This document shows positions 1 through 44,297 of a stretch of DNA of 44,297 nt, piece by piece. Position 1 is the stretch's first letter. Every line of letters begins with the position of its first letter. Source of the stretch: a virus. Below the pieces are notes generated by a model. That model did not search any database, was not told the origin of the DNA, and saw only the letters and a list, made by a program, of their open reading frames with translations. Made by a program: the position numbers and the translations under genes. The stretch lies in the IMG/VR virus record IMGVR_UViG_3300009285_001180, positions 1-44,297 of that record; one strand, written 5' to 3'.

Positions 1-78
1 AATTCGTGGCAGTAAATTTCGGGTGCAATCCGTGAAGCCCAATCAACTACGCCTGAAACTTTTGCAAAGGAAAGAAGC

Positions 79-306
79 ATGAGCAACACGCCCAATCGAA
101 TTGAAATTTACAACATCGAAGGAAAAGTCAAGCGGACGGCAAAAACTGTCGTGCTTGAAATCAATACAGGAAGCACAGTTTTAGAAATGCACTTTGGCGA
201 TCCAGTTCAATTGATGAATTTTTTTGTTCTGATGATTGAAGATATGGCGAAAGTGTTTCCTGAGTTTGAAGCGTCGAAACTCTGGAATGATGATAGTTTC
301 AAATAG
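79..306 (+). CDS. Cassette gene, 75-aa protein of unknown function (cassette C3)
   Basis: Small acidic protein with no family I recognise. It begins at an ATG preceded by AAAGGAAAG, a good ribosome binding site, and ends 7 bases before the R'' box of the attC at 313-372. It is therefore the cargo of the cassette that starts at 44223 and, if the window is circular, continues across the ends. A short hydrophobic stretch (about residues 45-57) lies in the C-terminal half. Function unknown; the cassette location is the main information. Confidence 0.7.
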   Translation: MSNTPNRIEIYNIEGKVKRTAKTVVLEINTGSTVLEMHFGDPVQLMNFFVLMIEDMAKVFPEFEASKLWNDDSFK

Positions 307-312
307 AGCGGC

Positions 313-372
313 GCATAACACAGCGTGCAGGCGACAAGGGCGGGCGGTGGTTCTTTACTGCCAAAGTTAGGT
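313..372 (+). other. attC: attC recombination site of cassette C3 (short, degenerate)
   Basis: R'' is GCATAAC (313-319), followed by ACAGCGTGCAG, the L'' block shared by the other attC sites here. R' is GTTAGGT (366-372), cleaved between G and TT. R'' is the exact reverse complement of GTTATGC at 44223, the left edge of the cassette running off the right end of the window. The site is only 60 bases long and its L' block is degenerate, so it may fold less well than the others. Confidence 0.75.
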
Positions 373-379
373 GGCTTCT

Positions 380-598
380 ATGAGACACAGGTTATATCGT
401 TGGTTTATGGAGTTTGCCCATCGTCACGGATGGCACAAAATGGATGAGTTTCATCCCGAAGGTGATACCTTGTTGTGGTGTCAATGGTGCGGGTTACGCG
501 TGGTAACTGAGCGCCGCCTAACAAAAGATGCACCCGACTTGGGGTACGGTCCCGATAAATCAGCGTTACCCGTTATAAACCCCAAGCGGGTAATCTAA
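380..598 (+). CDS. Cassette gene, 72-aa Cys/Trp-rich small protein (cassette C4)
   Basis: The first ATG after the cassette boundary at 366 is at 380; there is no clear Shine-Dalgarno sequence, so translation may be weak or leaderless-like. The protein has a Trp/His-rich N-terminal half, then DGDTLLWCQWCG-like residues with a single CxxC pair (about residues 33-36). Such short CQWCG proteins are common in phage and cassette pools, but I know of no function. The last 27 codons lie inside the attC, typical of cassette genes. Confidence 0.6.
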   Translation: MRHRLYRWFMEFAHRHGWHKMDEFHPEGDTLLWCQWCGLRVVTERRLTKDAPDLGYGPDKSALPVINPKRVI

Positions 599-608
599 GC
601 CGTTGGCT
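516..608 (+). other. attC: attC site of cassette C4
   Basis: R'' GCCTAAC (516-522) and R' GTTGGCT (602-608). The inner arms ACCCGACTTGGGG and CCCCAAGCGGGT pair with one unpaired base, the expected extrahelical base of an attC hairpin. R'' matches the reverse complement of the cassette's left-edge heptamer (GTTAGGT at 366) at 6 of 7 positions, the only imperfect match among the cassettes. Confidence 0.88.
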
Positions 609-634
609 TGACTTCTTGCTTGCAAAGGATTTTT

Positions 635-859
635 ATGAAACATACACATTATTTTTTCCGAACGTGCCCCGCTTTTGTCATAGGTGATACATGGTCAACA
701 ATCCAAGAGGTTGTTGATTGCCCGCATTGTGATCCGCTTCATCGTGGCGCAAGCCAACAAAGCATGCAACCGGCCGCCTTTGGCGTAGGCTGGCGTGCGC
801 GTCTCGGTAATTGGCTCATCCGCTTGGGTGAGAGTCTTATTCAAAACGGCGGCGGGTAG
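635..859 (+). CDS. Cassette gene, 74-aa small protein with a CPHC motif (cassette C5)
   Basis: Start chosen at ATG 635 because AAAGGA lies 6 bases upstream; a longer TTG-initiated reading would begin inside the attC boundary at 608. The protein has an aromatic N-terminus and one CPHCDP motif (about residues 28-33), suggestive of half a zinc-binding site. Its C-terminal half is encoded by the attC sequence, so the tail may be non-functional. Unknown function. Confidence 0.6.
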   Translation: MKHTHYFFRTCPAFVIGDTWSTIQEVVDCPHCDPLHRGASQQSMQPAAFGVGWRARLGNWLIRLGESLIQNGGG

Positions 860-874
860 TGCCAACCGTTATGC
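752..874 (+). other. attC: attC site of cassette C5, abutting intI
   Basis: R'' AGCCAAC (752-758) is the exact reverse complement of GTTGGCT at the cassette's left edge (602). R' is GTTATGC (868-874), and the ATG inside this heptamer is the likely intI start codon. Internal arms GCAACCGGCCGCC and GGCGGCGGGTAGTGC pair with mismatches. Because this is the last attC of array 1, the bases to the right of G^TT (869 onward) should be the ancestral sequence in front of intI. Confidence 0.88.
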
Positions 875-1908
875 CCATGAAAAAATCAGAAGCCCTCGCA
901 AAACTAGATGACGCAATGAGACTTGAAAACAAGTCAATAGAAACGCGCAAGCAATACAAATATTGGGCGGAAACTTATTGCACGTTCATCGAACGCAGCA
1001 CTATAAAAGATTTGCCGTCCAAACAGAAGTTTGACGAATTCATCCTGCGGATGGTCAGGAGAAACCCCCAGCCATCCCTCTCCAATCAGAAACAGGCATT
1101 TTTCGCGATCCTGTATTTCTACAAAAATGTATTAGGGTTGAAAATGGAGGGATTGAAACCTCCGAGTGGACACAGAAGCCAAAAGATATTCAACGTCCTC
1201 ACCAGATCCCAAATTCAAACCCTGATCGACGCGCTCCCACGTGAGTATCAATTGATCGCCAAGCTCCTGTACGGCACCGGGATTAGGATTGACGAATGCC
1301 TGTCCCTGAGAATCAAGGACATAGATTTCGACCACGCCTCGATTTATGTTCAGGAAGGGAAGGGAGATAAGGCGCGCGCGGTGGACTTACCGGACGTGCT
1401 GATCAAGGACCTAAAAAGTCAGGTTGAACAAGCCCGCTCCCTGTATGAGTTCGACAAAAATAACAAACAAGGCGGCGTCTACCTGCCTCATGGATACGGC
1501 GCGAAACATCCCAAGGCGGCTCATTCCTTTGAGTGGTTTTGGCTTTTCCCCAATCCTAATCACGGACTCGATCCTGATAGCGGGAAACGGCAGCGCCATC
1601 ATGTTTATATTTTCTCCATTCAAAAAGCATTCAAGGCTGCGAGAGAAAAAACCAAACTCCCGATCTACACGACTCCTCATATCCTGCGGCACTGCTACGC
1701 CACCCATTATTTGGAGAGAGTCCTCAAAGACCTGCCTCCAATCCCCAATATAGGGAAATTCGCGCGGGATCTCCTGCAAGAAAAGATGGGGCATGTCTCT
1801 GCGGAAACCACCGATATTTATATCCACCTAGCCATGCCGAAGCACACGACGATAGACCATTCGCCGTTGACGGAATTACTATCTGCTAAATCAAGGAGCA
1901 ATACATGA
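871..1908 (+). CDS. intI: Integron integrase (IntI-type tyrosine recombinase)
   Basis: Catalyses recombination of folded attC sites with attI, or with secondary G^TT sites. From ATG 871 it has 345 residues. All catalytic residues are present: Arg139 in GTGIRIDE, Lys in GKGDKAR (about 164-167), His270-x-x-Arg273 in HILRH, His308 and Tyr317. The decisive feature is the IntI-specific insertion (about residues 188-245), with a KHPKAAHS block, EWFWLFP and DPDSGKRQRHH, closely matching class 1 IntI in layout; ordinary XerC/D or phage integrases lack it. About 11 extra residues (286-297) precede the second catalytic His. The GTG at 859 lies inside attC, so ATG 871 or 877 is the start. No Shine-Dalgarno sequence is visible. 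Transcribed in the same direction as the cassettes, unlike the usual divergent intI. Confidence 0.95.
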   Translation: MPMKKSEALAKLDDAMRLENKSIETRKQYKYWAETYCTFIERSTIKDLPSKQKFDEFILRMVRRNPQPSLSNQKQAFFAILYFYKNVLGLKMEGLKPPSGHRSQKIFNVLTRSQIQTLIDALPREYQLIAKLLYGTGIRIDECLSLRIKDIDFDHASIYVQEGKGDKARAVDLPDVLIKDLKSQVEQARSLYEFDKNNKQGGVYLPHGYGAKHPKAAHSFEWFWLFPNPNHGLDPDSGKRQRHHVYIFSIQKAFKAAREKTKLPIYTTPHILRHCYATHYLERVLKDLPPIPNIGKFARDLLQEKMGHVSAETTDIYIHLAMPKHTTIDHSPLTELLSAKSRSNT

Positions 1909-1967
1909 GAAACAAAAACGATAGACCTCACAAATCCGAACTAATCCAAGTCGCAGAACATTTATAA
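1905..1967 (+). CDS. Possible 20-aa peptide overlapping the intI stop
   Basis: An ATG overlaps the intI stop codon (ATGA) and opens a 20-codon frame ending in TAA. AAGGAG lies 9 bases upstream, so it could be translationally coupled to intI. The peptide is charged and has no family. It may equally be chance. Confidence 0.25.
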   Translation: MRNKNDRPHKSELIQVAEHL

Positions 1968-1992
1968 ACGCAATTCAAAGGAGAACAATATC

Positions 1993-2376
1993 ATGAAAAT
2001 CCAATTGAAGAAGAATGAAATTATCGTACTTCGTACAGCCAACTCACAACGGCAATCGCGAGGAGGTTTTCAATACCCCGAGCTTGGTCGCGTCATTGCA
2101 CCTGATTGGGATAGTGAAGAAAAGTGTGGTGGTGGGCTACATGCCTTGCCCTGGGGAGTTGGAGATTACAGTTTATTAGATAAAGTAGAAGCACACTGGG
2201 AGCCGCTGGACAGCCTAATTTCCATGCCTGAGTATGGCCGGCTGGAACTCGCGAAGGAAGGATTTCCCGACATAGACCCGCGCGAGTTCATTGTAGCTCC
2301 GATAGCAGGGGAGGCCGGAAATACACGGCTCTTTCCAAATTACCCCCATGTTCGATATAATTATCATTATATTTAG
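1993..2376 (+). CDS. DUF7666-like protein of unknown function
   Basis: 127 residues with a strong AAAGGAG site before the ATG. The order LRT...GGFQYPELGRVIAPDW...CGGGLHALPWGVGD is the signature I associate with the DUF7666-type module seen in phage proteins, often with GLHG.LWG. Family assigned from memory of that pattern, so moderate confidence. It lies between intI and array 2 and is not followed by an attC, so it appears to be phage backbone rather than cassette cargo. Confidence 0.6.
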   Translation: MKIQLKKNEIIVLRTANSQRQSRGGFQYPELGRVIAPDWDSEEKCGGGLHALPWGVGDYSLLDKVEAHWEPLDSLISMPEYGRLELAKEGFPDIDPREFIVAPIAGEAGNTRLFPNYPHVRYNYHYI

Positions 2377-2393
2377 ACTGAAATAGAGGTAGA

Positions 2394-2603
2394 ATGGACA
2401 GTAGGAAACCCCAAACCAGAATTGACCTCACGGACTACCGGGTATACATTGATGTTCTCTTAGAAAAGCTGAACTAGGGCGCGGTCTACAAGATGAGCAT
2501 GGAAGATTTGATGAAATTATTGATCGAGAAGGCAATGCAAAACTACTGCCCCGATGTCGTGATAGTCCCTAATAGAAAGCGGTTTGAAACATGGAAGTTT
2601 TGA
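2394..2603 (+). pseudogene. Ribbon-helix-helix-like gene interrupted by an in-frame amber codon
   Basis: An ATG at 2394 opens 27 codons (RIDLTDYRVYIDVLLEKLN) ending in TAG at 2475-2477. The same frame then stays open for 41 more codons to TGA at 2603, with an SMEDLMKLLIEKA helix. Read through, the 69-residue product resembles a small CopG/Arc-type DNA-binding protein: a beta strand, then two helices. Either a nonsense mutation inactivated it or the second half restarts at an internal ATG (2493). TAG ends other genes here, so recoding is unlikely. Confidence 0.5.
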
Positions 2604-2627
2604 TTATGAGAAAAACCATGTACATTC

Positions 2628-2647
2628 CGCTCATACACTAGTTAGAC
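2628..2647 (+). other. attI-like insertion point of array 2
   Basis: The sequence CTCATACACTA is followed by GTTAGAC (2641-2647), the left edge of cassette C6. Nothing upstream resembles an attC, so this is the junction of non-cassette DNA with the first cassette. Joining G2641 to TT at 4890 recreates the presumed ancestral sequence CACTA-G^TTATAACCCATG, which leads directly into the second recombinase gene. Confidence 0.6.
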
Positions 2648-2679
2648 CGCTTCGTGATAGCTAAGAAAGGAATTGCAAA

Positions 2680-2877
2680 ATGAATACATGGGCAGATTTA
2701 CACGGCGAAGATGGCGACGTAATTCCACATAAGCCAAGTAAAGGCGCAAAGTGGTGTGATAATTGTCAATGTTGGGTTGAAAGTTTTGACGCGAAGCGAT
2801 GGACGGGCGATGATAGACTGCATTGGCTTTGCCCTGGTTGTGATGTTGATCTTGTAGAGCCTGAAATAATGGAGTAG
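2680..2877 (+). CDS. Cassette gene, 65-aa zinc-ribbon protein (cassette C6)
   Basis: Good Shine-Dalgarno sequence (AAAGGA, 10 bases before the ATG). Contains CDNCQCW (about residues 27-33) and CPGC (about 51-54), a four-cysteine arrangement likely to bind zinc, with an acidic tail. No family recognised. It is the first gene of array 2 and is followed two bases later by a second gene in the same cassette. Confidence 0.65.
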   Translation: MNTWADLHGEDGDVIPHKPSKGAKWCDNCQCWVESFDAKRWTGDDRLHWLCPGCDVDLVEPEIME

Positions 2878-2879
2878 AT

Positions 2880-3092
2880 ATGCTAAAGGAAATATGGGAA
2901 GTACACGTAATAGGTACTAGAGATAATGATTTATTTGAGGCAATTATCACCGCAGAAGATTGCTCTAAACTAATTGCACAAGTTGCAAAAGTTGAAACTG
3001 CAAATGATATTGTTTCTTTGCACAACAATGAGCGCGGTCTAACACCGCGTGCAGTGGACGGTGCTGATAGTCTGCCTATCGGTGGCGCTTGA
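2880..3092 (+). CDS. Second gene of cassette C6, 70-aa unknown protein
   Basis: Starts two bases after the preceding stop, with the GGAG of that gene's end serving as ribosome binding site, so the two are probably coupled. The first 50 residues form a plausible small alpha/beta domain (EIWEVHVIGTRDNDLFEAIITAEDC style); the last 18 are encoded by attC. Two-gene cassettes are less common than single-gene ones. Function unknown. Confidence 0.6.
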   Translation: MLKEIWEVHVIGTRDNDLFEAIITAEDCSKLIAQVAKVETANDIVSLHNNERGLTPRAVDGADSLPIGGA

Positions 3093-3161
3093 AGAAGTTA
3101 GTGAAGGCATAAAGTTAGTGGCGGATGTCCACCGCACCGCCACTAACGCAAACCGTTGGAA
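3037..3161 (+). other. attC: attC site of cassette C6
   Basis: R'' GTCTAAC (3037-3043) is the exact reverse complement of GTTAGAC at the cassette start (2641). R' is GTTGGAA (3155-3161). Arms GCAGTGGACGGTG and CACCGCCACTAACGC pair with an unpaired base. L' carries the block TAACGCAAACC shared by most attC sites in this window. Confidence 0.92.
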
Positions 3162-3170
3162 GGCTAAGAA

Positions 3171-3731
3171 ATGTTGAACTCGGTCAAAAAAGCGCAGAGC
3201 ATAGTAGGCTCAAATAATGATGGCGGTAGACCCGAAAACGATTTCTACCCAACCCCGCCAGCGGGAACACTTGGCTTATTGAAAGTTGAGTCTTTCGTTG
3301 GTAATCTTTGGGAGCCTGCCTGCGGTGATGGTTCGATGAGTAAGGTTCTGGAATCCGAAGGCTATCAGGTTGTAAGCACGGATCTTCAACCACGCGGTTA
3401 TGGCACGCAAGGCGATTTCTTTTTTTATAGTTCGCTTCTTGCGCCGAACATTGTCACTAATCCGCCGTTCAGGTTGGCTCAAGAGTTTGCTGATCGCGCG
3501 CTTGCTCTTGGATGTGGAAAACTTGCACTACTTTGTAAACTCGCATTTCTCGAAGGTCAAGAACGCGGTAACTGGTTTCCAAGAACGCCATTGAAAAACG
3601 TCTATGTATTCAGCGAGCGATTGACAATGACGCGCAACGGTGAACCGCAAACAGGCGGGGGAATGATTGCCTTCGCTTGGTTCGTTTGGGAACGCGGTTA
3701 TTCTGGTAAGCCTATGATTGGTTGGCTATGA
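3171..3731 (+). CDS. DNA N6-adenine methyltransferase, phage Dam-like (cassette C7)
   Basis: 186 residues. Motif I-like WEPACGDGSMSKVLE (about 47-61) for S-adenosylmethionine, the acidic STDLQ strand end, and the catalytic motif IV as TNPPF (about 95-99). NPPF/Y enzymes methylate the exocyclic amine of adenine. It is short and lacks a clear target recognition domain, like phage solitary methyltransferases that protect the genome from host restriction. Sole cargo of its cassette, 10 bases after the boundary. Confidence 0.85.
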   Translation: MLNSVKKAQSIVGSNNDGGRPENDFYPTPPAGTLGLLKVESFVGNLWEPACGDGSMSKVLESEGYQVVSTDLQPRGYGTQGDFFFYSSLLAPNIVTNPPFRLAQEFADRALALGCGKLALLCKLAFLEGQERGNWFPRTPLKNVYVFSERLTMTRNGEPQTGGGMIAFAWFVWERGYSGKPMIGWL

Positions 3732-3742
3732 GTCGCTACGCC

Positions 3743-3853
3743 TTCCAACAAAGCGTGAACCCGACGTGTGCAACGTCACGGTTGGCATAGGTATCGGTGA
3801 ATAAATTTATGGTCTTGTGTTCTCGCACACGCGGGTAACGCAAACCGTTAGAA
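3743..3853 (+). other. attC: attC site of cassette C7
   Basis: R'' TTCCAAC (3743-3749) exactly complements the cassette's first heptamer GTTGGAA (3155). R' GTTAGAA (3847-3853). Arms GAACCCGACGTGTGC and GCACACGCGGGTAACGC pair with one bulge. Confidence 0.92.
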
Positions 3854-3860
3854 GGCTCAA

Positions 3861-4073
3861 ATGGCAGAATATTGTGAATGGCATCATGAAGATGAAGACA
3901 ACAATTCGTGGGAAACCGAATGTAAAAACATTTGGGAGTTGAATGAAGGAAACCCGATTGAGAACAGCATGAACTATTGTCCGTTCTGTGGTCGCCTTCT
4001 AACACTGCGTGCACCAGACCCGCTTTCAGCGGATGAAGCGGACGCAGAATCTACAGAACCAGCGGGCTGGTAA
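3861..4073 (+). CDS. Cassette gene, 70-aa zinc-ribbon protein (cassette C8)
   Basis: Acidic, His/Cys-rich protein: CEWHHEDEDNN, a central Cys (about residue 21), and CPFCGRLL (about 40-47) ending the native part; the remaining 23 residues come from attC. This form (Cys...Cys...CP-C-G-LL) is a common small phage protein type, probably a one-zinc fold. Role unknown. Confidence 0.65.
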   Translation: MAEYCEWHHEDEDNNSWETECKNIWELNEGNPIENSMNYCPFCGRLLTLRAPDPLSADEADAESTEPAGW

Positions 4074-4088
4074 CGCAAACCGTTGGAG
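3997..4088 (+). other. attC: attC site of cassette C8
   Basis: R'' TTCTAAC (3997-4003) exactly complements GTTAGAA at 3847. R' GTTGGAG (4082-4088). L'' ACTGCGTGCACCAGACCCGC and L' GCGGGCTGGTAACGC pair with a bulge. Confidence 0.92.
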
Positions 4089-4093
4089 CGACA

Positions 4094-4333
4094 ATGATAA
4101 AAAGTAGAAAAGAAAAACAACTCGAATTAACAAGAAGCAGAATCAAACGGCTTAACGAGATTGCAATTGAGCACGGCTGGGCGAATTGGTCTGCTTATGA
4201 AACTTCTGTATTAAATGGTCTGTGCGCTCCAACAGAGCGTGCAGCGGACGGCTTACAGGCTCATGCGAGCCTATGTAATGTTCACATTGGTAAATCCTGC
4301 AATTGCGGTGAAGGTTGGAAACGCCGCCGCTAA
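4094..4333 (+). CDS. Cassette gene, 79-aa basic protein (cassette C9)
   Basis: Starts 12 bases after the cassette boundary with GGAG upstream of ATG 4094. N-terminal half is highly basic and helical (KSRKEKQLELTRSRIKRL), followed by an EHGWANWSAYETSVL segment; the rest is attC-encoded. It might bind nucleic acid, judged only by charge. Unknown function. Confidence 0.55.
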   Translation: MIKSRKEKQLELTRSRIKRLNEIAIEHGWANWSAYETSVLNGLCAPTERAADGLQAHASLCNVHIGKSCNCGEGWKRRR

Positions 4334-4348
4334 CGCAAACCGTTAGGC
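4227..4348 (+). other. attC: attC site of cassette C9
   Basis: R'' CTCCAAC (4227-4233) exactly complements GTTGGAG at 4082. R' GTTAGGC (4342-4348). Arms GCAGCGGACGGC and GCCGCCGCTAACGC pair with a bulge. Confidence 0.92.
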
Positions 4349-4357
4349 ATCTAAGAA

Positions 4358-4843
4358 ATGTTGAATTTACAGCCCATAACATACCCCGAAGCGTGCAAGT
4401 TTATTGAGCTCGTGCATCGCCACCACTTACCGCCGCAAGGCTGGAAGTTTGGTATTGCCGTGAATGATGGTGAAAAAGTTGTAGGCGTAATCACGGTAGG
4501 GCGTCCCGTTGCTCGAATGTTGGATGATGGATGGACGCTCGAAGTCACACGCTGCGCAACCGATGGCACAAAGAACGCGCCGTCAATGCTCTACGGAGCT
4601 GCAAGCCGCGCCGCCTTTGCTCTTGGCTATAAGCGAGTGATTACCTACACTTTGCAATCAGAGCCAGGCACATCACTTGTATCTGCAAACTGGAGAAGTT
4701 TAGGCGAAGCGGGCGGCGGAAGTTGGAATAGAACAGCTCGTCCGCGAGTAGACACACACCCAATTGAGCAAAAGACTTTATGGGAAGTAGTCTCTACGAT
4801 GCCTAACAAATGCGTGAACCCGACAAAAACTACTGGTCGGTAA
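4358..4843 (+). CDS. XF1762-family (GNAT-like) phage protein (cassette C10)
   Basis: 161 residues matching the XF1762 family pattern: FIELVHRHHLPPQGWKFGIAV near the N-terminus, VVGVITVGRPVARMLDDGWTLEVTR (about 41-65), CATDGTKNAPSMLYGAASRAA, and a C-terminal TYTLQSEPGTSL. The fold is related to GNAT acetyltransferases. Family members are widespread in phages and mobile elements; the substrate is not known to me. The C-terminal 14 residues lie in attC. Last cassette of array 2. Confidence 0.8.
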   Translation: MLNLQPITYPEACKFIELVHRHHLPPQGWKFGIAVNDGEKVVGVITVGRPVARMLDDGWTLEVTRCATDGTKNAPSMLYGAASRAAFALGYKRVITYTLQSEPGTSLVSANWRSLGEAGGGSWNRTARPRVDTHPIEQKTLWEVVSTMPNKCVNPTKTTGR

Positions 4844-4895
4844 AATTATCAGGTTCGGCGTTCCCCGTTTTTGCGGGTTACGCAAACCGTTATAA
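4801..4895 (+). other. attC: attC site of cassette C10, abutting the second recombinase
   Basis: R'' GCCTAAC (4801-4807) exactly complements GTTAGGC at 4342. R' reads GTTATAA (4889-4895), deviating from GTTRRRY at its last base because the right half belongs to the ancestral target. Arms GAACCCGACAAAAAC and GTTTTTGCGGGTTACGC pair with a bulge. Confidence 0.9.
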
Positions 4896-4898
4896 CCC

Positions 4899-5828
4899 AT
4901 GAACACAAAGCAAATCATAACCGCATACATCCACGCTCTTGAATACAGGCCGGCTACAACGCGCAAGACATACACCCAGGGACTCAAGGTATATATCAAA
5001 ACGGTGGGAGTTGATGCGCCTATCAATTTACAAACTTACATAAAATTTCTAAAATCCCTATCCCCCTACCCCGCCAGCACCCAACATGTCTACCACAATG
5101 CCGCCCTTGGGCTCTATAAATTCTACTGCCTTGAATACGACGAAACCGTAAACCTGATCGCCATGAAAGAGGCGGTTAAGGTTTACCTGAAAAAAGGCTC
5201 CAGCAAACTTCACTTTGACCGAGACAATGTAAGCGTCCTGGTGGAATATGCCGAGAGCATGAAATACTCAAGCGATGATCCTGACACGGAACTGCGTAAC
5301 CTGCGCGACAAAGCATTTATCCTGCTATGTGTCGATTCGGGACTTCGGATCTCCGAGGCGTGCGCCCTGAAGCGCGGGCAAGTTCCGTGGGAAAAGAAAT
5401 ATATCTATATCATCGGCAAGGGAGCGAAAGAGGAGAGAATAAGATTTTCAGACCGCGCCTTGCGTGCCATAAAGCAATATCTCCACAAGCGGGCGGCCAT
5501 GGATGGAGCCACAGGACAGCCGCTGGACTCCATGCCACTCTTCGCCCGCCATGATCGAGGCGGGGGGCGAAGAGTCAAACCTGTTCACTCAGGCGGCATG
5601 TGGTCGGCCTTTGTAGGTCACATGCGCAAGGCCGGTATTGAGAAGGGAGCGATTTCCCCCCATAAGTTGAGACACGAGGCTATTACCCATATGTTTGAGA
5701 CATCCAACAACATCAAGACTACGATGGAATTCTCAAGGCACTCTCGAATGGATACAGTAAATAAATACACCCACCTGGTCGATCGTGTTGTGGATGATGC
5801 CTATGAAAAGGCATTCAATAAAAGGTAA
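4899..5828 (+). CDS. Tyrosine recombinase, XerC/D-like phage integrase
   Basis: 309 residues: N-terminal SAM-like core-binding domain (about 1-95) and catalytic domain with Arg150 (SGLRISEA), Lys174 (GKGAKEER), His255-x-x-Arg258 (HKLRH), His281 and nucleophile Tyr290 (NKYTHL). It lacks the IntI-specific insertion, so it is probably the phage's own site-specific integrase or a dimer resolvase. No arm-binding domain is visible. Its ATG lies 3 bases after the R' box of the last attC, in a context (TTATAACCCATGAA) very like that of intI (TTATGCCCATGAA). No attC follows, so the gene itself is not cassette cargo. Confidence 0.9.
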   Translation: MNTKQIITAYIHALEYRPATTRKTYTQGLKVYIKTVGVDAPINLQTYIKFLKSLSPYPASTQHVYHNAALGLYKFYCLEYDETVNLIAMKEAVKVYLKKGSSKLHFDRDNVSVLVEYAESMKYSSDDPDTELRNLRDKAFILLCVDSGLRISEACALKRGQVPWEKKYIYIIGKGAKEERIRFSDRALRAIKQYLHKRAAMDGATGQPLDSMPLFARHDRGGGRRVKPVHSGGMWSAFVGHMRKAGIEKGAISPHKLRHEAITHMFETSNNIKTTMEFSRHSRMDTVNKYTHLVDRVVDDAYEKAFNKR

Positions 5829-5845
5829 AAATGAAGGAGAATAAC

Positions 5846-6052
5846 ATGCTACTGGCCGGAGAACTTCAAGCAATAAAAAATGTTATCAGTTACGCCAGGA
5901 TCTACGGCTTCGGCAGCCTAATCGCCCACCTGCGCCGGGCTTGGGCCCTGGATCTGATGAAACACAACCCGTCGCTTACCTATCAAGAGGCGACCATGGC
6001 TACCGATGTGGATCCATATGCCGAGCACATCGAGATCGATCTGGATCTGTAA
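5846..6052 (+). CDS. Small protein of unknown function, 68 aa
   Basis: Start chosen at ATG 5846 because AAGGAG lies 6 bases upstream; an in-frame ATG at 5831 has no such site. Amphipathic N-terminus, a GFGSLIAHLRRAWALDLMKHNP segment and a very acidic end. Probably co-transcribed with the integrase 17 bases upstream. It could be a small DNA-binding accessory (excisionase-like) protein, but no motif proves this. Confidence 0.55.
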   Translation: MLLAGELQAIKNVISYARIYGFGSLIAHLRRAWALDLMKHNPSLTYQEATMATDVDPYAEHIEIDLDL

Positions 6053-6067
6053 ACTATAGGTGACTAC

Positions 6068-6451
6068 ATGCGATTCAAACTGATTGAGAATGACCCTGAA
6101 TTTCCGAATGACGGCGAAACCTGCTGGTATTGGGATCTCGCCCGAATCACTCCCCACCTGGCCGGCGACGGCCTGCAGGATTATGTAGCCGTCCAATGCT
6201 ATTGCAACAGGGACCCGAATAACTATATCCGGACCACCGAAAAGATGGCGCTGCTTTATACCGATCAAGCCGAGTATTATGCGGTGTGCCAATCTTGCGC
6301 GAGAAAATATCACCATCTGCAATGGTCCGGATCCACGTTCAACCGTGATTGGCGAGAGAGGTCCCACGAATATCTCAAGTATCACGAAAAAGAAAAAGGC
6401 TGGTGCGAATTCTGCGATCCCATCTTCGGCAATGGCGGGTGGAGATCGTAA
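6068..6451 (+). CDS. Unknown protein with Cys pairs, 127 aa
   Basis: Follows the previous gene by 15 bases. Contains a CYC motif (about residue 45), CQSC (about 75-78) and CEFC (about 113-116), spaced so that one or two zinc ions could be bound, with many aromatic residues. No family recognised. Last gene before a strong palindromic terminator. Confidence 0.6.
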   Translation: MRFKLIENDPEFPNDGETCWYWDLARITPHLAGDGLQDYVAVQCYCNRDPNNYIRTTEKMALLYTDQAEYYAVCQSCARKYHHLQWSGSTFNRDWRERSHEYLKYHEKEKGWCEFCDPIFGNGGWRS

Positions 6452-6474
6452 CCCCTCCCCCCCCCCCCACAACC

Positions 6475-6502
6475 AAAAAGACCCCGGGCCCGGGGTCTTT
6501 TT
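6475..6502. terminator. Bidirectional intrinsic terminator
   Basis: A perfect 28-base palindrome: A5 and a GC-rich stem (GACCCCGGGCCCGGGGTC) then T5. Both strands have a U-tract, so it can stop transcripts from either side. It ends the integrase operon. A 12-C run lies just upstream (6457-6468). Confidence 0.88.
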
Positions 6503-6690
6503 GTCTTGCAAAACCATCACGATTTTTAAGTTACTATTTCATGCAGGCCGCCGCTGCCGCCCTGTCTTTTTGGGGTCTCACCTTGCCGCGGCTAGTCGCC
6601 CTAAAAGAATCTCCTGCCAGGTTGAGGGGGGCAACCTAACAGGAGCTCCGTGTCTGAATATACACCTTCTGCATTTCTCAGTCAAGGGGT
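6503..6690. other. Gene-free stretch with one imperfect hairpin
   Basis: No credible reading frame. The only structure I see is an inverted repeat at 6611-6645 (CTCCTG..AGGTTG / CAACCT..CAGGAG), two 6-base arms with a 2-base internal loop. Its place beside the integrase operon would suit an attP or regulatory region, but I cannot identify a core. Confidence 0.4.
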
Positions 6691-6719
6691 ATTGTATAGA
6701 CGCTTATCTATGATACAAT
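6691..6719 (+). promoter_or_regulatory. Promoter inside an operator-like inverted repeat
   Basis: ATTGTAT (6691-6697) and ATACAAT (6713-6719) are perfect inverted arms separated by 15 bases. They also form a TTGTAT / TACAAT -35/-10 pair spaced 16 bases. A related dyad (TTGTATAA, 16 bases, TTATACAA) covers the promoter at 42744, so both may bind the same regulator. Confidence 0.5.
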
Positions 6720-6725
6720 AACCAT

Positions 6726-6838
6726 ATGGACAGCGCCCGCCAGCTTGCAAGCAAACCTTTTGAAGTCTTGATTCGGCCCGACCGCTTCATACTTCTACCG
6801 TAAGACCTCCGTCAGGCGCGACGGAGGTCTTTTTATTT
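6726..6838 (+). ncRNA. Short promoter-terminator unit: small RNA or leaderless 25-aa peptide
   Basis: The predicted transcription start, about 6-7 bases after the TACAAT box, coincides with an ATG at 6726 that opens a 25-codon frame ending at 6803. The transcript would end at the terminator at 6802-6838. It could be a roughly 110-nt regulatory RNA or a leaderless mRNA. There is no ribosome binding site. No family recognised. Confidence 0.4.
6802..6838 (+). terminator. Intrinsic terminator
   Basis: Stem AAGACCTCCGTC (6802-6813) / GACGGAGGTCTT (6820-6831), a 6-base loop and a TTTTATTTT tail on the plus strand. It ends the short unit at 6726; on the minus strand the hairpin lacks a U-tract but may still mark the end of the late operon. 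Confidence 0.85.
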
Positions 6839-6842
6839 TGGT

Positions 6843-7058
6843 TTATGCTTTTTCAATCCAGTGCCATGTATAAGCAGTGGAGCCAGTTTCGTCAAAAGCA
6901 ACCGAGGTGGGCGTGATGTTTTCAAGCGGATGCGACCCATCAGGGAAAATATACAGGTTTACCGTTCCATTATCTCCCCATACGTGAGTAATGACGGCGG
7001 CTCTATGTTTTCCTGCGTTGACATAGTGGACAATTCTACCTGGGGTTAGGCCTTCCAT
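6843..7058 (-). CDS. Small conserved phage protein, 71 aa
   Basis: Pattern LTPGRIVHYVNAGKHRAAVITHVW...TWHWIEKA resembles a small beta-rich phage protein type with a GRIVHYV start and a TWHWPE end that I have seen in phages of several bacterial groups; its function is not known to me. Last gene of the late operon, with AAAGGAGA before the ATG. Confidence 0.6.
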   Translation of the reverse strand: MEGLTPGRIVHYVNAGKHRAAVITHVWGDNGTVNLYIFPDGSHPLENITPTSVAFDETGSTAYTWHWIEKA

Positions 7059-7077
7059 GTTTTATCTCCTTTTGACA

Positions 7078-7497
7078 TTATTTAAATCCCCTTACGCCTC
7101 GAGCTGTCAGCGCCTCGCCGATCTTGAAGTATGCGAGCACAGCCAACAGGAGCACGACCCCAGCCACGGCAATACCACCGAAGGCATCAGGAACCGAATG
7201 CTCAATAAAGGCGATCAATTGTGCGGCCAGGGCAAGGGCTAAGGGCTGCTTGAAGTCCTCAAGAAACTTGAGGAATGGCAGCATAAAGATAAGTTGCGCC
7301 ACAAACCAGCTAACTAGCCACACGACCACACCTGTAATGCCAAGTTCGACATTATCATCCAAGTCCACGAAGGTTTGAACCAGTGCGTTATTTGGGGCGG
7401 CAGATTCCTCGGCTTGCGCTTCACTGGCCGCAGGGAGCGGGGTAAAGACGGTCAGCGCGACGATCACGGCAATTACAATAAACGGTAGATACTTCAT
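7078..7497 (-). CDS. Membrane protein, holin candidate, 139 aa
   Basis: Residues 1-24 form a signal-like hydrophobic segment ending at an Ala-rich cleavage-like site (PLPAASEAQA). Three further hydrophobic helices follow (about 55-80, 85-101, 108-128), and the C-terminus is basic. It lies in the lysis region with the endolysin, so it may be a holin or spanin partner; topology is all I can see. Confidence 0.55.
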   Translation of the reverse strand: MKYLPFIVIAVIVALTVFTPLPAASEAQAEESAAPNNALVQTFVDLDDNVELGITGVVVWLVSWFVAQLIFMLPFLKFLEDFKQPLALALAAQLIAFIEHSVPDAFGGIAVAGVVLLLAVLAYFKIGEALTARGVRGFK

Positions 7498-7515
7498 TTT
7501 TCAATTCTCCTTTAT

Positions 7516-7848
7516 CTAATCTTCAACATTCCATTCGGGGATATTTTCAATCCCTGAGTTTCTCATGATGTCAAGCAACATTCTTATATATTCCTGGTAT
7601 CTTGTCCTTTCTTTTTCAAAGCGGATTTCGAGTTGTTTTCTCTTGTTGATCTCTTCCTGAAGCGCCTGGGCGTGCTTTTCGCTTTCTTTTTTCCTATCCG
7701 CTTCGGCAGCATTCAATTCCCCACGCAGAATCTGAATGGTTTGAGCGAGCGCGCCAATGGCTCCGCTTGAGGCTGTGACTCTATTGGTTGCATATACCAG
7801 GAACAATCCAATCATGGTGCTCACAAAAATAAGTTGTTCATTAGTCAC
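7516..7848 (-). CDS. Membrane-anchored coiled-coil protein, spanin/Rz-like candidate, 110 aa
   Basis: Start set at GTG 7848 because GGAGGGG lies just upstream; the longer frame to 7917 overlaps the previous gene. One N-terminal transmembrane helix (QLIFVSTMIGLFLVYAT) is followed by about 65 residues of charged coiled coil (ILRGELNAAEADRKKESEKH...). This layout resembles an i-spanin (Rz). Overlaps the end of the upstream gene by 8 bases, suggesting coupling. Confidence 0.5.
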   Translation of the reverse strand: MTNEQLIFVSTMIGLFLVYATNRVTASSGAIGALAQTIQILRGELNAAEADRKKESEKHAQALQEEINKRKQLEIRFEKERTRYQEYIRMLLDIMRNSGIENIPEWNVED

Positions 7849-8122
7849 GAATCCCCTCCATGGCGCGGGAATAGGCTTGACGAAGCCAGGCACGGACGGC
7901 ATATGACAATACTTCAATCACCGCCAATTGCATGATTGACCACCTCCCAAAAAGCCTTTGTGTCTCTATTCCGATCTGCGGATGAATGAACACATAAAAA
8001 TACCAGACGGAAATTACCAGCCGTGAAAAAACATTTTCCCACTGCCTAGTTTTTAGCTTGAAAAAGGCAGCGAGCAAAAAGAACAAAGAAACCAGACCGG
8101 GATTCACAACTTCATTTAGCAT
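7841..8122 (-). CDS. Small membrane protein, holin-like, 93 aa
   Basis: Start chosen at ATG 8122 since the longer frame runs deep into the preceding gene. Two hydrophobic helices (about 9-26 and 37-53) and a basic C-terminal segment (VRAWLRQAYSRAMEGIRD). Position between tail-tip/lysis genes suggests a holin. No family recognised. Confidence 0.5.
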   Translation of the reverse strand: MLNEVVNPGLVSLFFLLAAFFKLKTRQWENVFSRLVISVWYFYVFIHPQIGIETQRLFGRWSIMQLAVIEVLSYAVRAWLRQAYSRAMEGIRD

Positions 8123-8129
8123 CGTAAAC

Positions 8130-8840
8130 TCACGAAGGATTATACACGCTGGGCAACTCCGATCCCAGCGGCAATTTCCGCAGCCTGTCCAGTGGATAGT
8201 ACATTTGTCTACTTGAAATGACAGGCATGTAGACGGGCTGGCCTTGCCGCCCGCCGAGCTCATGGAAGGGATTGACCTGGCGCAGGCCGTTCACTAGGGC
8301 GTCCGCCATGATCACATTCATTATGTGCACCAGGTGCGGGTGAGTCTGGTGCGTAATGCTCATATCAGGCGCGCGCATGGTCTCAACCTCTAAGACCCAC
8401 GTCCCCTCTGCCAGTGGCCCGACTCTATCGGTCAATACCATCTCCCTGCCGCACAGCACATTACGCCCAAAGATCAATGTGGCAATGGCCGGATCAGGCA
8501 AATCCATTCCCGACATGCCGATATAGTCCTTGCCGACTTGAATCCGCCCGCCTGTGGTGGGCATAAAATCATAGATACCGTGATCGTTGGTTACGGCTCT
8601 GTTGTTGCCCGTGTAGGAGATCCACGCCTCCCAATCGGTACGCAAGTGGGGACCGCGATTGAGAGAGAACCAATACTCCTGCCAGGCTCGATCAAGCCGG
8701 GTAAAGTGGTGCTCTTCAAGGCGAAAGACGCAGGGCGCATTGCCGGGAGTCGGGCGGGTGTAGACTCCTGGCGGCATTTCATCGTCTTGATAGATGTAGA
8801 AATACTGCCTGTGGTGCGTGAATGAAATAGAGAAAGTCAT
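8130..8840 (-). CDS. Unknown tail-region protein, 236 aa
   Basis: Aromatic-rich, beta-looking protein with no motif I know. It lies between the lysis genes and tail/endolysin genes, with overlapping or adjacent stops and starts on both sides, so it is likely a baseplate or tail-tip component. Its N-terminus (MTFSISFTHHRQYFYIY) resembles that of the 287-aa protein at 9125 (MTFSFSVTSYVRDG), hinting at a shared beginning. Confidence 0.5.
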   Translation of the reverse strand: MTFSISFTHHRQYFYIYQDDEMPPGVYTRPTPGNAPCVFRLEEHHFTRLDRAWQEYWFSLNRGPHLRTDWEAWISYTGNNRAVTNDHGIYDFMPTTGGRIQVGKDYIGMSGMDLPDPAIATLIFGRNVLCGREMVLTDRVGPLAEGTWVLEVETMRAPDMSITHQTHPHLVHIMNVIMADALVNGLRQVNPFHELGGRQGQPVYMPVISSRQMYYPLDRLRKLPLGSELPSVYNPS

Positions 8841-9128
8841 TTACAACTCCGCTAAACCTTCTAGTATAAAAATACTATCCTGCTTGTATCTTTGTCGGAT
8901 TACATCAAGTGCAGCACCGAAATTCGACACATCGGCGGTATAGGCCACTTCGACTATCCAGGCGACATTTTGCCATGGTTCCCAATTAGACGCACCGCCA
9001 AAGAAATGAATCTTTCCGTAGTGCTTCAAAACATCATTAACAGCGGCAACAAATAGATTCCATTCCTGTTGGGTCAATTTATTATCCGTATTTCCAATTG
9101 AAATCACAGCGTATCTATTTGCCATCAT
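8841..9128 (-). CDS. Small unknown protein, 95 aa
   Basis: Start ATG overlaps the upstream gene's TGA. Alpha/beta character (AVISIGNTDNKLTQQEWNLFVAAVND...). Translationally coupled to both neighbours; function unknown, presumably structural or tail assembly. Confidence 0.5.
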   Translation of the reverse strand: MMANRYAVISIGNTDNKLTQQEWNLFVAAVNDVLKHYGKIHFFGGASNWEPWQNVAWIVEVAYTADVSNFGAALDVIRQRYKQDSIFILEGLAEL

Positions 9129-9988
9129 CTGCCTCCGTATGGGTTTGGGTAAAAATTGGTGGTAAACGGCGGGGCGCTTGGCACGTAGGCATTTACAAAG
9201 GGGCTTGGCAAGGGTTCATCAGGCGACAATATCTTCACCCGCACTTTTTGTATACAAGCCCTGCCATCCTTGCCCAACATGGGAATGACTGCCTTCCCAT
9301 CGAATTGGCCTGTGAAAGGCTCTGATATCGACTCTATGTATTTATCTGTGAATATTACGCCGGCGGAATCGTTCTCCCCATTCTTGTATTTGAAGATTGG
9401 CTCACGTATAGAGATGGATGGATAGCACAAACGCCAATAATGCACGTCTGGATCGGTAGCCTGAAAATTGAACGGGTCTACAACATCTATTATCCAGCAG
9501 GGTTGCCCGGCGACGGTCGTTTCTCCCACGATCTTGACTATCGTGCCGCCGCAGGCAAGCGGTTTGACCTTGATGGGTTCCGCGTCTGGATTGGATCCAA
9601 GTACAAAACTCCTGTTTGTTTCCGTTCCCGCCAAGTCGCTGAAAAATCTAGCCGAGTTGCCGTGTTCAGGCGTGCCACCTGAGAGGAGGCTGCGCCAGCT
9701 TGAGAACAATCCTGCCTCGGTCATATTGGCCCGCGATTTGCATAGCGCATACATCCACCGCTCAAGCGGTTCATACAGCGTCACAGTCTCGTATCCGCCT
9801 TTAGGGACGGGAAATCTGGCGGTAGCCGGCAAGCCGCGGATGTCTATCGGTTTACCCTCTTTCGACGGCCGGGAGAGATGGAATTTTACGGATCCATCAT
9901 CCTCGATCCAGAGTTGATCGTAGTCCAGATTGACGACTCCAAATTTGCCATCGCGGACATAGCTGGTAACGGAAAAACTAAAAGTCAT
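9125..9988 (-). CDS. Unknown tail/baseplate-region protein, 287 aa
   Basis: Mostly beta. A short segment GGTIVKIVGETTVAGQPCWIIDVVDP (about 148-173) looks like an SH3-type barrel strand set, and the C-terminus is Pro-rich. Overlaps the endolysin stop by 4 bases. Candidate baseplate or receptor-contact protein; no family identified. Confidence 0.5.
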   Translation of the reverse strand: MTFSFSVTSYVRDGKFGVVNLDYDQLWIEDDGSVKFHLSRPSKEGKPIDIRGLPATARFPVPKGGYETVTLYEPLERWMYALCKSRANMTEAGLFSSWRSLLSGGTPEHGNSARFFSDLAGTETNRSFVLGSNPDAEPIKVKPLACGGTIVKIVGETTVAGQPCWIIDVVDPFNFQATDPDVHYWRLCYPSISIREPIFKYKNGENDSAGVIFTDKYIESISEPFTGQFDGKAVIPMLGKDGRACIQKVRVKILSPDEPLPSPFVNAYVPSAPPFTTNFYPNPYGGR

Positions 9989-11730
9989 TTCAGCTTCACG
10001 TCATCAAAATAAATGGACACACCCTCGCCCGTGACTCTCACCGTTTTGGTTGCCATACTGACGTGCACGTCCCAATCAAGCGCGGGAGTGGGTGTAGGGG
10101 TCGGCTCAGGCTCAGGCGTCGGGGCTGGGGTTCCAGTGGGTTCAACCTCGTTGCTTTTTATAAGATTAGTCACCGAGACTTTGTACGGCTCATCCAACTC
10201 GATCTTCACCCCATCGGCATTGTAATAATGAGTAAAACCAATTATATCTGAGCCGGTTGCGCTCAGATTACCATAAACCCATTCTCCGGCAAGTAGAGTC
10301 TTGATAGGGCCAACTCCATCCACCGGCTTGAGATTTGAACTTGTTCCTTCTTTTTGTACGCCTTTCATATTGAACTCCTTTTCTGGTATAGATACTTCTT
10401 TTTCAACTAAAACTAAATGATTGATTACTGCCCTCTCCTGTCCATCCGAAGGCATATTCACAATTCTATCACCGTACCATAGGGCACTTGATCCTCCCCC
10501 ATCAAATTCCACTGCGTCTATGCATCCGAGTTCTAGCATGATGTCGGCCAACTCAGAAAGCATCACACCTTGATCGTCCTCAGACCGTCCCTCGACCACG
10601 AGGATCACTAGCTTGCCATTTGCGTCCTTGCCCACTGCTGTACGGGGATGCTTCTCGAAATATTCAATGGCTATAGTTGACAGGGCAGGTGACTTGACGC
10701 CATCCTGAATAAGCCAGCGTGTGCCTGAGACAGTATTGAACTGTATTTTCTTGGCATCATTCGAGAATAGGATTGTCTTATCCTGTGCAACGCCCAAGAA
10801 TGGGCGAAACTCAAACTGTGCCCTCTGATAAACTATCCCATCACTGGCCGCCAATGATATAGGATGATATGGGATGGTAGCAAAAGGCCAGCCATCACCA
10901 TTGATGGCAATCTTAGCCTTGAGTCTATTTGCGGCATGGGACACTGTTTCGAGATTGTCACCAATGTTCGTGACGTGTACCTCGTATTTATTTAGGTCTG
11001 CGATCACAGCAAATCCGTCAGACCCAAATCTACGCAAGGTCTGGTATTCCTTGTTCAAGTCTAGTTGGGGCTTAGGAATATCTCCTAAAATCACCTGCAA
11101 TGCGGGAGACATCCAATTCAAATCAACTGCACCCACGATTCCTTCAACTGCCCCTTTTTCACTGTACTGCCACAACAAAACTTGTCCCCAACGGGTTTGA
11201 TCTGGAATGTACCAAGACGGCACCGAAGGCAATAGGTCTGGGTTGTCAGGGTAACCCGAAGTCCATACCGGGATCTGTTTAAAGTAGTCCCTTTCCGACT
11301 GTGTCATCACAATTAGGTCAAGCACGCTTTTTCTTGAATACAACATACAGATATTGTTTGGGAAAGCAGAGCGGACGTAATGAAACCATGCCCATAACTG
11401 CGACGCTTTCTCGCCGCCTTCTTCCACGTCCAGCATTAAAATATCCTTATCCGTGATGTGTGGCTTCACAACGTTGACAAAATGCTCTGCCTGTTTCAAG
11501 GCGCTGTACGCTTTACGAAAGAAGTGAAACGCACCCCTTGCAATCCCTGCCGCCTTCATGCCTGCGAAATACTCCGCAAACAGAGGATCGGTAATATTAT
11601 TAAATGGCGTACCGGGATAGCACTCCGTAGCTTTTGTAAGCATCAATACAGGGCGCGGATTTATAGCCGAAAAATCTTTAATGATTTTCCAGTGCGATAT
11701 GTCGTATACGGGGGGTTCTTTGATTATCAC
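9985..11730 (-). CDS. Endolysin: GH25 lysozyme fused to a phosphodiester glycosidase (NAGPA) domain
   Basis: 581 residues, GTG start overlapping the upstream TGA. Residues about 1-215 match GH25 muramidases (YDISHWKIIKDF, MLTKATE, GAFHFFRK, MLDVEEGG, LWQYSE..VDLNW). Residues about 235-430 match the phosphodiester glycosidase/NAGPA family (KIAINGDGWP, RTAVGKDANGKLVILVVEGR, AVEFDGGGSSALWYGD..RAVINHLVL). A linker and a Pro/Thr-rich spacer (PTGTPAPTPEPEPTPTPTP) precede a last 30-residue beta piece. GH25 cuts peptidoglycan; the second domain may act on sugar-phosphate polymers such as teichoic-type wall polymers (inference). There is no signal peptide, so it needs a holin. Confidence 0.88.
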   Translation of the reverse strand: MIIKEPPVYDISHWKIIKDFSAINPRPVLMLTKATECYPGTPFNNITDPLFAEYFAGMKAAGIARGAFHFFRKAYSALKQAEHFVNVVKPHITDKDILMLDVEEGGEKASQLWAWFHYVRSAFPNNICMLYSRKSVLDLIVMTQSERDYFKQIPVWTSGYPDNPDLLPSVPSWYIPDQTRWGQVLLWQYSEKGAVEGIVGAVDLNWMSPALQVILGDIPKPQLDLNKEYQTLRRFGSDGFAVIADLNKYEVHVTNIGDNLETVSHAANRLKAKIAINGDGWPFATIPYHPISLAASDGIVYQRAQFEFRPFLGVAQDKTILFSNDAKKIQFNTVSGTRWLIQDGVKSPALSTIAIEYFEKHPRTAVGKDANGKLVILVVEGRSEDDQGVMLSELADIMLELGCIDAVEFDGGGSSALWYGDRIVNMPSDGQERAVINHLVLVEKEVSIPEKEFNMKGVQKEGTSSNLKPVDGVGPIKTLLAGEWVYGNLSATGSDIIGFTHYYNADGVKIELDEPYKVSVTNLIKSNEVEPTGTPAPTPEPEPTPTPTPALDWDVHVSMATKTVRVTGEGVSIYFDDVKLK

Positions 11731-11825
11731 AACGCCACGCCGTTCAGAAACGCCGTGCCCAATATCAGAATCAGTAGCAACACAGCACCCCAGGCGGTCA
11801 GTATGATAATTCTCACAATATTCAT
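11727..11825 (-). CDS. 32-aa single-helix membrane peptide
   Basis: ATG 11825 preceded by CAGGAGA. Encodes a short basic N-terminus and one hydrophobic helix (VRIIILTAWGAVLLLILILG), ending in a TGA that overlaps the GTG start of the endolysin gene. The strong ribosome site and coupling make it a believable small lysis gene (holin or antiholin). It is too short for family assignment. Confidence 0.6.
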   Translation of the reverse strand: MNIVRIIILTAWGAVLLLILILGTAFLNGVAL

Positions 11826-11826
11826 A

Positions 11827-12399
11827 TTATTCTCCTGAACCATTTGCCTTTAACAATTTCTCATTCTTTACATACGCAATCTGCCCTTTTTCATTCTTTC
11901 CAATCGTTATATTTATCTTTTCAAGCGCCTCGATTGTATCCTTACCAACATAGCCAGTAGACAAGACCTCGTGCCGCATGTCGTCTAACAAGCGCCTTTC
12001 CCAATAAGTCCCTTCGGCTGCCTCGAACTGTTCCCGCGTAAATTCAGGAAGTTGATCGAGGATATTTTGATACGTCTGACACTCGATGTAACAATCCTCG
12101 ATGAGCTTTATTTCCTGATCCAGGTTGAAGATTTTTTCATCCCTGTCTATTTCAAGCCGCCGCCTGTCAAAACCCGTTGCCGTCTTTAATCCTTCGTCTA
12201 TCTCTTCGATGTCAATATCTAGGCGCTTTCGCCTAAATTCGCACTCCTTTAGTACCCGCATTTTCTGGCTGAGTTGAAGGAGGCAGTTGCGATATAACCG
12301 TTCTGGCGTTTCCTGTCCAGCACCGAATCTCTCAATCTGAAAAACACTCATCCCAAACGGAACGCTCCTCATTTTGTTTTCCAAATTAGATTGATCCAT
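11827..12399 (-). CDS. Coiled-coil protein of unknown function, 190 aa
   Basis: Long charged helices (about 40-125: ECEFRRKRLDIDIEEIDEGLK..., RRRLEIDRDEKIFNLDQEIK) suggest a coiled coil. It overlaps the end of the 1359-aa tail protein gene by 14 bases, so it may be a tail fibre assembly chaperone or fibre-attached protein. No family recognised. Confidence 0.5.
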   Translation of the reverse strand: MDQSNLENKMRSVPFGMSVFQIERFGAGQETPERLYRNCLLQLSQKMRVLKECEFRRKRLDIDIEEIDEGLKTATGFDRRRLEIDRDEKIFNLDQEIKLIEDCYIECQTYQNILDQLPEFTREQFEAAEGTYWERRLLDDMRHEVLSTGYVGKDTIEALEKINITIGKNEKGQIAYVKNEKLLKANGSGE

Positions 12400-15300
12400 A
12401 TTGTACTCCTACACCAAGGCGTTTCGCAGTATCCAAAGTAGCCGCAATGGCTTGGGAGGTCTCGGTTGAAAATATCAAGTCCTCGATTACTGCGACATCG
12501 ACGGTAGTAAGGCCACCCATGATATAGCCTTTGGTGGACGAGTTTACCCCTGCGCCATCATATTTAGCAGTATCCAAAGTAGCCGCAATGGCTTGGGAGG
12601 CTTCGGTTGAAAATATCAAGTCCTCGATTACAGCGACTCTGCCAGTGGTAAAGCCTCCCATGATATAGCCTTTGGTGGATGAGTTTACCCCTGCGCCTGA
12701 ATATTTAGCAGTATCCAAAGTAGCCGCAATGGCTTGGGAGGCTTCAGTTGAAAATATCAAATCCTCGATTACAGCGACGTTAACAGTGGTAAACCCTCCC
12801 ATGATGTAGCCCTTTGTGGATGAGTTTACCCCTGCGCCGCTATATTTTGCAGTATCCAGAGTCGCTGCAATGGCCTGTGAAGTTTCAGTTGAAAATATCA
12901 AATCCTCGATTACAGCGACTCTGCCAGTGGCTAACCCTCCCATGATGTAGCCCTTTGTGGATGAGTTTACCCCTGCGCCAAGTCGTTTAGCAGTATCCAG
13001 TGTAGCCGCAATTGCCTGTGAGGTTTCAGTTGAAAAAATCAAATCCTCGATTACAGCGACGTTGACAGAAGTAAACCCACCCATGATATAGCCTTTGTAC
13101 ATAGCTGATGTAGCCGTCAAAATAATGGTCGGTCTATATGCCGCCGTTGCATTGTCCTTGCTGGCATATCGAATAAGATCGCTTATTTGAGTGCCTACAA
13201 ACAAAATAATCCCGTTATTGGTGTATGTGCCGTCGTAGAGCTTTTGAAACTCGTCTGCGTCAAGTGTCATTTCCAATGGGGAGTTTAGGGTGGGCGAAGC
13301 CGCTACCGCCATGCTGCCCATCACCACCGCACCGTCATAATCAGCGGAAGAATCAGACGCTCCCCCGCTAGTCCAGTTGTTGCCAGTAGAATATATATTC
13401 CACGTGGCTTGATTACTGACGACTCCCTGCAAGCATCGATGCGCGTAAAGTGTTCTTGCTGTAGTCGAGAAATCATTAATTGGTGTCAAAGTCAACACAG
13501 CAGATGTAAATCTCATACCTGACGGCATATTTGAAAAATCTGGCTTTATCCACGCCCTTGTTATAAACGATCCATCGGCAGAACCGTCCCCTATATCGAA
13601 ATATGTAGAAGTGTCAAAGTTAACGGTAGGTTCATCAAGCGAAAAATAGGTATCGTCACTCAATGAAAGTATTCTGTTTGTCGCATTCCTCCCCGTAGGC
13701 GTGCCGTTGGGCGTTCCGATTGCCCCAAAGATATTATCCCTTAACAGCAAGCTGCTGGTTAGCGCAACGTCAATATAACTGTCAAGATCGCCCGTCTTGC
13801 ACTGGAACCCTTGAAACACAAGCCCGCTTGTTACAAGGGTTTCGTTTATCACTCCGCTGTTATATAAAGTAACTGCATCGCCTGCGGTTTTAATATCGTT
13901 ATATATTCTTGGGTCGTATATTTTGCCATCAAACGCGCTGTCATAATTGTAAACAGCGGACTTGTTGTTGCCCAAAACAAGCGCGTTGGCATCCTCTGCG
14001 CTCACACTCCCTACGGGTGTCTGTACTTCTGTCAGCGTTTGTGCCGTGCTGTCGATATATATAATGGGGTCGGTGGTCGGTGTGGTGATGTCGTGGGTAA
14101 TTAGTATGTGCGTCCACGTGGTGAGTGGCACGGAGTTGGTCGGGGTGCGCCAAATACCATCAGCAGATGACGCGCCCGTATGCGCCTGGGAAAATTCGAT
14201 TTTCCTGCCTGTATAAACCGAGATGCGATACCCGCTCCCGTATTCACCCGCCCCCAGGTCTGACGCTAAAGAAGACAACGCCCCAAAAATGTACTCCCTT
14301 GAAACTGGATCATCGTCAAGATAAATCCACACACTCCATGAGCGAGTGGTCAGGTTTGACACTTTTGGCAGATAACCGTAGTTTATGCCGTCAGTAGACC
14401 CACCGTCAAATTCAATCGCCAATGGCGCAAGCCCGCCCAGCAGGGATAGTGCCGCTTTGACATACCATTTACATATAATGAGGCCTTCGTTCAATGTAAA
14501 TTCAATCGCCTGTATATAAAAATAGGCGTCAATCCCCAGTTCATCAATGTCGATATGCCTTACATCGCCTACATCGGTATCCAGAAATGCTCTCATATGG
14601 ACATCAGACTTATTAGCAGTAAAGCTGATCCAATTAAGTACCATTTTCGGCTGGTTGAATTCGTCTACAACAGAATCGACAAAGACACGCCCGCTGTATA
14701 GGTCTGTCTTGTATTTTTGATTTATATATCCAGATGCGTCGCCGTAATCGGTAATGGAACTTGAATTCTCGGCAACATATTCTATCGGACTGTGATAGTA
14801 GATGCCGATGCCGCGACAATTGTATTTATTGATATATCCTACGCGCTCATTGTTGTTTGTTACCTGGTGGGTAAAACCTTCCGATCCGTATACAATGGAT
14901 GTCTGTGCGAGGTCTGCGGTAATGTCAGTACCACCGCCGCCTGTAGCCGTGAACATGGTGTAGTCTTTTTGTTCTTCGGGCGTTACCATCGTTTGTGCGT
15001 TAACTCTTAGCCCGCTGTCGGGGTCGGAGTAATTGCCTTTTATCGTCACCGTCTGGCCTGAGCCAATAACAATCTCATCAGCCAGCGAAAACAACACATC
15101 CCTGTAATAGGTCAGGATAATAACGGGTTTGTATCCAGGGGTTTCGTGATTGATGCCAGCGTAATAAATCTGGTCGTTTGATTGGGTGTCTACAAAAAGG
15201 ATAATCCCGTTATTGGTATATGTGCCGTCGTACATCTTTTGAAATTCAGTCACACCCGCCGCGGTGAATTCCATCTCCAGCGCCGTGCCTAGAGTGGGGG

Positions 15301-16465
15301 AGGCGGGAACGGATAAAGTGCCAAGCGGAGTCGCGCCATCATAATCGGTAGTGGAGTTCGAGCATCCAGCAGTCCCCCAAAAGTTGCTTGTCTCGCTATA
15401 CTCATTCCATGTCGCGTCAGTATGTACAACTGTTCTCAGGCAGCGATGCGCCGAAAGTGTGCGAGCCGAGTCGGATTGATCTAAAACAGGCACTAATCTA
15501 AGTTTGGCAGAAATAAATTTTATGCCGCTTGACGGGAGTTGTGTAAAGGTGGGCTTTATCCACGTCCTGACCGTAGACACGCCCGCGTTATATTCACCTA
15601 CTGCAAAATCTACTCCATCGGAGTAGTTGGTGTCTGGCAAGTCACTTGCCAGTTGCGCGGTCAAGCCAATATCAAGCTCGATTGTTTTCGGGCTAGATAC
15701 GGTTGCGAGTTTGCGGGGATAGGCCGAGACCAACATACGATTAATAATATGCTCGCCATATACAGCCTCGAAATCCTCAATTATGGAACTGTCAAAAGTA
15801 ACAACCGATGGATTGTGCCCCCTGCTCCAGCCGTGCCTTGTGTTGGACGATTCAGACACAAGGGTTTCGCCGTTGGTCTTATCTTTCTTTAGATAGATCG
15901 GCCCCAATTCGGACAGAGAGATTTTTGACAACTCTGCATAGATCGGCGTCTCTGGTTTGACTGCATCAAACATGGTTGCAAATGTTTCCGCGCCCGTATC
16001 GTAGTCGGTTGCCAGCGGAGCAACCCCAATGTCAGACACAATGGATGTAACCGCTTCGTCACTTCGTTTATTGGTCTGTATGCCAGGATTTACAAACGAG
16101 TGTTTGGTAGCGTAATCCATCCAATCCGTGACTGTGATGTACGCTTTTTTGTCTTTATTGTTGGGCCTGATGTCTATATCCGAGATCGTGCCATAGAAAC
16201 GATTCCAAGTATCGCTGGCATAGGTGAATACTATTTTGAATGGGATACCTTTTTTCCAGCCCGCCAATGCAGACGGGCCGCCAGGTGTATACTGACCGGT
16301 AGAATTGTCGAGCTGAAAGATTACATCTCCCACATCCGCAATAAAGCTGGCGGGGTTATTGTCTGGAAGCCCCCATAACGCGGTAATGGGCTGCACTTCA
16401 TCAAGTTGCACCCAGGCCGCCGATATATAGGCATATAGTTGTGCTGTTGCAGTGACTTGGCTCAT
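12386..16465 (-). CDS. Tail tip/receptor-binding protein with DNRLRE-like, LamG-like and Kelch-like repeats, 1359 aa
   Basis: N-terminal 200 residues resemble a tail-associated attachment domain (WNRFYGTISDIDIRP...VTDWMDYATKH). Two DNRLRE-like beta modules follow (about 265-455 and 960-1125; both carry FxSAxLxLxP, AHRCL, W..YS and a closing TYTNNGIILFV...RPTIILT block). A concanavalin/LamG-type module lies at about 695-860 (RSWSVWIYLDDDP..., WTHILITHD..., GKIYDPRIYN). The C-terminus is five 47-residue Kelch-like repeats. The gene follows the tape measure, the place for tail-tip proteins. Sugar-binding folds suggest it contacts host surface glycans. Confidence 0.8.
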   Translation of the reverse strand: MSQVTATAQLYAYISAAWVQLDEVQPITALWGLPDNNPASFIADVGDVIFQLDNSTGQYTPGGPSALAGWKKGIPFKIVFTYASDTWNRFYGTISDIDIRPNNKDKKAYITVTDWMDYATKHSFVNPGIQTNKRSDEAVTSIVSDIGVAPLATDYDTGAETFATMFDAVKPETPIYAELSKISLSELGPIYLKKDKTNGETLVSESSNTRHGWSRGHNPSVVTFDSSIIEDFEAVYGEHIINRMLVSAYPRKLATVSSPKTIELDIGLTAQLASDLPDTNYSDGVDFAVGEYNAGVSTVRTWIKPTFTQLPSSGIKFISAKLRLVPVLDQSDSARTLSAHRCLRTVVHTDATWNEYSETSNFWGTAGCSNSTTDYDGATPLGTLSVPASPTLGTALEMEFTAAGVTEFQKMYDGTYTNNGIILFVDTQSNDQIYYAGINHETPGYKPVIILTYYRDVLFSLADEIVIGSGQTVTIKGNYSDPDSGLRVNAQTMVTPEEQKDYTMFTATGGGGTDITADLAQTSIVYGSEGFTHQVTNNNERVGYINKYNCRGIGIYYHSPIEYVAENSSSITDYGDASGYINQKYKTDLYSGRVFVDSVVDEFNQPKMVLNWISFTANKSDVHMRAFLDTDVGDVRHIDIDELGIDAYFYIQAIEFTLNEGLIICKWYVKAALSLLGGLAPLAIEFDGGSTDGINYGYLPKVSNLTTRSWSVWIYLDDDPVSREYIFGALSSLASDLGAGEYGSGYRISVYTGRKIEFSQAHTGASSADGIWRTPTNSVPLTTWTHILITHDITTPTTDPIIYIDSTAQTLTEVQTPVGSVSAEDANALVLGNNKSAVYNYDSAFDGKIYDPRIYNDIKTAGDAVTLYNSGVINETLVTSGLVFQGFQCKTGDLDSYIDVALTSSLLLRDNIFGAIGTPNGTPTGRNATNRILSLSDDTYFSLDEPTVNFDTSTYFDIGDGSADGSFITRAWIKPDFSNMPSGMRFTSAVLTLTPINDFSTTARTLYAHRCLQGVVSNQATWNIYSTGNNWTSGGASDSSADYDGAVVMGSMAVAASPTLNSPLEMTLDADEFQKLYDGTYTNNGIILFVGTQISDLIRYASKDNATAAYRPTIILTATSAMYKGYIMGGFTSVNVAVIEDLIFSTETSQAIAATLDTAKRLGAGVNSSTKGYIMGGLATGRVAVIEDLIFSTETSQAIAATLDTAKYSGAGVNSSTKGYIMGGFTTVNVAVIEDLIFSTEASQAIAATLDTAKYSGAGVNSSTKGYIMGGFTTGRVAVIEDLIFSTEASQAIAATLDTAKYDGAGVNSSTKGYIMGGLTTVDVAVIEDLIFSTETSQAIAATLDTAKRLGVGVQYGSI
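12428..13130 (-). repeat. Five tandem 141-bp repeats (47-aa Kelch-like units)
   Basis: AGTATCC-containing units begin at 12428, 12569, 12710, 12851 and 12992, exactly 141 bases apart. Each encodes a GYIMGG start, a VAVIEDLIFSTE centre and SQAIAATLDTAK, joined by a GAGVNSSTK-type linker. The units are very similar at DNA level and vary mainly after GYIMGG(F/L) and at the end, as expected of recent duplication or gene conversion in a receptor-binding tip. Confidence 0.9.
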
Positions 16466-16467
16466 TT

Positions 16468-18087
16468 TTATTCTCGCTGCACGGCGGTCTTGATAATTCG
16501 CGCCAGCTTCCTTTCATTTAGTTTTGTAGATTGGATCGCGCGGACTATATCGGCATTGTTTTGTGATCTGTCGGGCAACCTATCATTAGGAACAATGCTG
16601 CCACTGGTTGATGGTGCAAATAACTCAGGCCCCAACTCGCCGACCATATAAGGCTGGTTCGCGTTAACAGGACCGCCATGCGCCCGCCGCGAACCAGCGC
16701 CCGACGGTCTTGCAGCGTCGCCGTAATTTCCGTACATTGCGTTCAAAGACAATGTAAATGTTTTCTCTGTAATCAATCCATCGATCAAACGGTTGGCTTC
16801 ATCAATAGCGGCTTTCGTCTCAGTCACAATCGTATCTGTATATACACCCCAGGCGACGCCCTTTTCAAGCAGCCATTGCAATTCTTTGTCGTCAAGAATT
16901 CCATCCTGCATTAGTTTTCTTTCAAGCAATCCGAGAATAATGCGTCTGTTTGCCAATTCATGCTCGTCTGCGTTCTCCTGCGCCTTTTGGGAATTCTCTT
17001 CCAGCTTGTCATTGATCTCTAATATTTTTTCCGACTGTTCCCACCAGCCCTGATTTAAAAGTTTCTGTTTCTCTTCTTCCAGTTTCATACGCTCTTCTGT
17101 CAGGCTATTGGTAGTGTCGTTGTATTTTTCTTCTGCGCTCTGCACCTGTCCGAGTGTACTTAAAAATGCTCTATTCGTCTCAGTTAATGTCTCTAAATCA
17201 ACGGTTACTTCCGTAATAACTGTCCCATTTGATTGCAATACCTTTTCCCACGCCAGTCCGTATTGCTCGGCGCGGGTATATTCATTAATTATTTTTTGCA
17301 TTTCGGGCGTGAGTTGGTGCAATAGCTGATACTGGTTGTACAAATCCTTGTTGACGGCCATTAGTACCGTGCGTGCTCTCTCCTCTGCCTGCATCGTGTC
17401 TGTCAGCCACCCGACCAAAGGCGCAAGCCCCTCACCCGCATTCTTTTTCATTGCATCGGTGGAGTCTTCAAGCTGTGCCTCAAAGCGCATGTATACCCCA
17501 AGCGTTGTGTCGGCGGCATTGCCCACTTTCCCCAGTTGCATCTCCGCTTGTTGCAAGAACGCTTCCTTAAATGCGTCGTTCGTTGAGTACCCCTGTTTTT
17601 CCAACTCCGCGACTTTTTCTTTGAAGCCGTCAACACTAACCCCTAAAGCATCAAACCTCATGGTCGTCATATTGGTGAGGGTAAGCACCAATTGATTCAT
17701 GTTCATGTTCAGACCGCCAGAAACAGCAGCCAGGCGTACCGCTTCATCATGTGTTTTTGCGAGGCCGAGCGCGGCAAAATCCGTAGCACTTGCCATGAGT
17801 TCCATGTCCGAATATATCCCGCCTGTAGCCTTTTTCAAATCGCGCAGTAAGACATCTGACGTCGTGCCGATGGATTGCGCCAGTCTGTCGAATTTTGTCG
17901 TGGTAAATTCAAGCATCGCGCCCTCTTTACCGAGGGCGAATGCTTTTTTCATGGCAAGACCAACCCCTACAACCACGGCTGTTACAGTGGCTAGTTCGGT
18001 TGCCATTTTCTTCATTTTCGCAATGGTCGAATTTGACGCGCTACCCGTCTGGTCGATCATGCGGATGATAATATCGACAGTTGGCAT
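16468..18087 (-). CDS. Tail tape measure protein, 539 aa
   Basis: Sits directly after the frameshifted tail chaperone genes, the defining position. N-terminal segment (about 20-50) has a hydrophobic helix (ATVTAVVVGVGLAMKKA), then long helical stretches including a Glu/Lys/Gln coiled coil at about 330-375, and a Gly-rich C-terminal part (GSRRAHGGPVNANQPYMVGELGPELFAPSTSG), the motif common at tape measure ends. Short for the family, predicting a short tail. Confidence 0.88.
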   Translation of the reverse strand: MPTVDIIIRMIDQTGSASNSTIAKMKKMATELATVTAVVVGVGLAMKKAFALGKEGAMLEFTTTKFDRLAQSIGTTSDVLLRDLKKATGGIYSDMELMASATDFAALGLAKTHDEAVRLAAVSGGLNMNMNQLVLTLTNMTTMRFDALGVSVDGFKEKVAELEKQGYSTNDAFKEAFLQQAEMQLGKVGNAADTTLGVYMRFEAQLEDSTDAMKKNAGEGLAPLVGWLTDTMQAEERARTVLMAVNKDLYNQYQLLHQLTPEMQKIINEYTRAEQYGLAWEKVLQSNGTVITEVTVDLETLTETNRAFLSTLGQVQSAEEKYNDTTNSLTEERMKLEEEKQKLLNQGWWEQSEKILEINDKLEENSQKAQENADEHELANRRIILGLLERKLMQDGILDDKELQWLLEKGVAWGVYTDTIVTETKAAIDEANRLIDGLITEKTFTLSLNAMYGNYGDAARPSGAGSRRAHGGPVNANQPYMVGELGPELFAPSTSGSIVPNDRLPDRSQNNADIVRAIQSTKLNERKLARIIKTAVQRE

Positions 18088-18649
18088 TAGTTAAACATAA
18101 CTCCCATGTCTTTGAGTGAGCGCAAAATCTTTCTTTCGTTTTCGGTGAGGGAATGAATCGCCTTGCCGCCCAATCCCTGCCAGCGTTGCAAAACGTTGTA
18201 AATATTCATAAGGGCAGTCATTCTGATCATTAATTGATAGTCCTGGTCGAAGTACGCGCCCGTGTCTGGCAGGCAGCGCCACCGTTGACACTGCCAGCCT
18301 ATCTTAAGTTCAGGCGGCGGTTTTGCGTCAGAGTAAGCGCAATCCACCACCGCCTCGATTAGTTTTTTGGGATGTTTTCCAATGCATCCATGAAGGTCTT
18401 GACTTTCATGGATGCCCATATCAATACTTCTGTCTGCTCAGGGTTGCTTACTTCGTCAAGGTTTGCATCAACCGCGACGGCCTCACATGCCCAGTCTAAA
18501 ATAAGCACCCTTGCACCGAGCCAGTAACGGAAGATCAGGTCTTTTCCGCCCGCGCCTGCGGTTGCGGAGAAATACTCCATTTGTTGTCTGACCGTCGGGC
18601 GATCTGGAATGTTGAATATGCAATCTGGATTTTCTCTTGTGAATTCCAC
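18087..18649 (-). CDS. Tail assembly chaperone, -1 frameshift fusion (GT-like)
   Basis: After slipping at the A AAA AAC heptamer the ribosome reads LIEAVVDCAYSD... to the stop at 18087, which overlaps the tape measure start. The second frame has no good start of its own and keeps the same register as expected for a -1 shift. This is the conserved G/GT arrangement; the T-like extension contacts tail tube subunits in known systems. Confidence 0.8.
18359..18649 (-). CDS. Tail assembly chaperone, unshifted product (G-like), 96 aa
   Basis: Zero-frame product upstream of the tape measure gene. Helical protein ending ENIPKN. Equivalent to lambda gpG: it keeps the tape measure protein soluble until tail tube assembly. 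The frame ends 3 bases after a slippery heptamer (18362-18368), where a fraction of ribosomes can move to the second frame. Confidence 0.8.
   Translation of the reverse strand: MEFTRENPDCIFNIPDRPTVRQQMEYFSATAGAGGKDLIFRYWLGARVLILDWACEAVAVDANLDEVSNPEQTEVLIWASMKVKTFMDALENIPKN
18362..18368 (-). promoter_or_regulatory. Slippery heptamer for programmed -1 frameshift
   Basis: On the minus strand the zero frame reads ATC CCA AAA AAC TAA, giving A AAA AAC, a classic -1 slip sequence. An overlapping C CCA AAA also fits the X XXY YYZ rule. The zero-frame stop follows at once. Confidence 0.82.
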
Positions 18650-18666
18650 TGAAACTGCTTTCTGCG

Positions 18667-19077
18667 CTAAAGCGCGACACTGGTACGGGTTAGAACTCCA
18701 TCAAACACAGCCTCAGACGAGAATGTTTCAAGGCTGTTGACGCTGCCTGAATACTCAACTGAGGTAATCAATGCTTCGCCGCGATATACGCGGTTGGCGT
18801 AGGCTGTGTATTGGATGGTCTTTGTAGCAGTGGTACGGTTGCCGATCAACGGGCCAAAAACGCTATCGGTGGTTGTATTGACCATGCCCGAAAGGGGAAT
18901 GGTAGCACCCGCCAAGCCAAACAGGTATGAGCGTTCATCATTGGCCAATGATGTATCCTCAATTGTGTCCTGAATGGCGCGCAGGGACGCGCTGGACAGG
19001 AAAGACGTAATATCGGTCAATGTACCTGTTGAGTTGTCAACCTTGATGGTCATATCCTTGAAAATTTTATTTGCCAT
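18667..19077 (-). CDS. Major tail tube protein, second copy, 136 aa
   Basis: Paralogue of the gene at 19087: shares NKIxKDMxxKxDN, DITSxLSSASLRA, VQDT/IQDTIEDTSLA, ERSYLFGLAGATIPLSGMVNTTTD and VEYSGSVNSLETFS. Short tail tube proteins with a DIT(S)YLxS start are typical of siphophages. Probably forms part of the tail tube, or a minor or decorated ring. Confidence 0.75.
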   Translation of the reverse strand: MANKIFKDMTIKVDNSTGTLTDITSFLSSASLRAIQDTIEDTSLANDERSYLFGLAGATIPLSGMVNTTTDSVFGPLIGNRTTATKTIQYTAYANRVYRGEALITSVEYSGSVNSLETFSSEAVFDGVLTRTSVAL

Positions 19078-19086
19078 TATCGACTC

Positions 19087-19521
19087 CTACGAAAGTTGGG
19101 CGCTGGTACGGTTTACCAGACCATCAAATATTGCCTCGGTGCTGAATGTTTCCAGTGAATTGACCGATCCCGAATACTCAACCGAGGTCAGCAAGACTTC
19201 GCCATTGTAGAAACGACCAACATTGCCTGTGCTGTTGGTTGAATAGGCGCGATACTCGATGGTTTTAGTGGCAGTCGTTCGATTGCCCACCAACGGCCCA
19301 AAAATCGCGTCTGTGGTAGTGTTCACCATACCTGAAAGGGGAATAGTTGCGCCCGCGAGACCAAATAAATACGAGCGTTCATCATCGGCCAATGATGTAT
19401 CCTCAATTGTGTCCTGAACGGCGCGCAAAGATGCACTGGACAAATAGGATGTAATATCGGTAATCGAACCTGCGGCATTGTCAATCTTGACCCGCATATC
19501 CTTATAAATTTTATTCGTCAT
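19087..19521 (-). CDS. Major tail tube protein, first copy, 144 aa
   Basis: First of two tandem tail tube paralogues, separated by 9 bases. Eight additional residues in the loop TNSTGNVG distinguish it from the second copy. Position upstream of the chaperone and tape measure genes supports the role. Which copy dominates in the virion cannot be told from sequence. Confidence 0.75.
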   Translation of the reverse strand: MTNKIYKDMRVKIDNAAGSITDITSYLSSASLRAVQDTIEDTSLADDERSYLFGLAGATIPLSGMVNTTTDAIFGPLVGNRTTATKTIEYRAYSTNSTGNVGRFYNGEVLLTSVEYSGSVNSLETFSTEAIFDGLVNRTSAQLS

Positions 19522-19696
19522 CTTCGTCTTTCTCCTGTTTCACCTTTTTGGCGCTTCGGATGGATACGCCATCAGCGGAGTTCTCTTTCAGCAGATTGAC
19601 AAGCATCTGGTGGGCTGCTGTGTCCTTGTAGCCCTTTTCCTCAAACCGCTTAACCTGCTTCCTGAGTTTTTCTATTTGCTGTTCTTTATTCTGCAT
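19511..19696 (-). CDS. Small charged protein, 61 aa
   Basis: Helical Lys/Glu-rich N-terminus (QQIEKLRKQVKRFEEKG), then an acidic end. Overlaps both neighbours by about 11 bases, so it is co-translated in the tail operon. No family; possibly a tail assembly accessory. Confidence 0.5.
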   Translation of the reverse strand: MQNKEQQIEKLRKQVKRFEEKGYKDTAAHQMLVNLLKENSADGVSIRSAKKVKQEKDEDDE

Positions 19697-20135
19697 AGGT
19701 CACGGCCTCCTCTTCCTGCCATTCTATGATTATGTCTCGGCTTAACCAGGCTGGGCCGCCATCTTTAACCCATTGTTCCTTGACTTCACTATATCCGATC
19801 ACATTCGCGTCACGGATCGTTTTTGTGGTATCGGCCAGTTTGCGATATTGGTCAAGGCGGGTTGTGATATTGTCAACATGGGTCAGTAAATTTGTGACAC
19901 TTGACCCATCGTCTACATACTGCTGCCACACCTCAACGATGGTTTGATATACATTATCTTTGACGGTAAACGTCAAAGCCGTACGGGTGGTTGACCCAGG
20001 CTTGATGACGGCGTAATGGTCTGATACGCCGTCGTTCAAAACTTTCCATTTGGCAATTGTGACATTGGCAGACGTGAAACCAGTCGCCGCCTGTACCTGC
20101 GTAGAAATCAGGGTTAATCCTGCGCCTTCACTCAT
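19686..20135 (-). CDS. Tail completion/terminator-type protein, 149 aa
   Basis: Lies between the head-tail connector and tail tube genes, the usual place of the tail terminator. Sequence is alpha/beta with a WQQYVDDGSSVTNLLTHVDNITTRLDQY helix and a terminal IIIEWQEEE strand. Assignment rests mainly on order. Confidence 0.55.
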   Translation of the reverse strand: MSEGAGLTLISTQVQAATGFTSANVTIAKWKVLNDGVSDHYAVIKPGSTTRTALTFTVKDNVYQTIVEVWQQYVDDGSSVTNLLTHVDNITTRLDQYRKLADTTKTIRDANVIGYSEVKEQWVKDGGPAWLSRDIIIEWQEEEAVTYAE

Positions 20136-20647
20136 TGGTTATCCCATTGCGAACGAACAAATTTAGGCTGTTCCAGTGCGGTATCGTCGGGGTCACTTCT
20201 TTCATCCTGAGCATCCAAGCCAGTGAACGCCAGCCCATCAGAAACTTTATAGTTTTGTGCGATACCAAGCCGAATGAATCCAAGTTTCTGCTCAGATATA
20301 AACTCATAGGCGCTTTTGCGCTTCATGTTGAAAGCTGAAACACGACTGCCTTCCTGCGAGCTATACCCGACGCCGCGCTGTGTCATTTCAACCTGTTTGG
20401 CTGCTTCCTGTGCCACGTAATCGTCACAGGCCAGTTTCGCGGTTGAATTGGCGTATACCGCAGACGGTGCAAAGCCCTCACGCGCAATAGCGGCATTCAA
20501 TACGCCGCTGGCACGGTCAATAAACTTCTCCACCTCGGTCAGGGTCGGGCGGGTGGTTGAGTTATAGGCCGACTGCCCTGCCAATAAATGTCGGGTAAAA
20601 GCAGTCACCTCATTCGCGGAACTAAAACTATCTGTGCGTATTGCCAT
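20132..20647 (-). CDS. Head-tail connector (gp6-like), 171 aa
   Basis: Begins with a segment like other connector adaptors (RPTLTEVEKFIDRASGVLNAAIAREGF), helical with a conserved Tyr/Asp-rich middle (CDDYVAQEAAKQVEMTQRG). Overlaps the next gene by 4 bases. Role inferred from position and the TLTEVEKFIDRAS-like motif. Confidence 0.6.
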   Translation of the reverse strand: MAIRTDSFSSANEVTAFTRHLLAGQSAYNSTTRPTLTEVEKFIDRASGVLNAAIAREGFAPSAVYANSTAKLACDDYVAQEAAKQVEMTQRGVGYSSQEGSRVSAFNMKRKSAYEFISEQKLGFIRLGIAQNYKVSDGLAFTGLDAQDERSDPDDTALEQPKFVRSQWDNQ

Positions 20648-20651
20648 GCCG

Positions 20652-20762
20652 TTACCAGATCAACGAGGCTACCCAAAAGAACAACCCTGCCGCCGTCAGG
20701 CTCTTATGCCAGAACGCTTCAATACCAAAACAGACCAGCGCGATAACTAAAAGTATGTCCAT
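20652..20762 (-). CDS. 36-aa two-helix membrane peptide
   Basis: ATG 20762 overlaps the A/G of the neighbouring gene's stop region and is preceded by GAGGTGA. Encodes two hydrophobic segments (LLVIALVCFGIEAFW and AAGLFFWVASLIW). Short proteins of this type (DLLLVIALVCF...) occur between head and tail genes of several siphophages; function unknown. Confidence 0.6.
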   Translation of the reverse strand: MDILLVIALVCFGIEAFWHKSLTAAGLFFWVASLIW

Positions 20763-21067
20763 TATTCACCTCTATGTTTCCAGGCTTGCACTTGCAAGAC
20801 AGAACCAACCGCCGCGCCTTTGATTTTGATATCAGCGCCTTTGATGCCGTCAAACCAGTACGGGGAATTGGCCGCGAGCAATAGAATACCTGTGCTTGCG
20901 GCGGGGGTTGTACCGTCAAATGTCAGGCGGGCACTTTGTGTTTCAACTGAAATTAGGAACGTATTACCCGCCGTGCAGGTTGAATTAAGCGTGCCTGCGG
21001 TTGAGTTGGTTGTGATTTTTTGATACCCAACAGAGACCAGCCCTGCGGGGATATTTCTTTTTGCCAT
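20762..21067 (-). CDS. Small structural protein, decoration-like, 101 aa
   Basis: All-beta looking (LTFDGTTPAASTGILLLAANSPYWFDG), with two NST tripeptides near residues 21 and 28. Immediately upstream of the membrane peptide. Likely a head or tail decoration protein; no firm family. Confidence 0.5.
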   Translation of the reverse strand: MAKRNIPAGLVSVGYQKITTNSTAGTLNSTCTAGNTFLISVETQSARLTFDGTTPAASTGILLLAANSPYWFDGIKGADIKIKGAAVGSVLQVQAWKHRGE

Positions 21068-21405
21068 TACGCCTCCTCTAACGGCAGGATCACACGCCGC
21101 GAGTCCATATATTTCAACTTTCCTTTCTCGTCCAGAATGGGGAGAGGAACAGAAAAAGCAATGCCGTTATCGTTCTTTTTGGTGTTGATCTTGCGGAATT
21201 CCTCAAAAGCCAGATCACGTGACCAGTCCTCCAAAGGCTCAAACACATCGCCAACATTGCATTGAATGGTCTTGTAGTTGCGTTCCAATTCAAACGGGGC
21301 AACCGCTACAAGTTTTCCTTTTTTGGGAGTAACCGCCTCGGCAATCTCCTGTGTATCCACTGCATTGCCTTGTTTGAATTCATCAATTACTGTTTTCTTA
21401 GCCAT
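21067..21405 (-). CDS. Unknown head-region protein, 112 aa
   Basis: Lys/Glu-rich N-terminal tail followed by a compact domain (KTIQCNVGDVFEPLEDW..., VILPLEEA). Overlaps the next start by one base. Unknown function. Confidence 0.45.
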   Translation of the reverse strand: MAKKTVIDEFKQGNAVDTQEIAEAVTPKKGKLVAVAPFELERNYKTIQCNVGDVFEPLEDWSRDLAFEEFRKINTKKNDNGIAFSVPLPILDEKGKLKYMDSRRVILPLEEA

Positions 21406-21406
21406 T

Positions 21407-21658
21407 TTATTTCTTCCTTTCAGTGTCTAAATATTTTGCGCGTCGTTCTGACGCGGTGTTGATAAAATCCTGAATAACAGGAGAGCGCGTACCCTCCAAA
21501 TGGGGAGGCAGTCCATTCCAGTTCACCGCTACAATTTGCGGAGTCCTGTGCATCAAAGTACCGCAATCAGGGCATACGCGCTCAATGCCGCACTCGCTAA
21601 TTGGGTGATGCAGTGTATGAGTATGATGCAATTGGCATCTGTACTGATATGCTGGCAT
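21407..21658 (-). CDS. FmdB-like zinc-ribbon protein, 83 aa
   Basis: MPAYQYRCQ...CGIERVCPDCGTLMHRTPQIV resembles the FmdB/CxxC_CxxC regulatory zinc-ribbon pattern (Y-Y-C-x-G...CP-CG-L.R). The first Cys pair is incomplete here (RCQLHH). It overlaps the C-terminus of the glycosyltransferase-methyltransferase gene by 62 bases in another frame. Role in virion assembly unknown. Confidence 0.6.
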   Translation of the reverse strand: MPAYQYRCQLHHTHTLHHPISECGIERVCPDCGTLMHRTPQIVAVNWNGLPPHLEGTRSPVIQDFINTASERRAKYLDTERKK

Positions 21659-23102
21659 GTCTTTTCACCTTAACCATTCCGATCTCGCGTCCATCGTCGG
21701 TCTTTGTCCTGACGGGTAAATGCGTTATTTCAAAGGCCGTAGCGTCTAGGTTGTCAATGAACTTGTTACATCCCATTCCTTCGGGTTTACTTGAGTGATA
21801 GTAATCATCAAAGACAATCACAGAATTTGAGTGCATTTTGGCAAGCACCCAACTACCGTCATTTTCAATTGTTCCCTCGGAGTGGCCGCCGTCCACAAAA
21901 TACAAATCACTACAACGTATCTCACTAAAAGTTGTCTTGGTGTTTCCTGCGATCAACTTCACGCCCGCACCAGTTGCCTTGATGCGCCTGTAAACAACAT
22001 CCCTCTCCCAGGCCGCTTTAGACAATTCCATTCTGCATTGTTCGGCGGTTTGTTGCTCGAACAAGTCAAAGCCCTGATAGTCAATATGGCTGATGGGGTG
22101 GAATTTTGCCGCCGCCTGTATCATCTGAATGGCTCTGTGGCCGTTCCATGTGCCTACCTCGACTATGTTTTGAGGCTTTTCGGCGTCTATCACGTCTAGC
22201 AGTTGGGCATATCGGCTCATGCCTTTTTGTGGATACAAGTCAATGCTTTCATCAAGCAACCTTCCAAAAAGCAAGGCATGCTCAGAGCAATAATCCTGCC
22301 AGCGCCAGGCTCTTGCAAGTTTATGGCGCATTACAAAAGGCTCTGCAAAAGACTCCAGTTTATCCGCCAACTCTTCAAGTGTTTCATAAGTCTGTTCTTT
22401 GTTAAGCAGGTCTTTTGCATACCCAAAGGCGGGGGAGATGATATCCGCGCCGCTTGCCATCGCCTCCAAAATCGGCAACGGCCCGCCTTCACGGTATCCA
22501 GTAACCAGAAGCAGGTCAATTTGATGGTAGAAAGGGCGAAGTTGTTCGTCTGTCTCGGCGTGAAATGTAGATGCGGCAACGCCTAAAGAATATAATTTTG
22601 AAACCATCTCATCCCATCCTGCGCCGATAAAGATGAATTGGAAGGGCGTCAAGTCATATTGCCATGCTAAATCAAGCAAAAGGCTTTCGCGTTTCCTTCC
22701 GTTGGGTTGTGGGTATCCAACGATGCCGATCAACTTCTTTCTAAAAATATATTGGTCTGCGGCAGCATAGATAACCCACAGCTTGTGAGGACTAACGCCC
22801 AACTCGATCAACTCCTGCCTGCCCGTAAAGGTCATACAGATAATCAAGTCGGCACGTCTGCAAGCATCCATCAAAGCAGCTTCCGCGCCCGCGTTGCAGT
22901 GGGTGTACAAAATGACGTGCTTTCCCTTGCCTTCGTATCCTGTCATCGTATGCCAAGGGATGTGATAGTTCAAGTCTGCTGTATCGTCCGCCGCCTCGCC
23001 ACTTGTTACCTCATACAGCTTTGCGAGTTCGCTTTCAAGTGGCAGATACATCCGCCGCATGGCCGCCGATTGATAGGGGACTACCAGATGAATGCGCTTC
23101 AT
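21597..23102 (-). CDS. Glycosyltransferase (GT-B) fused to a SAM methyltransferase, 501 aa
   Basis: Residues about 1-290 are a GT-B glycosyltransferase (IGVSPHKLWVIYAAADQYIF; GGPLPILEAMASGADIISP is the nucleotide-sugar binding EX7E-like region). Residues about 300-480 are a class I methyltransferase (NIVEVGTWNGHRAIQMI, DLYFVDGGHSEGTIENDGSWV, VIVFDDYYHSS), CmcI/Methyltransf_24-like. The pair would build and methylate a sugar, probably on virion proteins or a host surface target (inference). Bifunctional genes of this kind inside a head module are uncommon. Confidence 0.8.
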   Translation of the reverse strand: MKRIHLVVPYQSAAMRRMYLPLESELAKLYEVTSGEAADDTADLNYHIPWHTMTGYEGKGKHVILYTHCNAGAEAALMDACRRADLIICMTFTGRQELIELGVSPHKLWVIYAAADQYIFRKKLIGIVGYPQPNGRKRESLLLDLAWQYDLTPFQFIFIGAGWDEMVSKLYSLGVAASTFHAETDEQLRPFYHQIDLLLVTGYREGGPLPILEAMASGADIISPAFGYAKDLLNKEQTYETLEELADKLESFAEPFVMRHKLARAWRWQDYCSEHALLFGRLLDESIDLYPQKGMSRYAQLLDVIDAEKPQNIVEVGTWNGHRAIQMIQAAAKFHPISHIDYQGFDLFEQQTAEQCRMELSKAAWERDVVYRRIKATGAGVKLIAGNTKTTFSEIRCSDLYFVDGGHSEGTIENDGSWVLAKMHSNSVIVFDDYYHSSKPEGMGCNKFIDNLDATAFEITHLPVRTKTDDGREIGMVKVKRHASISVQMPIASYSYTASPN

Positions 23103-23971
23103 TACTTTCTCGCTTTCTGCAACCGTTGTATTTCTCTACTGTGGCTATCCTGCATTGCCACTGATAAGCTACGGGCTACATGGGCGGGCTGGTTGAGGTA
23201 ATCGTCCATCTTTACAGGATAAGTCACATCATGCCCGCAATTCACGCCGCTGTCGCCCCACAAGGGGAAGCCTGCCAGCCTTGCGTAAAACGGAAAGCGA
23301 ATATCAGACCCAACCGCATCTTTTACCATCCGAAGCGGTGTCAATTCCTGTAAAAGAACCCTGATATTAGCCTCCATCGTCGGCACATGTGGCTGTTTTA
23401 ATGCGATCTGAGCAGCCAAAGTCTTCAATGCGTTGAATAACTTTTTAAGATCATAGGGCGCAATATCCATGTCGTCCTCGATGATCTCCGGCTCGCCTTT
23501 GAGTATCCTGCGGGTCTTGGTCACTACATCCCTGTGTATCAGGATGCAACCCCATCCACTTGCGCCAATTGGATACAGCCTGTCCTTTTCAGGGACAAAA
23601 GTAAACGGCTTCATTGGCATTTCACCTGCCTTGCCCTGCTCAAACCACACAGGCGCAACGGGGTTGAAAGTGCGCCGCATATAAAAGCCTGAAACAAAGG
23701 GGAGTTTATGACTTCTCAGTAACTCCAATGTGTTCAGCTGAAATATCATGTCATGGTCAAGCAACAACATGAAGGCGTGCTTCGTATTGTCATACCAGTT
23801 GTTAAGGTGCATTTGTCGGGCTTCGTAGCCTTTGGTTGCCCGAACAAATAAAGGCTTGCTGTCGCTCTTGCGTCTTACGATGTTCTCAATACTGTCGCGG
23901 CAAATTCCGTTTTCAGTTTCATTGCCGACTACACCGATATAACAAGAGCCTTTGTATTCTTTTTGTTTCAT
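23102..23971 (-). CDS. GT-A type glycosyltransferase, 289 aa
   Basis: Start chosen at ATG 23971, which overlaps the TGA of the upstream gene. LLLDHDMIF (about residues 65-73) supplies the DxD metal site, and SGWGCILIHRDV a second family motif (GASGWGC). Similar to phage GT2-like enzymes. One-base overlap with the downstream glycosyltransferase gene implies a shared pathway. Confidence 0.78.
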   Translation of the reverse strand: MKQKEYKGSCYIGVVGNETENGICRDSIENIVRRKSDSKPLFVRATKGYEARQMHLNNWYDNTKHAFMLLLDHDMIFQLNTLELLRSHKLPFVSGFYMRRTFNPVAPVWFEQGKAGEMPMKPFTFVPEKDRLYPIGASGWGCILIHRDVVTKTRRILKGEPEIIEDDMDIAPYDLKKLFNALKTLAAQIALKQPHVPTMEANIRVLLQELTPLRMVKDAVGSDIRFPFYARLAGFPLWGDSGVNCGHDVTYPVKMDDYLNQPAHVARSLSVAMQDSHSREIQRLQKARK

Positions 23972-24231
23972 AACGGCGCTCCGCATTGTGCGCAAGTGCC
24001 GTATGTTTCTTCGTTCAGTGTTCCACAATAAAAGCATCTTGGTTTTTCTGTTGCTTTTACTAAATTCACCTCACCAGCCAAATACTTTTCAATTTTCTTG
24101 AAAGCCTCTGCCATTTCGTCTGAATTTCTCGGACTTATAAGCAAAACAAATTTTGCGCTTATCTCCGTAAGACTGCCAGCCTCACGAGATAAATCGTATC
24201 TCACACACCGAAGGGCTATTTTCTGCGCCAT
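23968..24231 (-). CDS. Zinc-ribbon-tailed protein, 87 aa
   Basis: N-terminal alpha/beta piece, then a C-terminal four-cysteine ribbon (CFYCGTLNEETYGTCAQCGAPL). A similar ribbon ends the protein at 27354, suggesting the two share a zinc-ribbon module used in head proteins. Coupled by ATGA to the glycosyltransferase. Confidence 0.6.
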   Translation of the reverse strand: MAQKIALRCVRYDLSREAGSLTEISAKFVLLISPRNSDEMAEAFKKIEKYLAGEVNLVKATEKPRCFYCGTLNEETYGTCAQCGAPL

Positions 24232-24308
24232 GCGTACTCATGTCTTTCTCCCGAATGTTCGGGTTGAACAAAGGGACGAACGGAGTACGCCGCCCGCCCC
24301 TTCATTCG

Positions 24309-24668
24309 TTAAGTAGTCGTGTTGCCTGTGCTGTTGGCTGAAATGTACAGGCTGCCGATCTTGACGCCCGTCGAGTTTGATGTGATTTTCAGGGAGGTTA
24401 ATGACGCCATTTGAAAGCCAGTAGACGGCAGGAGTATTGCCGTTGAGTTGGCAGACAATTTGCCTTTTACCGCCTGACCTGAAAGAAAGACCGCTCCAGG
24501 AAAGTTTACACCTGTGCTGTTTGCGGTCAACAGGCCGTTAGCCTGCGCGTTGAGGCGAATGCCCGCACTCACAAGCAGGGCGGTTGAGTTGTAGGTGAGA
24601 GATACCCCGCCTACGTCAATTCGCTTCTTGGATACAAATCCGCGGGGAGATGATTGAGGATGAGCCAT
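24309..24668 (-). CDS. NST-repeat structural protein, 119 aa
   Basis: Low-complexity beta-looking protein with five NST tripeptides at intervals of about 11-25 residues in YNSTALLVSAG..., ANSTGVNFPG... style units. It lies next to the major capsid gene, so it may be a head decoration or fibre. The codons for NST vary, arguing for selection on the protein. Confidence 0.55.
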   Translation of the reverse strand: MAHPQSSPRGFVSKKRIDVGGVSLTYNSTALLVSAGIRLNAQANGLLTANSTGVNFPGAVFLSGQAVKGKLSANSTAILLPSTGFQMASLTSLKITSNSTGVKIGSLYISANSTGNTTT

Positions 24669-24680
24669 TACAGACCTCCT

Positions 24681-25628
24681 CTAAACCACATCAGCAAAGA
24701 AGTAGCCCAGGTCGGTAGCAATGGCCTTTTGATCCCAAGCTTCGGAATTTTGCAAAACATCACTCTTGGTTTGGTCTTCGCGATATTGGACAATCGAACC
24801 TTGTCCACCACCGCCAGCCCACGAGAAGCTATATCCTGCCGACGCTTCCATGATGCCAGGGGTCGGGGTAACATAAGTTACAAGGCAGTCGTCATCGATC
24901 ACAGCAGCGGCAACCATTGTCTGGCCTTCGTTTGCGCTGTTATATGACGCTTTGGCTACCCAATAATTCTGTACACCGAAACAGGAGGCGAGGGCCAACT
25001 CCATGTTTGCATTTGTCGCCAGTTGAACGTGCTTAACACGGTCAACGATGTCGGGGTGATTGACAAGCGCCTGATGCACGATGTAACCAAGCGCCATTGT
25101 ATTGCCGTCGTAGCCCGTGTTGTTACTAACAGTGCGGCGGGCGGTCAAGACATCGTTGACAGGATCACCACTGGTGAAATCGTCCCAATCGGTTGTGCTG
25201 TTGTTGTCGTCTGTGCCCCAAACGCCAGTTTTCATAAAGTCCACACTGAAAGCGCGTTCCTTGCGAATAAGGGACTGTTGAGCAAGCCAGCGCAAGCCAG
25301 TCTGCTCAAGAGACATAGGCATTTGATTGTTATTGCGATCTTCATCCGCGATTGGATGTTCCAAACCCCACAGAATAGCCGTGCCTGTAGTGCTTTCCAC
25401 GCCGTACCCTGAGCGGGCAAACTTGCCGCCCGGAGCGCGGTTCTTGATCTCATCCAAGAACCAATATTTCTTGGTCAGGATGTAGTAAGTAAATCCCTTT
25501 TTATCAACTTGTACTTGAGGGAAGATGCGCGAGGCGATAAAGCGATCACTCGCCTGCATGTATCCCAAGAGCATGTTGGTCAGGACGGGATCAACTGCCT
25601 GAATTGAAGAACCGGTAGGTTGGGACAT
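24681..25628 (-). CDS. Major capsid protein, 315 aa
   Basis: Single long head gene between the decoration-like protein and the protease/scaffold gene. N-terminal DPVLTNMLLGYMQASDRFIASRIFP and a C-terminal ATDLGYFFADVV agree with the phage major capsid family (lambda gpE-like, HK97 fold) often described with a FI..RIFPxVxV start. Forms the capsid shell. Confidence 0.85.
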   Translation of the reverse strand: MSQPTGSSIQAVDPVLTNMLLGYMQASDRFIASRIFPQVQVDKKGFTYYILTKKYWFLDEIKNRAPGGKFARSGYGVESTTGTAILWGLEHPIADEDRNNNQMPMSLEQTGLRWLAQQSLIRKERAFSVDFMKTGVWGTDDNNSTTDWDDFTSGDPVNDVLTARRTVSNNTGYDGNTMALGYIVHQALVNHPDIVDRVKHVQLATNANMELALASCFGVQNYWVAKASYNSANEGQTMVAAAVIDDDCLVTYVTPTPGIMEASAGYSFSWAGGGGQGSIVQYREDQTKSDVLQNSEAWDQKAIATDLGYFFADVV

Positions 25629-25629
25629 T

Positions 25630-26037
25630 CTAGTACCTCACTCCGCCGCCACCCAGGAGGTCAACGGTGATAATATCGTTTTCAGCACCCGAGGCGGTCA
25701 ACGCTCGCGCAATAAATGCACCGTTGTCAGTCACACCCGCATCGGTGCCCTTGCTGGTGCTGTTTACACCCACGCGATCCGCAATTGCAATAGTCGAAGT
25801 TGCGACCATCATCTTACAAACGCCGCGAAAAGCCACTTCGGCCTCTTCGCCCCCACCAGGTGCATTTTGCAGAATACCGACATAGGTTGTGCCGACGGTG
25901 GTGGTGTTCAACGCGCCAGCCAAAACGACCTGTCCAGCGGTTGAGGCAAGTTTTACAGCCAAAAACTGTGAGGTTGCCAGTCCTGTTGAATTAGCCACGA
26001 GACCCGCGAGGGTGTCGTAGTCTTGTCCGTATGCCAT
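25630..26037 (-). CDS. Capsid decoration/DUF2190-like protein, 135 aa
   Basis: Beta-rich with GVxLA/ADRVGVNST-like segments (FLAVKLASTAGQVVLAG..., ATSTIAIADRVGVNS) as in small capsid-stabilising proteins placed just before the major capsid gene. Two NST tripeptides. Ends 2 bases from the major capsid gene. Confidence 0.6.
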   Translation of the reverse strand: MAYGQDYDTLAGLVANSTGLATSQFLAVKLASTAGQVVLAGALNTTTVGTTYVGILQNAPGGGEEAEVAFRGVCKMMVATSTIAIADRVGVNSTSKGTDAGVTDNGAFIARALTASGAENDIITVDLLGGGGVRY

Positions 26038-26038
26038 G

Positions 26039-26581
26039 TTATTTCTCCTTTTTCACAGCCCAAGCCGTGAACAGTTCAGGATTTTCGGATTTGACAATCT
26101 CGAAAGCGGTGTTGTAATCCACTTTCTTTTCAGCCGAATACTTCAATACCAGTGCGTTAAAGGCCGCCTTCGGGTCGTCGATTGCGCCGCCCTCAGTGCC
26201 TTCCTCGCCGAGTAGTTTTGTGGTGTTGATCTGCGCGATAAAGGCGCGGAAATTCCGCATACACCATTCGCGCTGTTCGGGGGACATGCCAGCCATCATT
26301 GAAGCGGCTTCATCGGCAGCTTTTGACTCGACATACTGCATTCCGAAGTTGTCTTTGTTTTGCAGTTCAGCGACGATCTTGGCCTTTTCCGCAACAGCTT
26401 TTTCAACCTGTTCGCGTTCGGCTAATTTCGCCTTGAATTCATCGCGCTCTTGCTTCGTGGCTTCGTAATCCTCTGGCACAACCTCGATTTTTTGAGGTTC
26501 GACAGGGGTGAGCTTGCTGTTCAGAAAAGCCGTGAATGTGTCCCACAATCCAGCAGGGACAGAAATGTTTTCTGTTGCCAT
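26039..26581 (-). CDS. Nested scaffold protein (internal start), 180 aa
   Basis: An AAAGGAGA ribosome site directly precedes an in-frame ATG (26581) in the middle of the protease gene. The product is the scaffold region alone, as in Mu gpZ. It would supply excess scaffold for capsid assembly. Confidence 0.72.
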   Translation of the reverse strand: MATENISVPAGLWDTFTAFLNSKLTPVEPQKIEVVPEDYEATKQERDEFKAKLAEREQVEKAVAEKAKIVAELQNKDNFGMQYVESKAADEAASMMAGMSPEQREWCMRNFRAFIAQINTTKLLGEEGTEGGAIDDPKAAFNALVLKYSAEKKVDYNTAFEIVKSENPELFTAWAVKKEK

Positions 26582-27049
26582 ATCTTTCTCCTTTGTAACA
26601 GGTTCAATACTATATAACGCTGTTGCTTCCCCCAGATGCGGGGTGTGTAACATTGCGTCGCCCAAGATCAACGGTCCCATTATGTAGTTGCCGTTGGTTG
26701 GGTCTTCCAGTCCTGCATCGTCCCAGATGACCTCTGGACTGTGATAGCGGTATGAGCCATCACTGAGGGCTATACTTCCTTTGTCGTTCCATTCAGGGAC
26801 GGCATATAAACCATCCTCGCGCACTTCCAAGCCGACGATATGCCCGCCTGCGGGCGTCTCATCTTCATGGCTGCCCAATTTCACGGGCGGCTTGAAGTGT
26901 GGAAGTTTGAATTTTTGTGCATACTCAGGAGTGATTTCCCGTGTCTTCCCATTCTTTACGATTTTGCCAAACGGAAACAGGCGGTAAGGTTCGCCCATCT
27001 TTGTATTCACATAATCGTCAATTAAAAAAGTCGTGTCCATTTGCCTCAA
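26039..27049 (-). CDS. Prohead protease with C-terminal scaffold (Mu gpI-like), 336 aa
   Basis: Residues about 1-150 match Mu-like prohead proteases (KNGKTREIT, GSHEDETPAGGHIVGLEVREDGLYAVPEWNDKG, SYRYHSPEVI, MLHTPHLGEATAL). Residues about 157-336 are a helical charged scaffold. The two parts are encoded together, and the second is also made alone from an internal start. The protease trims capsid proteins and scaffold after prohead assembly. Confidence 0.85.
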   Translation of the reverse strand: MRQMDTTFLIDDYVNTKMGEPYRLFPFGKIVKNGKTREITPEYAQKFKLPHFKPPVKLGSHEDETPAGGHIVGLEVREDGLYAVPEWNDKGSIALSDGSYRYHSPEVIWDDAGLEDPTNGNYIMGPLILGDAMLHTPHLGEATALYSIEPVTKEKDMATENISVPAGLWDTFTAFLNSKLTPVEPQKIEVVPEDYEATKQERDEFKAKLAEREQVEKAVAEKAKIVAELQNKDNFGMQYVESKAADEAASMMAGMSPEQREWCMRNFRAFIAQINTTKLLGEEGTEGGAIDDPKAAFNALVLKYSAEKKVDYNTAFEIVKSENPELFTAWAVKKEK

Positions 27050-27104
27050 ACGAAAAACGCCATCCTGTGAGTGGCGTTTGTAACTGCCACTGAGGACGGC
27101 GTTT
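27050..27104 (-). terminator. Intrinsic terminator/attenuator hairpin within the head operon
   Basis: Inverted repeat AAACGCC.TCCT...AGTGGC / GCCACT..AGGA.GGCGTTT of about 19 bases with small mismatches. On the minus strand it is followed by TTTTTCGTTT. It sits in the gap between the 66-aa gene and the protease gene and could reduce read-through into the capsid genes. Confidence 0.6.
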
Positions 27105-27151
27105 CTAAAAAGAACTGCCAGATATTTGATTAAGCCGATAATACCACAAAA

Positions 27152-27352
27152 TTAACTTTCTGTAGTAGGCGCGTCTTTCTCCTGCGCCCGATTGTACTCC
27201 AACTCAAAGTGATATTGAGGCGGCGGGTTCTTGACACTTTTCCGTATCTCCGCCGTGCGCGGAGAAATGCCTAGTTGACGTTCGATACTATCCACTAGCA
27301 TCAAGTAAGCCTGACGTTGAAGCATAAGAACTTCGGTGGTAAGTTCGACCAT
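27152..27352 (-). CDS. Small helical protein, 66 aa
   Basis: Helical N-terminus (EVLMLQRQAYLMLVDSIERQLGI), a basic middle and an acidic tail. Precedes the terminator hairpin. No family; possibly a head assembly factor. Confidence 0.45.
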   Translation of the reverse strand: MVELTTEVLMLQRQAYLMLVDSIERQLGISPRTAEIRKSVKNPPPQYHFELEYNRAQEKDAPTTES

Positions 27353-27353
27353 T

Positions 27354-27680
27354 CTATCCGATCACAAAAGAACGGGGCGCGCCGCACTTTTTGCAATGCG
27401 TTCTCTCTATCTTGTTAGGGCTGCCGCAATATAGACACATGAATTCTTTTTGAAAAACGGGGCTTGAAATACTACCGCGACTTAATTCCTGCATGAATTC
27501 TTGTAAAGCGCCATAATCCTGTGCCACAAAATCCACACTAGCCCTAACAAGGCTATTTGTTTGTAACATATTCGGATAACTGTCTGAAAGAGACGTAATG
27601 TCTGCGTATCTATCATCAAAAGAATAACTCAGTGACGTTACCCATCCAAGCCTGTTTGGTTTACCTTGATTTACAAACAT
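27354..27680 (-). CDS. Zinc-ribbon-tailed head-region protein, 108 aa
   Basis: Start set at ATG 27680 because the longer frame overlaps the gp10-like gene, which ends at 27695. C-terminal CLYCGSPNKIERTHCKKCGAPRS is a four-Cys ribbon like that at 23968. The rest is aromatic/Ser-rich. Role unknown. Confidence 0.6.
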   Translation of the reverse strand: MFVNQGKPNRLGWVTSLSYSFDDRYADITSLSDSYPNMLQTNSLVRASVDFVAQDYGALQEFMQELSRGSISSPVFQKEFMCLYCGSPNKIERTHCKKCGAPRSFVIG

Positions 27681-27694
27681 CGTAATCCTTTCTA

Positions 27695-28168
27695 CTAACC
27701 AGTACCCGAACTTTTTGAATTCAGGAAATCCGCCATCTTCTGCGCGATCCCCTGCCATATCTTGTTGATCTTGTCTTGCGCCTTTGGAATAATAGCAGTT
27801 AACTTCCACCAGCGGTAGTGCATCCATGCGGGATCTTCGCCGATTACATGCGGAGCATAATCCAACTTCGTACCAAAGCGCCCCTCAACCATGCCAGAAC
27901 CAAGTTTTTTTACCTGGTAAATATCAGGTTGCCCCGCAGAAGTGCCGCCCGTTTCAGACGAGCCAAGTGTGCGCCCAAGCGTGCCAGTTCTGCGATATGT
28001 GCTATCCGTTGGCGGTGGGGGATAGGGCGGCACGTTCTCCCATAAGGCAAGCAGGGTCGCACGCATTCCAATCTCGCTGATTTGACTCAGCTTGCGCGGG
28101 AATTGGCGCATGAGCGCGATAAACTCATCCAGTCCGCGAATCTCTACGCTATTTTCAGCCATTATCAA
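27695..28168 (-). CDS. HK97 gp10-like head-tail/tail completion protein, 157 aa
   Basis: Matches the HK97-gp10 pattern: LDEFIALMRQFPRKL at the start, then ENVPPYPPPP...YRRTGTLGRTLGSS, and a later DYAPHVIGE..AWMHYRWW. It supports head-tail joining or tail completion. Overlaps the next gene's end by 14 bases. Confidence 0.75.
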   Translation of the reverse strand: MIMAENSVEIRGLDEFIALMRQFPRKLSQISEIGMRATLLALWENVPPYPPPPTDSTYRRTGTLGRTLGSSETGGTSAGQPDIYQVKKLGSGMVEGRFGTKLDYAPHVIGEDPAWMHYRWWKLTAIIPKAQDKINKIWQGIAQKMADFLNSKSSGTG

Positions 28169-28775
28169 GACCTTTCAAAAATTCCCGCATTAGTTCAATC
28201 CTTCTTGCGGGGTCGCCTTCGCCGTGAAAGCCCTCAACAACAGCATTTTCAACATGCCTTTGTGCGGCTTTGGTTGAATTCCATTTTGCGTCAATCGGTT
28301 GAACGACGCTTATCTTCGGTACTTCATTTAGTAAGTTAAACATGGCCTGCTCGCGCCATCCGCGAGGGCCAGGATACCACAGCGCCCATATATTTACGAA
28401 TTCACGAACCCGCTCTGTGTTTTTTAGATATAACGCCCCTACGTTGTAGTGTTCAGGTGGTCCAGCGTGTAATACCGCGCCGATACCATCCGCAGGGCAA
28501 CCGTCCCGCAAGTCGGTGTTCATGTCCTTTATCATCGTATCAGCATCCAACCATATAACAAAAGTATATCCTTGCGCCAGGGCAAATTGAATTAAAGCAA
28601 TCTTCGCCCAGCCGCCCATACCTGGCTCCCAATCGCTGACGATGTTTCCGAAGTGAAACTGGTAATCCATTGCGTGCATTTTAGCGTACTTCAAATTACG
28701 GGAGAGGGTAAGAGCTATCGCGTCCGCATAAATGCCATCAGTGTAAATCTGCTGCAAAATAACCGCTTTGTTCAT
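28155..28775 (-). CDS. GT-A glycosyltransferase (GT34-like), 206 aa
   Basis: FVIWLDADTMIKD (about 72-84) carries the DxD site, and W-P-G-P-RGWREQAMFN fits the galactosyltransferase-associated family. Third glycosyltransferase in the late module. Overlaps the upstream gene by 4 bases, so it is made with the virion proteins. Confidence 0.75.
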   Translation of the reverse strand: MNKAVILQQIYTDGIYADAIALTLSRNLKYAKMHAMDYQFHFGNIVSDWEPGMGGWAKIALIQFALAQGYTFVIWLDADTMIKDMNTDLRDGCPADGIGAVLHAGPPEHYNVGALYLKNTERVREFVNIWALWYPGPRGWREQAMFNLLNEVPKISVVQPIDAKWNSTKAAQRHVENAVVEGFHGEGDPARRIELMREFLKGLDNG

Positions 28776-29371
28776 GCGTTTAGTATCCTTTCAACCTGCG
28801 CCATGACTGCATCCACATTTACAACTGGCGAATTCCAGCAACGGCAGCGGACGTGTATCGGCGGCTTATGTCCATAATCATCTACATCAAATATCTGCCC
28901 CGCGAGAGGGGAGCAATACGGGCAAACTTTATCATCTCTTGACGTATTGAACTTTACTTGTGAAACAAACCCGGTTGCTTTCCACGCAATCGCATTACCC
29001 TCGGCAAACGCCCTGGTTATCTCTGTTACAGCTATCATGTTTGCCCTGTTTGCGCCGAAGATAGGTGTCAAAGTAGTTTCCAATACACTCAACGGATCAC
29101 CGCTGCGTATCCAATTTGATAACGCCTCCTGTACCTGTGTTCTGGTTGTCTCGGTTATCTTCTTGATCAAGTCATAGCGGTACTTCTCAATAAACTTTAG
29201 CGCGTCCGTGTTAAGCACATCGTAATCGAGAAGGGTTTGAAGTTCGGGCGGCAAAGTATTTATACCGCCATCCATGCCAGAAAAAAGCGCGGATAGATAC
29301 AGGCCAGATGCAGCCTCCCATAACAAAGCCTCTTCACTCAACCAGAATTGACTATCAAACGGGCTTGGCAC
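28772..29371 (-). CDS. Phage head morphogenesis protein (SPP1 gp7/Mu F-like), 199 aa
   Basis: Core ANRANMIAVTEITRAFAEGNAIAWKATGF followed by KVCPYCSPLAGQIF and HVRCRCWNSPV, the standard head morphogenesis/F-like pattern with a zinc-type Cys/His set. Overlaps the portal gene by 17 bases. A few copies are injected or sit at the portal in related phages. Confidence 0.87.
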   Translation of the reverse strand: MPSPFDSQFWLSEEALLWEAASGLYLSALFSGMDGGINTLPPELQTLLDYDVLNTDALKFIEKYRYDLIKKITETTRTQVQEALSNWIRSGDPLSVLETTLTPIFGANRANMIAVTEITRAFAEGNAIAWKATGFVSQVKFNTSRDDKVCPYCSPLAGQIFDVDDYGHKPPIHVRCRCWNSPVVNVDAVMAQVERILNA

Positions 29372-30788
29372 TTCTCATCTCTTTAGCAGCTTTTAATATC
29401 CGCTTGCGCTGACCGTCCAAAAACTCGCTCATCATTTTCTCGTATTGTTTCTCGAATTTGGTACGCTTTGCTTCGTCTGGCGGGTCGGCCTCGTAATGCG
29501 TAATTGTATTCTGTTCTGGCTTTGTCACGCGCTCAGCAAATGCCTTAGCCGCCTCTGTGCGTTGTTTCATGACTTCTTCACGCTCACCCTTAAGCTGTTC
29601 GGGGTCACGTTCTGGCGCGCCTGCCAACTGGCGCAGCCATAACTCGTCATTCTCGTCCCACGTCAACAGGTCTTTGATGGAGGCTAGGAACGCGCCTATC
29701 TTTTCAATGTTCACACTCGATGCGGGGGTGTGCTCCAGCTTGATACGCTTGATCTCTTCCTCGGACGCGCCGTTCAGCTTTAACAAACGGTATACCGCAT
29801 ACTTGGTAAATGTCTCACTTACAATGTCGGCAATGGTGTTGACTGCCGACATGAAAAAGTCAATTGAATTCTCGCTCAGAGCCAACGAGCCGACGCCATC
29901 CTGGCCGAGCAAAAGGAACTGCGAGAAAAACGCCGTTGCAATTCGCTTCTCATATCGCTCTATAGCGTTGGACAATTGCTCAAACGACTTACCTGCGCCA
30001 CTTGCCAATGTAAACGCCCACTGATAAGGTAGCACTAGTCCCGCTTGTTCGTCAACACGGATATTCCTCACGATCTTGGCCGCCTTACTTGCGTCACTGT
30101 TGGTATCGTCCTCATTTGTGTTCGCGCCTTGCGGTAGATTGATAACAGGCATACCGCTCACGTCGCGCTCGAAACCTATGCCCTCGATTTGTTGCAGGTT
30201 TTTGAGATAGTAATAGGACACCCAGGCGATACGCAGTAACGAACGGCCTTCGGGGTTGTTCTTTTCCAGTCGTGTACGAAACAGGATTGATTTCTCAATC
30301 GGCACATCAACCGCCTGAAACACAGGCGCGGCAAGCTGCCTGTATCCCTTCAATCCACCTGTATCATCAAACAACCATTGATAAATCGTGTCCTGCCCAC
30401 GTATGGCAAATTTGCGCCATAAGTAGCGCCCGCGTTCGTCCTTCTGATATACGATCTCGAACATGGAAAAGCCAGCCCAAACAAAAGATATGGACTCGCT
30501 GATAAAGTCGTTCCATGATTGAGACATGGCTGCACGCGATTCGTTCAGCAGTTCTAGCCAGGGGTCGTTTTCGTTGTCGCTACTGAATTCCCACGACATT
30601 GAACGGATAATGTATTCAATGGCCAGCAGCCCCGCGCCAATAGTCGCGTTGTTGAGCCGCATTTCGTTGAAGCGTTTATACGCCTCTTTGCCGTGAAACT
30701 CTTTCAGAAAATCGTCCTTGATCTGGCCGTTATATTCAATCAGCCCCGTATAGCCTACCTCGCCTTTCTGTGTTTTTACGTTTGCCAT
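29355..30788 (-). CDS. Portal protein (DUF935/Mu gp29-like), 477 aa
   Basis: ATIGAGLLAIEYIIRSMSWEF near the N-terminus, LEKNNPEGRSLLRIAWVSYYYLKN in the middle and QFLLLGQDGVGSLALSENSIDFFMSAVNTIAD in the stem region are diagnostic for the Mu gp29-type portal. Forms the dodecameric DNA channel; the start ATG is preceded by GAGGAAAG. Confidence 0.88.
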   Translation of the reverse strand: MANVKTQKGEVGYTGLIEYNGQIKDDFLKEFHGKEAYKRFNEMRLNNATIGAGLLAIEYIIRSMSWEFSSDNENDPWLELLNESRAAMSQSWNDFISESISFVWAGFSMFEIVYQKDERGRYLWRKFAIRGQDTIYQWLFDDTGGLKGYRQLAAPVFQAVDVPIEKSILFRTRLEKNNPEGRSLLRIAWVSYYYLKNLQQIEGIGFERDVSGMPVINLPQGANTNEDDTNSDASKAAKIVRNIRVDEQAGLVLPYQWAFTLASGAGKSFEQLSNAIERYEKRIATAFFSQFLLLGQDGVGSLALSENSIDFFMSAVNTIADIVSETFTKYAVYRLLKLNGASEEEIKRIKLEHTPASSVNIEKIGAFLASIKDLLTWDENDELWLRQLAGAPERDPEQLKGEREEVMKQRTEAAKAFAERVTKPEQNTITHYEADPPDEAKRTKFEKQYEKMMSEFLDGQRKRILKAAKEMRSAKPV

Positions 30789-30827
30789 CTTTCCTCTTTG
30801 ACCGTATCAGTCAGTTATTACGTCTTG

Positions 30828-30921
30828 TGTGCAGAGATGGAGTCGAACCATCAGACTATCTAACCCTTACCGATAGCTCTCCCTGTACAGGGGAGAGGGT
30901 TGCCGATAACCCTATCTGCAC
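30828..30921 (-). tRNA. tRNA-Tyr (GTA)
   Basis: Acceptor GTGCAGA pairs with TCTGCAC; D stem GGG/CCC with GG in its loop; anticodon stem CTCCC/GGGAG with loop CTGTACA (anticodon GTA); long variable arm (CTATC/GATAG); T arm GATGG-TTCGACT-CCATC; discriminator A. 94 bases, CCA not encoded. The residue after the anticodon is C instead of the usual purine. It starts 8 bases downstream of the cassette's attC edge (30929). Confidence 0.85.
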
Positions 30922-30928
30922 ATATATA

Positions 30929-31018
30929 ATATAACGTTTGCGTTACCCGCGTGGGGGTTTCGCAACCTTGTTATTTTTCGCCACCGTACCCCCACGTCGG
31001 GTGCACGCTGTGTTATGC
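30929..31018 (-). other. attC: attC site of the lone late-operon cassette C11
   Basis: Read on the minus strand: R'' GCATAAC (31018-31012), ACAGCGTGCACCCGACGTGGGGG, then CCCCCACGCGGGTAACGC and R' GTTATAT (30935-30929). The arms pair well with one bulge. R'' exactly complements GTTATGC at the cassette's left edge (31455-31449), whereas R' differs, because the TTATAT half comes from the target. Confidence 0.92.
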
Positions 31019-31041
31019 CGCTACTCAACCCACACATAACC

Positions 31042-31407
31042 TTACTGGGGAATTGAGCCGATACGCTCATTACTTTTGACGTCAGTGGCGAAAATTACCA
31101 AGACATCGCTTTTTTTGAGATACTCAGGTAAGGTGAGATACTCACGGTAACTATCACCTTTTTCTTCTAGGTATTCTCCATCTTGATATTTACAATTGCG
31201 CTCATAGGCTGTTGCTTTCTCTAATGTTTCATACTCGCTAATATAGTAATCATCGCCGCAACATGTACAAGTTACGCGCTTGGGACTATGATCGAAACGA
31301 TTATAGAAAATGATTTTTGCTTCATTCTCTGGTGCTTCGATGAAGCAATGTGAAAAGTTTTCTTTCTGCCCACCGCCTGAGTGCATATCCATAAATTCTG
31401 TGAACAT
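31042..31407 (-). CDS. Cassette gene, 121-aa phage-type protein (cassette C11)
   Basis: Start chosen at ATG 31407 with AAAGGA 7 bases upstream. TEFMDMHSGGG at the start and KIIFYNRFDHSPKRVTCTCCGDDYYISE in the middle form a compact protein with a CTCC metal-type knuckle; similar small proteins with this MDMHSGGG-like beginning occur in many phages, function unknown to me. It is transcribed with the late genes, directly after the large terminase gene. Confidence 0.7.
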   Translation of the reverse strand: MFTEFMDMHSGGGQKENFSHCFIEAPENEAKIIFYNRFDHSPKRVTCTCCGDDYYISEYETLEKATAYERNCKYQDGEYLEEKGDSYREYLTLPEYLKKSDVLVIFATDVKSNERIGSIPQ

Positions 31408-31448
31408 AATATTTTCCTTTCTTGGCTCGACACCTTTAGCAAGGTGCG

Positions 31449-31464
31449 GCATAACATTATATCA
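31449..31464 (-). other. Insertion junction of cassette C11 after terL
   Basis: The terL stop TGA (31464-31462) is followed by TATAATG, then TTATGC of the cassette. Excising 30935-31454 restores TATAATG^TTATATT ahead of the tRNA-Tyr gene. The cassette thus entered a G^TT target between terL and the tRNA. Confidence 0.8.
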
Positions 31465-32898
31465 ATACTTCTTTGCCCAGCCCGCAGCCTCATCAGCCTC
31501 GCGGAATTTGGACGCCTGCGCGGGTTGCTTGGAAATGGGCGAGCCCATATTACAAGCCCACCACGCTATACCCAAACCTATAACCGTATCGTCGTGTCCG
31601 TCCCCCTCTGCCGCCAGCCGCCATAAACCTGTTGCGGTTTGAGTTGACACATAAGTACTCATTTCGTGACGCTGTACGGAATGGTCTTGCAACTGCAACC
31701 CGTCTGTATGTATTCCTTCGTACAAATCTGACATGATCTCAGACTTACTTGCGTTTGTCGTTTCAAAGGGGATAACATTCATTCCGTCTTTTTGCAGCAA
31801 TTCAATATTGACACTACCGATACTATTCATTTCAGCGCCCATACGCTTACAGCGCCACTTCTTATACATTTCCTTTATCCGCTTACGCTGTTCGCTCCAT
31901 TCCAATTTACGGATATGCAATAAGTCAACTTGTACCTTTGCCGTCTTATTTATCACCGGCATGGCAGTAAAATCATTCGTTTGCCCGAAGTCCAACCCCG
32001 CCACGTACTCATGGTCTGGATTGTACTCCGCATTCATAGGAGCGGTAAAGACATTCGGCAAATCACCAAAGTAGCTGTTCCCCGAAGTCAAGAAACAGGA
32101 GATTGGATCCTCAGGATACTCCTGTGTGAACAACCTTTTCAATTCGTCAACCTTCATCCGACGCCATCGCAGCTGCGAATGGTCAAGGTTGTGTTTGCGG
32201 ATTAGCTCGGCCTCTTCATCAGTCGGCTTGATCAGCTCACCGTCCAGCCTGTACTCCGCATCCCACCACCAAGGGAAGAAATGCAACGACCATACACCGC
32301 TTCCACTAAGCGCCTCCATGCACAACTCGTAGAACTTGCCCTGCGCCCCGTTAGGCGTGGACTCCAGCACCACATCGGGATCACCGCCCTGCATTGCGCC
32401 CGCGATGATCTTCTCGGCGTCAGGCCAGAACGCAACCTCTGAGCCGTGGAAATCGGTGTATGTGCCACCGCGTCCCTTTGCTTTGCCACCCGCTGTGCCT
32501 ATCGTGACTTCGCTATCGAATTCGGGATAGGTAGTCACACTGGCATTGGCATAATGGCGCATGGGCTGAATATCCCCAAACTTGCAGTGCTTCCAGAAGC
32601 GGTCCGCCATCGCCCGCAGCTTTTGGGTCGTGTCGGCGTCGTGCGCCAGGGAGATGGTCGTGCGCGTGCTGGTCACTGCGCGGCGGTATAGCTCTCCTTG
32701 AATGTAAGTGGAGAACCCCAATTGCCGACTTTTGAGGATAAGATCACGCCCTGTTCGGTTTGCGTGAAAATGCGCCTGTGCCTTATTCCATACAAAACGC
32801 CTGAGCCGTTTCTGCTTGTCCAGAATTCGCAGGAACTTCTCGGCAAAGAGCGCGGGGTCAGTCGCTATCTGTTTCGGCGTCAGGGTCTTCGTCGGCAT
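31462..32898 (-). CDS. terL: Terminase large subunit, 478 aa
   Basis: ATPase N-terminal half with a Walker A-like LKSRQLGFST (about 55-64) and acidic TYTDFHGSEVAFWPDAEK (Walker B region), motif III VLESTPNGAQ; nuclease half begins at AGLDFGQTNDFTAM with later acidic residues and ends with DGHDDTVIGLGIAWW. Packages DNA into proheads. The start region overlaps the small terminase stop by 41 bases in a different frame. Confidence 0.92.
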   Translation of the reverse strand: MPTKTLTPKQIATDPALFAEKFLRILDKQKRLRRFVWNKAQAHFHANRTGRDLILKSRQLGFSTYIQGELYRRAVTSTRTTISLAHDADTTQKLRAMADRFWKHCKFGDIQPMRHYANASVTTYPEFDSEVTIGTAGGKAKGRGGTYTDFHGSEVAFWPDAEKIIAGAMQGGDPDVVLESTPNGAQGKFYELCMEALSGSGVWSLHFFPWWWDAEYRLDGELIKPTDEEAELIRKHNLDHSQLRWRRMKVDELKRLFTQEYPEDPISCFLTSGNSYFGDLPNVFTAPMNAEYNPDHEYVAGLDFGQTNDFTAMPVINKTAKVQVDLLHIRKLEWSEQRKRIKEMYKKWRCKRMGAEMNSIGSVNIELLQKDGMNVIPFETTNASKSEIMSDLYEGIHTDGLQLQDHSVQRHEMSTYVSTQTATGLWRLAAEGDGHDDTVIGLGIAWWACNMGSPISKQPAQASKFREADEAAGWAKKY

Positions 32899-33232
32899 CT
32901 ATAAAATCTTTCCATACCATCCGCCCGCCTTCGGTTACATCAACCTTCATGGGTTGCGGAACTTTTCCAAGCATTCGATCCAGTATCTCGGAGTGATCTT
33001 TGGGGTTGCGGGAAAAGAACATGCGGCGCAACATGTGTACGATGCGCTGCGCCTTTATGCCCCCAGGGTCAACAACCTCCTCATTCGATAACTCAAAAAG
33101 CAACTCAGCCATCTCGCGTTGGGATTTTGGAATGGAAGGACGTCCCTTGCGATTTATGCGCGGGTCGCCTTTCTTGAAGGGTACACCAGGGATTTTCTTT
33201 TGCTGTTTCTTCGCTGTTTTACTGCTTGCCAT
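32858..33232 (-). CDS. Terminase small subunit-type DNA-binding protein, 124 aa
   Basis: ATG 33232 chosen over the longer frame. Contains GVPFKKGDPRINRKGRPSIPKSQRE (DUF5681-like Arg/Gly-rich start) and a helical middle, and ends in an acidic tail. Adjacent to terL, the usual place for the small terminase that recognises the packaging site. Confidence 0.65.
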   Translation of the reverse strand: MASSKTAKKQQKKIPGVPFKKGDPRINRKGRPSIPKSQREMAELLFELSNEEVVDPGGIKAQRIVHMLRRMFFSRNPKDHSEILDRMLGKVPQPMKVDVTEGGRMVWKDFIDADEDPDAETDSD

Positions 33233-33273
33233 TCGTTCTCTTTCCTGTGTCCAGGCGCTTGATTTCGAGGGAG

Positions 33274-33534
33274 TCATATTTCAAAATCACCTACTTCAAA
33301 ATCTTCGGTTTGTTTCTTGGATTTTACTACCTTTACAGGGACGGCGGCAATTTCAAGAGACGCGCCAGACCGCTTGGCTTCCATCATTTTCGTGGCCGTC
33401 TGTATGGCTGTCTCCGGCAAATCAAGAATCAACCTAATCCCCCCATCTGCAAGAGTCTGCACCCTTGCCACTTGTGCCGTAAAACGGATAACTTTTTCTG
33501 CGTTAGATTTAGGCTTGCTTTTTGCCATACTCAC
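33274..33534 (-). CDS. First gene of the late operon, 86-aa unknown protein
   Basis: GTG 33534 or ATG 33528 start. Lys-rich N-terminus, then a beta/alpha unit (RVQTLADGGIRLILDLPETAIQTATKMMEAKR). Lies directly downstream of the late promoter/terminator leader. Could be an antitermination or packaging accessory factor; no motif decides. Confidence 0.5.
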   Translation of the reverse strand: MSMAKSKPKSNAEKVIRFTAQVARVQTLADGGIRLILDLPETAIQTATKMMEAKRSGASLEIAAVPVKVVKSKKQTEDFEVGDFEI

Positions 33535-33554
33535 ATTTTACACCCATTTCATAG

Positions 33555-33581
33555 CAAAACGGCCCGCTTCAGTCGGGCCGT
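33555..33581 (-). terminator. Leader terminator in the late operon
   Basis: On the minus strand ACGGCCCG-ACTGAAG-CGGGCCGT is a perfect 8-bp stem followed by TTTT. It lies between the late promoter and its first gene, so it may be a conditional stop controlled by antitermination. Confidence 0.6.
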
Positions 33582-33621
33582 CCGCTTTGTTCAAGGAGTC
33601 TTACTAGGTCTTACAACCTGA

Positions 33622-33649
33622 ATTTTACCACCCGCACGGGAGCCGTCAA
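33622..33649 (-). promoter_or_regulatory. Putative late promoter
   Basis: Minus strand TTGACG, 16 bases, TAAAAT. The spacer contains the near-palindrome CCCGTGCGGG. It faces the late operon. Confidence 0.55.
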
Positions 33650-33676
33650 GAGGGGAAATTGGGAGGCTCAAAAAGC

Positions 33677-33706
33677 TTGACAGTTTCATATAAACTTTGA
33701 TATAAT
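33677..33706 (+). promoter_or_regulatory. Strong early promoter
   Basis: TTGACA (33677-33682), 18-base spacer, TATAAT (33701-33706): a full sigma-70 consensus. It drives the early plus-strand genes and lies back to back with the late promoter (27 bases apart). The promoter at 42744 has the same consensus boxes and the same spacer length. Confidence 0.85.
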
Positions 33707-33752
33707 TCTGCTTGTAATCACTCCACCTTCAGAATTCAATAAGGAGAAAATC

Positions 33753-33981
33753 ATGACAAAGTCTCAAATCTACGGAATGCTCAAAATTCCACCGCAAGGC
33801 TGAACGCGCTTATCTCTCAGTCGGCAAACTTCATCAAGCCGCGGCGGCCCGCCAAAAGCGGACTCAATTGCTCTGCCAGTTGAAGGATGCAATCATAGAC
33901 GAAAAAGTCTCTGATTACGAAACCCGAATGGTACAGGAAATGAGTGAAAGTATTCTAAATACAGATCCCGAAAGGAATTAA
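33753..33981 (+). pseudogene. First early gene, apparently frameshifted at an A4 run
   Basis: AAGGAG precedes ATG 33753. The frame ends after 16 codons, but removing one A from AAAA (33783-33786) gives an intact frame of about 75 codons (…LKFHRKAERAYLSVGKL...PERN) ending in TAA at 33979-33981. Possible causes: real mutation, +1 frameshifting or an assembly error. Confidence 0.6.
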
Positions 33982-33983
33982 CC

Positions 33984-34199
33984 ATGCCCAAACTCACCCT
34001 CAAGAAATCAAAGACCCTCGCCCCCATCTACGGTCTTGACCCTGAGACTACCCGCCGACTCTTTGCCGGCGTCCCAAATCGCCAGCGTAACAACTTCCTC
34101 AAGGCTCTGCTCCGCCACGCGGCGACCATGCCTACTTACGAAAAGCTGGCCGCTATCCAAGCCGAGCGATTGGTGGCACTGAAAGCGAGCGCGGAATGA
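33984..34199 (+). CDS. Small basic helical protein, 71 aa
   Basis: AAAGGA upstream of ATG. Basic start (KLTLKKSKTLAPIYG) and helical remainder with PETTRRLFAGVPNRQRNNFLKALL. May bind DNA; no family. Confidence 0.5.
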   Translation: MPKLTLKKSKTLAPIYGLDPETTRRLFAGVPNRQRNNFLKALLRHAATMPTYEKLAAIQAERLVALKASAE

Positions 34200-34375
34200 A
34201 CGAAAAAAAACACTGCGCCTGCTGGATTGCAGAAACGGGCGGCCTAATCGAAGGTGACTGGACAGACGAAGAGACCGCCCGCGCCGATGCCAAGTTACTG
34301 CGTGAGAAAATTAACCGCGTGGCTTGGGCCGAAGACTCCGAACATAGTCGAATTGATGAGGAGGATAAGCCATGA
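34196..34375 (+). CDS. 59-aa acidic protein
   Basis: ATGA overlap with the preceding stop. Contains CACW (about residues 8-11) and an acidic helical tail. Coupled in the early operon, with GAGGAG near its end giving the next gene's ribosome site. No family. Confidence 0.55.
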   Translation: MNEKKHCACWIAETGGLIEGDWTDEETARADAKLLREKINRVAWAEDSEHSRIDEEDKP

Positions 34376-34812
34376 GGAAAAGAGCGTTCTCCAAGAGCGG
34401 CGGCACACTCAAGCATTCAACTGGACTCATGAAGAAAACCTATATGGACTTCGTGCTCACTTTTCGCGATGGATTGAAAAACTCCCAGCGCGAAATCATG
34501 ACCGAAGGTACAAGACAATGGGTGCTGGCCGAGATCAAGAGGCTCTCCCCCGACTACCATGAATGGTATGACAAGGTTTATAGGCTACGTGCGGATGATA
34601 AGCATGAAGAATACGAGCGGGCAATCAGGGAAAAGTATTACCAGCTTACCGACCCTGCCCTATTCCGCGTGTCGCTGTTCAACCGAAAAGCCAGACTTCT
34701 CATGGCGCTAAATTCATGGGGATCGCCTAATGCTGAGAGGGAAGAAATGATGAACGAGTTATTGGAATTACAGGGATTGATCGATAGCCTGGATGAGGAG
34801 AGTGTGAGATGA
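34372..34812 (+). CDS. Helical protein, 146 aa
   Basis: ATGA overlap with the preceding gene, good Shine-Dalgarno sequence. Charged helices throughout (NRKARLLMALNSWGSPNAEREEMMNELLEL). Unknown early function. Confidence 0.5.
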   Translation: MRKRAFSKSGGTLKHSTGLMKKTYMDFVLTFRDGLKNSQREIMTEGTRQWVLAEIKRLSPDYHEWYDKVYRLRADDKHEEYERAIREKYYQLTDPALFRVSLFNRKARLLMALNSWGSPNAEREEMMNELLELQGLIDSLDEESVR

Positions 34813-34997
34813 AAGACGAAGGTTCCAAATCTGAAAAAGAAACCATCGTCACCACCGCTGAGTATCGCGGATTCTTCATCCGCTACACTTCCCTTGACCG
34901 TCTGCTGGTTACGATTTACACCAATACCTACCCGGTAACGGATTTGAAAGCGGCCAAGAAGATGATCGACGATACAATTGCCGCGAAAGTCAATTAA
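34809..34997 (+). CDS. Small protein, 62 aa
   Basis: ATGA overlap. Pattern AEYRGFFIRYTSLDRLLVTIYTN..PVTDLKAAKKMIDD resembles small DUF-type phage proteins with a Y-G-x-x-I start and an L-x-x-AK-x-x-ID end. Role unknown. Confidence 0.5.
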   Translation: MKDEGSKSEKETIVTTAEYRGFFIRYTSLDRLLVTIYTNTYPVTDLKAAKKMIDDTIAAKVN

Positions 34998-35003
34998 ATC
35001 AAT

Positions 35004-35099
35004 CCGCTCCATCAACTGTAACGATGGAGCGGTACAACAGGAGGAGAACCATTTTCACCCAAGAGAAGGTTCCCTCCAAATATAACACAAAATTGGAGG
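35004..35099 (+). promoter_or_regulatory. Leader with two hairpins, the second covering a ribosome site
   Basis: CCGCTCCAT (35004-35012) pairs perfectly with ATGGAGCGG (35024-35032). CCTCCAA (35073-35079) pairs perfectly with TTGGAGG (35093-35099), which contains the GGAGG of the next gene (ATG 35106). The second helix would block translation until opened. Confidence 0.5.
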
Positions 35100-35105
35100 T
35101 ACGGA

Positions 35106-35759
35106 ATGTCAGAACAAGAGAATAGACTGGCAGTATTGAAATCCCCCATCCTGGCGAAGACAGTTGTTAGGCGCGGGGATGGGTATGAGGTGATCGTTGT
35201 CCATGAAGGCGCGACTCAAAAAGAGTTCTATCGGGTCTACGGATGCCAAGCCCGACGCAGTCCCCGCAAAGCGTGGAAGTTTACGCGGGATTTTGAGCGT
35301 GACCTTTCGCCGCAGTACCATCACGACTACCAAACCTTCCTGGCTCATTATTGCCAGAGCCAGGGCGCAGAGATCCTTTTCAGCCGTGTTTACAAGCCAC
35401 GCATCCTTTCCTTTCTCACTCAAAAGACGGCTCTCACGCCGTCGGTAAACCCAAATATATCGATGAAAACCATGTGGGATATGAAGGATAAGGCAAATGG
35501 GCTGTATAAGGCACAACCACGGAAGGGCTTTTATGCCAACTTGCGGGATCGGAACATGGACACCCTGCCTACCCAATCAGAGGATGAGGTGCATGTATAT
35601 CTTGACGATTGCCCTACCTGCGGGAACCGCCATCAAGTAGCCCATTGGCCGGGCGGGAAGATCACCTGCACGGATTATATTGAGACGAAAAAGAATCCAG
35701 CCCTGCGATACAAGGGTATGCGGGATAAGGCGTTCGTATTTGGGATTGGGAGGTGGTGA
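35106..35759 (+). CDS. Unknown early protein with a Cys/His cluster, 217 aa
   Basis: Basic N-terminal half; C-terminal part has DDCPTCGNRHQVAHWPGGKITC (about 167-188), a probable zinc site. Start has GGAGG 6 bases upstream. Could be a replication or recombination accessory protein; no family recognised. Confidence 0.5.
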   Translation: MSEQENRLAVLKSPILAKTVVRRGDGYEVIVVHEGATQKEFYRVYGCQARRSPRKAWKFTRDFERDLSPQYHHDYQTFLAHYCQSQGAEILFSRVYKPRILSFLTQKTALTPSVNPNISMKTMWDMKDKANGLYKAQPRKGFYANLRDRNMDTLPTQSEDEVHVYLDDCPTCGNRHQVAHWPGGKITCTDYIETKKNPALRYKGMRDKAFVFGIGRW

Positions 35760-35760
35760 G

Positions 35761-36102
35761 ATGAACAACCCCAACGAACGCCCGCTTACAGAACTCGAGC
35801 GCAGCATCCACGAATTTGTCACCCTGCGCAGCGGAAAGATCAACGCAACGGATGTCTTGCTTGAGTTCGCAGGCGATGAACAGACGCCGGCCATGGGAGA
35901 GATTAGAAAAGACGTAGCCCTAGCAGTCTACTACCTGATGCTTCATGGGTATATCGCCTGGAACAACGACAACGGGATATTGACCGCAAAGGAAGTACCG
36001 CTCCAAGAGGCCAACACGGATTACCGCAATGCGAAGGGCGCGATCCTGTGGCCGGACGGCGAGAAAGCAGAGGATGTGGTGAGAAGGATGAGAGGAGAAT
36101 AG
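35761..36102 (+). CDS. Unknown protein, winged-helix-like, 113 aa
   Basis: ATG directly after the preceding TGA, GGTGG upstream. ELERSIHEFVTLRSGKINATDVLLEF and AVYYLMLHGYIAWNND...LTAKEVPL look like a small winged helix; this is judged by eye. In an operon with its neighbours. Confidence 0.45.
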   Translation: MNNPNERPLTELERSIHEFVTLRSGKINATDVLLEFAGDEQTPAMGEIRKDVALAVYYLMLHGYIAWNNDNGILTAKEVPLQEANTDYRNAKGAILWPDGEKAEDVVRRMRGE

Positions 36103-36104
36103 CC

Positions 36105-36395
36105 GTGAGCAAGAGACTGCCCCAAAATTTCAACGATCTGCTGATTGATGCCATCTTCAAAACAGACATTGAAGAGCGGGAACTTGTGGCCTACGAAGTG
36201 GAATTAGGCTTATCTCAACTATGGCCCCGTATGCTGGGACGCGGGTTGAACCCCCTTGCCTTGTTCGTGGTCTCCCTTGTGGACGCTGAAAGCTATCTTG
36301 TGATGAGGGGGGAGGTTTTGCTACATGGAAGCCTAAAGGAATGCGCCCGGTTCGTGAAATCCTACCGCCCGGAGTTCTTCAATGAGATTTACTAA
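36105..36395 (+). CDS. Unknown early protein, 96 aa
   Basis: GTG 36105 chosen because GAGGAG lies 7 bases upstream, immediately after the previous stop. Helical with PQNFNDLLIDAIFKTDIEER. It meets the antisense HNH gene tail-to-tail (4-base overlap). Confidence 0.5.
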   Translation: MSKRLPQNFNDLLIDAIFKTDIEERELVAYEVELGLSQLWPRMLGRGLNPLALFVVSLVDAESYLVMRGEVLLHGSLKECARFVKSYRPEFFNEIY

Positions 36396-36907
36396 ATTAG
36401 ATTCCTTCTCTTGTGAGTTGCTATTGCGTGTATTATGGATTTTGAAACTCCGAATTCTTTTGCAAGTTGTCGGCAGTTTTCTCCGCCCCTACCCCATGCG
36501 GCGTATCGCCGGCGTATCTCAATTACCTGCTCATCCGTCAACTTGTATCGATACTTTCTTGGCTTTGGTGGAGTTAGTGGACGATATTTTTTATTCCTCC
36601 CTTTCATTGCCTTGTCTTGCATATTATCTTTATGAGTACCAAGAAACAGATGTTCTGGATTTACACACGGCGGATTGTCGCAATGATGGAGAACTCCCAT
36701 CCCTTGCGGGATCTCTACAAAATTCAGAATCCATGAGATGCGATGTGCTTTATGTTGTTTTCCGTCAAGCCGAAAACTGCCATACCCATCTCCCTCTCTT
36801 CCAGCAGTCCATTCCCAGCAACGTGTTCCATTGTAAAAAACATTGGAGCGCTCCTTGTCCACCTTTCCCCAAAAACGGATTAGATCATACTCTGTTAGAA
36901 TGTTCAT
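36392..36907 (-). CDS. HNH homing endonuclease, antisense to the early operon, 171 aa
   Basis: Start ATG 36907 has GGAGG upstream. HHCDNPPCVNPEHLFLGTHKDNMQDKAMKGR (about 74-104) is the HNH core with its zinc-type Cys; the C-terminal helix-turn-helix-like LTDEQVIEIRRRYAAWG...QLAKEFGVSKSIIHAI provides DNA binding. A TGCTATACT extended -10 (36982-36974) could drive it. It is inserted against the direction of neighbours and is likely a selfish gene. Confidence 0.82.
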   Translation of the reverse strand: MNILTEYDLIRFWGKVDKERSNVFYNGTRCWEWTAGREGDGYGSFRLDGKQHKAHRISWILNFVEIPQGMGVLHHCDNPPCVNPEHLFLGTHKDNMQDKAMKGRNKKYRPLTPPKPRKYRYKLTDEQVIEIRRRYAAWGRGGENCRQLAKEFGVSKSIIHAIATHKRRNLI

Positions 36908-36997
36908 ATCAATGCGCCTCCATTGCGCTTGGTCAAACCCCGGCCGTCTCAAGCGGTGCGGGGACTTTTGCAAAGTATAGCACAAACCAATCAAAAT

Positions 36998-37325
36998 TGT
37001 GGACAAATTTGGAAGATATGGGGATAACCGCCATTCTGCTTGTGGGAAACTTGCCTAAAAATGTTGATAAACTGTTTATAAGTTACCGCCCAAATGTTGA
37101 CGGAAAAACACCTCAAAACTCCCTGTGGGCAATTTATCAACACCCTGTGGGTAAGTCCAATAGTTATCCCCAAAGTTATCAACAAGCGGATTGTCTTCCG
37201 TATAGCGACCCATTCCTCTACTTAAAGAGTGGTCGAGACGGCGGGAATCACAGAAGTTACCCACAGTATCCACACCCCCTACTAATACTACGAATCCATA
37301 TAAAATATACATATATGATGATTGA
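36998..37325. other. DnaA-box cluster and AT-rich segment, putative replication origin
   Basis: At least ten nonamers within one or two changes of TTATCCACA: 36998-37006, 37019-37027, 37041-37049, 37062-37070, 37124-37132, 37134-37142, 37146-37154, 37164-37172, 37176-37184, 37257-37265, 37266-37274. An AT-rich stretch follows (37292-37325). No gene here is credible, so this is a likely origin or DnaA-regulated region. Confidence 0.65.
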
Positions 37326-37342
37326 TTGAAAGAGGCGACCCA

Positions 37343-37699
37343 ATGAAAACAAAAACCGATCCCGACTCCACCTGGCAAGGAAACGTCCGAGCGGCCAATG
37401 AAGCGCTCAGTACCCTTGAAGCGTCCATTGCCGAATTGACAAAATACAGAGACAACGCAACGGCGGAAATTTCAAAATATTTGCGTGTTGATTCTTTGAA
37501 AGGCATTGAACTTGATCCAGATGCAATTCGCGCCACGCTTACACGTCCCTATACCCTGTTCCCAATCAACGAAAACGAGGCGTGGCTCATTCACTGGCGC
37601 GGCGTGAAGATGCCGATCTTCGGATGGGTGGTAGGATCGTGGATGGTCAAGGTCGCTATAAAGTCAACCAGGAAGAGATCAACCGACTCCGCGCACTGA
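37343..37699 (+). CDS. Unknown early protein with probable C-terminal frameshift, 118 aa
   Basis: AAAGAGG upstream of ATG 37343. N-terminal part helical, then TLTRPYTLFPINENEAWLIHWRGVKMPIFGWVVG, a conserved-looking block. After this the frame becomes unprotein-like, whereas the other frame reads RIVDGQGRYKVNQEEINRLRALSGL to TAA at 37716. A frameshift near 37640 is likely. Function unknown. Confidence 0.5.
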   Translation: MKTKTDPDSTWQGNVRAANEALSTLEASIAELTKYRDNATAEISKYLRVDSLKGIELDPDAIRATLTRPYTLFPINENEAWLIHWRGVKMPIFGWVVGSWMVKVAIKSTRKRSTDSAH

Positions 37700-37728
37700 G
37701 CGGATTGAGGAGATAAAAGGAGAACCGC

Positions 37729-37950
37729 ATGGCACTAATCACCACCAAACCCCTATCCCGAACTGAAAGCTACTTTCTTGTGAATTGGCTGCGGGAGAAA
37801 AAACAGGTCGAAGAGAAAACCTACGACTCGTATTATTTCGCCACATTCAACATCCCCGGAGTCATCCGAGAACTCGCAGGCCATGGGATCATAGTAACCG
37901 AGAAGGAAGTGCTGTTTGCCACGAGGCGGATTATGGGAGGACGACCATGA
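37729..37950 (+). CDS. Small protein, 73 aa, paralogue of the gene at 38768
   Basis: AAAGGAG upstream. Shares LSRTESYFLVNWLREKKQVEEKTY.. with LTHSESKLLVRWLRASKGVSEDTF.. and a VTEKEVLFATRRI / VKEQEILAGVRRL ending with the 38768 protein. The repeat suggests a small DNA-binding or regulatory family; function unknown. Confidence 0.55.
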   Translation: MALITTKPLSRTESYFLVNWLREKKQVEEKTYDSYYFATFNIPGVIRELAGHGIIVTEKEVLFATRRIMGGRP

Positions 37951-38264
37951 GTAATAAATACAACGCGCTCAAAACCGAAGTAGACGGATTTATCTTTGAT
38001 AGTAGGCGCGAAGCTAAACGATATTCCGAACTAAAGTTACTGGAAAAGGCCGGATTGATCCGTCAACTCGAATTGCAACCAGCGTTTGAATTGTTGGTAA
38101 AGACAGGAAAATCAGTAGGCAAATATAAGGCCGACTTTCGATACTACGACCTGGAAAAGAAGCAATGGGTCATAGAGGATGCTAAGGGCGTAAGAACGCC
38201 TGTTTACACCTTGAAAAAGAAGATTGTTGAGGAAGTCTACGACATAAAGATTATCGAAGTGTGA
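37947..38264 (+). CDS. DUF1064 family endonuclease, 105 aa
   Basis: ATGA overlap with the previous gene; start at ATG 37947. FIFDSRREAKRYSELKLLEKAGLI.QLELQPAF, YKADFRYYD and WVIEDAKGV.TPVYTLKKKIV form the DUF1064 (PD-(D/E)XK-like) pattern. Family members are phage nucleases likely acting in recombination or Holliday junction processing. Confidence 0.82.
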   Translation: MSNKYNALKTEVDGFIFDSRREAKRYSELKLLEKAGLIRQLELQPAFELLVKTGKSVGKYKADFRYYDLEKKQWVIEDAKGVRTPVYTLKKKIVEEVYDIKIIEV

Positions 38265-38332
38265 GGCGTGATATATGTAGGGTAGAAAAACCATTGATTA
38301 CCGACCTGAAACCTGCCCGAAAGAATAGCCCT

Positions 38333-38470
38333 ATGGTCAAATTAAAATCTGCCCCAATCCCGCGCCATGCCTGCCTTCCATGCGGCGCGATAGTAGGGGG
38401 CGCCCTGGTCGCCATGGCTACGGCAGCCTGCGTGACGCTGGGGTATTTATATGTCGTGCTGGCGTTTTGA
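38333..38470 (+). CDS. 45-aa membrane peptide
   Basis: A basic N-terminus precedes one long hydrophobic helix (CGAIVGGALVAMATAACVTLGYLYVVLAF). No strong ribosome site; an upstream GTG (38261) is also possible. Weakly supported gene. Confidence 0.4.
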   Translation: MVKLKSAPIPRHACLPCGAIVGGALVAMATAACVTLGYLYVVLAF

Positions 38471-38481
38471 AAGAGCCTCTG

Positions 38482-38718
38482 ATGAATCTTCTCTCCCATA
38501 CCGATCCAGTATTCTTTCTGAACGCCGATAAGGACAGTCCGCTGTGGGGGACACAACAGGATATTTTAGTTTGGTTGGAAAAGTGGCATGAGGATAACTG
38601 CCCAACCCGCGCCGGCATGGAAAGGCGCGAACAGGCGGAAAGCAGAATAAAGGAACACAACCGCAAGGCTGTTTTGCGATCTAAAGCCAGGCAGATGAGG
38701 GAAATACTTGACAAGTGA
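38482..38718 (+). CDS. Unknown early protein, 78 aa
   Basis: ATG 38482 follows GAGCC. The C-terminal half is strongly helical and basic (RREQAESRIKEHNRKAVLRSKARQMREIL). No family. Confidence 0.45.
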   Translation: MNLLSHTDPVFFLNADKDSPLWGTQQDILVWLEKWHEDNCPTRAGMERREQAESRIKEHNRKAVLRSKARQMREILDK

Positions 38719-38767
38719 CTCCCCGTGAGTATAATAGAGAAAACCACATAGAAAGAGAGAAAAACAC

Positions 38768-38977
38768 ATGCTCACAGACAAACCGCTTACCCACTCAGAA
38801 AGCAAGTTGCTCGTCCGCTGGCTCCGCGCCAGCAAAGGGGTATCCGAAGATACCTTCCCGCTGGATTATTTCTATAAAATCTCTGTCTCGGAGATCGTTG
38901 AGAGATTGAAACAGGAGAGGATTCAGGTCAAGGAACAGGAGATTTTAGCCGGCGTCCGTCGCCTGGTGGTTGCGTGA
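38768..38977 (+). CDS. Small protein, 69 aa, paralogue of the gene at 37729
   Basis: Preceded by AAAGAGAG. Shares the ES.LLVRWLR and EQEIL.GVRRL pattern with the 37729 protein. Ends in a TGA overlapping the GTG of the next gene, so it is coupled to it. Confidence 0.55.
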   Translation: MLTDKPLTHSESKLLVRWLRASKGVSEDTFPLDYFYKISVSEIVERLKQERIQVKEQEILAGVRRLVVA

Positions 38978-39144
38978 AATTCATTCTCTCCCTGCTCCAT
39001 GATCCCCTCTGGCGCGTGATGTTCCTGCCGCTCAGGAAATACGCACCGAGATCACCCCGCCGATATTTGGGGTTGCAAACTGAAAGAGTGGATGGATGGA
39101 TGGGATACGGGATTACTGAGGAAACAAAAATAGAAAGGATTTGA
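38974..39144 (+). CDS. 56-aa basic protein
   Basis: GTG overlapping the preceding TGA. N-terminus hydrophobic (FILSLLHDPLW), then basic (RKYAPRSPRRY). Coupling is the main support. Unknown. Confidence 0.45.
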   Translation: MKFILSLLHDPLWRVMFLPLRKYAPRSPRRYLGLQTERVDGWMGYGITEETKIERI

Positions 39145-39149
39145 AAAAG

Positions 39150-39317
39150 ATGAATACTGCACAAGGTTTACTTTCCGCGTTTTTTCCACTGATAGGCATG
39201 GGCATCGTGCCGTTTGTGGTAGTACATATCGCAAATAAAGAAGAGACCTCGAAAGCATGGGCACTCTTGGTATTCTTAATCTTGACCTACCTCGGCCTTT
39301 TCGTTTTATTGAGCTAA
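39150..39317 (+). CDS. 55-aa two-helix membrane protein
   Basis: GAAAGGAT upstream of ATG. Two hydrophobic helices (GLLSAFFPLIGMGIVPFVVV and WALLVFLILTYLGLFVLL). First of three consecutive membrane genes; may affect host membrane or superinfection, by context only. Confidence 0.55.
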   Translation: MNTAQGLLSAFFPLIGMGIVPFVVVHIANKEETSKAWALLVFLILTYLGLFVLLS

Positions 39318-39318
39318 C

Positions 39319-39657
39319 ATGAGATGGTTGATGGCGAAATTCGCCGCATTTTTTGGCCTGTTCTTGTGGCTGCAAATGGCCTTCCCTGGCGATTTGGTTG
39401 GCGCACTGGATAACAACACGAATCATGTCCCCACCATAGAAGGGGATTTCGGAAGCGCAGAAGGAATGATATTCACGTTTATTATGATCTTTGCGATGGT
39501 TATGGTTGTGACCGTGGGCTTGGGTATCTGGAATATCTTCCGCACCCGCCAGGCAAAGAAAGACATTCAAGCCGCTTACGGTGTTTCGGGAGAAAGCGAC
39601 GAGGACGAAACACCCATGCAGTATTTCGAGAGAACGACGAAGGAAAAGAGGAAATAA
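39319..39657 (+). CDS. Membrane protein, 112 aa
   Basis: N-terminal hydrophobic segment (8-25), possibly a signal anchor, and a second helix (about 50-74: MIFTFIMIFAMVMVVTVGLGIW); charged acidic C-terminus. Its stop overlaps the next ATG. Role unknown. Confidence 0.55.
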   Translation: MRWLMAKFAAFFGLFLWLQMAFPGDLVGALDNNTNHVPTIEGDFGSAEGMIFTFIMIFAMVMVVTVGLGIWNIFRTRQAKKDIQAAYGVSGESDEDETPMQYFERTTKEKRK

Positions 39658-40403
39658 TGAACGATACTAATAAACCCACCATGAAAGATGCCTGGGATAC
39701 AGTTGAGGAAAATCTGGCCCGCTTTACGGTTGGCCTTTTCAGGAAAGCCCCCCAGGCCGAAAAGAAGCCCTCACGCATGAATCTGTATCTGATTGGCGCA
39801 GCGTCCTTTCTCATGCTCACCTTGCTTGATTTTATTGCCGGAATAATCACGGGAACACTGACAAACTTCCTGTATGGTTTTCTGGTTGTAGCTATCGGCG
39901 TAGGAAGCCTTGCCATTGCTGAACTTGGTTACTTCTTCCCCTTCGCGGGCTGGTGGCAAAAAGCAATCGCAGTGATAGACGGAATAATCAGCATCGCATC
40001 TACACTCACAATCGGCATCCTGGCCGCGGTTGTTTATGCGGTAGAAAAGTTCAATATCTTCTCGTTCGGCGAGTCTATCTTTGTTGTGGAAATTGGCTTG
40101 ATGGCCCTGCTTGTCTTGATCGGCGCGACTCACGCTGTTTGCTGGATCGCTTATGTTCTGATCGACAAGGGTATCCAGATGAACCAAGCCCATCAGAACA
40201 AGGTAGCTGAAAGTGACATGCTCCAAAAGGGCTTTGACTTGGCGGCCAGCTTGGTGAAAAAACAACTCACCACAGGGCAGCAATTCAAAAATATGGTGGA
40301 TCAGAACAAGGGCGGATTGCTTCAAGCCAACCTGAAAGAAATTACAGGACAGAATTTAGACCTTGAATTCCAAGACAAAAACAACGGCAACCACCCTCAA
40401 TAG
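39657..40403 (+). CDS. Four-helix membrane protein, 248 aa
   Basis: Hydrophobic helices at about 44-64, 67-92, 105-127 and 143-165, with a cytoplasmic-looking charged N-terminus and C-terminal tail. Coupled to the previous membrane gene. No family; not an obvious holin. A host-envelope modulating role is a guess. Confidence 0.55.
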   Translation: MNDTNKPTMKDAWDTVEENLARFTVGLFRKAPQAEKKPSRMNLYLIGAASFLMLTLLDFIAGIITGTLTNFLYGFLVVAIGVGSLAIAELGYFFPFAGWWQKAIAVIDGIISIASTLTIGILAAVVYAVEKFNIFSFGESIFVVEIGLMALLVLIGATHAVCWIAYVLIDKGIQMNQAHQNKVAESDMLQKGFDLAASLVKKQLTTGQQFKNMVDQNKGGLLQANLKEITGQNLDLEFQDKNNGNHPQ

Positions 40404-40525
40404 CGGTTCCTGAAAGCCAGACAGAGACCGCGAATCGCCAAGGCGAGACAATTCCAGCCCCACAAGAGGCTGGAATTTCGCTTTCCAATCCACCGGAGCG
40501 CGCCACTAATAACGAAAATAGGGAA

Positions 40526-40840
40526 GTGGAGGGTTGGCTTGCGACACTTGGAAGGAACGCCACTAATGCAACTAACTATGCAACTAACCCAAAAATTAGT
40601 GGAGCATGGGTGGAATTGGTCAAGGTGAAGAAATGGTACTCAATGCGCCTTATGCGATGGGACGCAACTAACAAAAGGAAAGTTTATGTCAAATACATCG
40701 GAACTCTCAAAAAATGCAAAGAAGATGCAGTCTACTCGGCCGAAGCCTACCGACTTGAAAAGCGAAGATTTACAGTTAGTGGCGGAAAGACTGGCCTTGA
40801 TCCAGGGCCATATCAGCCACATGCCGACTATTTGCATTAG
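40526..40840 (+). CDS. Unknown protein, 104 aa, start uncertain
   Basis: GTG 40526; the same frame is open upstream to 40364 without a start codon. The middle WYSMRLMRWDATNKRKVYVKYIGTL resembles a small basic beta domain found in DNA-associated phage proteins. The coding frame overlaps the 10-mer cluster. Confidence 0.45.
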   Translation: MEGWLATLGRNATNATNYATNPKISGAWVELVKVKKWYSMRLMRWDATNKRKVYVKYIGTLKKCKEDAVYSAEAYRLEKRRFTVSGGKTGLDPGPYQPHADYLH

Positions 40841-40955
40841 TGGCGCGACTGTTATGAACGGCTTTTTGTTAGTTGCGTTGAAGGTGAATGGGCACGAATT
40901 TTCAATAGAAAATGGCATTTGGATGCTGGACAAAAAAGATGTCACAATTTATTAG
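40686..40955 (+). CDS. Unknown protein, 89 aa
   Basis: ATG 40686 preceded by AAAGGAAAG. Overlaps the 40526 frame by 155 bases; only one may be expressed strongly. Central CISGATVMNGFLLVALKVNGHEFS looks like a small beta unit. No family. Confidence 0.45.
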   Translation: MSNTSELSKNAKKMQSTRPKPTDLKSEDLQLVAERLALIQGHISHMPTICISGATVMNGFLLVALKVNGHEFSIENGIWMLDKKDVTIY

Positions 40956-40960
40956 TTGCG

Positions 40961-40969
40961 TGGTATACT
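40961..40969 (+). promoter_or_regulatory. Extended -10 promoter
   Basis: TGGTATACT: TG, one base, then TATACT (40964-40969). Predicted start near 40976, two bases before the structured RNA. Confidence 0.5.
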
Positions 40970-40975
40970 GGTTCT

Positions 40976-41092
40976 ATCTCACAGTTGACTTTCGGGCGTT
41001 TTGTTTTCCTAGCCAAAAAGCCGTCTACCTGAAGCGTCCGAGTCACTGTGAGAGGTACTAGGAAGTCAGGCAGGCGGCTCTTTGTTTAGGAG
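40976..41092 (+). ncRNA. Structured leader RNA upstream of the HNH-AP2 gene
   Basis: Three helices interleave. P1: 40978-40998 with 41035-41052 (CTCACAG/CTGTGAG, TGACT/AGTCA, more). P2: AGCCGTCTACCTGA (41019-41032) with TCAGGCAGGCGGCT (41066-41079). P3: TTCCTAG (41006-41012) with CTAGGAA (41058-41064). P1 and P2 are mutually exclusive or pseudoknotted; P2 is followed by CTTTGTTT. No known class recognised. Confidence 0.55.
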
Positions 41093-41097
41093 TGACC

Positions 41098-41589
41098 ATG
41101 AAAGAAATACCGCTTACACAAGGGAAAGTCGCACTGGTTGATGATGATGTGTTTGAATTCCTCAACCAGTGGATATGGCATACACAGAAAGATAAAAATA
41201 GATTCTATGCTGTGCGGAAAGAAGGCAAATTTCCATCCAGAAAAGCGATAAAGATGCACAGAATAATCATGAATGCACCTAATGGCATGGAAGTCGATCA
41301 TTGGGACGGAGATGGACTAAACAATCAACGGAATAATTTGCGAATATGCACAAAGGCGCAGAATCAGCATAATCGAAGAAAGAATGCTAATAACACCAGC
41401 GGTTACAAAGGCGTGAGCTTTGATAAAAAGAGTGGAAAATTTAGGGCATACATAAATATCAACGGCAAGCGAACTAATCTTGGTTTTTTCACCGACCCTA
41501 TCGCCGCCGCCAATACTTACAACCAAGCGGCCTGCAAAAGTCATGGCGAGTTTGCAAAGATTAACCTTTTAGAACAGAGACCAGAATGA
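41098..41589 (+). CDS. HNH endonuclease with AP2 DNA-binding domain, 163 aa
   Basis: Start at ATG 41098, AGGAG 5 bases upstream. HNH part HRIIMNAPNGMEVDHWDGDGLNNQRNNLRICT (about 51-82), then an AP2-like GYKGVSFDKKSGKFRAYININGKRTNLGFFTDPIAAANTYNQAA (about 102-145). Homing endonuclease type that spreads among phages. The upstream structured RNA may regulate it. Confidence 0.9.
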   Translation: MKEIPLTQGKVALVDDDVFEFLNQWIWHTQKDKNRFYAVRKEGKFPSRKAIKMHRIIMNAPNGMEVDHWDGDGLNNQRNNLRICTKAQNQHNRRKNANNTSGYKGVSFDKKSGKFRAYININGKRTNLGFFTDPIAAANTYNQAACKSHGEFAKINLLEQRPE

Positions 41590-41888
41590 AAATTAGGTTT
41601 TATTTTTTTATCCTTGTTATTCCAGTTATCGCTTGCGGTATCCAGTATGGAGGAAGTGCAAGTCCTGTGCCTGAATACCCTGCACCAATAGCGGTTCCTA
41701 CGCCTATACACGGTTATGTCGTAGTTGGTGATGTCAACGTCCGCTCCTGTCCCTCCACTGCCTGCGGCGTGGTGGGCTATAAATACGCAGGCGAGGTTGT
41801 CACAGCTGATTGTGAAGGAAGCTGGTGCAAGGTCGATACTGGCTGGGTATATGCGCCTTGCCTCGGAATGGAAGGAGTCTGTAAGTGA
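41586..41888 (+). CDS. Small SH3b lipoprotein, 100 aa
   Basis: ATGA overlap with the HNH gene. Signal peptide with VIPVIACG lipobox (Cys17), Pro-rich linker, then an SH3b-like domain (about 44-95) with VNVRSCPSTACGVVG, GEVV and WCKVDTGWVYAPCL and extra cysteines for disulfides. Likely outside the membrane; could block superinfection, by analogy only. Confidence 0.72.
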   Translation: MKIRFYFFILVIPVIACGIQYGGSASPVPEYPAPIAVPTPIHGYVVVGDVNVRSCPSTACGVVGYKYAGEVVTADCEGSWCKVDTGWVYAPCLGMEGVCK

Positions 41889-42058
41889 GCGATCAATTCA
41901 TCAACATCGTGGAGATTTTCTGGATTCATCTCTTCATTCTCGCCATCCTGCTCAATAGCCTGATCGATCCCGAACCAAACCAGGCAGCGCAACATCCGCC
42001 CATAACCCTAAGCTCCTATGGGCAAGACTCCATTCTGTATCATCTACCCAAGAGGTAA
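41885..42058 (+). CDS. 57-aa single-helix membrane protein
   Basis: GTG overlapping the stop of the lipoprotein gene (GTGA). Hydrophobic helix (IVEIFWIHLFILAILLNSLI), then a Pro-rich tail. Coupled expression suggests it acts with the lipoprotein. Confidence 0.55.
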   Translation: MSDQFINIVEIFWIHLFILAILLNSLIDPEPNQAAQHPPITLSSYGQDSILYHLPKR

Positions 42059-42060
42059 TC

Positions 42061-42747
42061 ATGGACTATTCCTCCGCCTACTCCCTGTCCCGCGATCTGC
42101 TCAAACGCATCGCCCCGGCTTGCCTGCGGATTGAGACCGTCGGCTCCGTCAAACGGGGCGACCCGAAGGCATGTGCCAATGGAGTACATGACATAGAATT
42201 TCTCATCATCCCCGATCCCGCTCGTATACCACCCGTGTTCGGTGCGGGAACAAACCAGCCAAAGAACAAACTCGAAAGGCTAATAGCCGATCTCAAAGCG
42301 GATGGAATAATCAGTGACCCGCAGTATGTACGCAAGGCTGAGGGTGAGAGGTATAAAAAGTATGCCATCGTGGGCCATGAGTATACAGACTCCGAGACAA
42401 AACTCCCTAAGGATTTCTGCGTTGAGTTCTGGATCGTCACGGCCTGCACCTGGGCCGTTCAGAATGTGATCCGAACGGGTCCGAGCGCCTTTTCCCAAAG
42501 GTTTGTAACCCCTGATAATCAGATGTGCTTTCATAAGCCAAGCGGCAAGACTTATAAGGGATTGCTGCCTGCATATTACGAGTACGTCAGGAATGAAGAT
42601 CGGGACGCAGATTCAACACAAATCAGGGTGAGAAGCACAAAGGAACCGATTAAACTGAATGAGGAAAAGGACGCCATCAGGCTACTGGGGTTGAGGCCGG
42701 AGAGTGATTACTGGATACCAGCAGACGAAAGATATATGTATATTTGA
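42061..42747 (+). CDS. DNA polymerase beta-like nucleotidyltransferase, 228 aa
   Basis: ETVGSVKRGDPKACANGVHDIEFLIIPDP (about 22-50) carries the GS...D-x-E nucleotidyltransferase motif; the FCVEFWIVTACTWAVQNVIRTGPSAFSQRFV block supports the PolX-like family. Lacks the HhH and C-terminal parts of full PolX. Common in phages; repair or tRNA/nucleic-acid modification role unknown. The stop codon overlaps the -35 box of the array 1 promoter. Confidence 0.78.
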   Translation: MDYSSAYSLSRDLLKRIAPACLRIETVGSVKRGDPKACANGVHDIEFLIIPDPARIPPVFGAGTNQPKNKLERLIADLKADGIISDPQYVRKAEGERYKKYAIVGHEYTDSETKLPKDFCVEFWIVTACTWAVQNVIRTGPSAFSQRFVTPDNQMCFHKPSGKTYKGLLPAYYEYVRNEDRDADSTQIRVRSTKEPIKLNEEKDAIRLLGLRPESDYWIPADERYMYI

Positions 42748-42773
42748 CAAAGTTGTATAAATTGCGATATAAT
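42744..42773 (+). promoter_or_regulatory. Strong array 1 promoter (Pc/PintI candidate)
   Basis: TTGACA (42744-42749), 18-base spacer, TATAAT (42768-42773), a full consensus promoter in front of the cassettes. A second TATAAT (42794-42799) lies just before the insertion point. Before cassettes were inserted, it would have driven intI directly. Confidence 0.85.
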
Positions 42774-42784
42774 GAGTTATACAA
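42753..42784. promoter_or_regulatory. Operator-like palindrome over the array 1 promoter
   Basis: TTGTATAA (42753-42760) and TTATACAA (42777-42784) are perfect 8-base inverted arms flanking and covering the -10 box. The related dyad at 6691-6719 suggests a shared repressor. Confidence 0.6.
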
Positions 42785-42793
42785 GTCGAGTAG

Positions 42794-42811
42794 TATAATT
42801 CTATGTTCTAC
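42794..42811 (+). other. attI-like insertion point of array 1
   Basis: TATAATTCTAT then GTTCTAC (42805-42811), the left edge of cassette C1. R'' of its attC (GTAGAAC, 43172) is the exact complement. Joining G42805 to TT869 gives TTCTATG^TTATGCCC, placing the ancestral site directly at the intI start codon. Confidence 0.7.
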
Positions 42812-42836
42812 CGCCCCTTGCTAAAGAAGGTTTCCA

Positions 42837-43046
42837 ATGAATAAAATTTTATACAAAGCATTTGAGAAAGCAAAAAGTGAAGGTCGCGTTTGTCGTCGAT
42901 GTGGCTGGATGATTACTAAGAAAAATTGGGCAAAGGGTTTTCTTCTTTGTGCGGGTTGCTGGAGCGCACTTCAAGGTGTAAATGTATCAAGTGGCTGGCA
43001 TCAACCACAGCAAGAGAAAATAGATATAACTGGTGAGGCGTTATGA
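42837..43046 (+). CDS. Cassette gene, 69-aa zinc-ribbon protein (cassette C1)
   Basis: AGAAGG upstream of ATG. CRRCGW (about 19-24) and CAGCW (about 38-42) form a four-Cys zinc ribbon within a basic, aromatic protein. First gene after the promoter. Its TGA overlaps the start of the following gene. Confidence 0.65.
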   Translation: MNKILYKAFEKAKSEGRVCRRCGWMITKKNWAKGFLLCAGCWSALQGVNVSSGWHQPQQEKIDITGEAL

Positions 43047-43267
43047 TGTTTACTAAGCAATTTAATATATCTGTGCGTTGTGTTCGTTGTAATGCAAAGT
43101 TGGATTGTGCCTTACGCGAATCTGATGAGCATGATCTTGTCGTGTTAGTTGATCGCCATAATTGTCACGCGGTAGAACACAGCGTGCAGCCGACTCCTGA
43201 AAGCGGGCGCGAATTGCCCGTCGAGTCAAATGATAGCGAAGGTTCTGCGCCCGCAATCAGCGGCTAA
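43043..43267 (+). CDS. Second gene of cassette C1, 74 aa, Cys-rich
   Basis: ATGA overlap with the previous gene. ISVRCVRCNAKLDC (about 9-22) gives a CxxC plus Cys cluster and RHNC closes a probable zinc site; the C-terminal 30 residues are attC-encoded. Cassette C1 is another two-gene cassette. Unknown. Confidence 0.6.
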   Translation: MMFTKQFNISVRCVRCNAKLDCALRESDEHDLVVLVDRHNCHAVEHSVQPTPESGRELPVESNDSEGSAPAISG

Positions 43268-43282
43268 CGCAAACCGTTAGAC
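43172..43282 (+). other. attC: attC site of cassette C1
   Basis: R'' GTAGAAC (43172-43178) exactly complements GTTCTAC at 42805. R' GTTAGAC (43276-43282). L'' ACAGCGTGCAGCCGAC and L' GCGGCTAACGCAAACC match the family consensus. Confidence 0.88.
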
Positions 43283-43308
43283 CCCTTCGTGAGAATAGCA
43301 AAGGTATC

Positions 43309-44214
43309 ATGCAAACAAACGTAATCCACACAGGCGATTCAGCCGAAGTCCTAAAGTCATTCCCCGATGGGTGTATTGATCTGTCTGTGCAATCCCCGCC
43401 TTATGATAGCCTGAGAGAATACAACGGCTTCAAGTTTGATTTTGAAACTATCGCAAGTCAGTTATATCGAGTTACTAAAAAAGGTGGCGTTTGCGTTTGG
43501 GTCGTAAGTGATGGCACGGTAAACGGTTCTGAAACAGGCACATCATTTAGACAAGCACTTTATTTCATGGAGTGTGGTTTCAATCTTCACGATACTATGA
43601 TTTACGAAAAAGATAGTTTGAACATGCCACAATCAAACAGGTACTATCAGGTTTCAGAGTATATGTTTGTATTCAGCAAGGGAAGCCCTAAAACAGCAAA
43701 TCTCTTGCAAGAGAAAACTATCCATCGTGGCAATAATCATTCGTCAACCACAAGGCAGGTAGATGGCACATTGAAAAATCATAAATACGAAACTGGAAAA
43801 GCCACAAGAAACAAAGGTAATGTTTGGCGTTTTGGCGCAGGGTATATGAAATCAACAACAGATAAGCAAGCCTTTGAGCATCCCGCCATGTTTCCAGAAG
43901 CACTTGCCAGGGATCATATAGAAACTTGGTCAAATGAAAATGATATTGTGCTTGACTGTTTCGCTGGCAGTGGCACTACTTTGAAAATGGCAAAGATGTT
44001 ATCCCGTCAATACATTGGTATCGAGATAAGCCCTGAATATGTCACACTTGCAGAGAAGCGGTTACTTGCAACCAATGTACCACTCTTCGGGCAAGGGCGG
44101 GGTCTAACACTGCCTGCACCTGACGGGGGGGATTCTGCGCACTCCCAAGCATTATCCACGCCCGATATGTTTTCTGCTATCGAGCATGAGCCTACGCCCG
44201 CCCCCCGCAGGTAA
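43309..44214 (+). CDS. DNA methyltransferase, beta-class (N4-cytosine/N6-adenine), cassette C2
   Basis: 301 residues in the beta order: catalytic motif IV SPPYDSLREY (about 29-38) comes first, and the SAM-binding motif I DCFAGSGTT (about 222-230) near the end, with PAMFPEALARDHIETWS between. SPPY favours N4-cytosine methylation, although some such enzymes modify adenine. No partner restriction enzyme lies nearby, so it is probably an orphan methyltransferase that guards phage DNA from restriction. The last 37 residues lie in attC. Confidence 0.87.
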   Translation: MQTNVIHTGDSAEVLKSFPDGCIDLSVQSPPYDSLREYNGFKFDFETIASQLYRVTKKGGVCVWVVSDGTVNGSETGTSFRQALYFMECGFNLHDTMIYEKDSLNMPQSNRYYQVSEYMFVFSKGSPKTANLLQEKTIHRGNNHSSTTRQVDGTLKNHKYETGKATRNKGNVWRFGAGYMKSTTDKQAFEHPAMFPEALARDHIETWSNENDIVLDCFAGSGTTLKMAKMLSRQYIGIEISPEYVTLAEKRLLATNVPLFGQGRGLTLPAPDGGDSAHSQALSTPDMFSAIEHEPTPAPRR

Positions 44215-44229
44215 GGCTTACCGTTATGC
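44102..44229 (+). other. attC: attC site of cassette C2
   Basis: R'' GTCTAAC (44102-44108) exactly complements GTTAGAC at 43276. R' GTTATGC (44223-44229). Arms GCACCTGACGGGGGG and CCCCCCGCAGGTAAGGC pair with a bulge. The following cassette (C3) starts here and leaves the window. Confidence 0.9.
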
Positions 44230-44252
44230 GCCTTCGGGCAAAGGAGTCAGTT

Positions 44253-44297
44253 ATGGATACAGGTCAAGGAAGGTTTGAACAAATCAATGCCGCAACC
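44253..44297 (+). CDS. Frame running off the window end (cassette C3), partial
   Basis: ATG 44253 with AAAGGAG upstream opens 15 codons to the end of the window. If the sequence is circular, it reads on for four codons from position 1 and stops at TAA (13-15), giving a 19-residue peptide; if not, it could be longer. Unknown function. Confidence 0.35.
   Translation, partial: MDTGQGRFEQINAAT

Follow-up and report, generated by a model that had tools for sequence, protein, structure and literature searches.

Integrons have been studied mostly as bacterial gene-capture platforms. Phage examples were described by Qi et al. (2023; PMC9892861), who reported four temperate phages with an IntI and 17 phage CALINs, found that five phage attC sites work with IntI1, and proposed escape from restriction as the role of the phage cassettes; virulent phages with CALINs only are also known (PMC9892861). 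Since phage integrons were already on record in that study, the preliminary description of the DNA analysed here, which held that a phage with its own IntI and several cassette loci is not an established system, was too strong on this point. Integrons that are co-directional with their intI are known from Treponema (PMC3607928), and the word integron is absent from the paper on Virus Rctr41k (Gambelli et al. 2016; PMC5099504), a virus to which we return below. A literature search, with preprints and subscription journals outside its scope, turned up no further account of phage integrons among viruses that are uncultivated.

The window (the whole stretch of DNA that was analysed, 44,297 nucleotides) is positions 1-44,297 of the IMG/VR record IMGVR_UViG_3300009285_001180, a metagenomic contig of an uncultivated virus. 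It is a tailed-phage (Caudoviricetes) genome, as had been proposed, with a terminase large subunit, a portal and a major head protein on one record; a tape-measure protein was also recognised, alongside the following genes:

4899-5828, plus strand: second tyrosine recombinase, of Xer/phage-integrase type and not an IntI, beginning directly 3' of cassette array 2
9985-11730, minus strand: endolysin-like protein (phrog_291, 3.2e-23)
24681-25628, minus strand: major head protein (phrog_1005, 4.8e-66)
26039-27049, minus strand: head maturation protease (phrog_328, 1.1e-10)
29355-30788, minus strand: portal protein (phrog_113, 2.6e-62)
31462-32898, minus strand: terminase large subunit, TerL (phrog_2, 3e-26)

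The second tyrosine recombinase is perhaps the phage's integrase. Elsewhere in the genome, 141-base tandem repeats (12422-13126) lie within a minus-strand ORF of 1359 amino acids, a 286-base repeat (77%) at 18667-19521 is common to two adjacent ORFs and is likely a gene duplication, glycosyltransferase-like genes sit within the structural module (21597-24037), and the arms of an inverted repeat, in which ACTAAT/ATTAGT motifs recur (40499-40847), are found just before an HNH-AP2 gene (41092-41589). An Rfam search of the window gave no matches.

The same genome holds an integron integrase gene and 11 cassettes, which fall into three loci: array 1, with five cassettes, runs from 42805 across the ends of the record to 868, array 2, also with five, occupies 2641-4889, and one lone cassette lies at 31454-30935 on the minus strand. 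Array 1 begins after a PolX-like gene and ends at the start of intI. In array order, with array 2 and the lone cassette after intI, the features are:

42061-42747, plus strand: PolX-type nucleotidyltransferase-like ORF, its type assigned by motif reading
42744-42773, plus strand: sigma-70 promoter TTGACA-18-TATAAT, putatively Pc-like, 32 nt before array 1
42774-42812, plus strand: putative attI at the start of array 1, a candidate by its position, with the first G/TT at 42805
42806-43276, plus strand: array 1 cassette 1, small ORFs 42837-43046 and 43043-43267; attC 43172-43282
43277-44223, plus strand: array 1 cassette 2 (A1c2), N6/N4 DNA methyltransferase 43309-44214; attC 44102-44229
44224-44297 and then 1-366, plus strand: array 1 cassette 3 (A1c3), 86 bases missing at the join; attC damaged
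367-602, plus strand: array 1 cassette 4, small ORF 371-598; attC 516-608
603-868, plus strand: array 1 cassette 5, small ORF 608-859; attC 752-874, directly before intI
877-1908, plus strand: intI, integron integrase of 343 amino acids with all catalytic residues and the integron-specific insertion
2642-3155, plus strand: array 2 cassette 1, small ORFs 2680-2877 and 2880-3092; attC 3037-3161
3156-3847, plus strand: array 2 cassette 2 (A2c2), DNA methyltransferase 3171-3731 (phrog_799, 1.4e-57); attC 3743-3853
3848-4082, plus strand: array 2 cassette 3, small CxxC protein 3861-4073 (weak zinc-ribbon match); attC 3997-4088
4083-4342, plus strand: array 2 cassette 4, small ORF 4094-4333; attC 4227-4348
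4343-4889, plus strand: array 2 cassette 5 (A2c5), Mom-like DNA modification protein 4358-4843 (phrog_1384, XF1762 family); attC 4801-4895
30935-31454, minus strand: lone cassette between terL and tRNA-Tyr, ORF of 136 amino acids 31042-31452; attC 30929-31018

The bases that open a genuine cassette, just after G/TT, complement its own R'' box, and this was so for the first 8-9 nt of every one of the 11 cassettes (one with a G-T pair; permutation 0/200,000); the 8-nt complementarity test is symmetric and so was left out of the orientation calls. A motif scan saw 9 distinct attC sites at a threshold giving 0.05 expected per shuffled window, and a covariance model trained on 28 attC of other viruses only, none of them from the window, matched 10 of the 11 (E values from 6e-16 to 5e-4) with no other match up to E=1. 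The site that it missed was that of A1c3, in which R'' and L'' are present and the L' half is lost. In the training set 99.6% of the L''/L' stem was paired and compensatory changes were numerous, with 38 compensatory cells where shuffles averaged 18 (0/500); slid-alignment controls paired 16-33% of cells compared to 94% for the stem. The bottom strand of most attC folds into the typical hairpin with its extrahelical base. Judged from the sequence, the attC sites are genuine and the cassette boundaries established, which bears out the earlier count of 11 cassettes in three loci and answers, with significant matches, the covariance check that had been suggested for it.

A sibling phage, G069, contains 86 bases, within its copy of cassette A1c3, which are absent between the end and the start of the window. 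As A1c3 is continuous in G069 and the gap falls exactly at the window ends, the two ends meet, and the record lacks 86 bases there. The proposal that array 1 runs across the ends thus stands, A1c3 being in the correct array order, but the record is not exactly closed.

The product of intI matched the integron integrase model TIGR02249 of NCBIfam with 258 bits (1.2e-76), missing its 265-bit cut-off by 7 bits; the best Xer-type model reached 122.6 bits, and XerC/XerD about 80 bits or less. Its best solved structure was IntI4 of V. cholerae (1.5e-45), in an alignment that spans the integron-specific insertion read by the preliminary description, and both the IntI-specific patch and the catalytic residues are intact. 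Identity as XerC/XerD was ruled out by the profile scores, by this insertion and by tree placement, the window IntI not grouping with Xer in the phylogeny that had been called for. In a careful tree it pairs with a chromosomal Anaerolineae sequence, its nearest relative at 44% identity (L321), within a virus-rich clade of 6 rows, 4 of them viral (97/90), and 9 of the 10 sampled chromosomal IntIs of Anaerolineae fall outside this clade (100/96). A virus-only clade for the window IntI was dropped once the chromosomal relative had turned up, and a viral origin of all IntI, hinted at by a first quick tree, was dropped when the careful tree shifted the root order; the deep branching order of the IntI trees is unsettled, and we make no claim on the origin of integrons. 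A chromosomal Anaerolineae IntI that is 44% identical to that of the window and has the same C-terminal insertion (L343, G202:C11, 1638-2657) adjoins mannosyltransferase and ApbE genes, and no recognised attC lies nearby.

A single-sequence scan of viral contigs with IntI found no relatives, and an alignment-based scan found 300, of which the best 80 were kept. By a motif-free test, half of the viral IntI loci (43 of 86) carry at least two linked cassettes, compared to 0 in shuffles, and merging at 95% identity left 36 viral IntI lineages with linked cassettes, suggesting that phage-resident integrons are common. The array is on the 5' side of intI in 23 of these lineages and on the 3' side in 12, with 1 ambiguous, and many 3'-type loci have a first cassette, co-oriented with intI, that starts within tens of bases of the intI stop codon. 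A terminase or portal gene was present in all 13 tested contigs of 3' type or of its close IntI relatives, including Virus Rctr41k; in 5'-type contigs such hallmarks were recovered in only part of the cases tested (few families), which makes their viral status less secure. Near-identical attC hairpins were seen in two pairs of loci (L071:7424-7530 and L134:9662-9768; L002:9305-9434 and L168:9333-9462). A pattern-only count of attC in IMG/VR was discarded, as tens of chance matches are expected for the 16-base pattern in so large a collection (an estimate).

Cassettes of the window recur in other phages. A1c3 is 97-100% identical in G069, whose structural genes are only 67-76% identical to those of the window, which indicates recent cassette transfer and upholds the view that cassettes move between phages. 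In G001, a phage with an otherwise unrelated backbone, the Mom-like cassette A2c5 recurs with 84% DNA identity. L039 holds an attC 98% identical to that of A1c2, and L084 one 95% identical to that of A2c2. Outside the window, the near-identical hairpins of the pairs L071/L134 and L002/L168, which belong to phages with IntIs of different clades, suggest wide cassette exchange. In two related phages (G025, locus L307, and L306) terL is followed directly by the portal gene, with neither cassette nor tRNA between them.

As to the likely host, the attC model found 42 sites in one Anaerolineales genome, 39 in another and 0 in five genomes of other phyla, and a homologue of the portal (45% identity) adjoins a terminase small subunit in an Anaerolineae genome. 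The attC type and this homologue together suggest that the host probably belongs to the class Anaerolineae (Chloroflexota).

The promoter at 42744-42773 has 12 of 12 consensus bases and was the only such site within the 4.3 kb scanned. The PolX-like ORF before it gave no match in searches of profile libraries, and its homologues in further integron phages (L168, L150 and L184) stand before intI, so array 1 appears to be set between two genes of an older module, and the PolX-like gene is a possible functional partner of intI. No array-intI junction of the window was found in the other contigs scanned.

We consider it likely that this tailed phage, itself most likely a phage of Anaerolineae, carries a working integron of its own, that it shares a cassette pool with its host and that it uses the integron for swapping anti-restriction genes. 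The IntI, from its virus-rich branch and which we infer to be catalytically active, would probably recombine folded single-stranded attC with an attachment site near 42805, this position being, or having been, the attI site; new cassettes would thereby be placed behind the promoter, and cassettes and intI may be read as one unit. The cassettes shared by distinct phages are indirect support for recombination by the IntI. Secondary-site insertions, made by the phage IntI or by a host IntI acting on this attC type during infection, could account for array 2 and for the lone cassette next to terL. The pool sampled would be the Anaerolineales-type cassettes common to host chromosomes and other phages. 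The two DNA methyltransferases and the Mom-like protein in the cassettes are probable anti-restriction genes, and this cargo points to restriction escape, so that the main benefit to the phage would probably be the swapping of DNA-modification genes to escape restriction by the host. Several observations weigh against an integron of the phage's own: arrays are present in the sibling phages G025 and G069, where no IntI was found, the nearest IntI relative is chromosomal, with no recognised attC nearby, the TIGR02249 score falls short of its cut-off, array 1, which is upstream of and co-directional with intI, has neither the classical nor the reverse layout, and the array-intI junctions of the window were found in no other contig scanned.

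The main rival, which we regard as unlikely, is that the arrays are passive, with host integrases moving the cassettes in trans and the phage IntI incidental or inactive. It owes this place to the sibling phages G025 and G069, where cassette arrays are present and no IntI was found, and it fits the roughly 40 attC of the same type in Anaerolineales chromosomes and the existence of virulent phages with CALINs only (PMC9892861). The IntI of the window is, on the other hand, full length with its catalytic residues and directly follows an array, and other phages have arrays next to their IntI in which the first cassette lies as close to intI as a functional attI would predict. That the locus is a captured fragment of a host chromosomal integron, as in the Vibrio anguillarum phages, seems very improbable. 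Its attC are of Anaerolineales type and such capture is documented for other phages (PMC9892861), but in known cases of capture, in Vibrio and Shewanella phages, the phage IntIs cluster with those of the hosts (in the first quick tree), whereas that of the window stands apart from the main chromosomal IntIs of Anaerolineae and so is no recent capture from the usual integron of the host; its layout also differs from the divergent chromosomal one, and there are three separate loci. A chimeric assembly that joined phage DNA to a bacterial integron, which a metagenomic contig with bases missing at its ends might bring to mind and which the preliminary description had named among the outcomes that would refute it, is hardly credible, as the lone-cassette locus, between terL and the portal gene, is 100% identical in two other contigs, the end-crossing cassette is in the correct array order, and sibling and unrelated phages hold the same kind of arrays.

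The reading of a working integron belonging to the phage can be extended beyond this genome. Similar integrons in dozens of uncultivated viral contigs suggest that phages trade genes via a system known mainly from bacteria, and on balance we favour the view that phages keep long-lived IntI lineages as a standing platform for trading anti-restriction and other cassettes, both among themselves and with the chromosomal integrons of their hosts; the platform would come in several layouts, one of which has attI at the 3' end of intI. If many phages do own IntI lineages and shared cassettes, they would both carry and shuffle the cassette pool, and this matters for the spread of cassettes between hosts and for the acquisition of counter-defence genes by phages. 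The window and its relatives supply concrete attC, attI and IntI sequences with which this can be tested.

Among described systems, the Anaerolineales chromosomal integrons (L207 and L219) have the same attC type by the covariance model but a different IntI clade, and the array of L207 is divergent from intI in the classical manner. The Treponema integrons (PMC3607928) are chromosomal, belong to another IntI clade and have their array after intI, compared to before it in array 1 of the window. Virus Rctr41k (KX853513; PMC5099504) is, like the window, a tailed virus from a viral metagenome with the same attC type, and the gene named "xerD" in it encodes an IntI, with a co-oriented attC array behind it; the virus differs in its IntI, which is of another viral clade, and in having the array downstream of intI. 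The phage integrons and CALINs of Qi et al. (PMC9892861) resemble the window in being phage genomes with IntI and/or attC cassettes and in having DNA methyltransferase cargo. The complete integrons among them were chromosomal ones of the hosts, a class 1 mosaic carried on P1, or an inactive prophage, unlike the window with its IntI of a phage-rich lineage, three cassette loci and likely Chloroflexota host. What is added to those cases is an IntI of a phage-rich lineage and not one taken from the host, several arrays in one genome, and many counterparts among uncultivated viruses.
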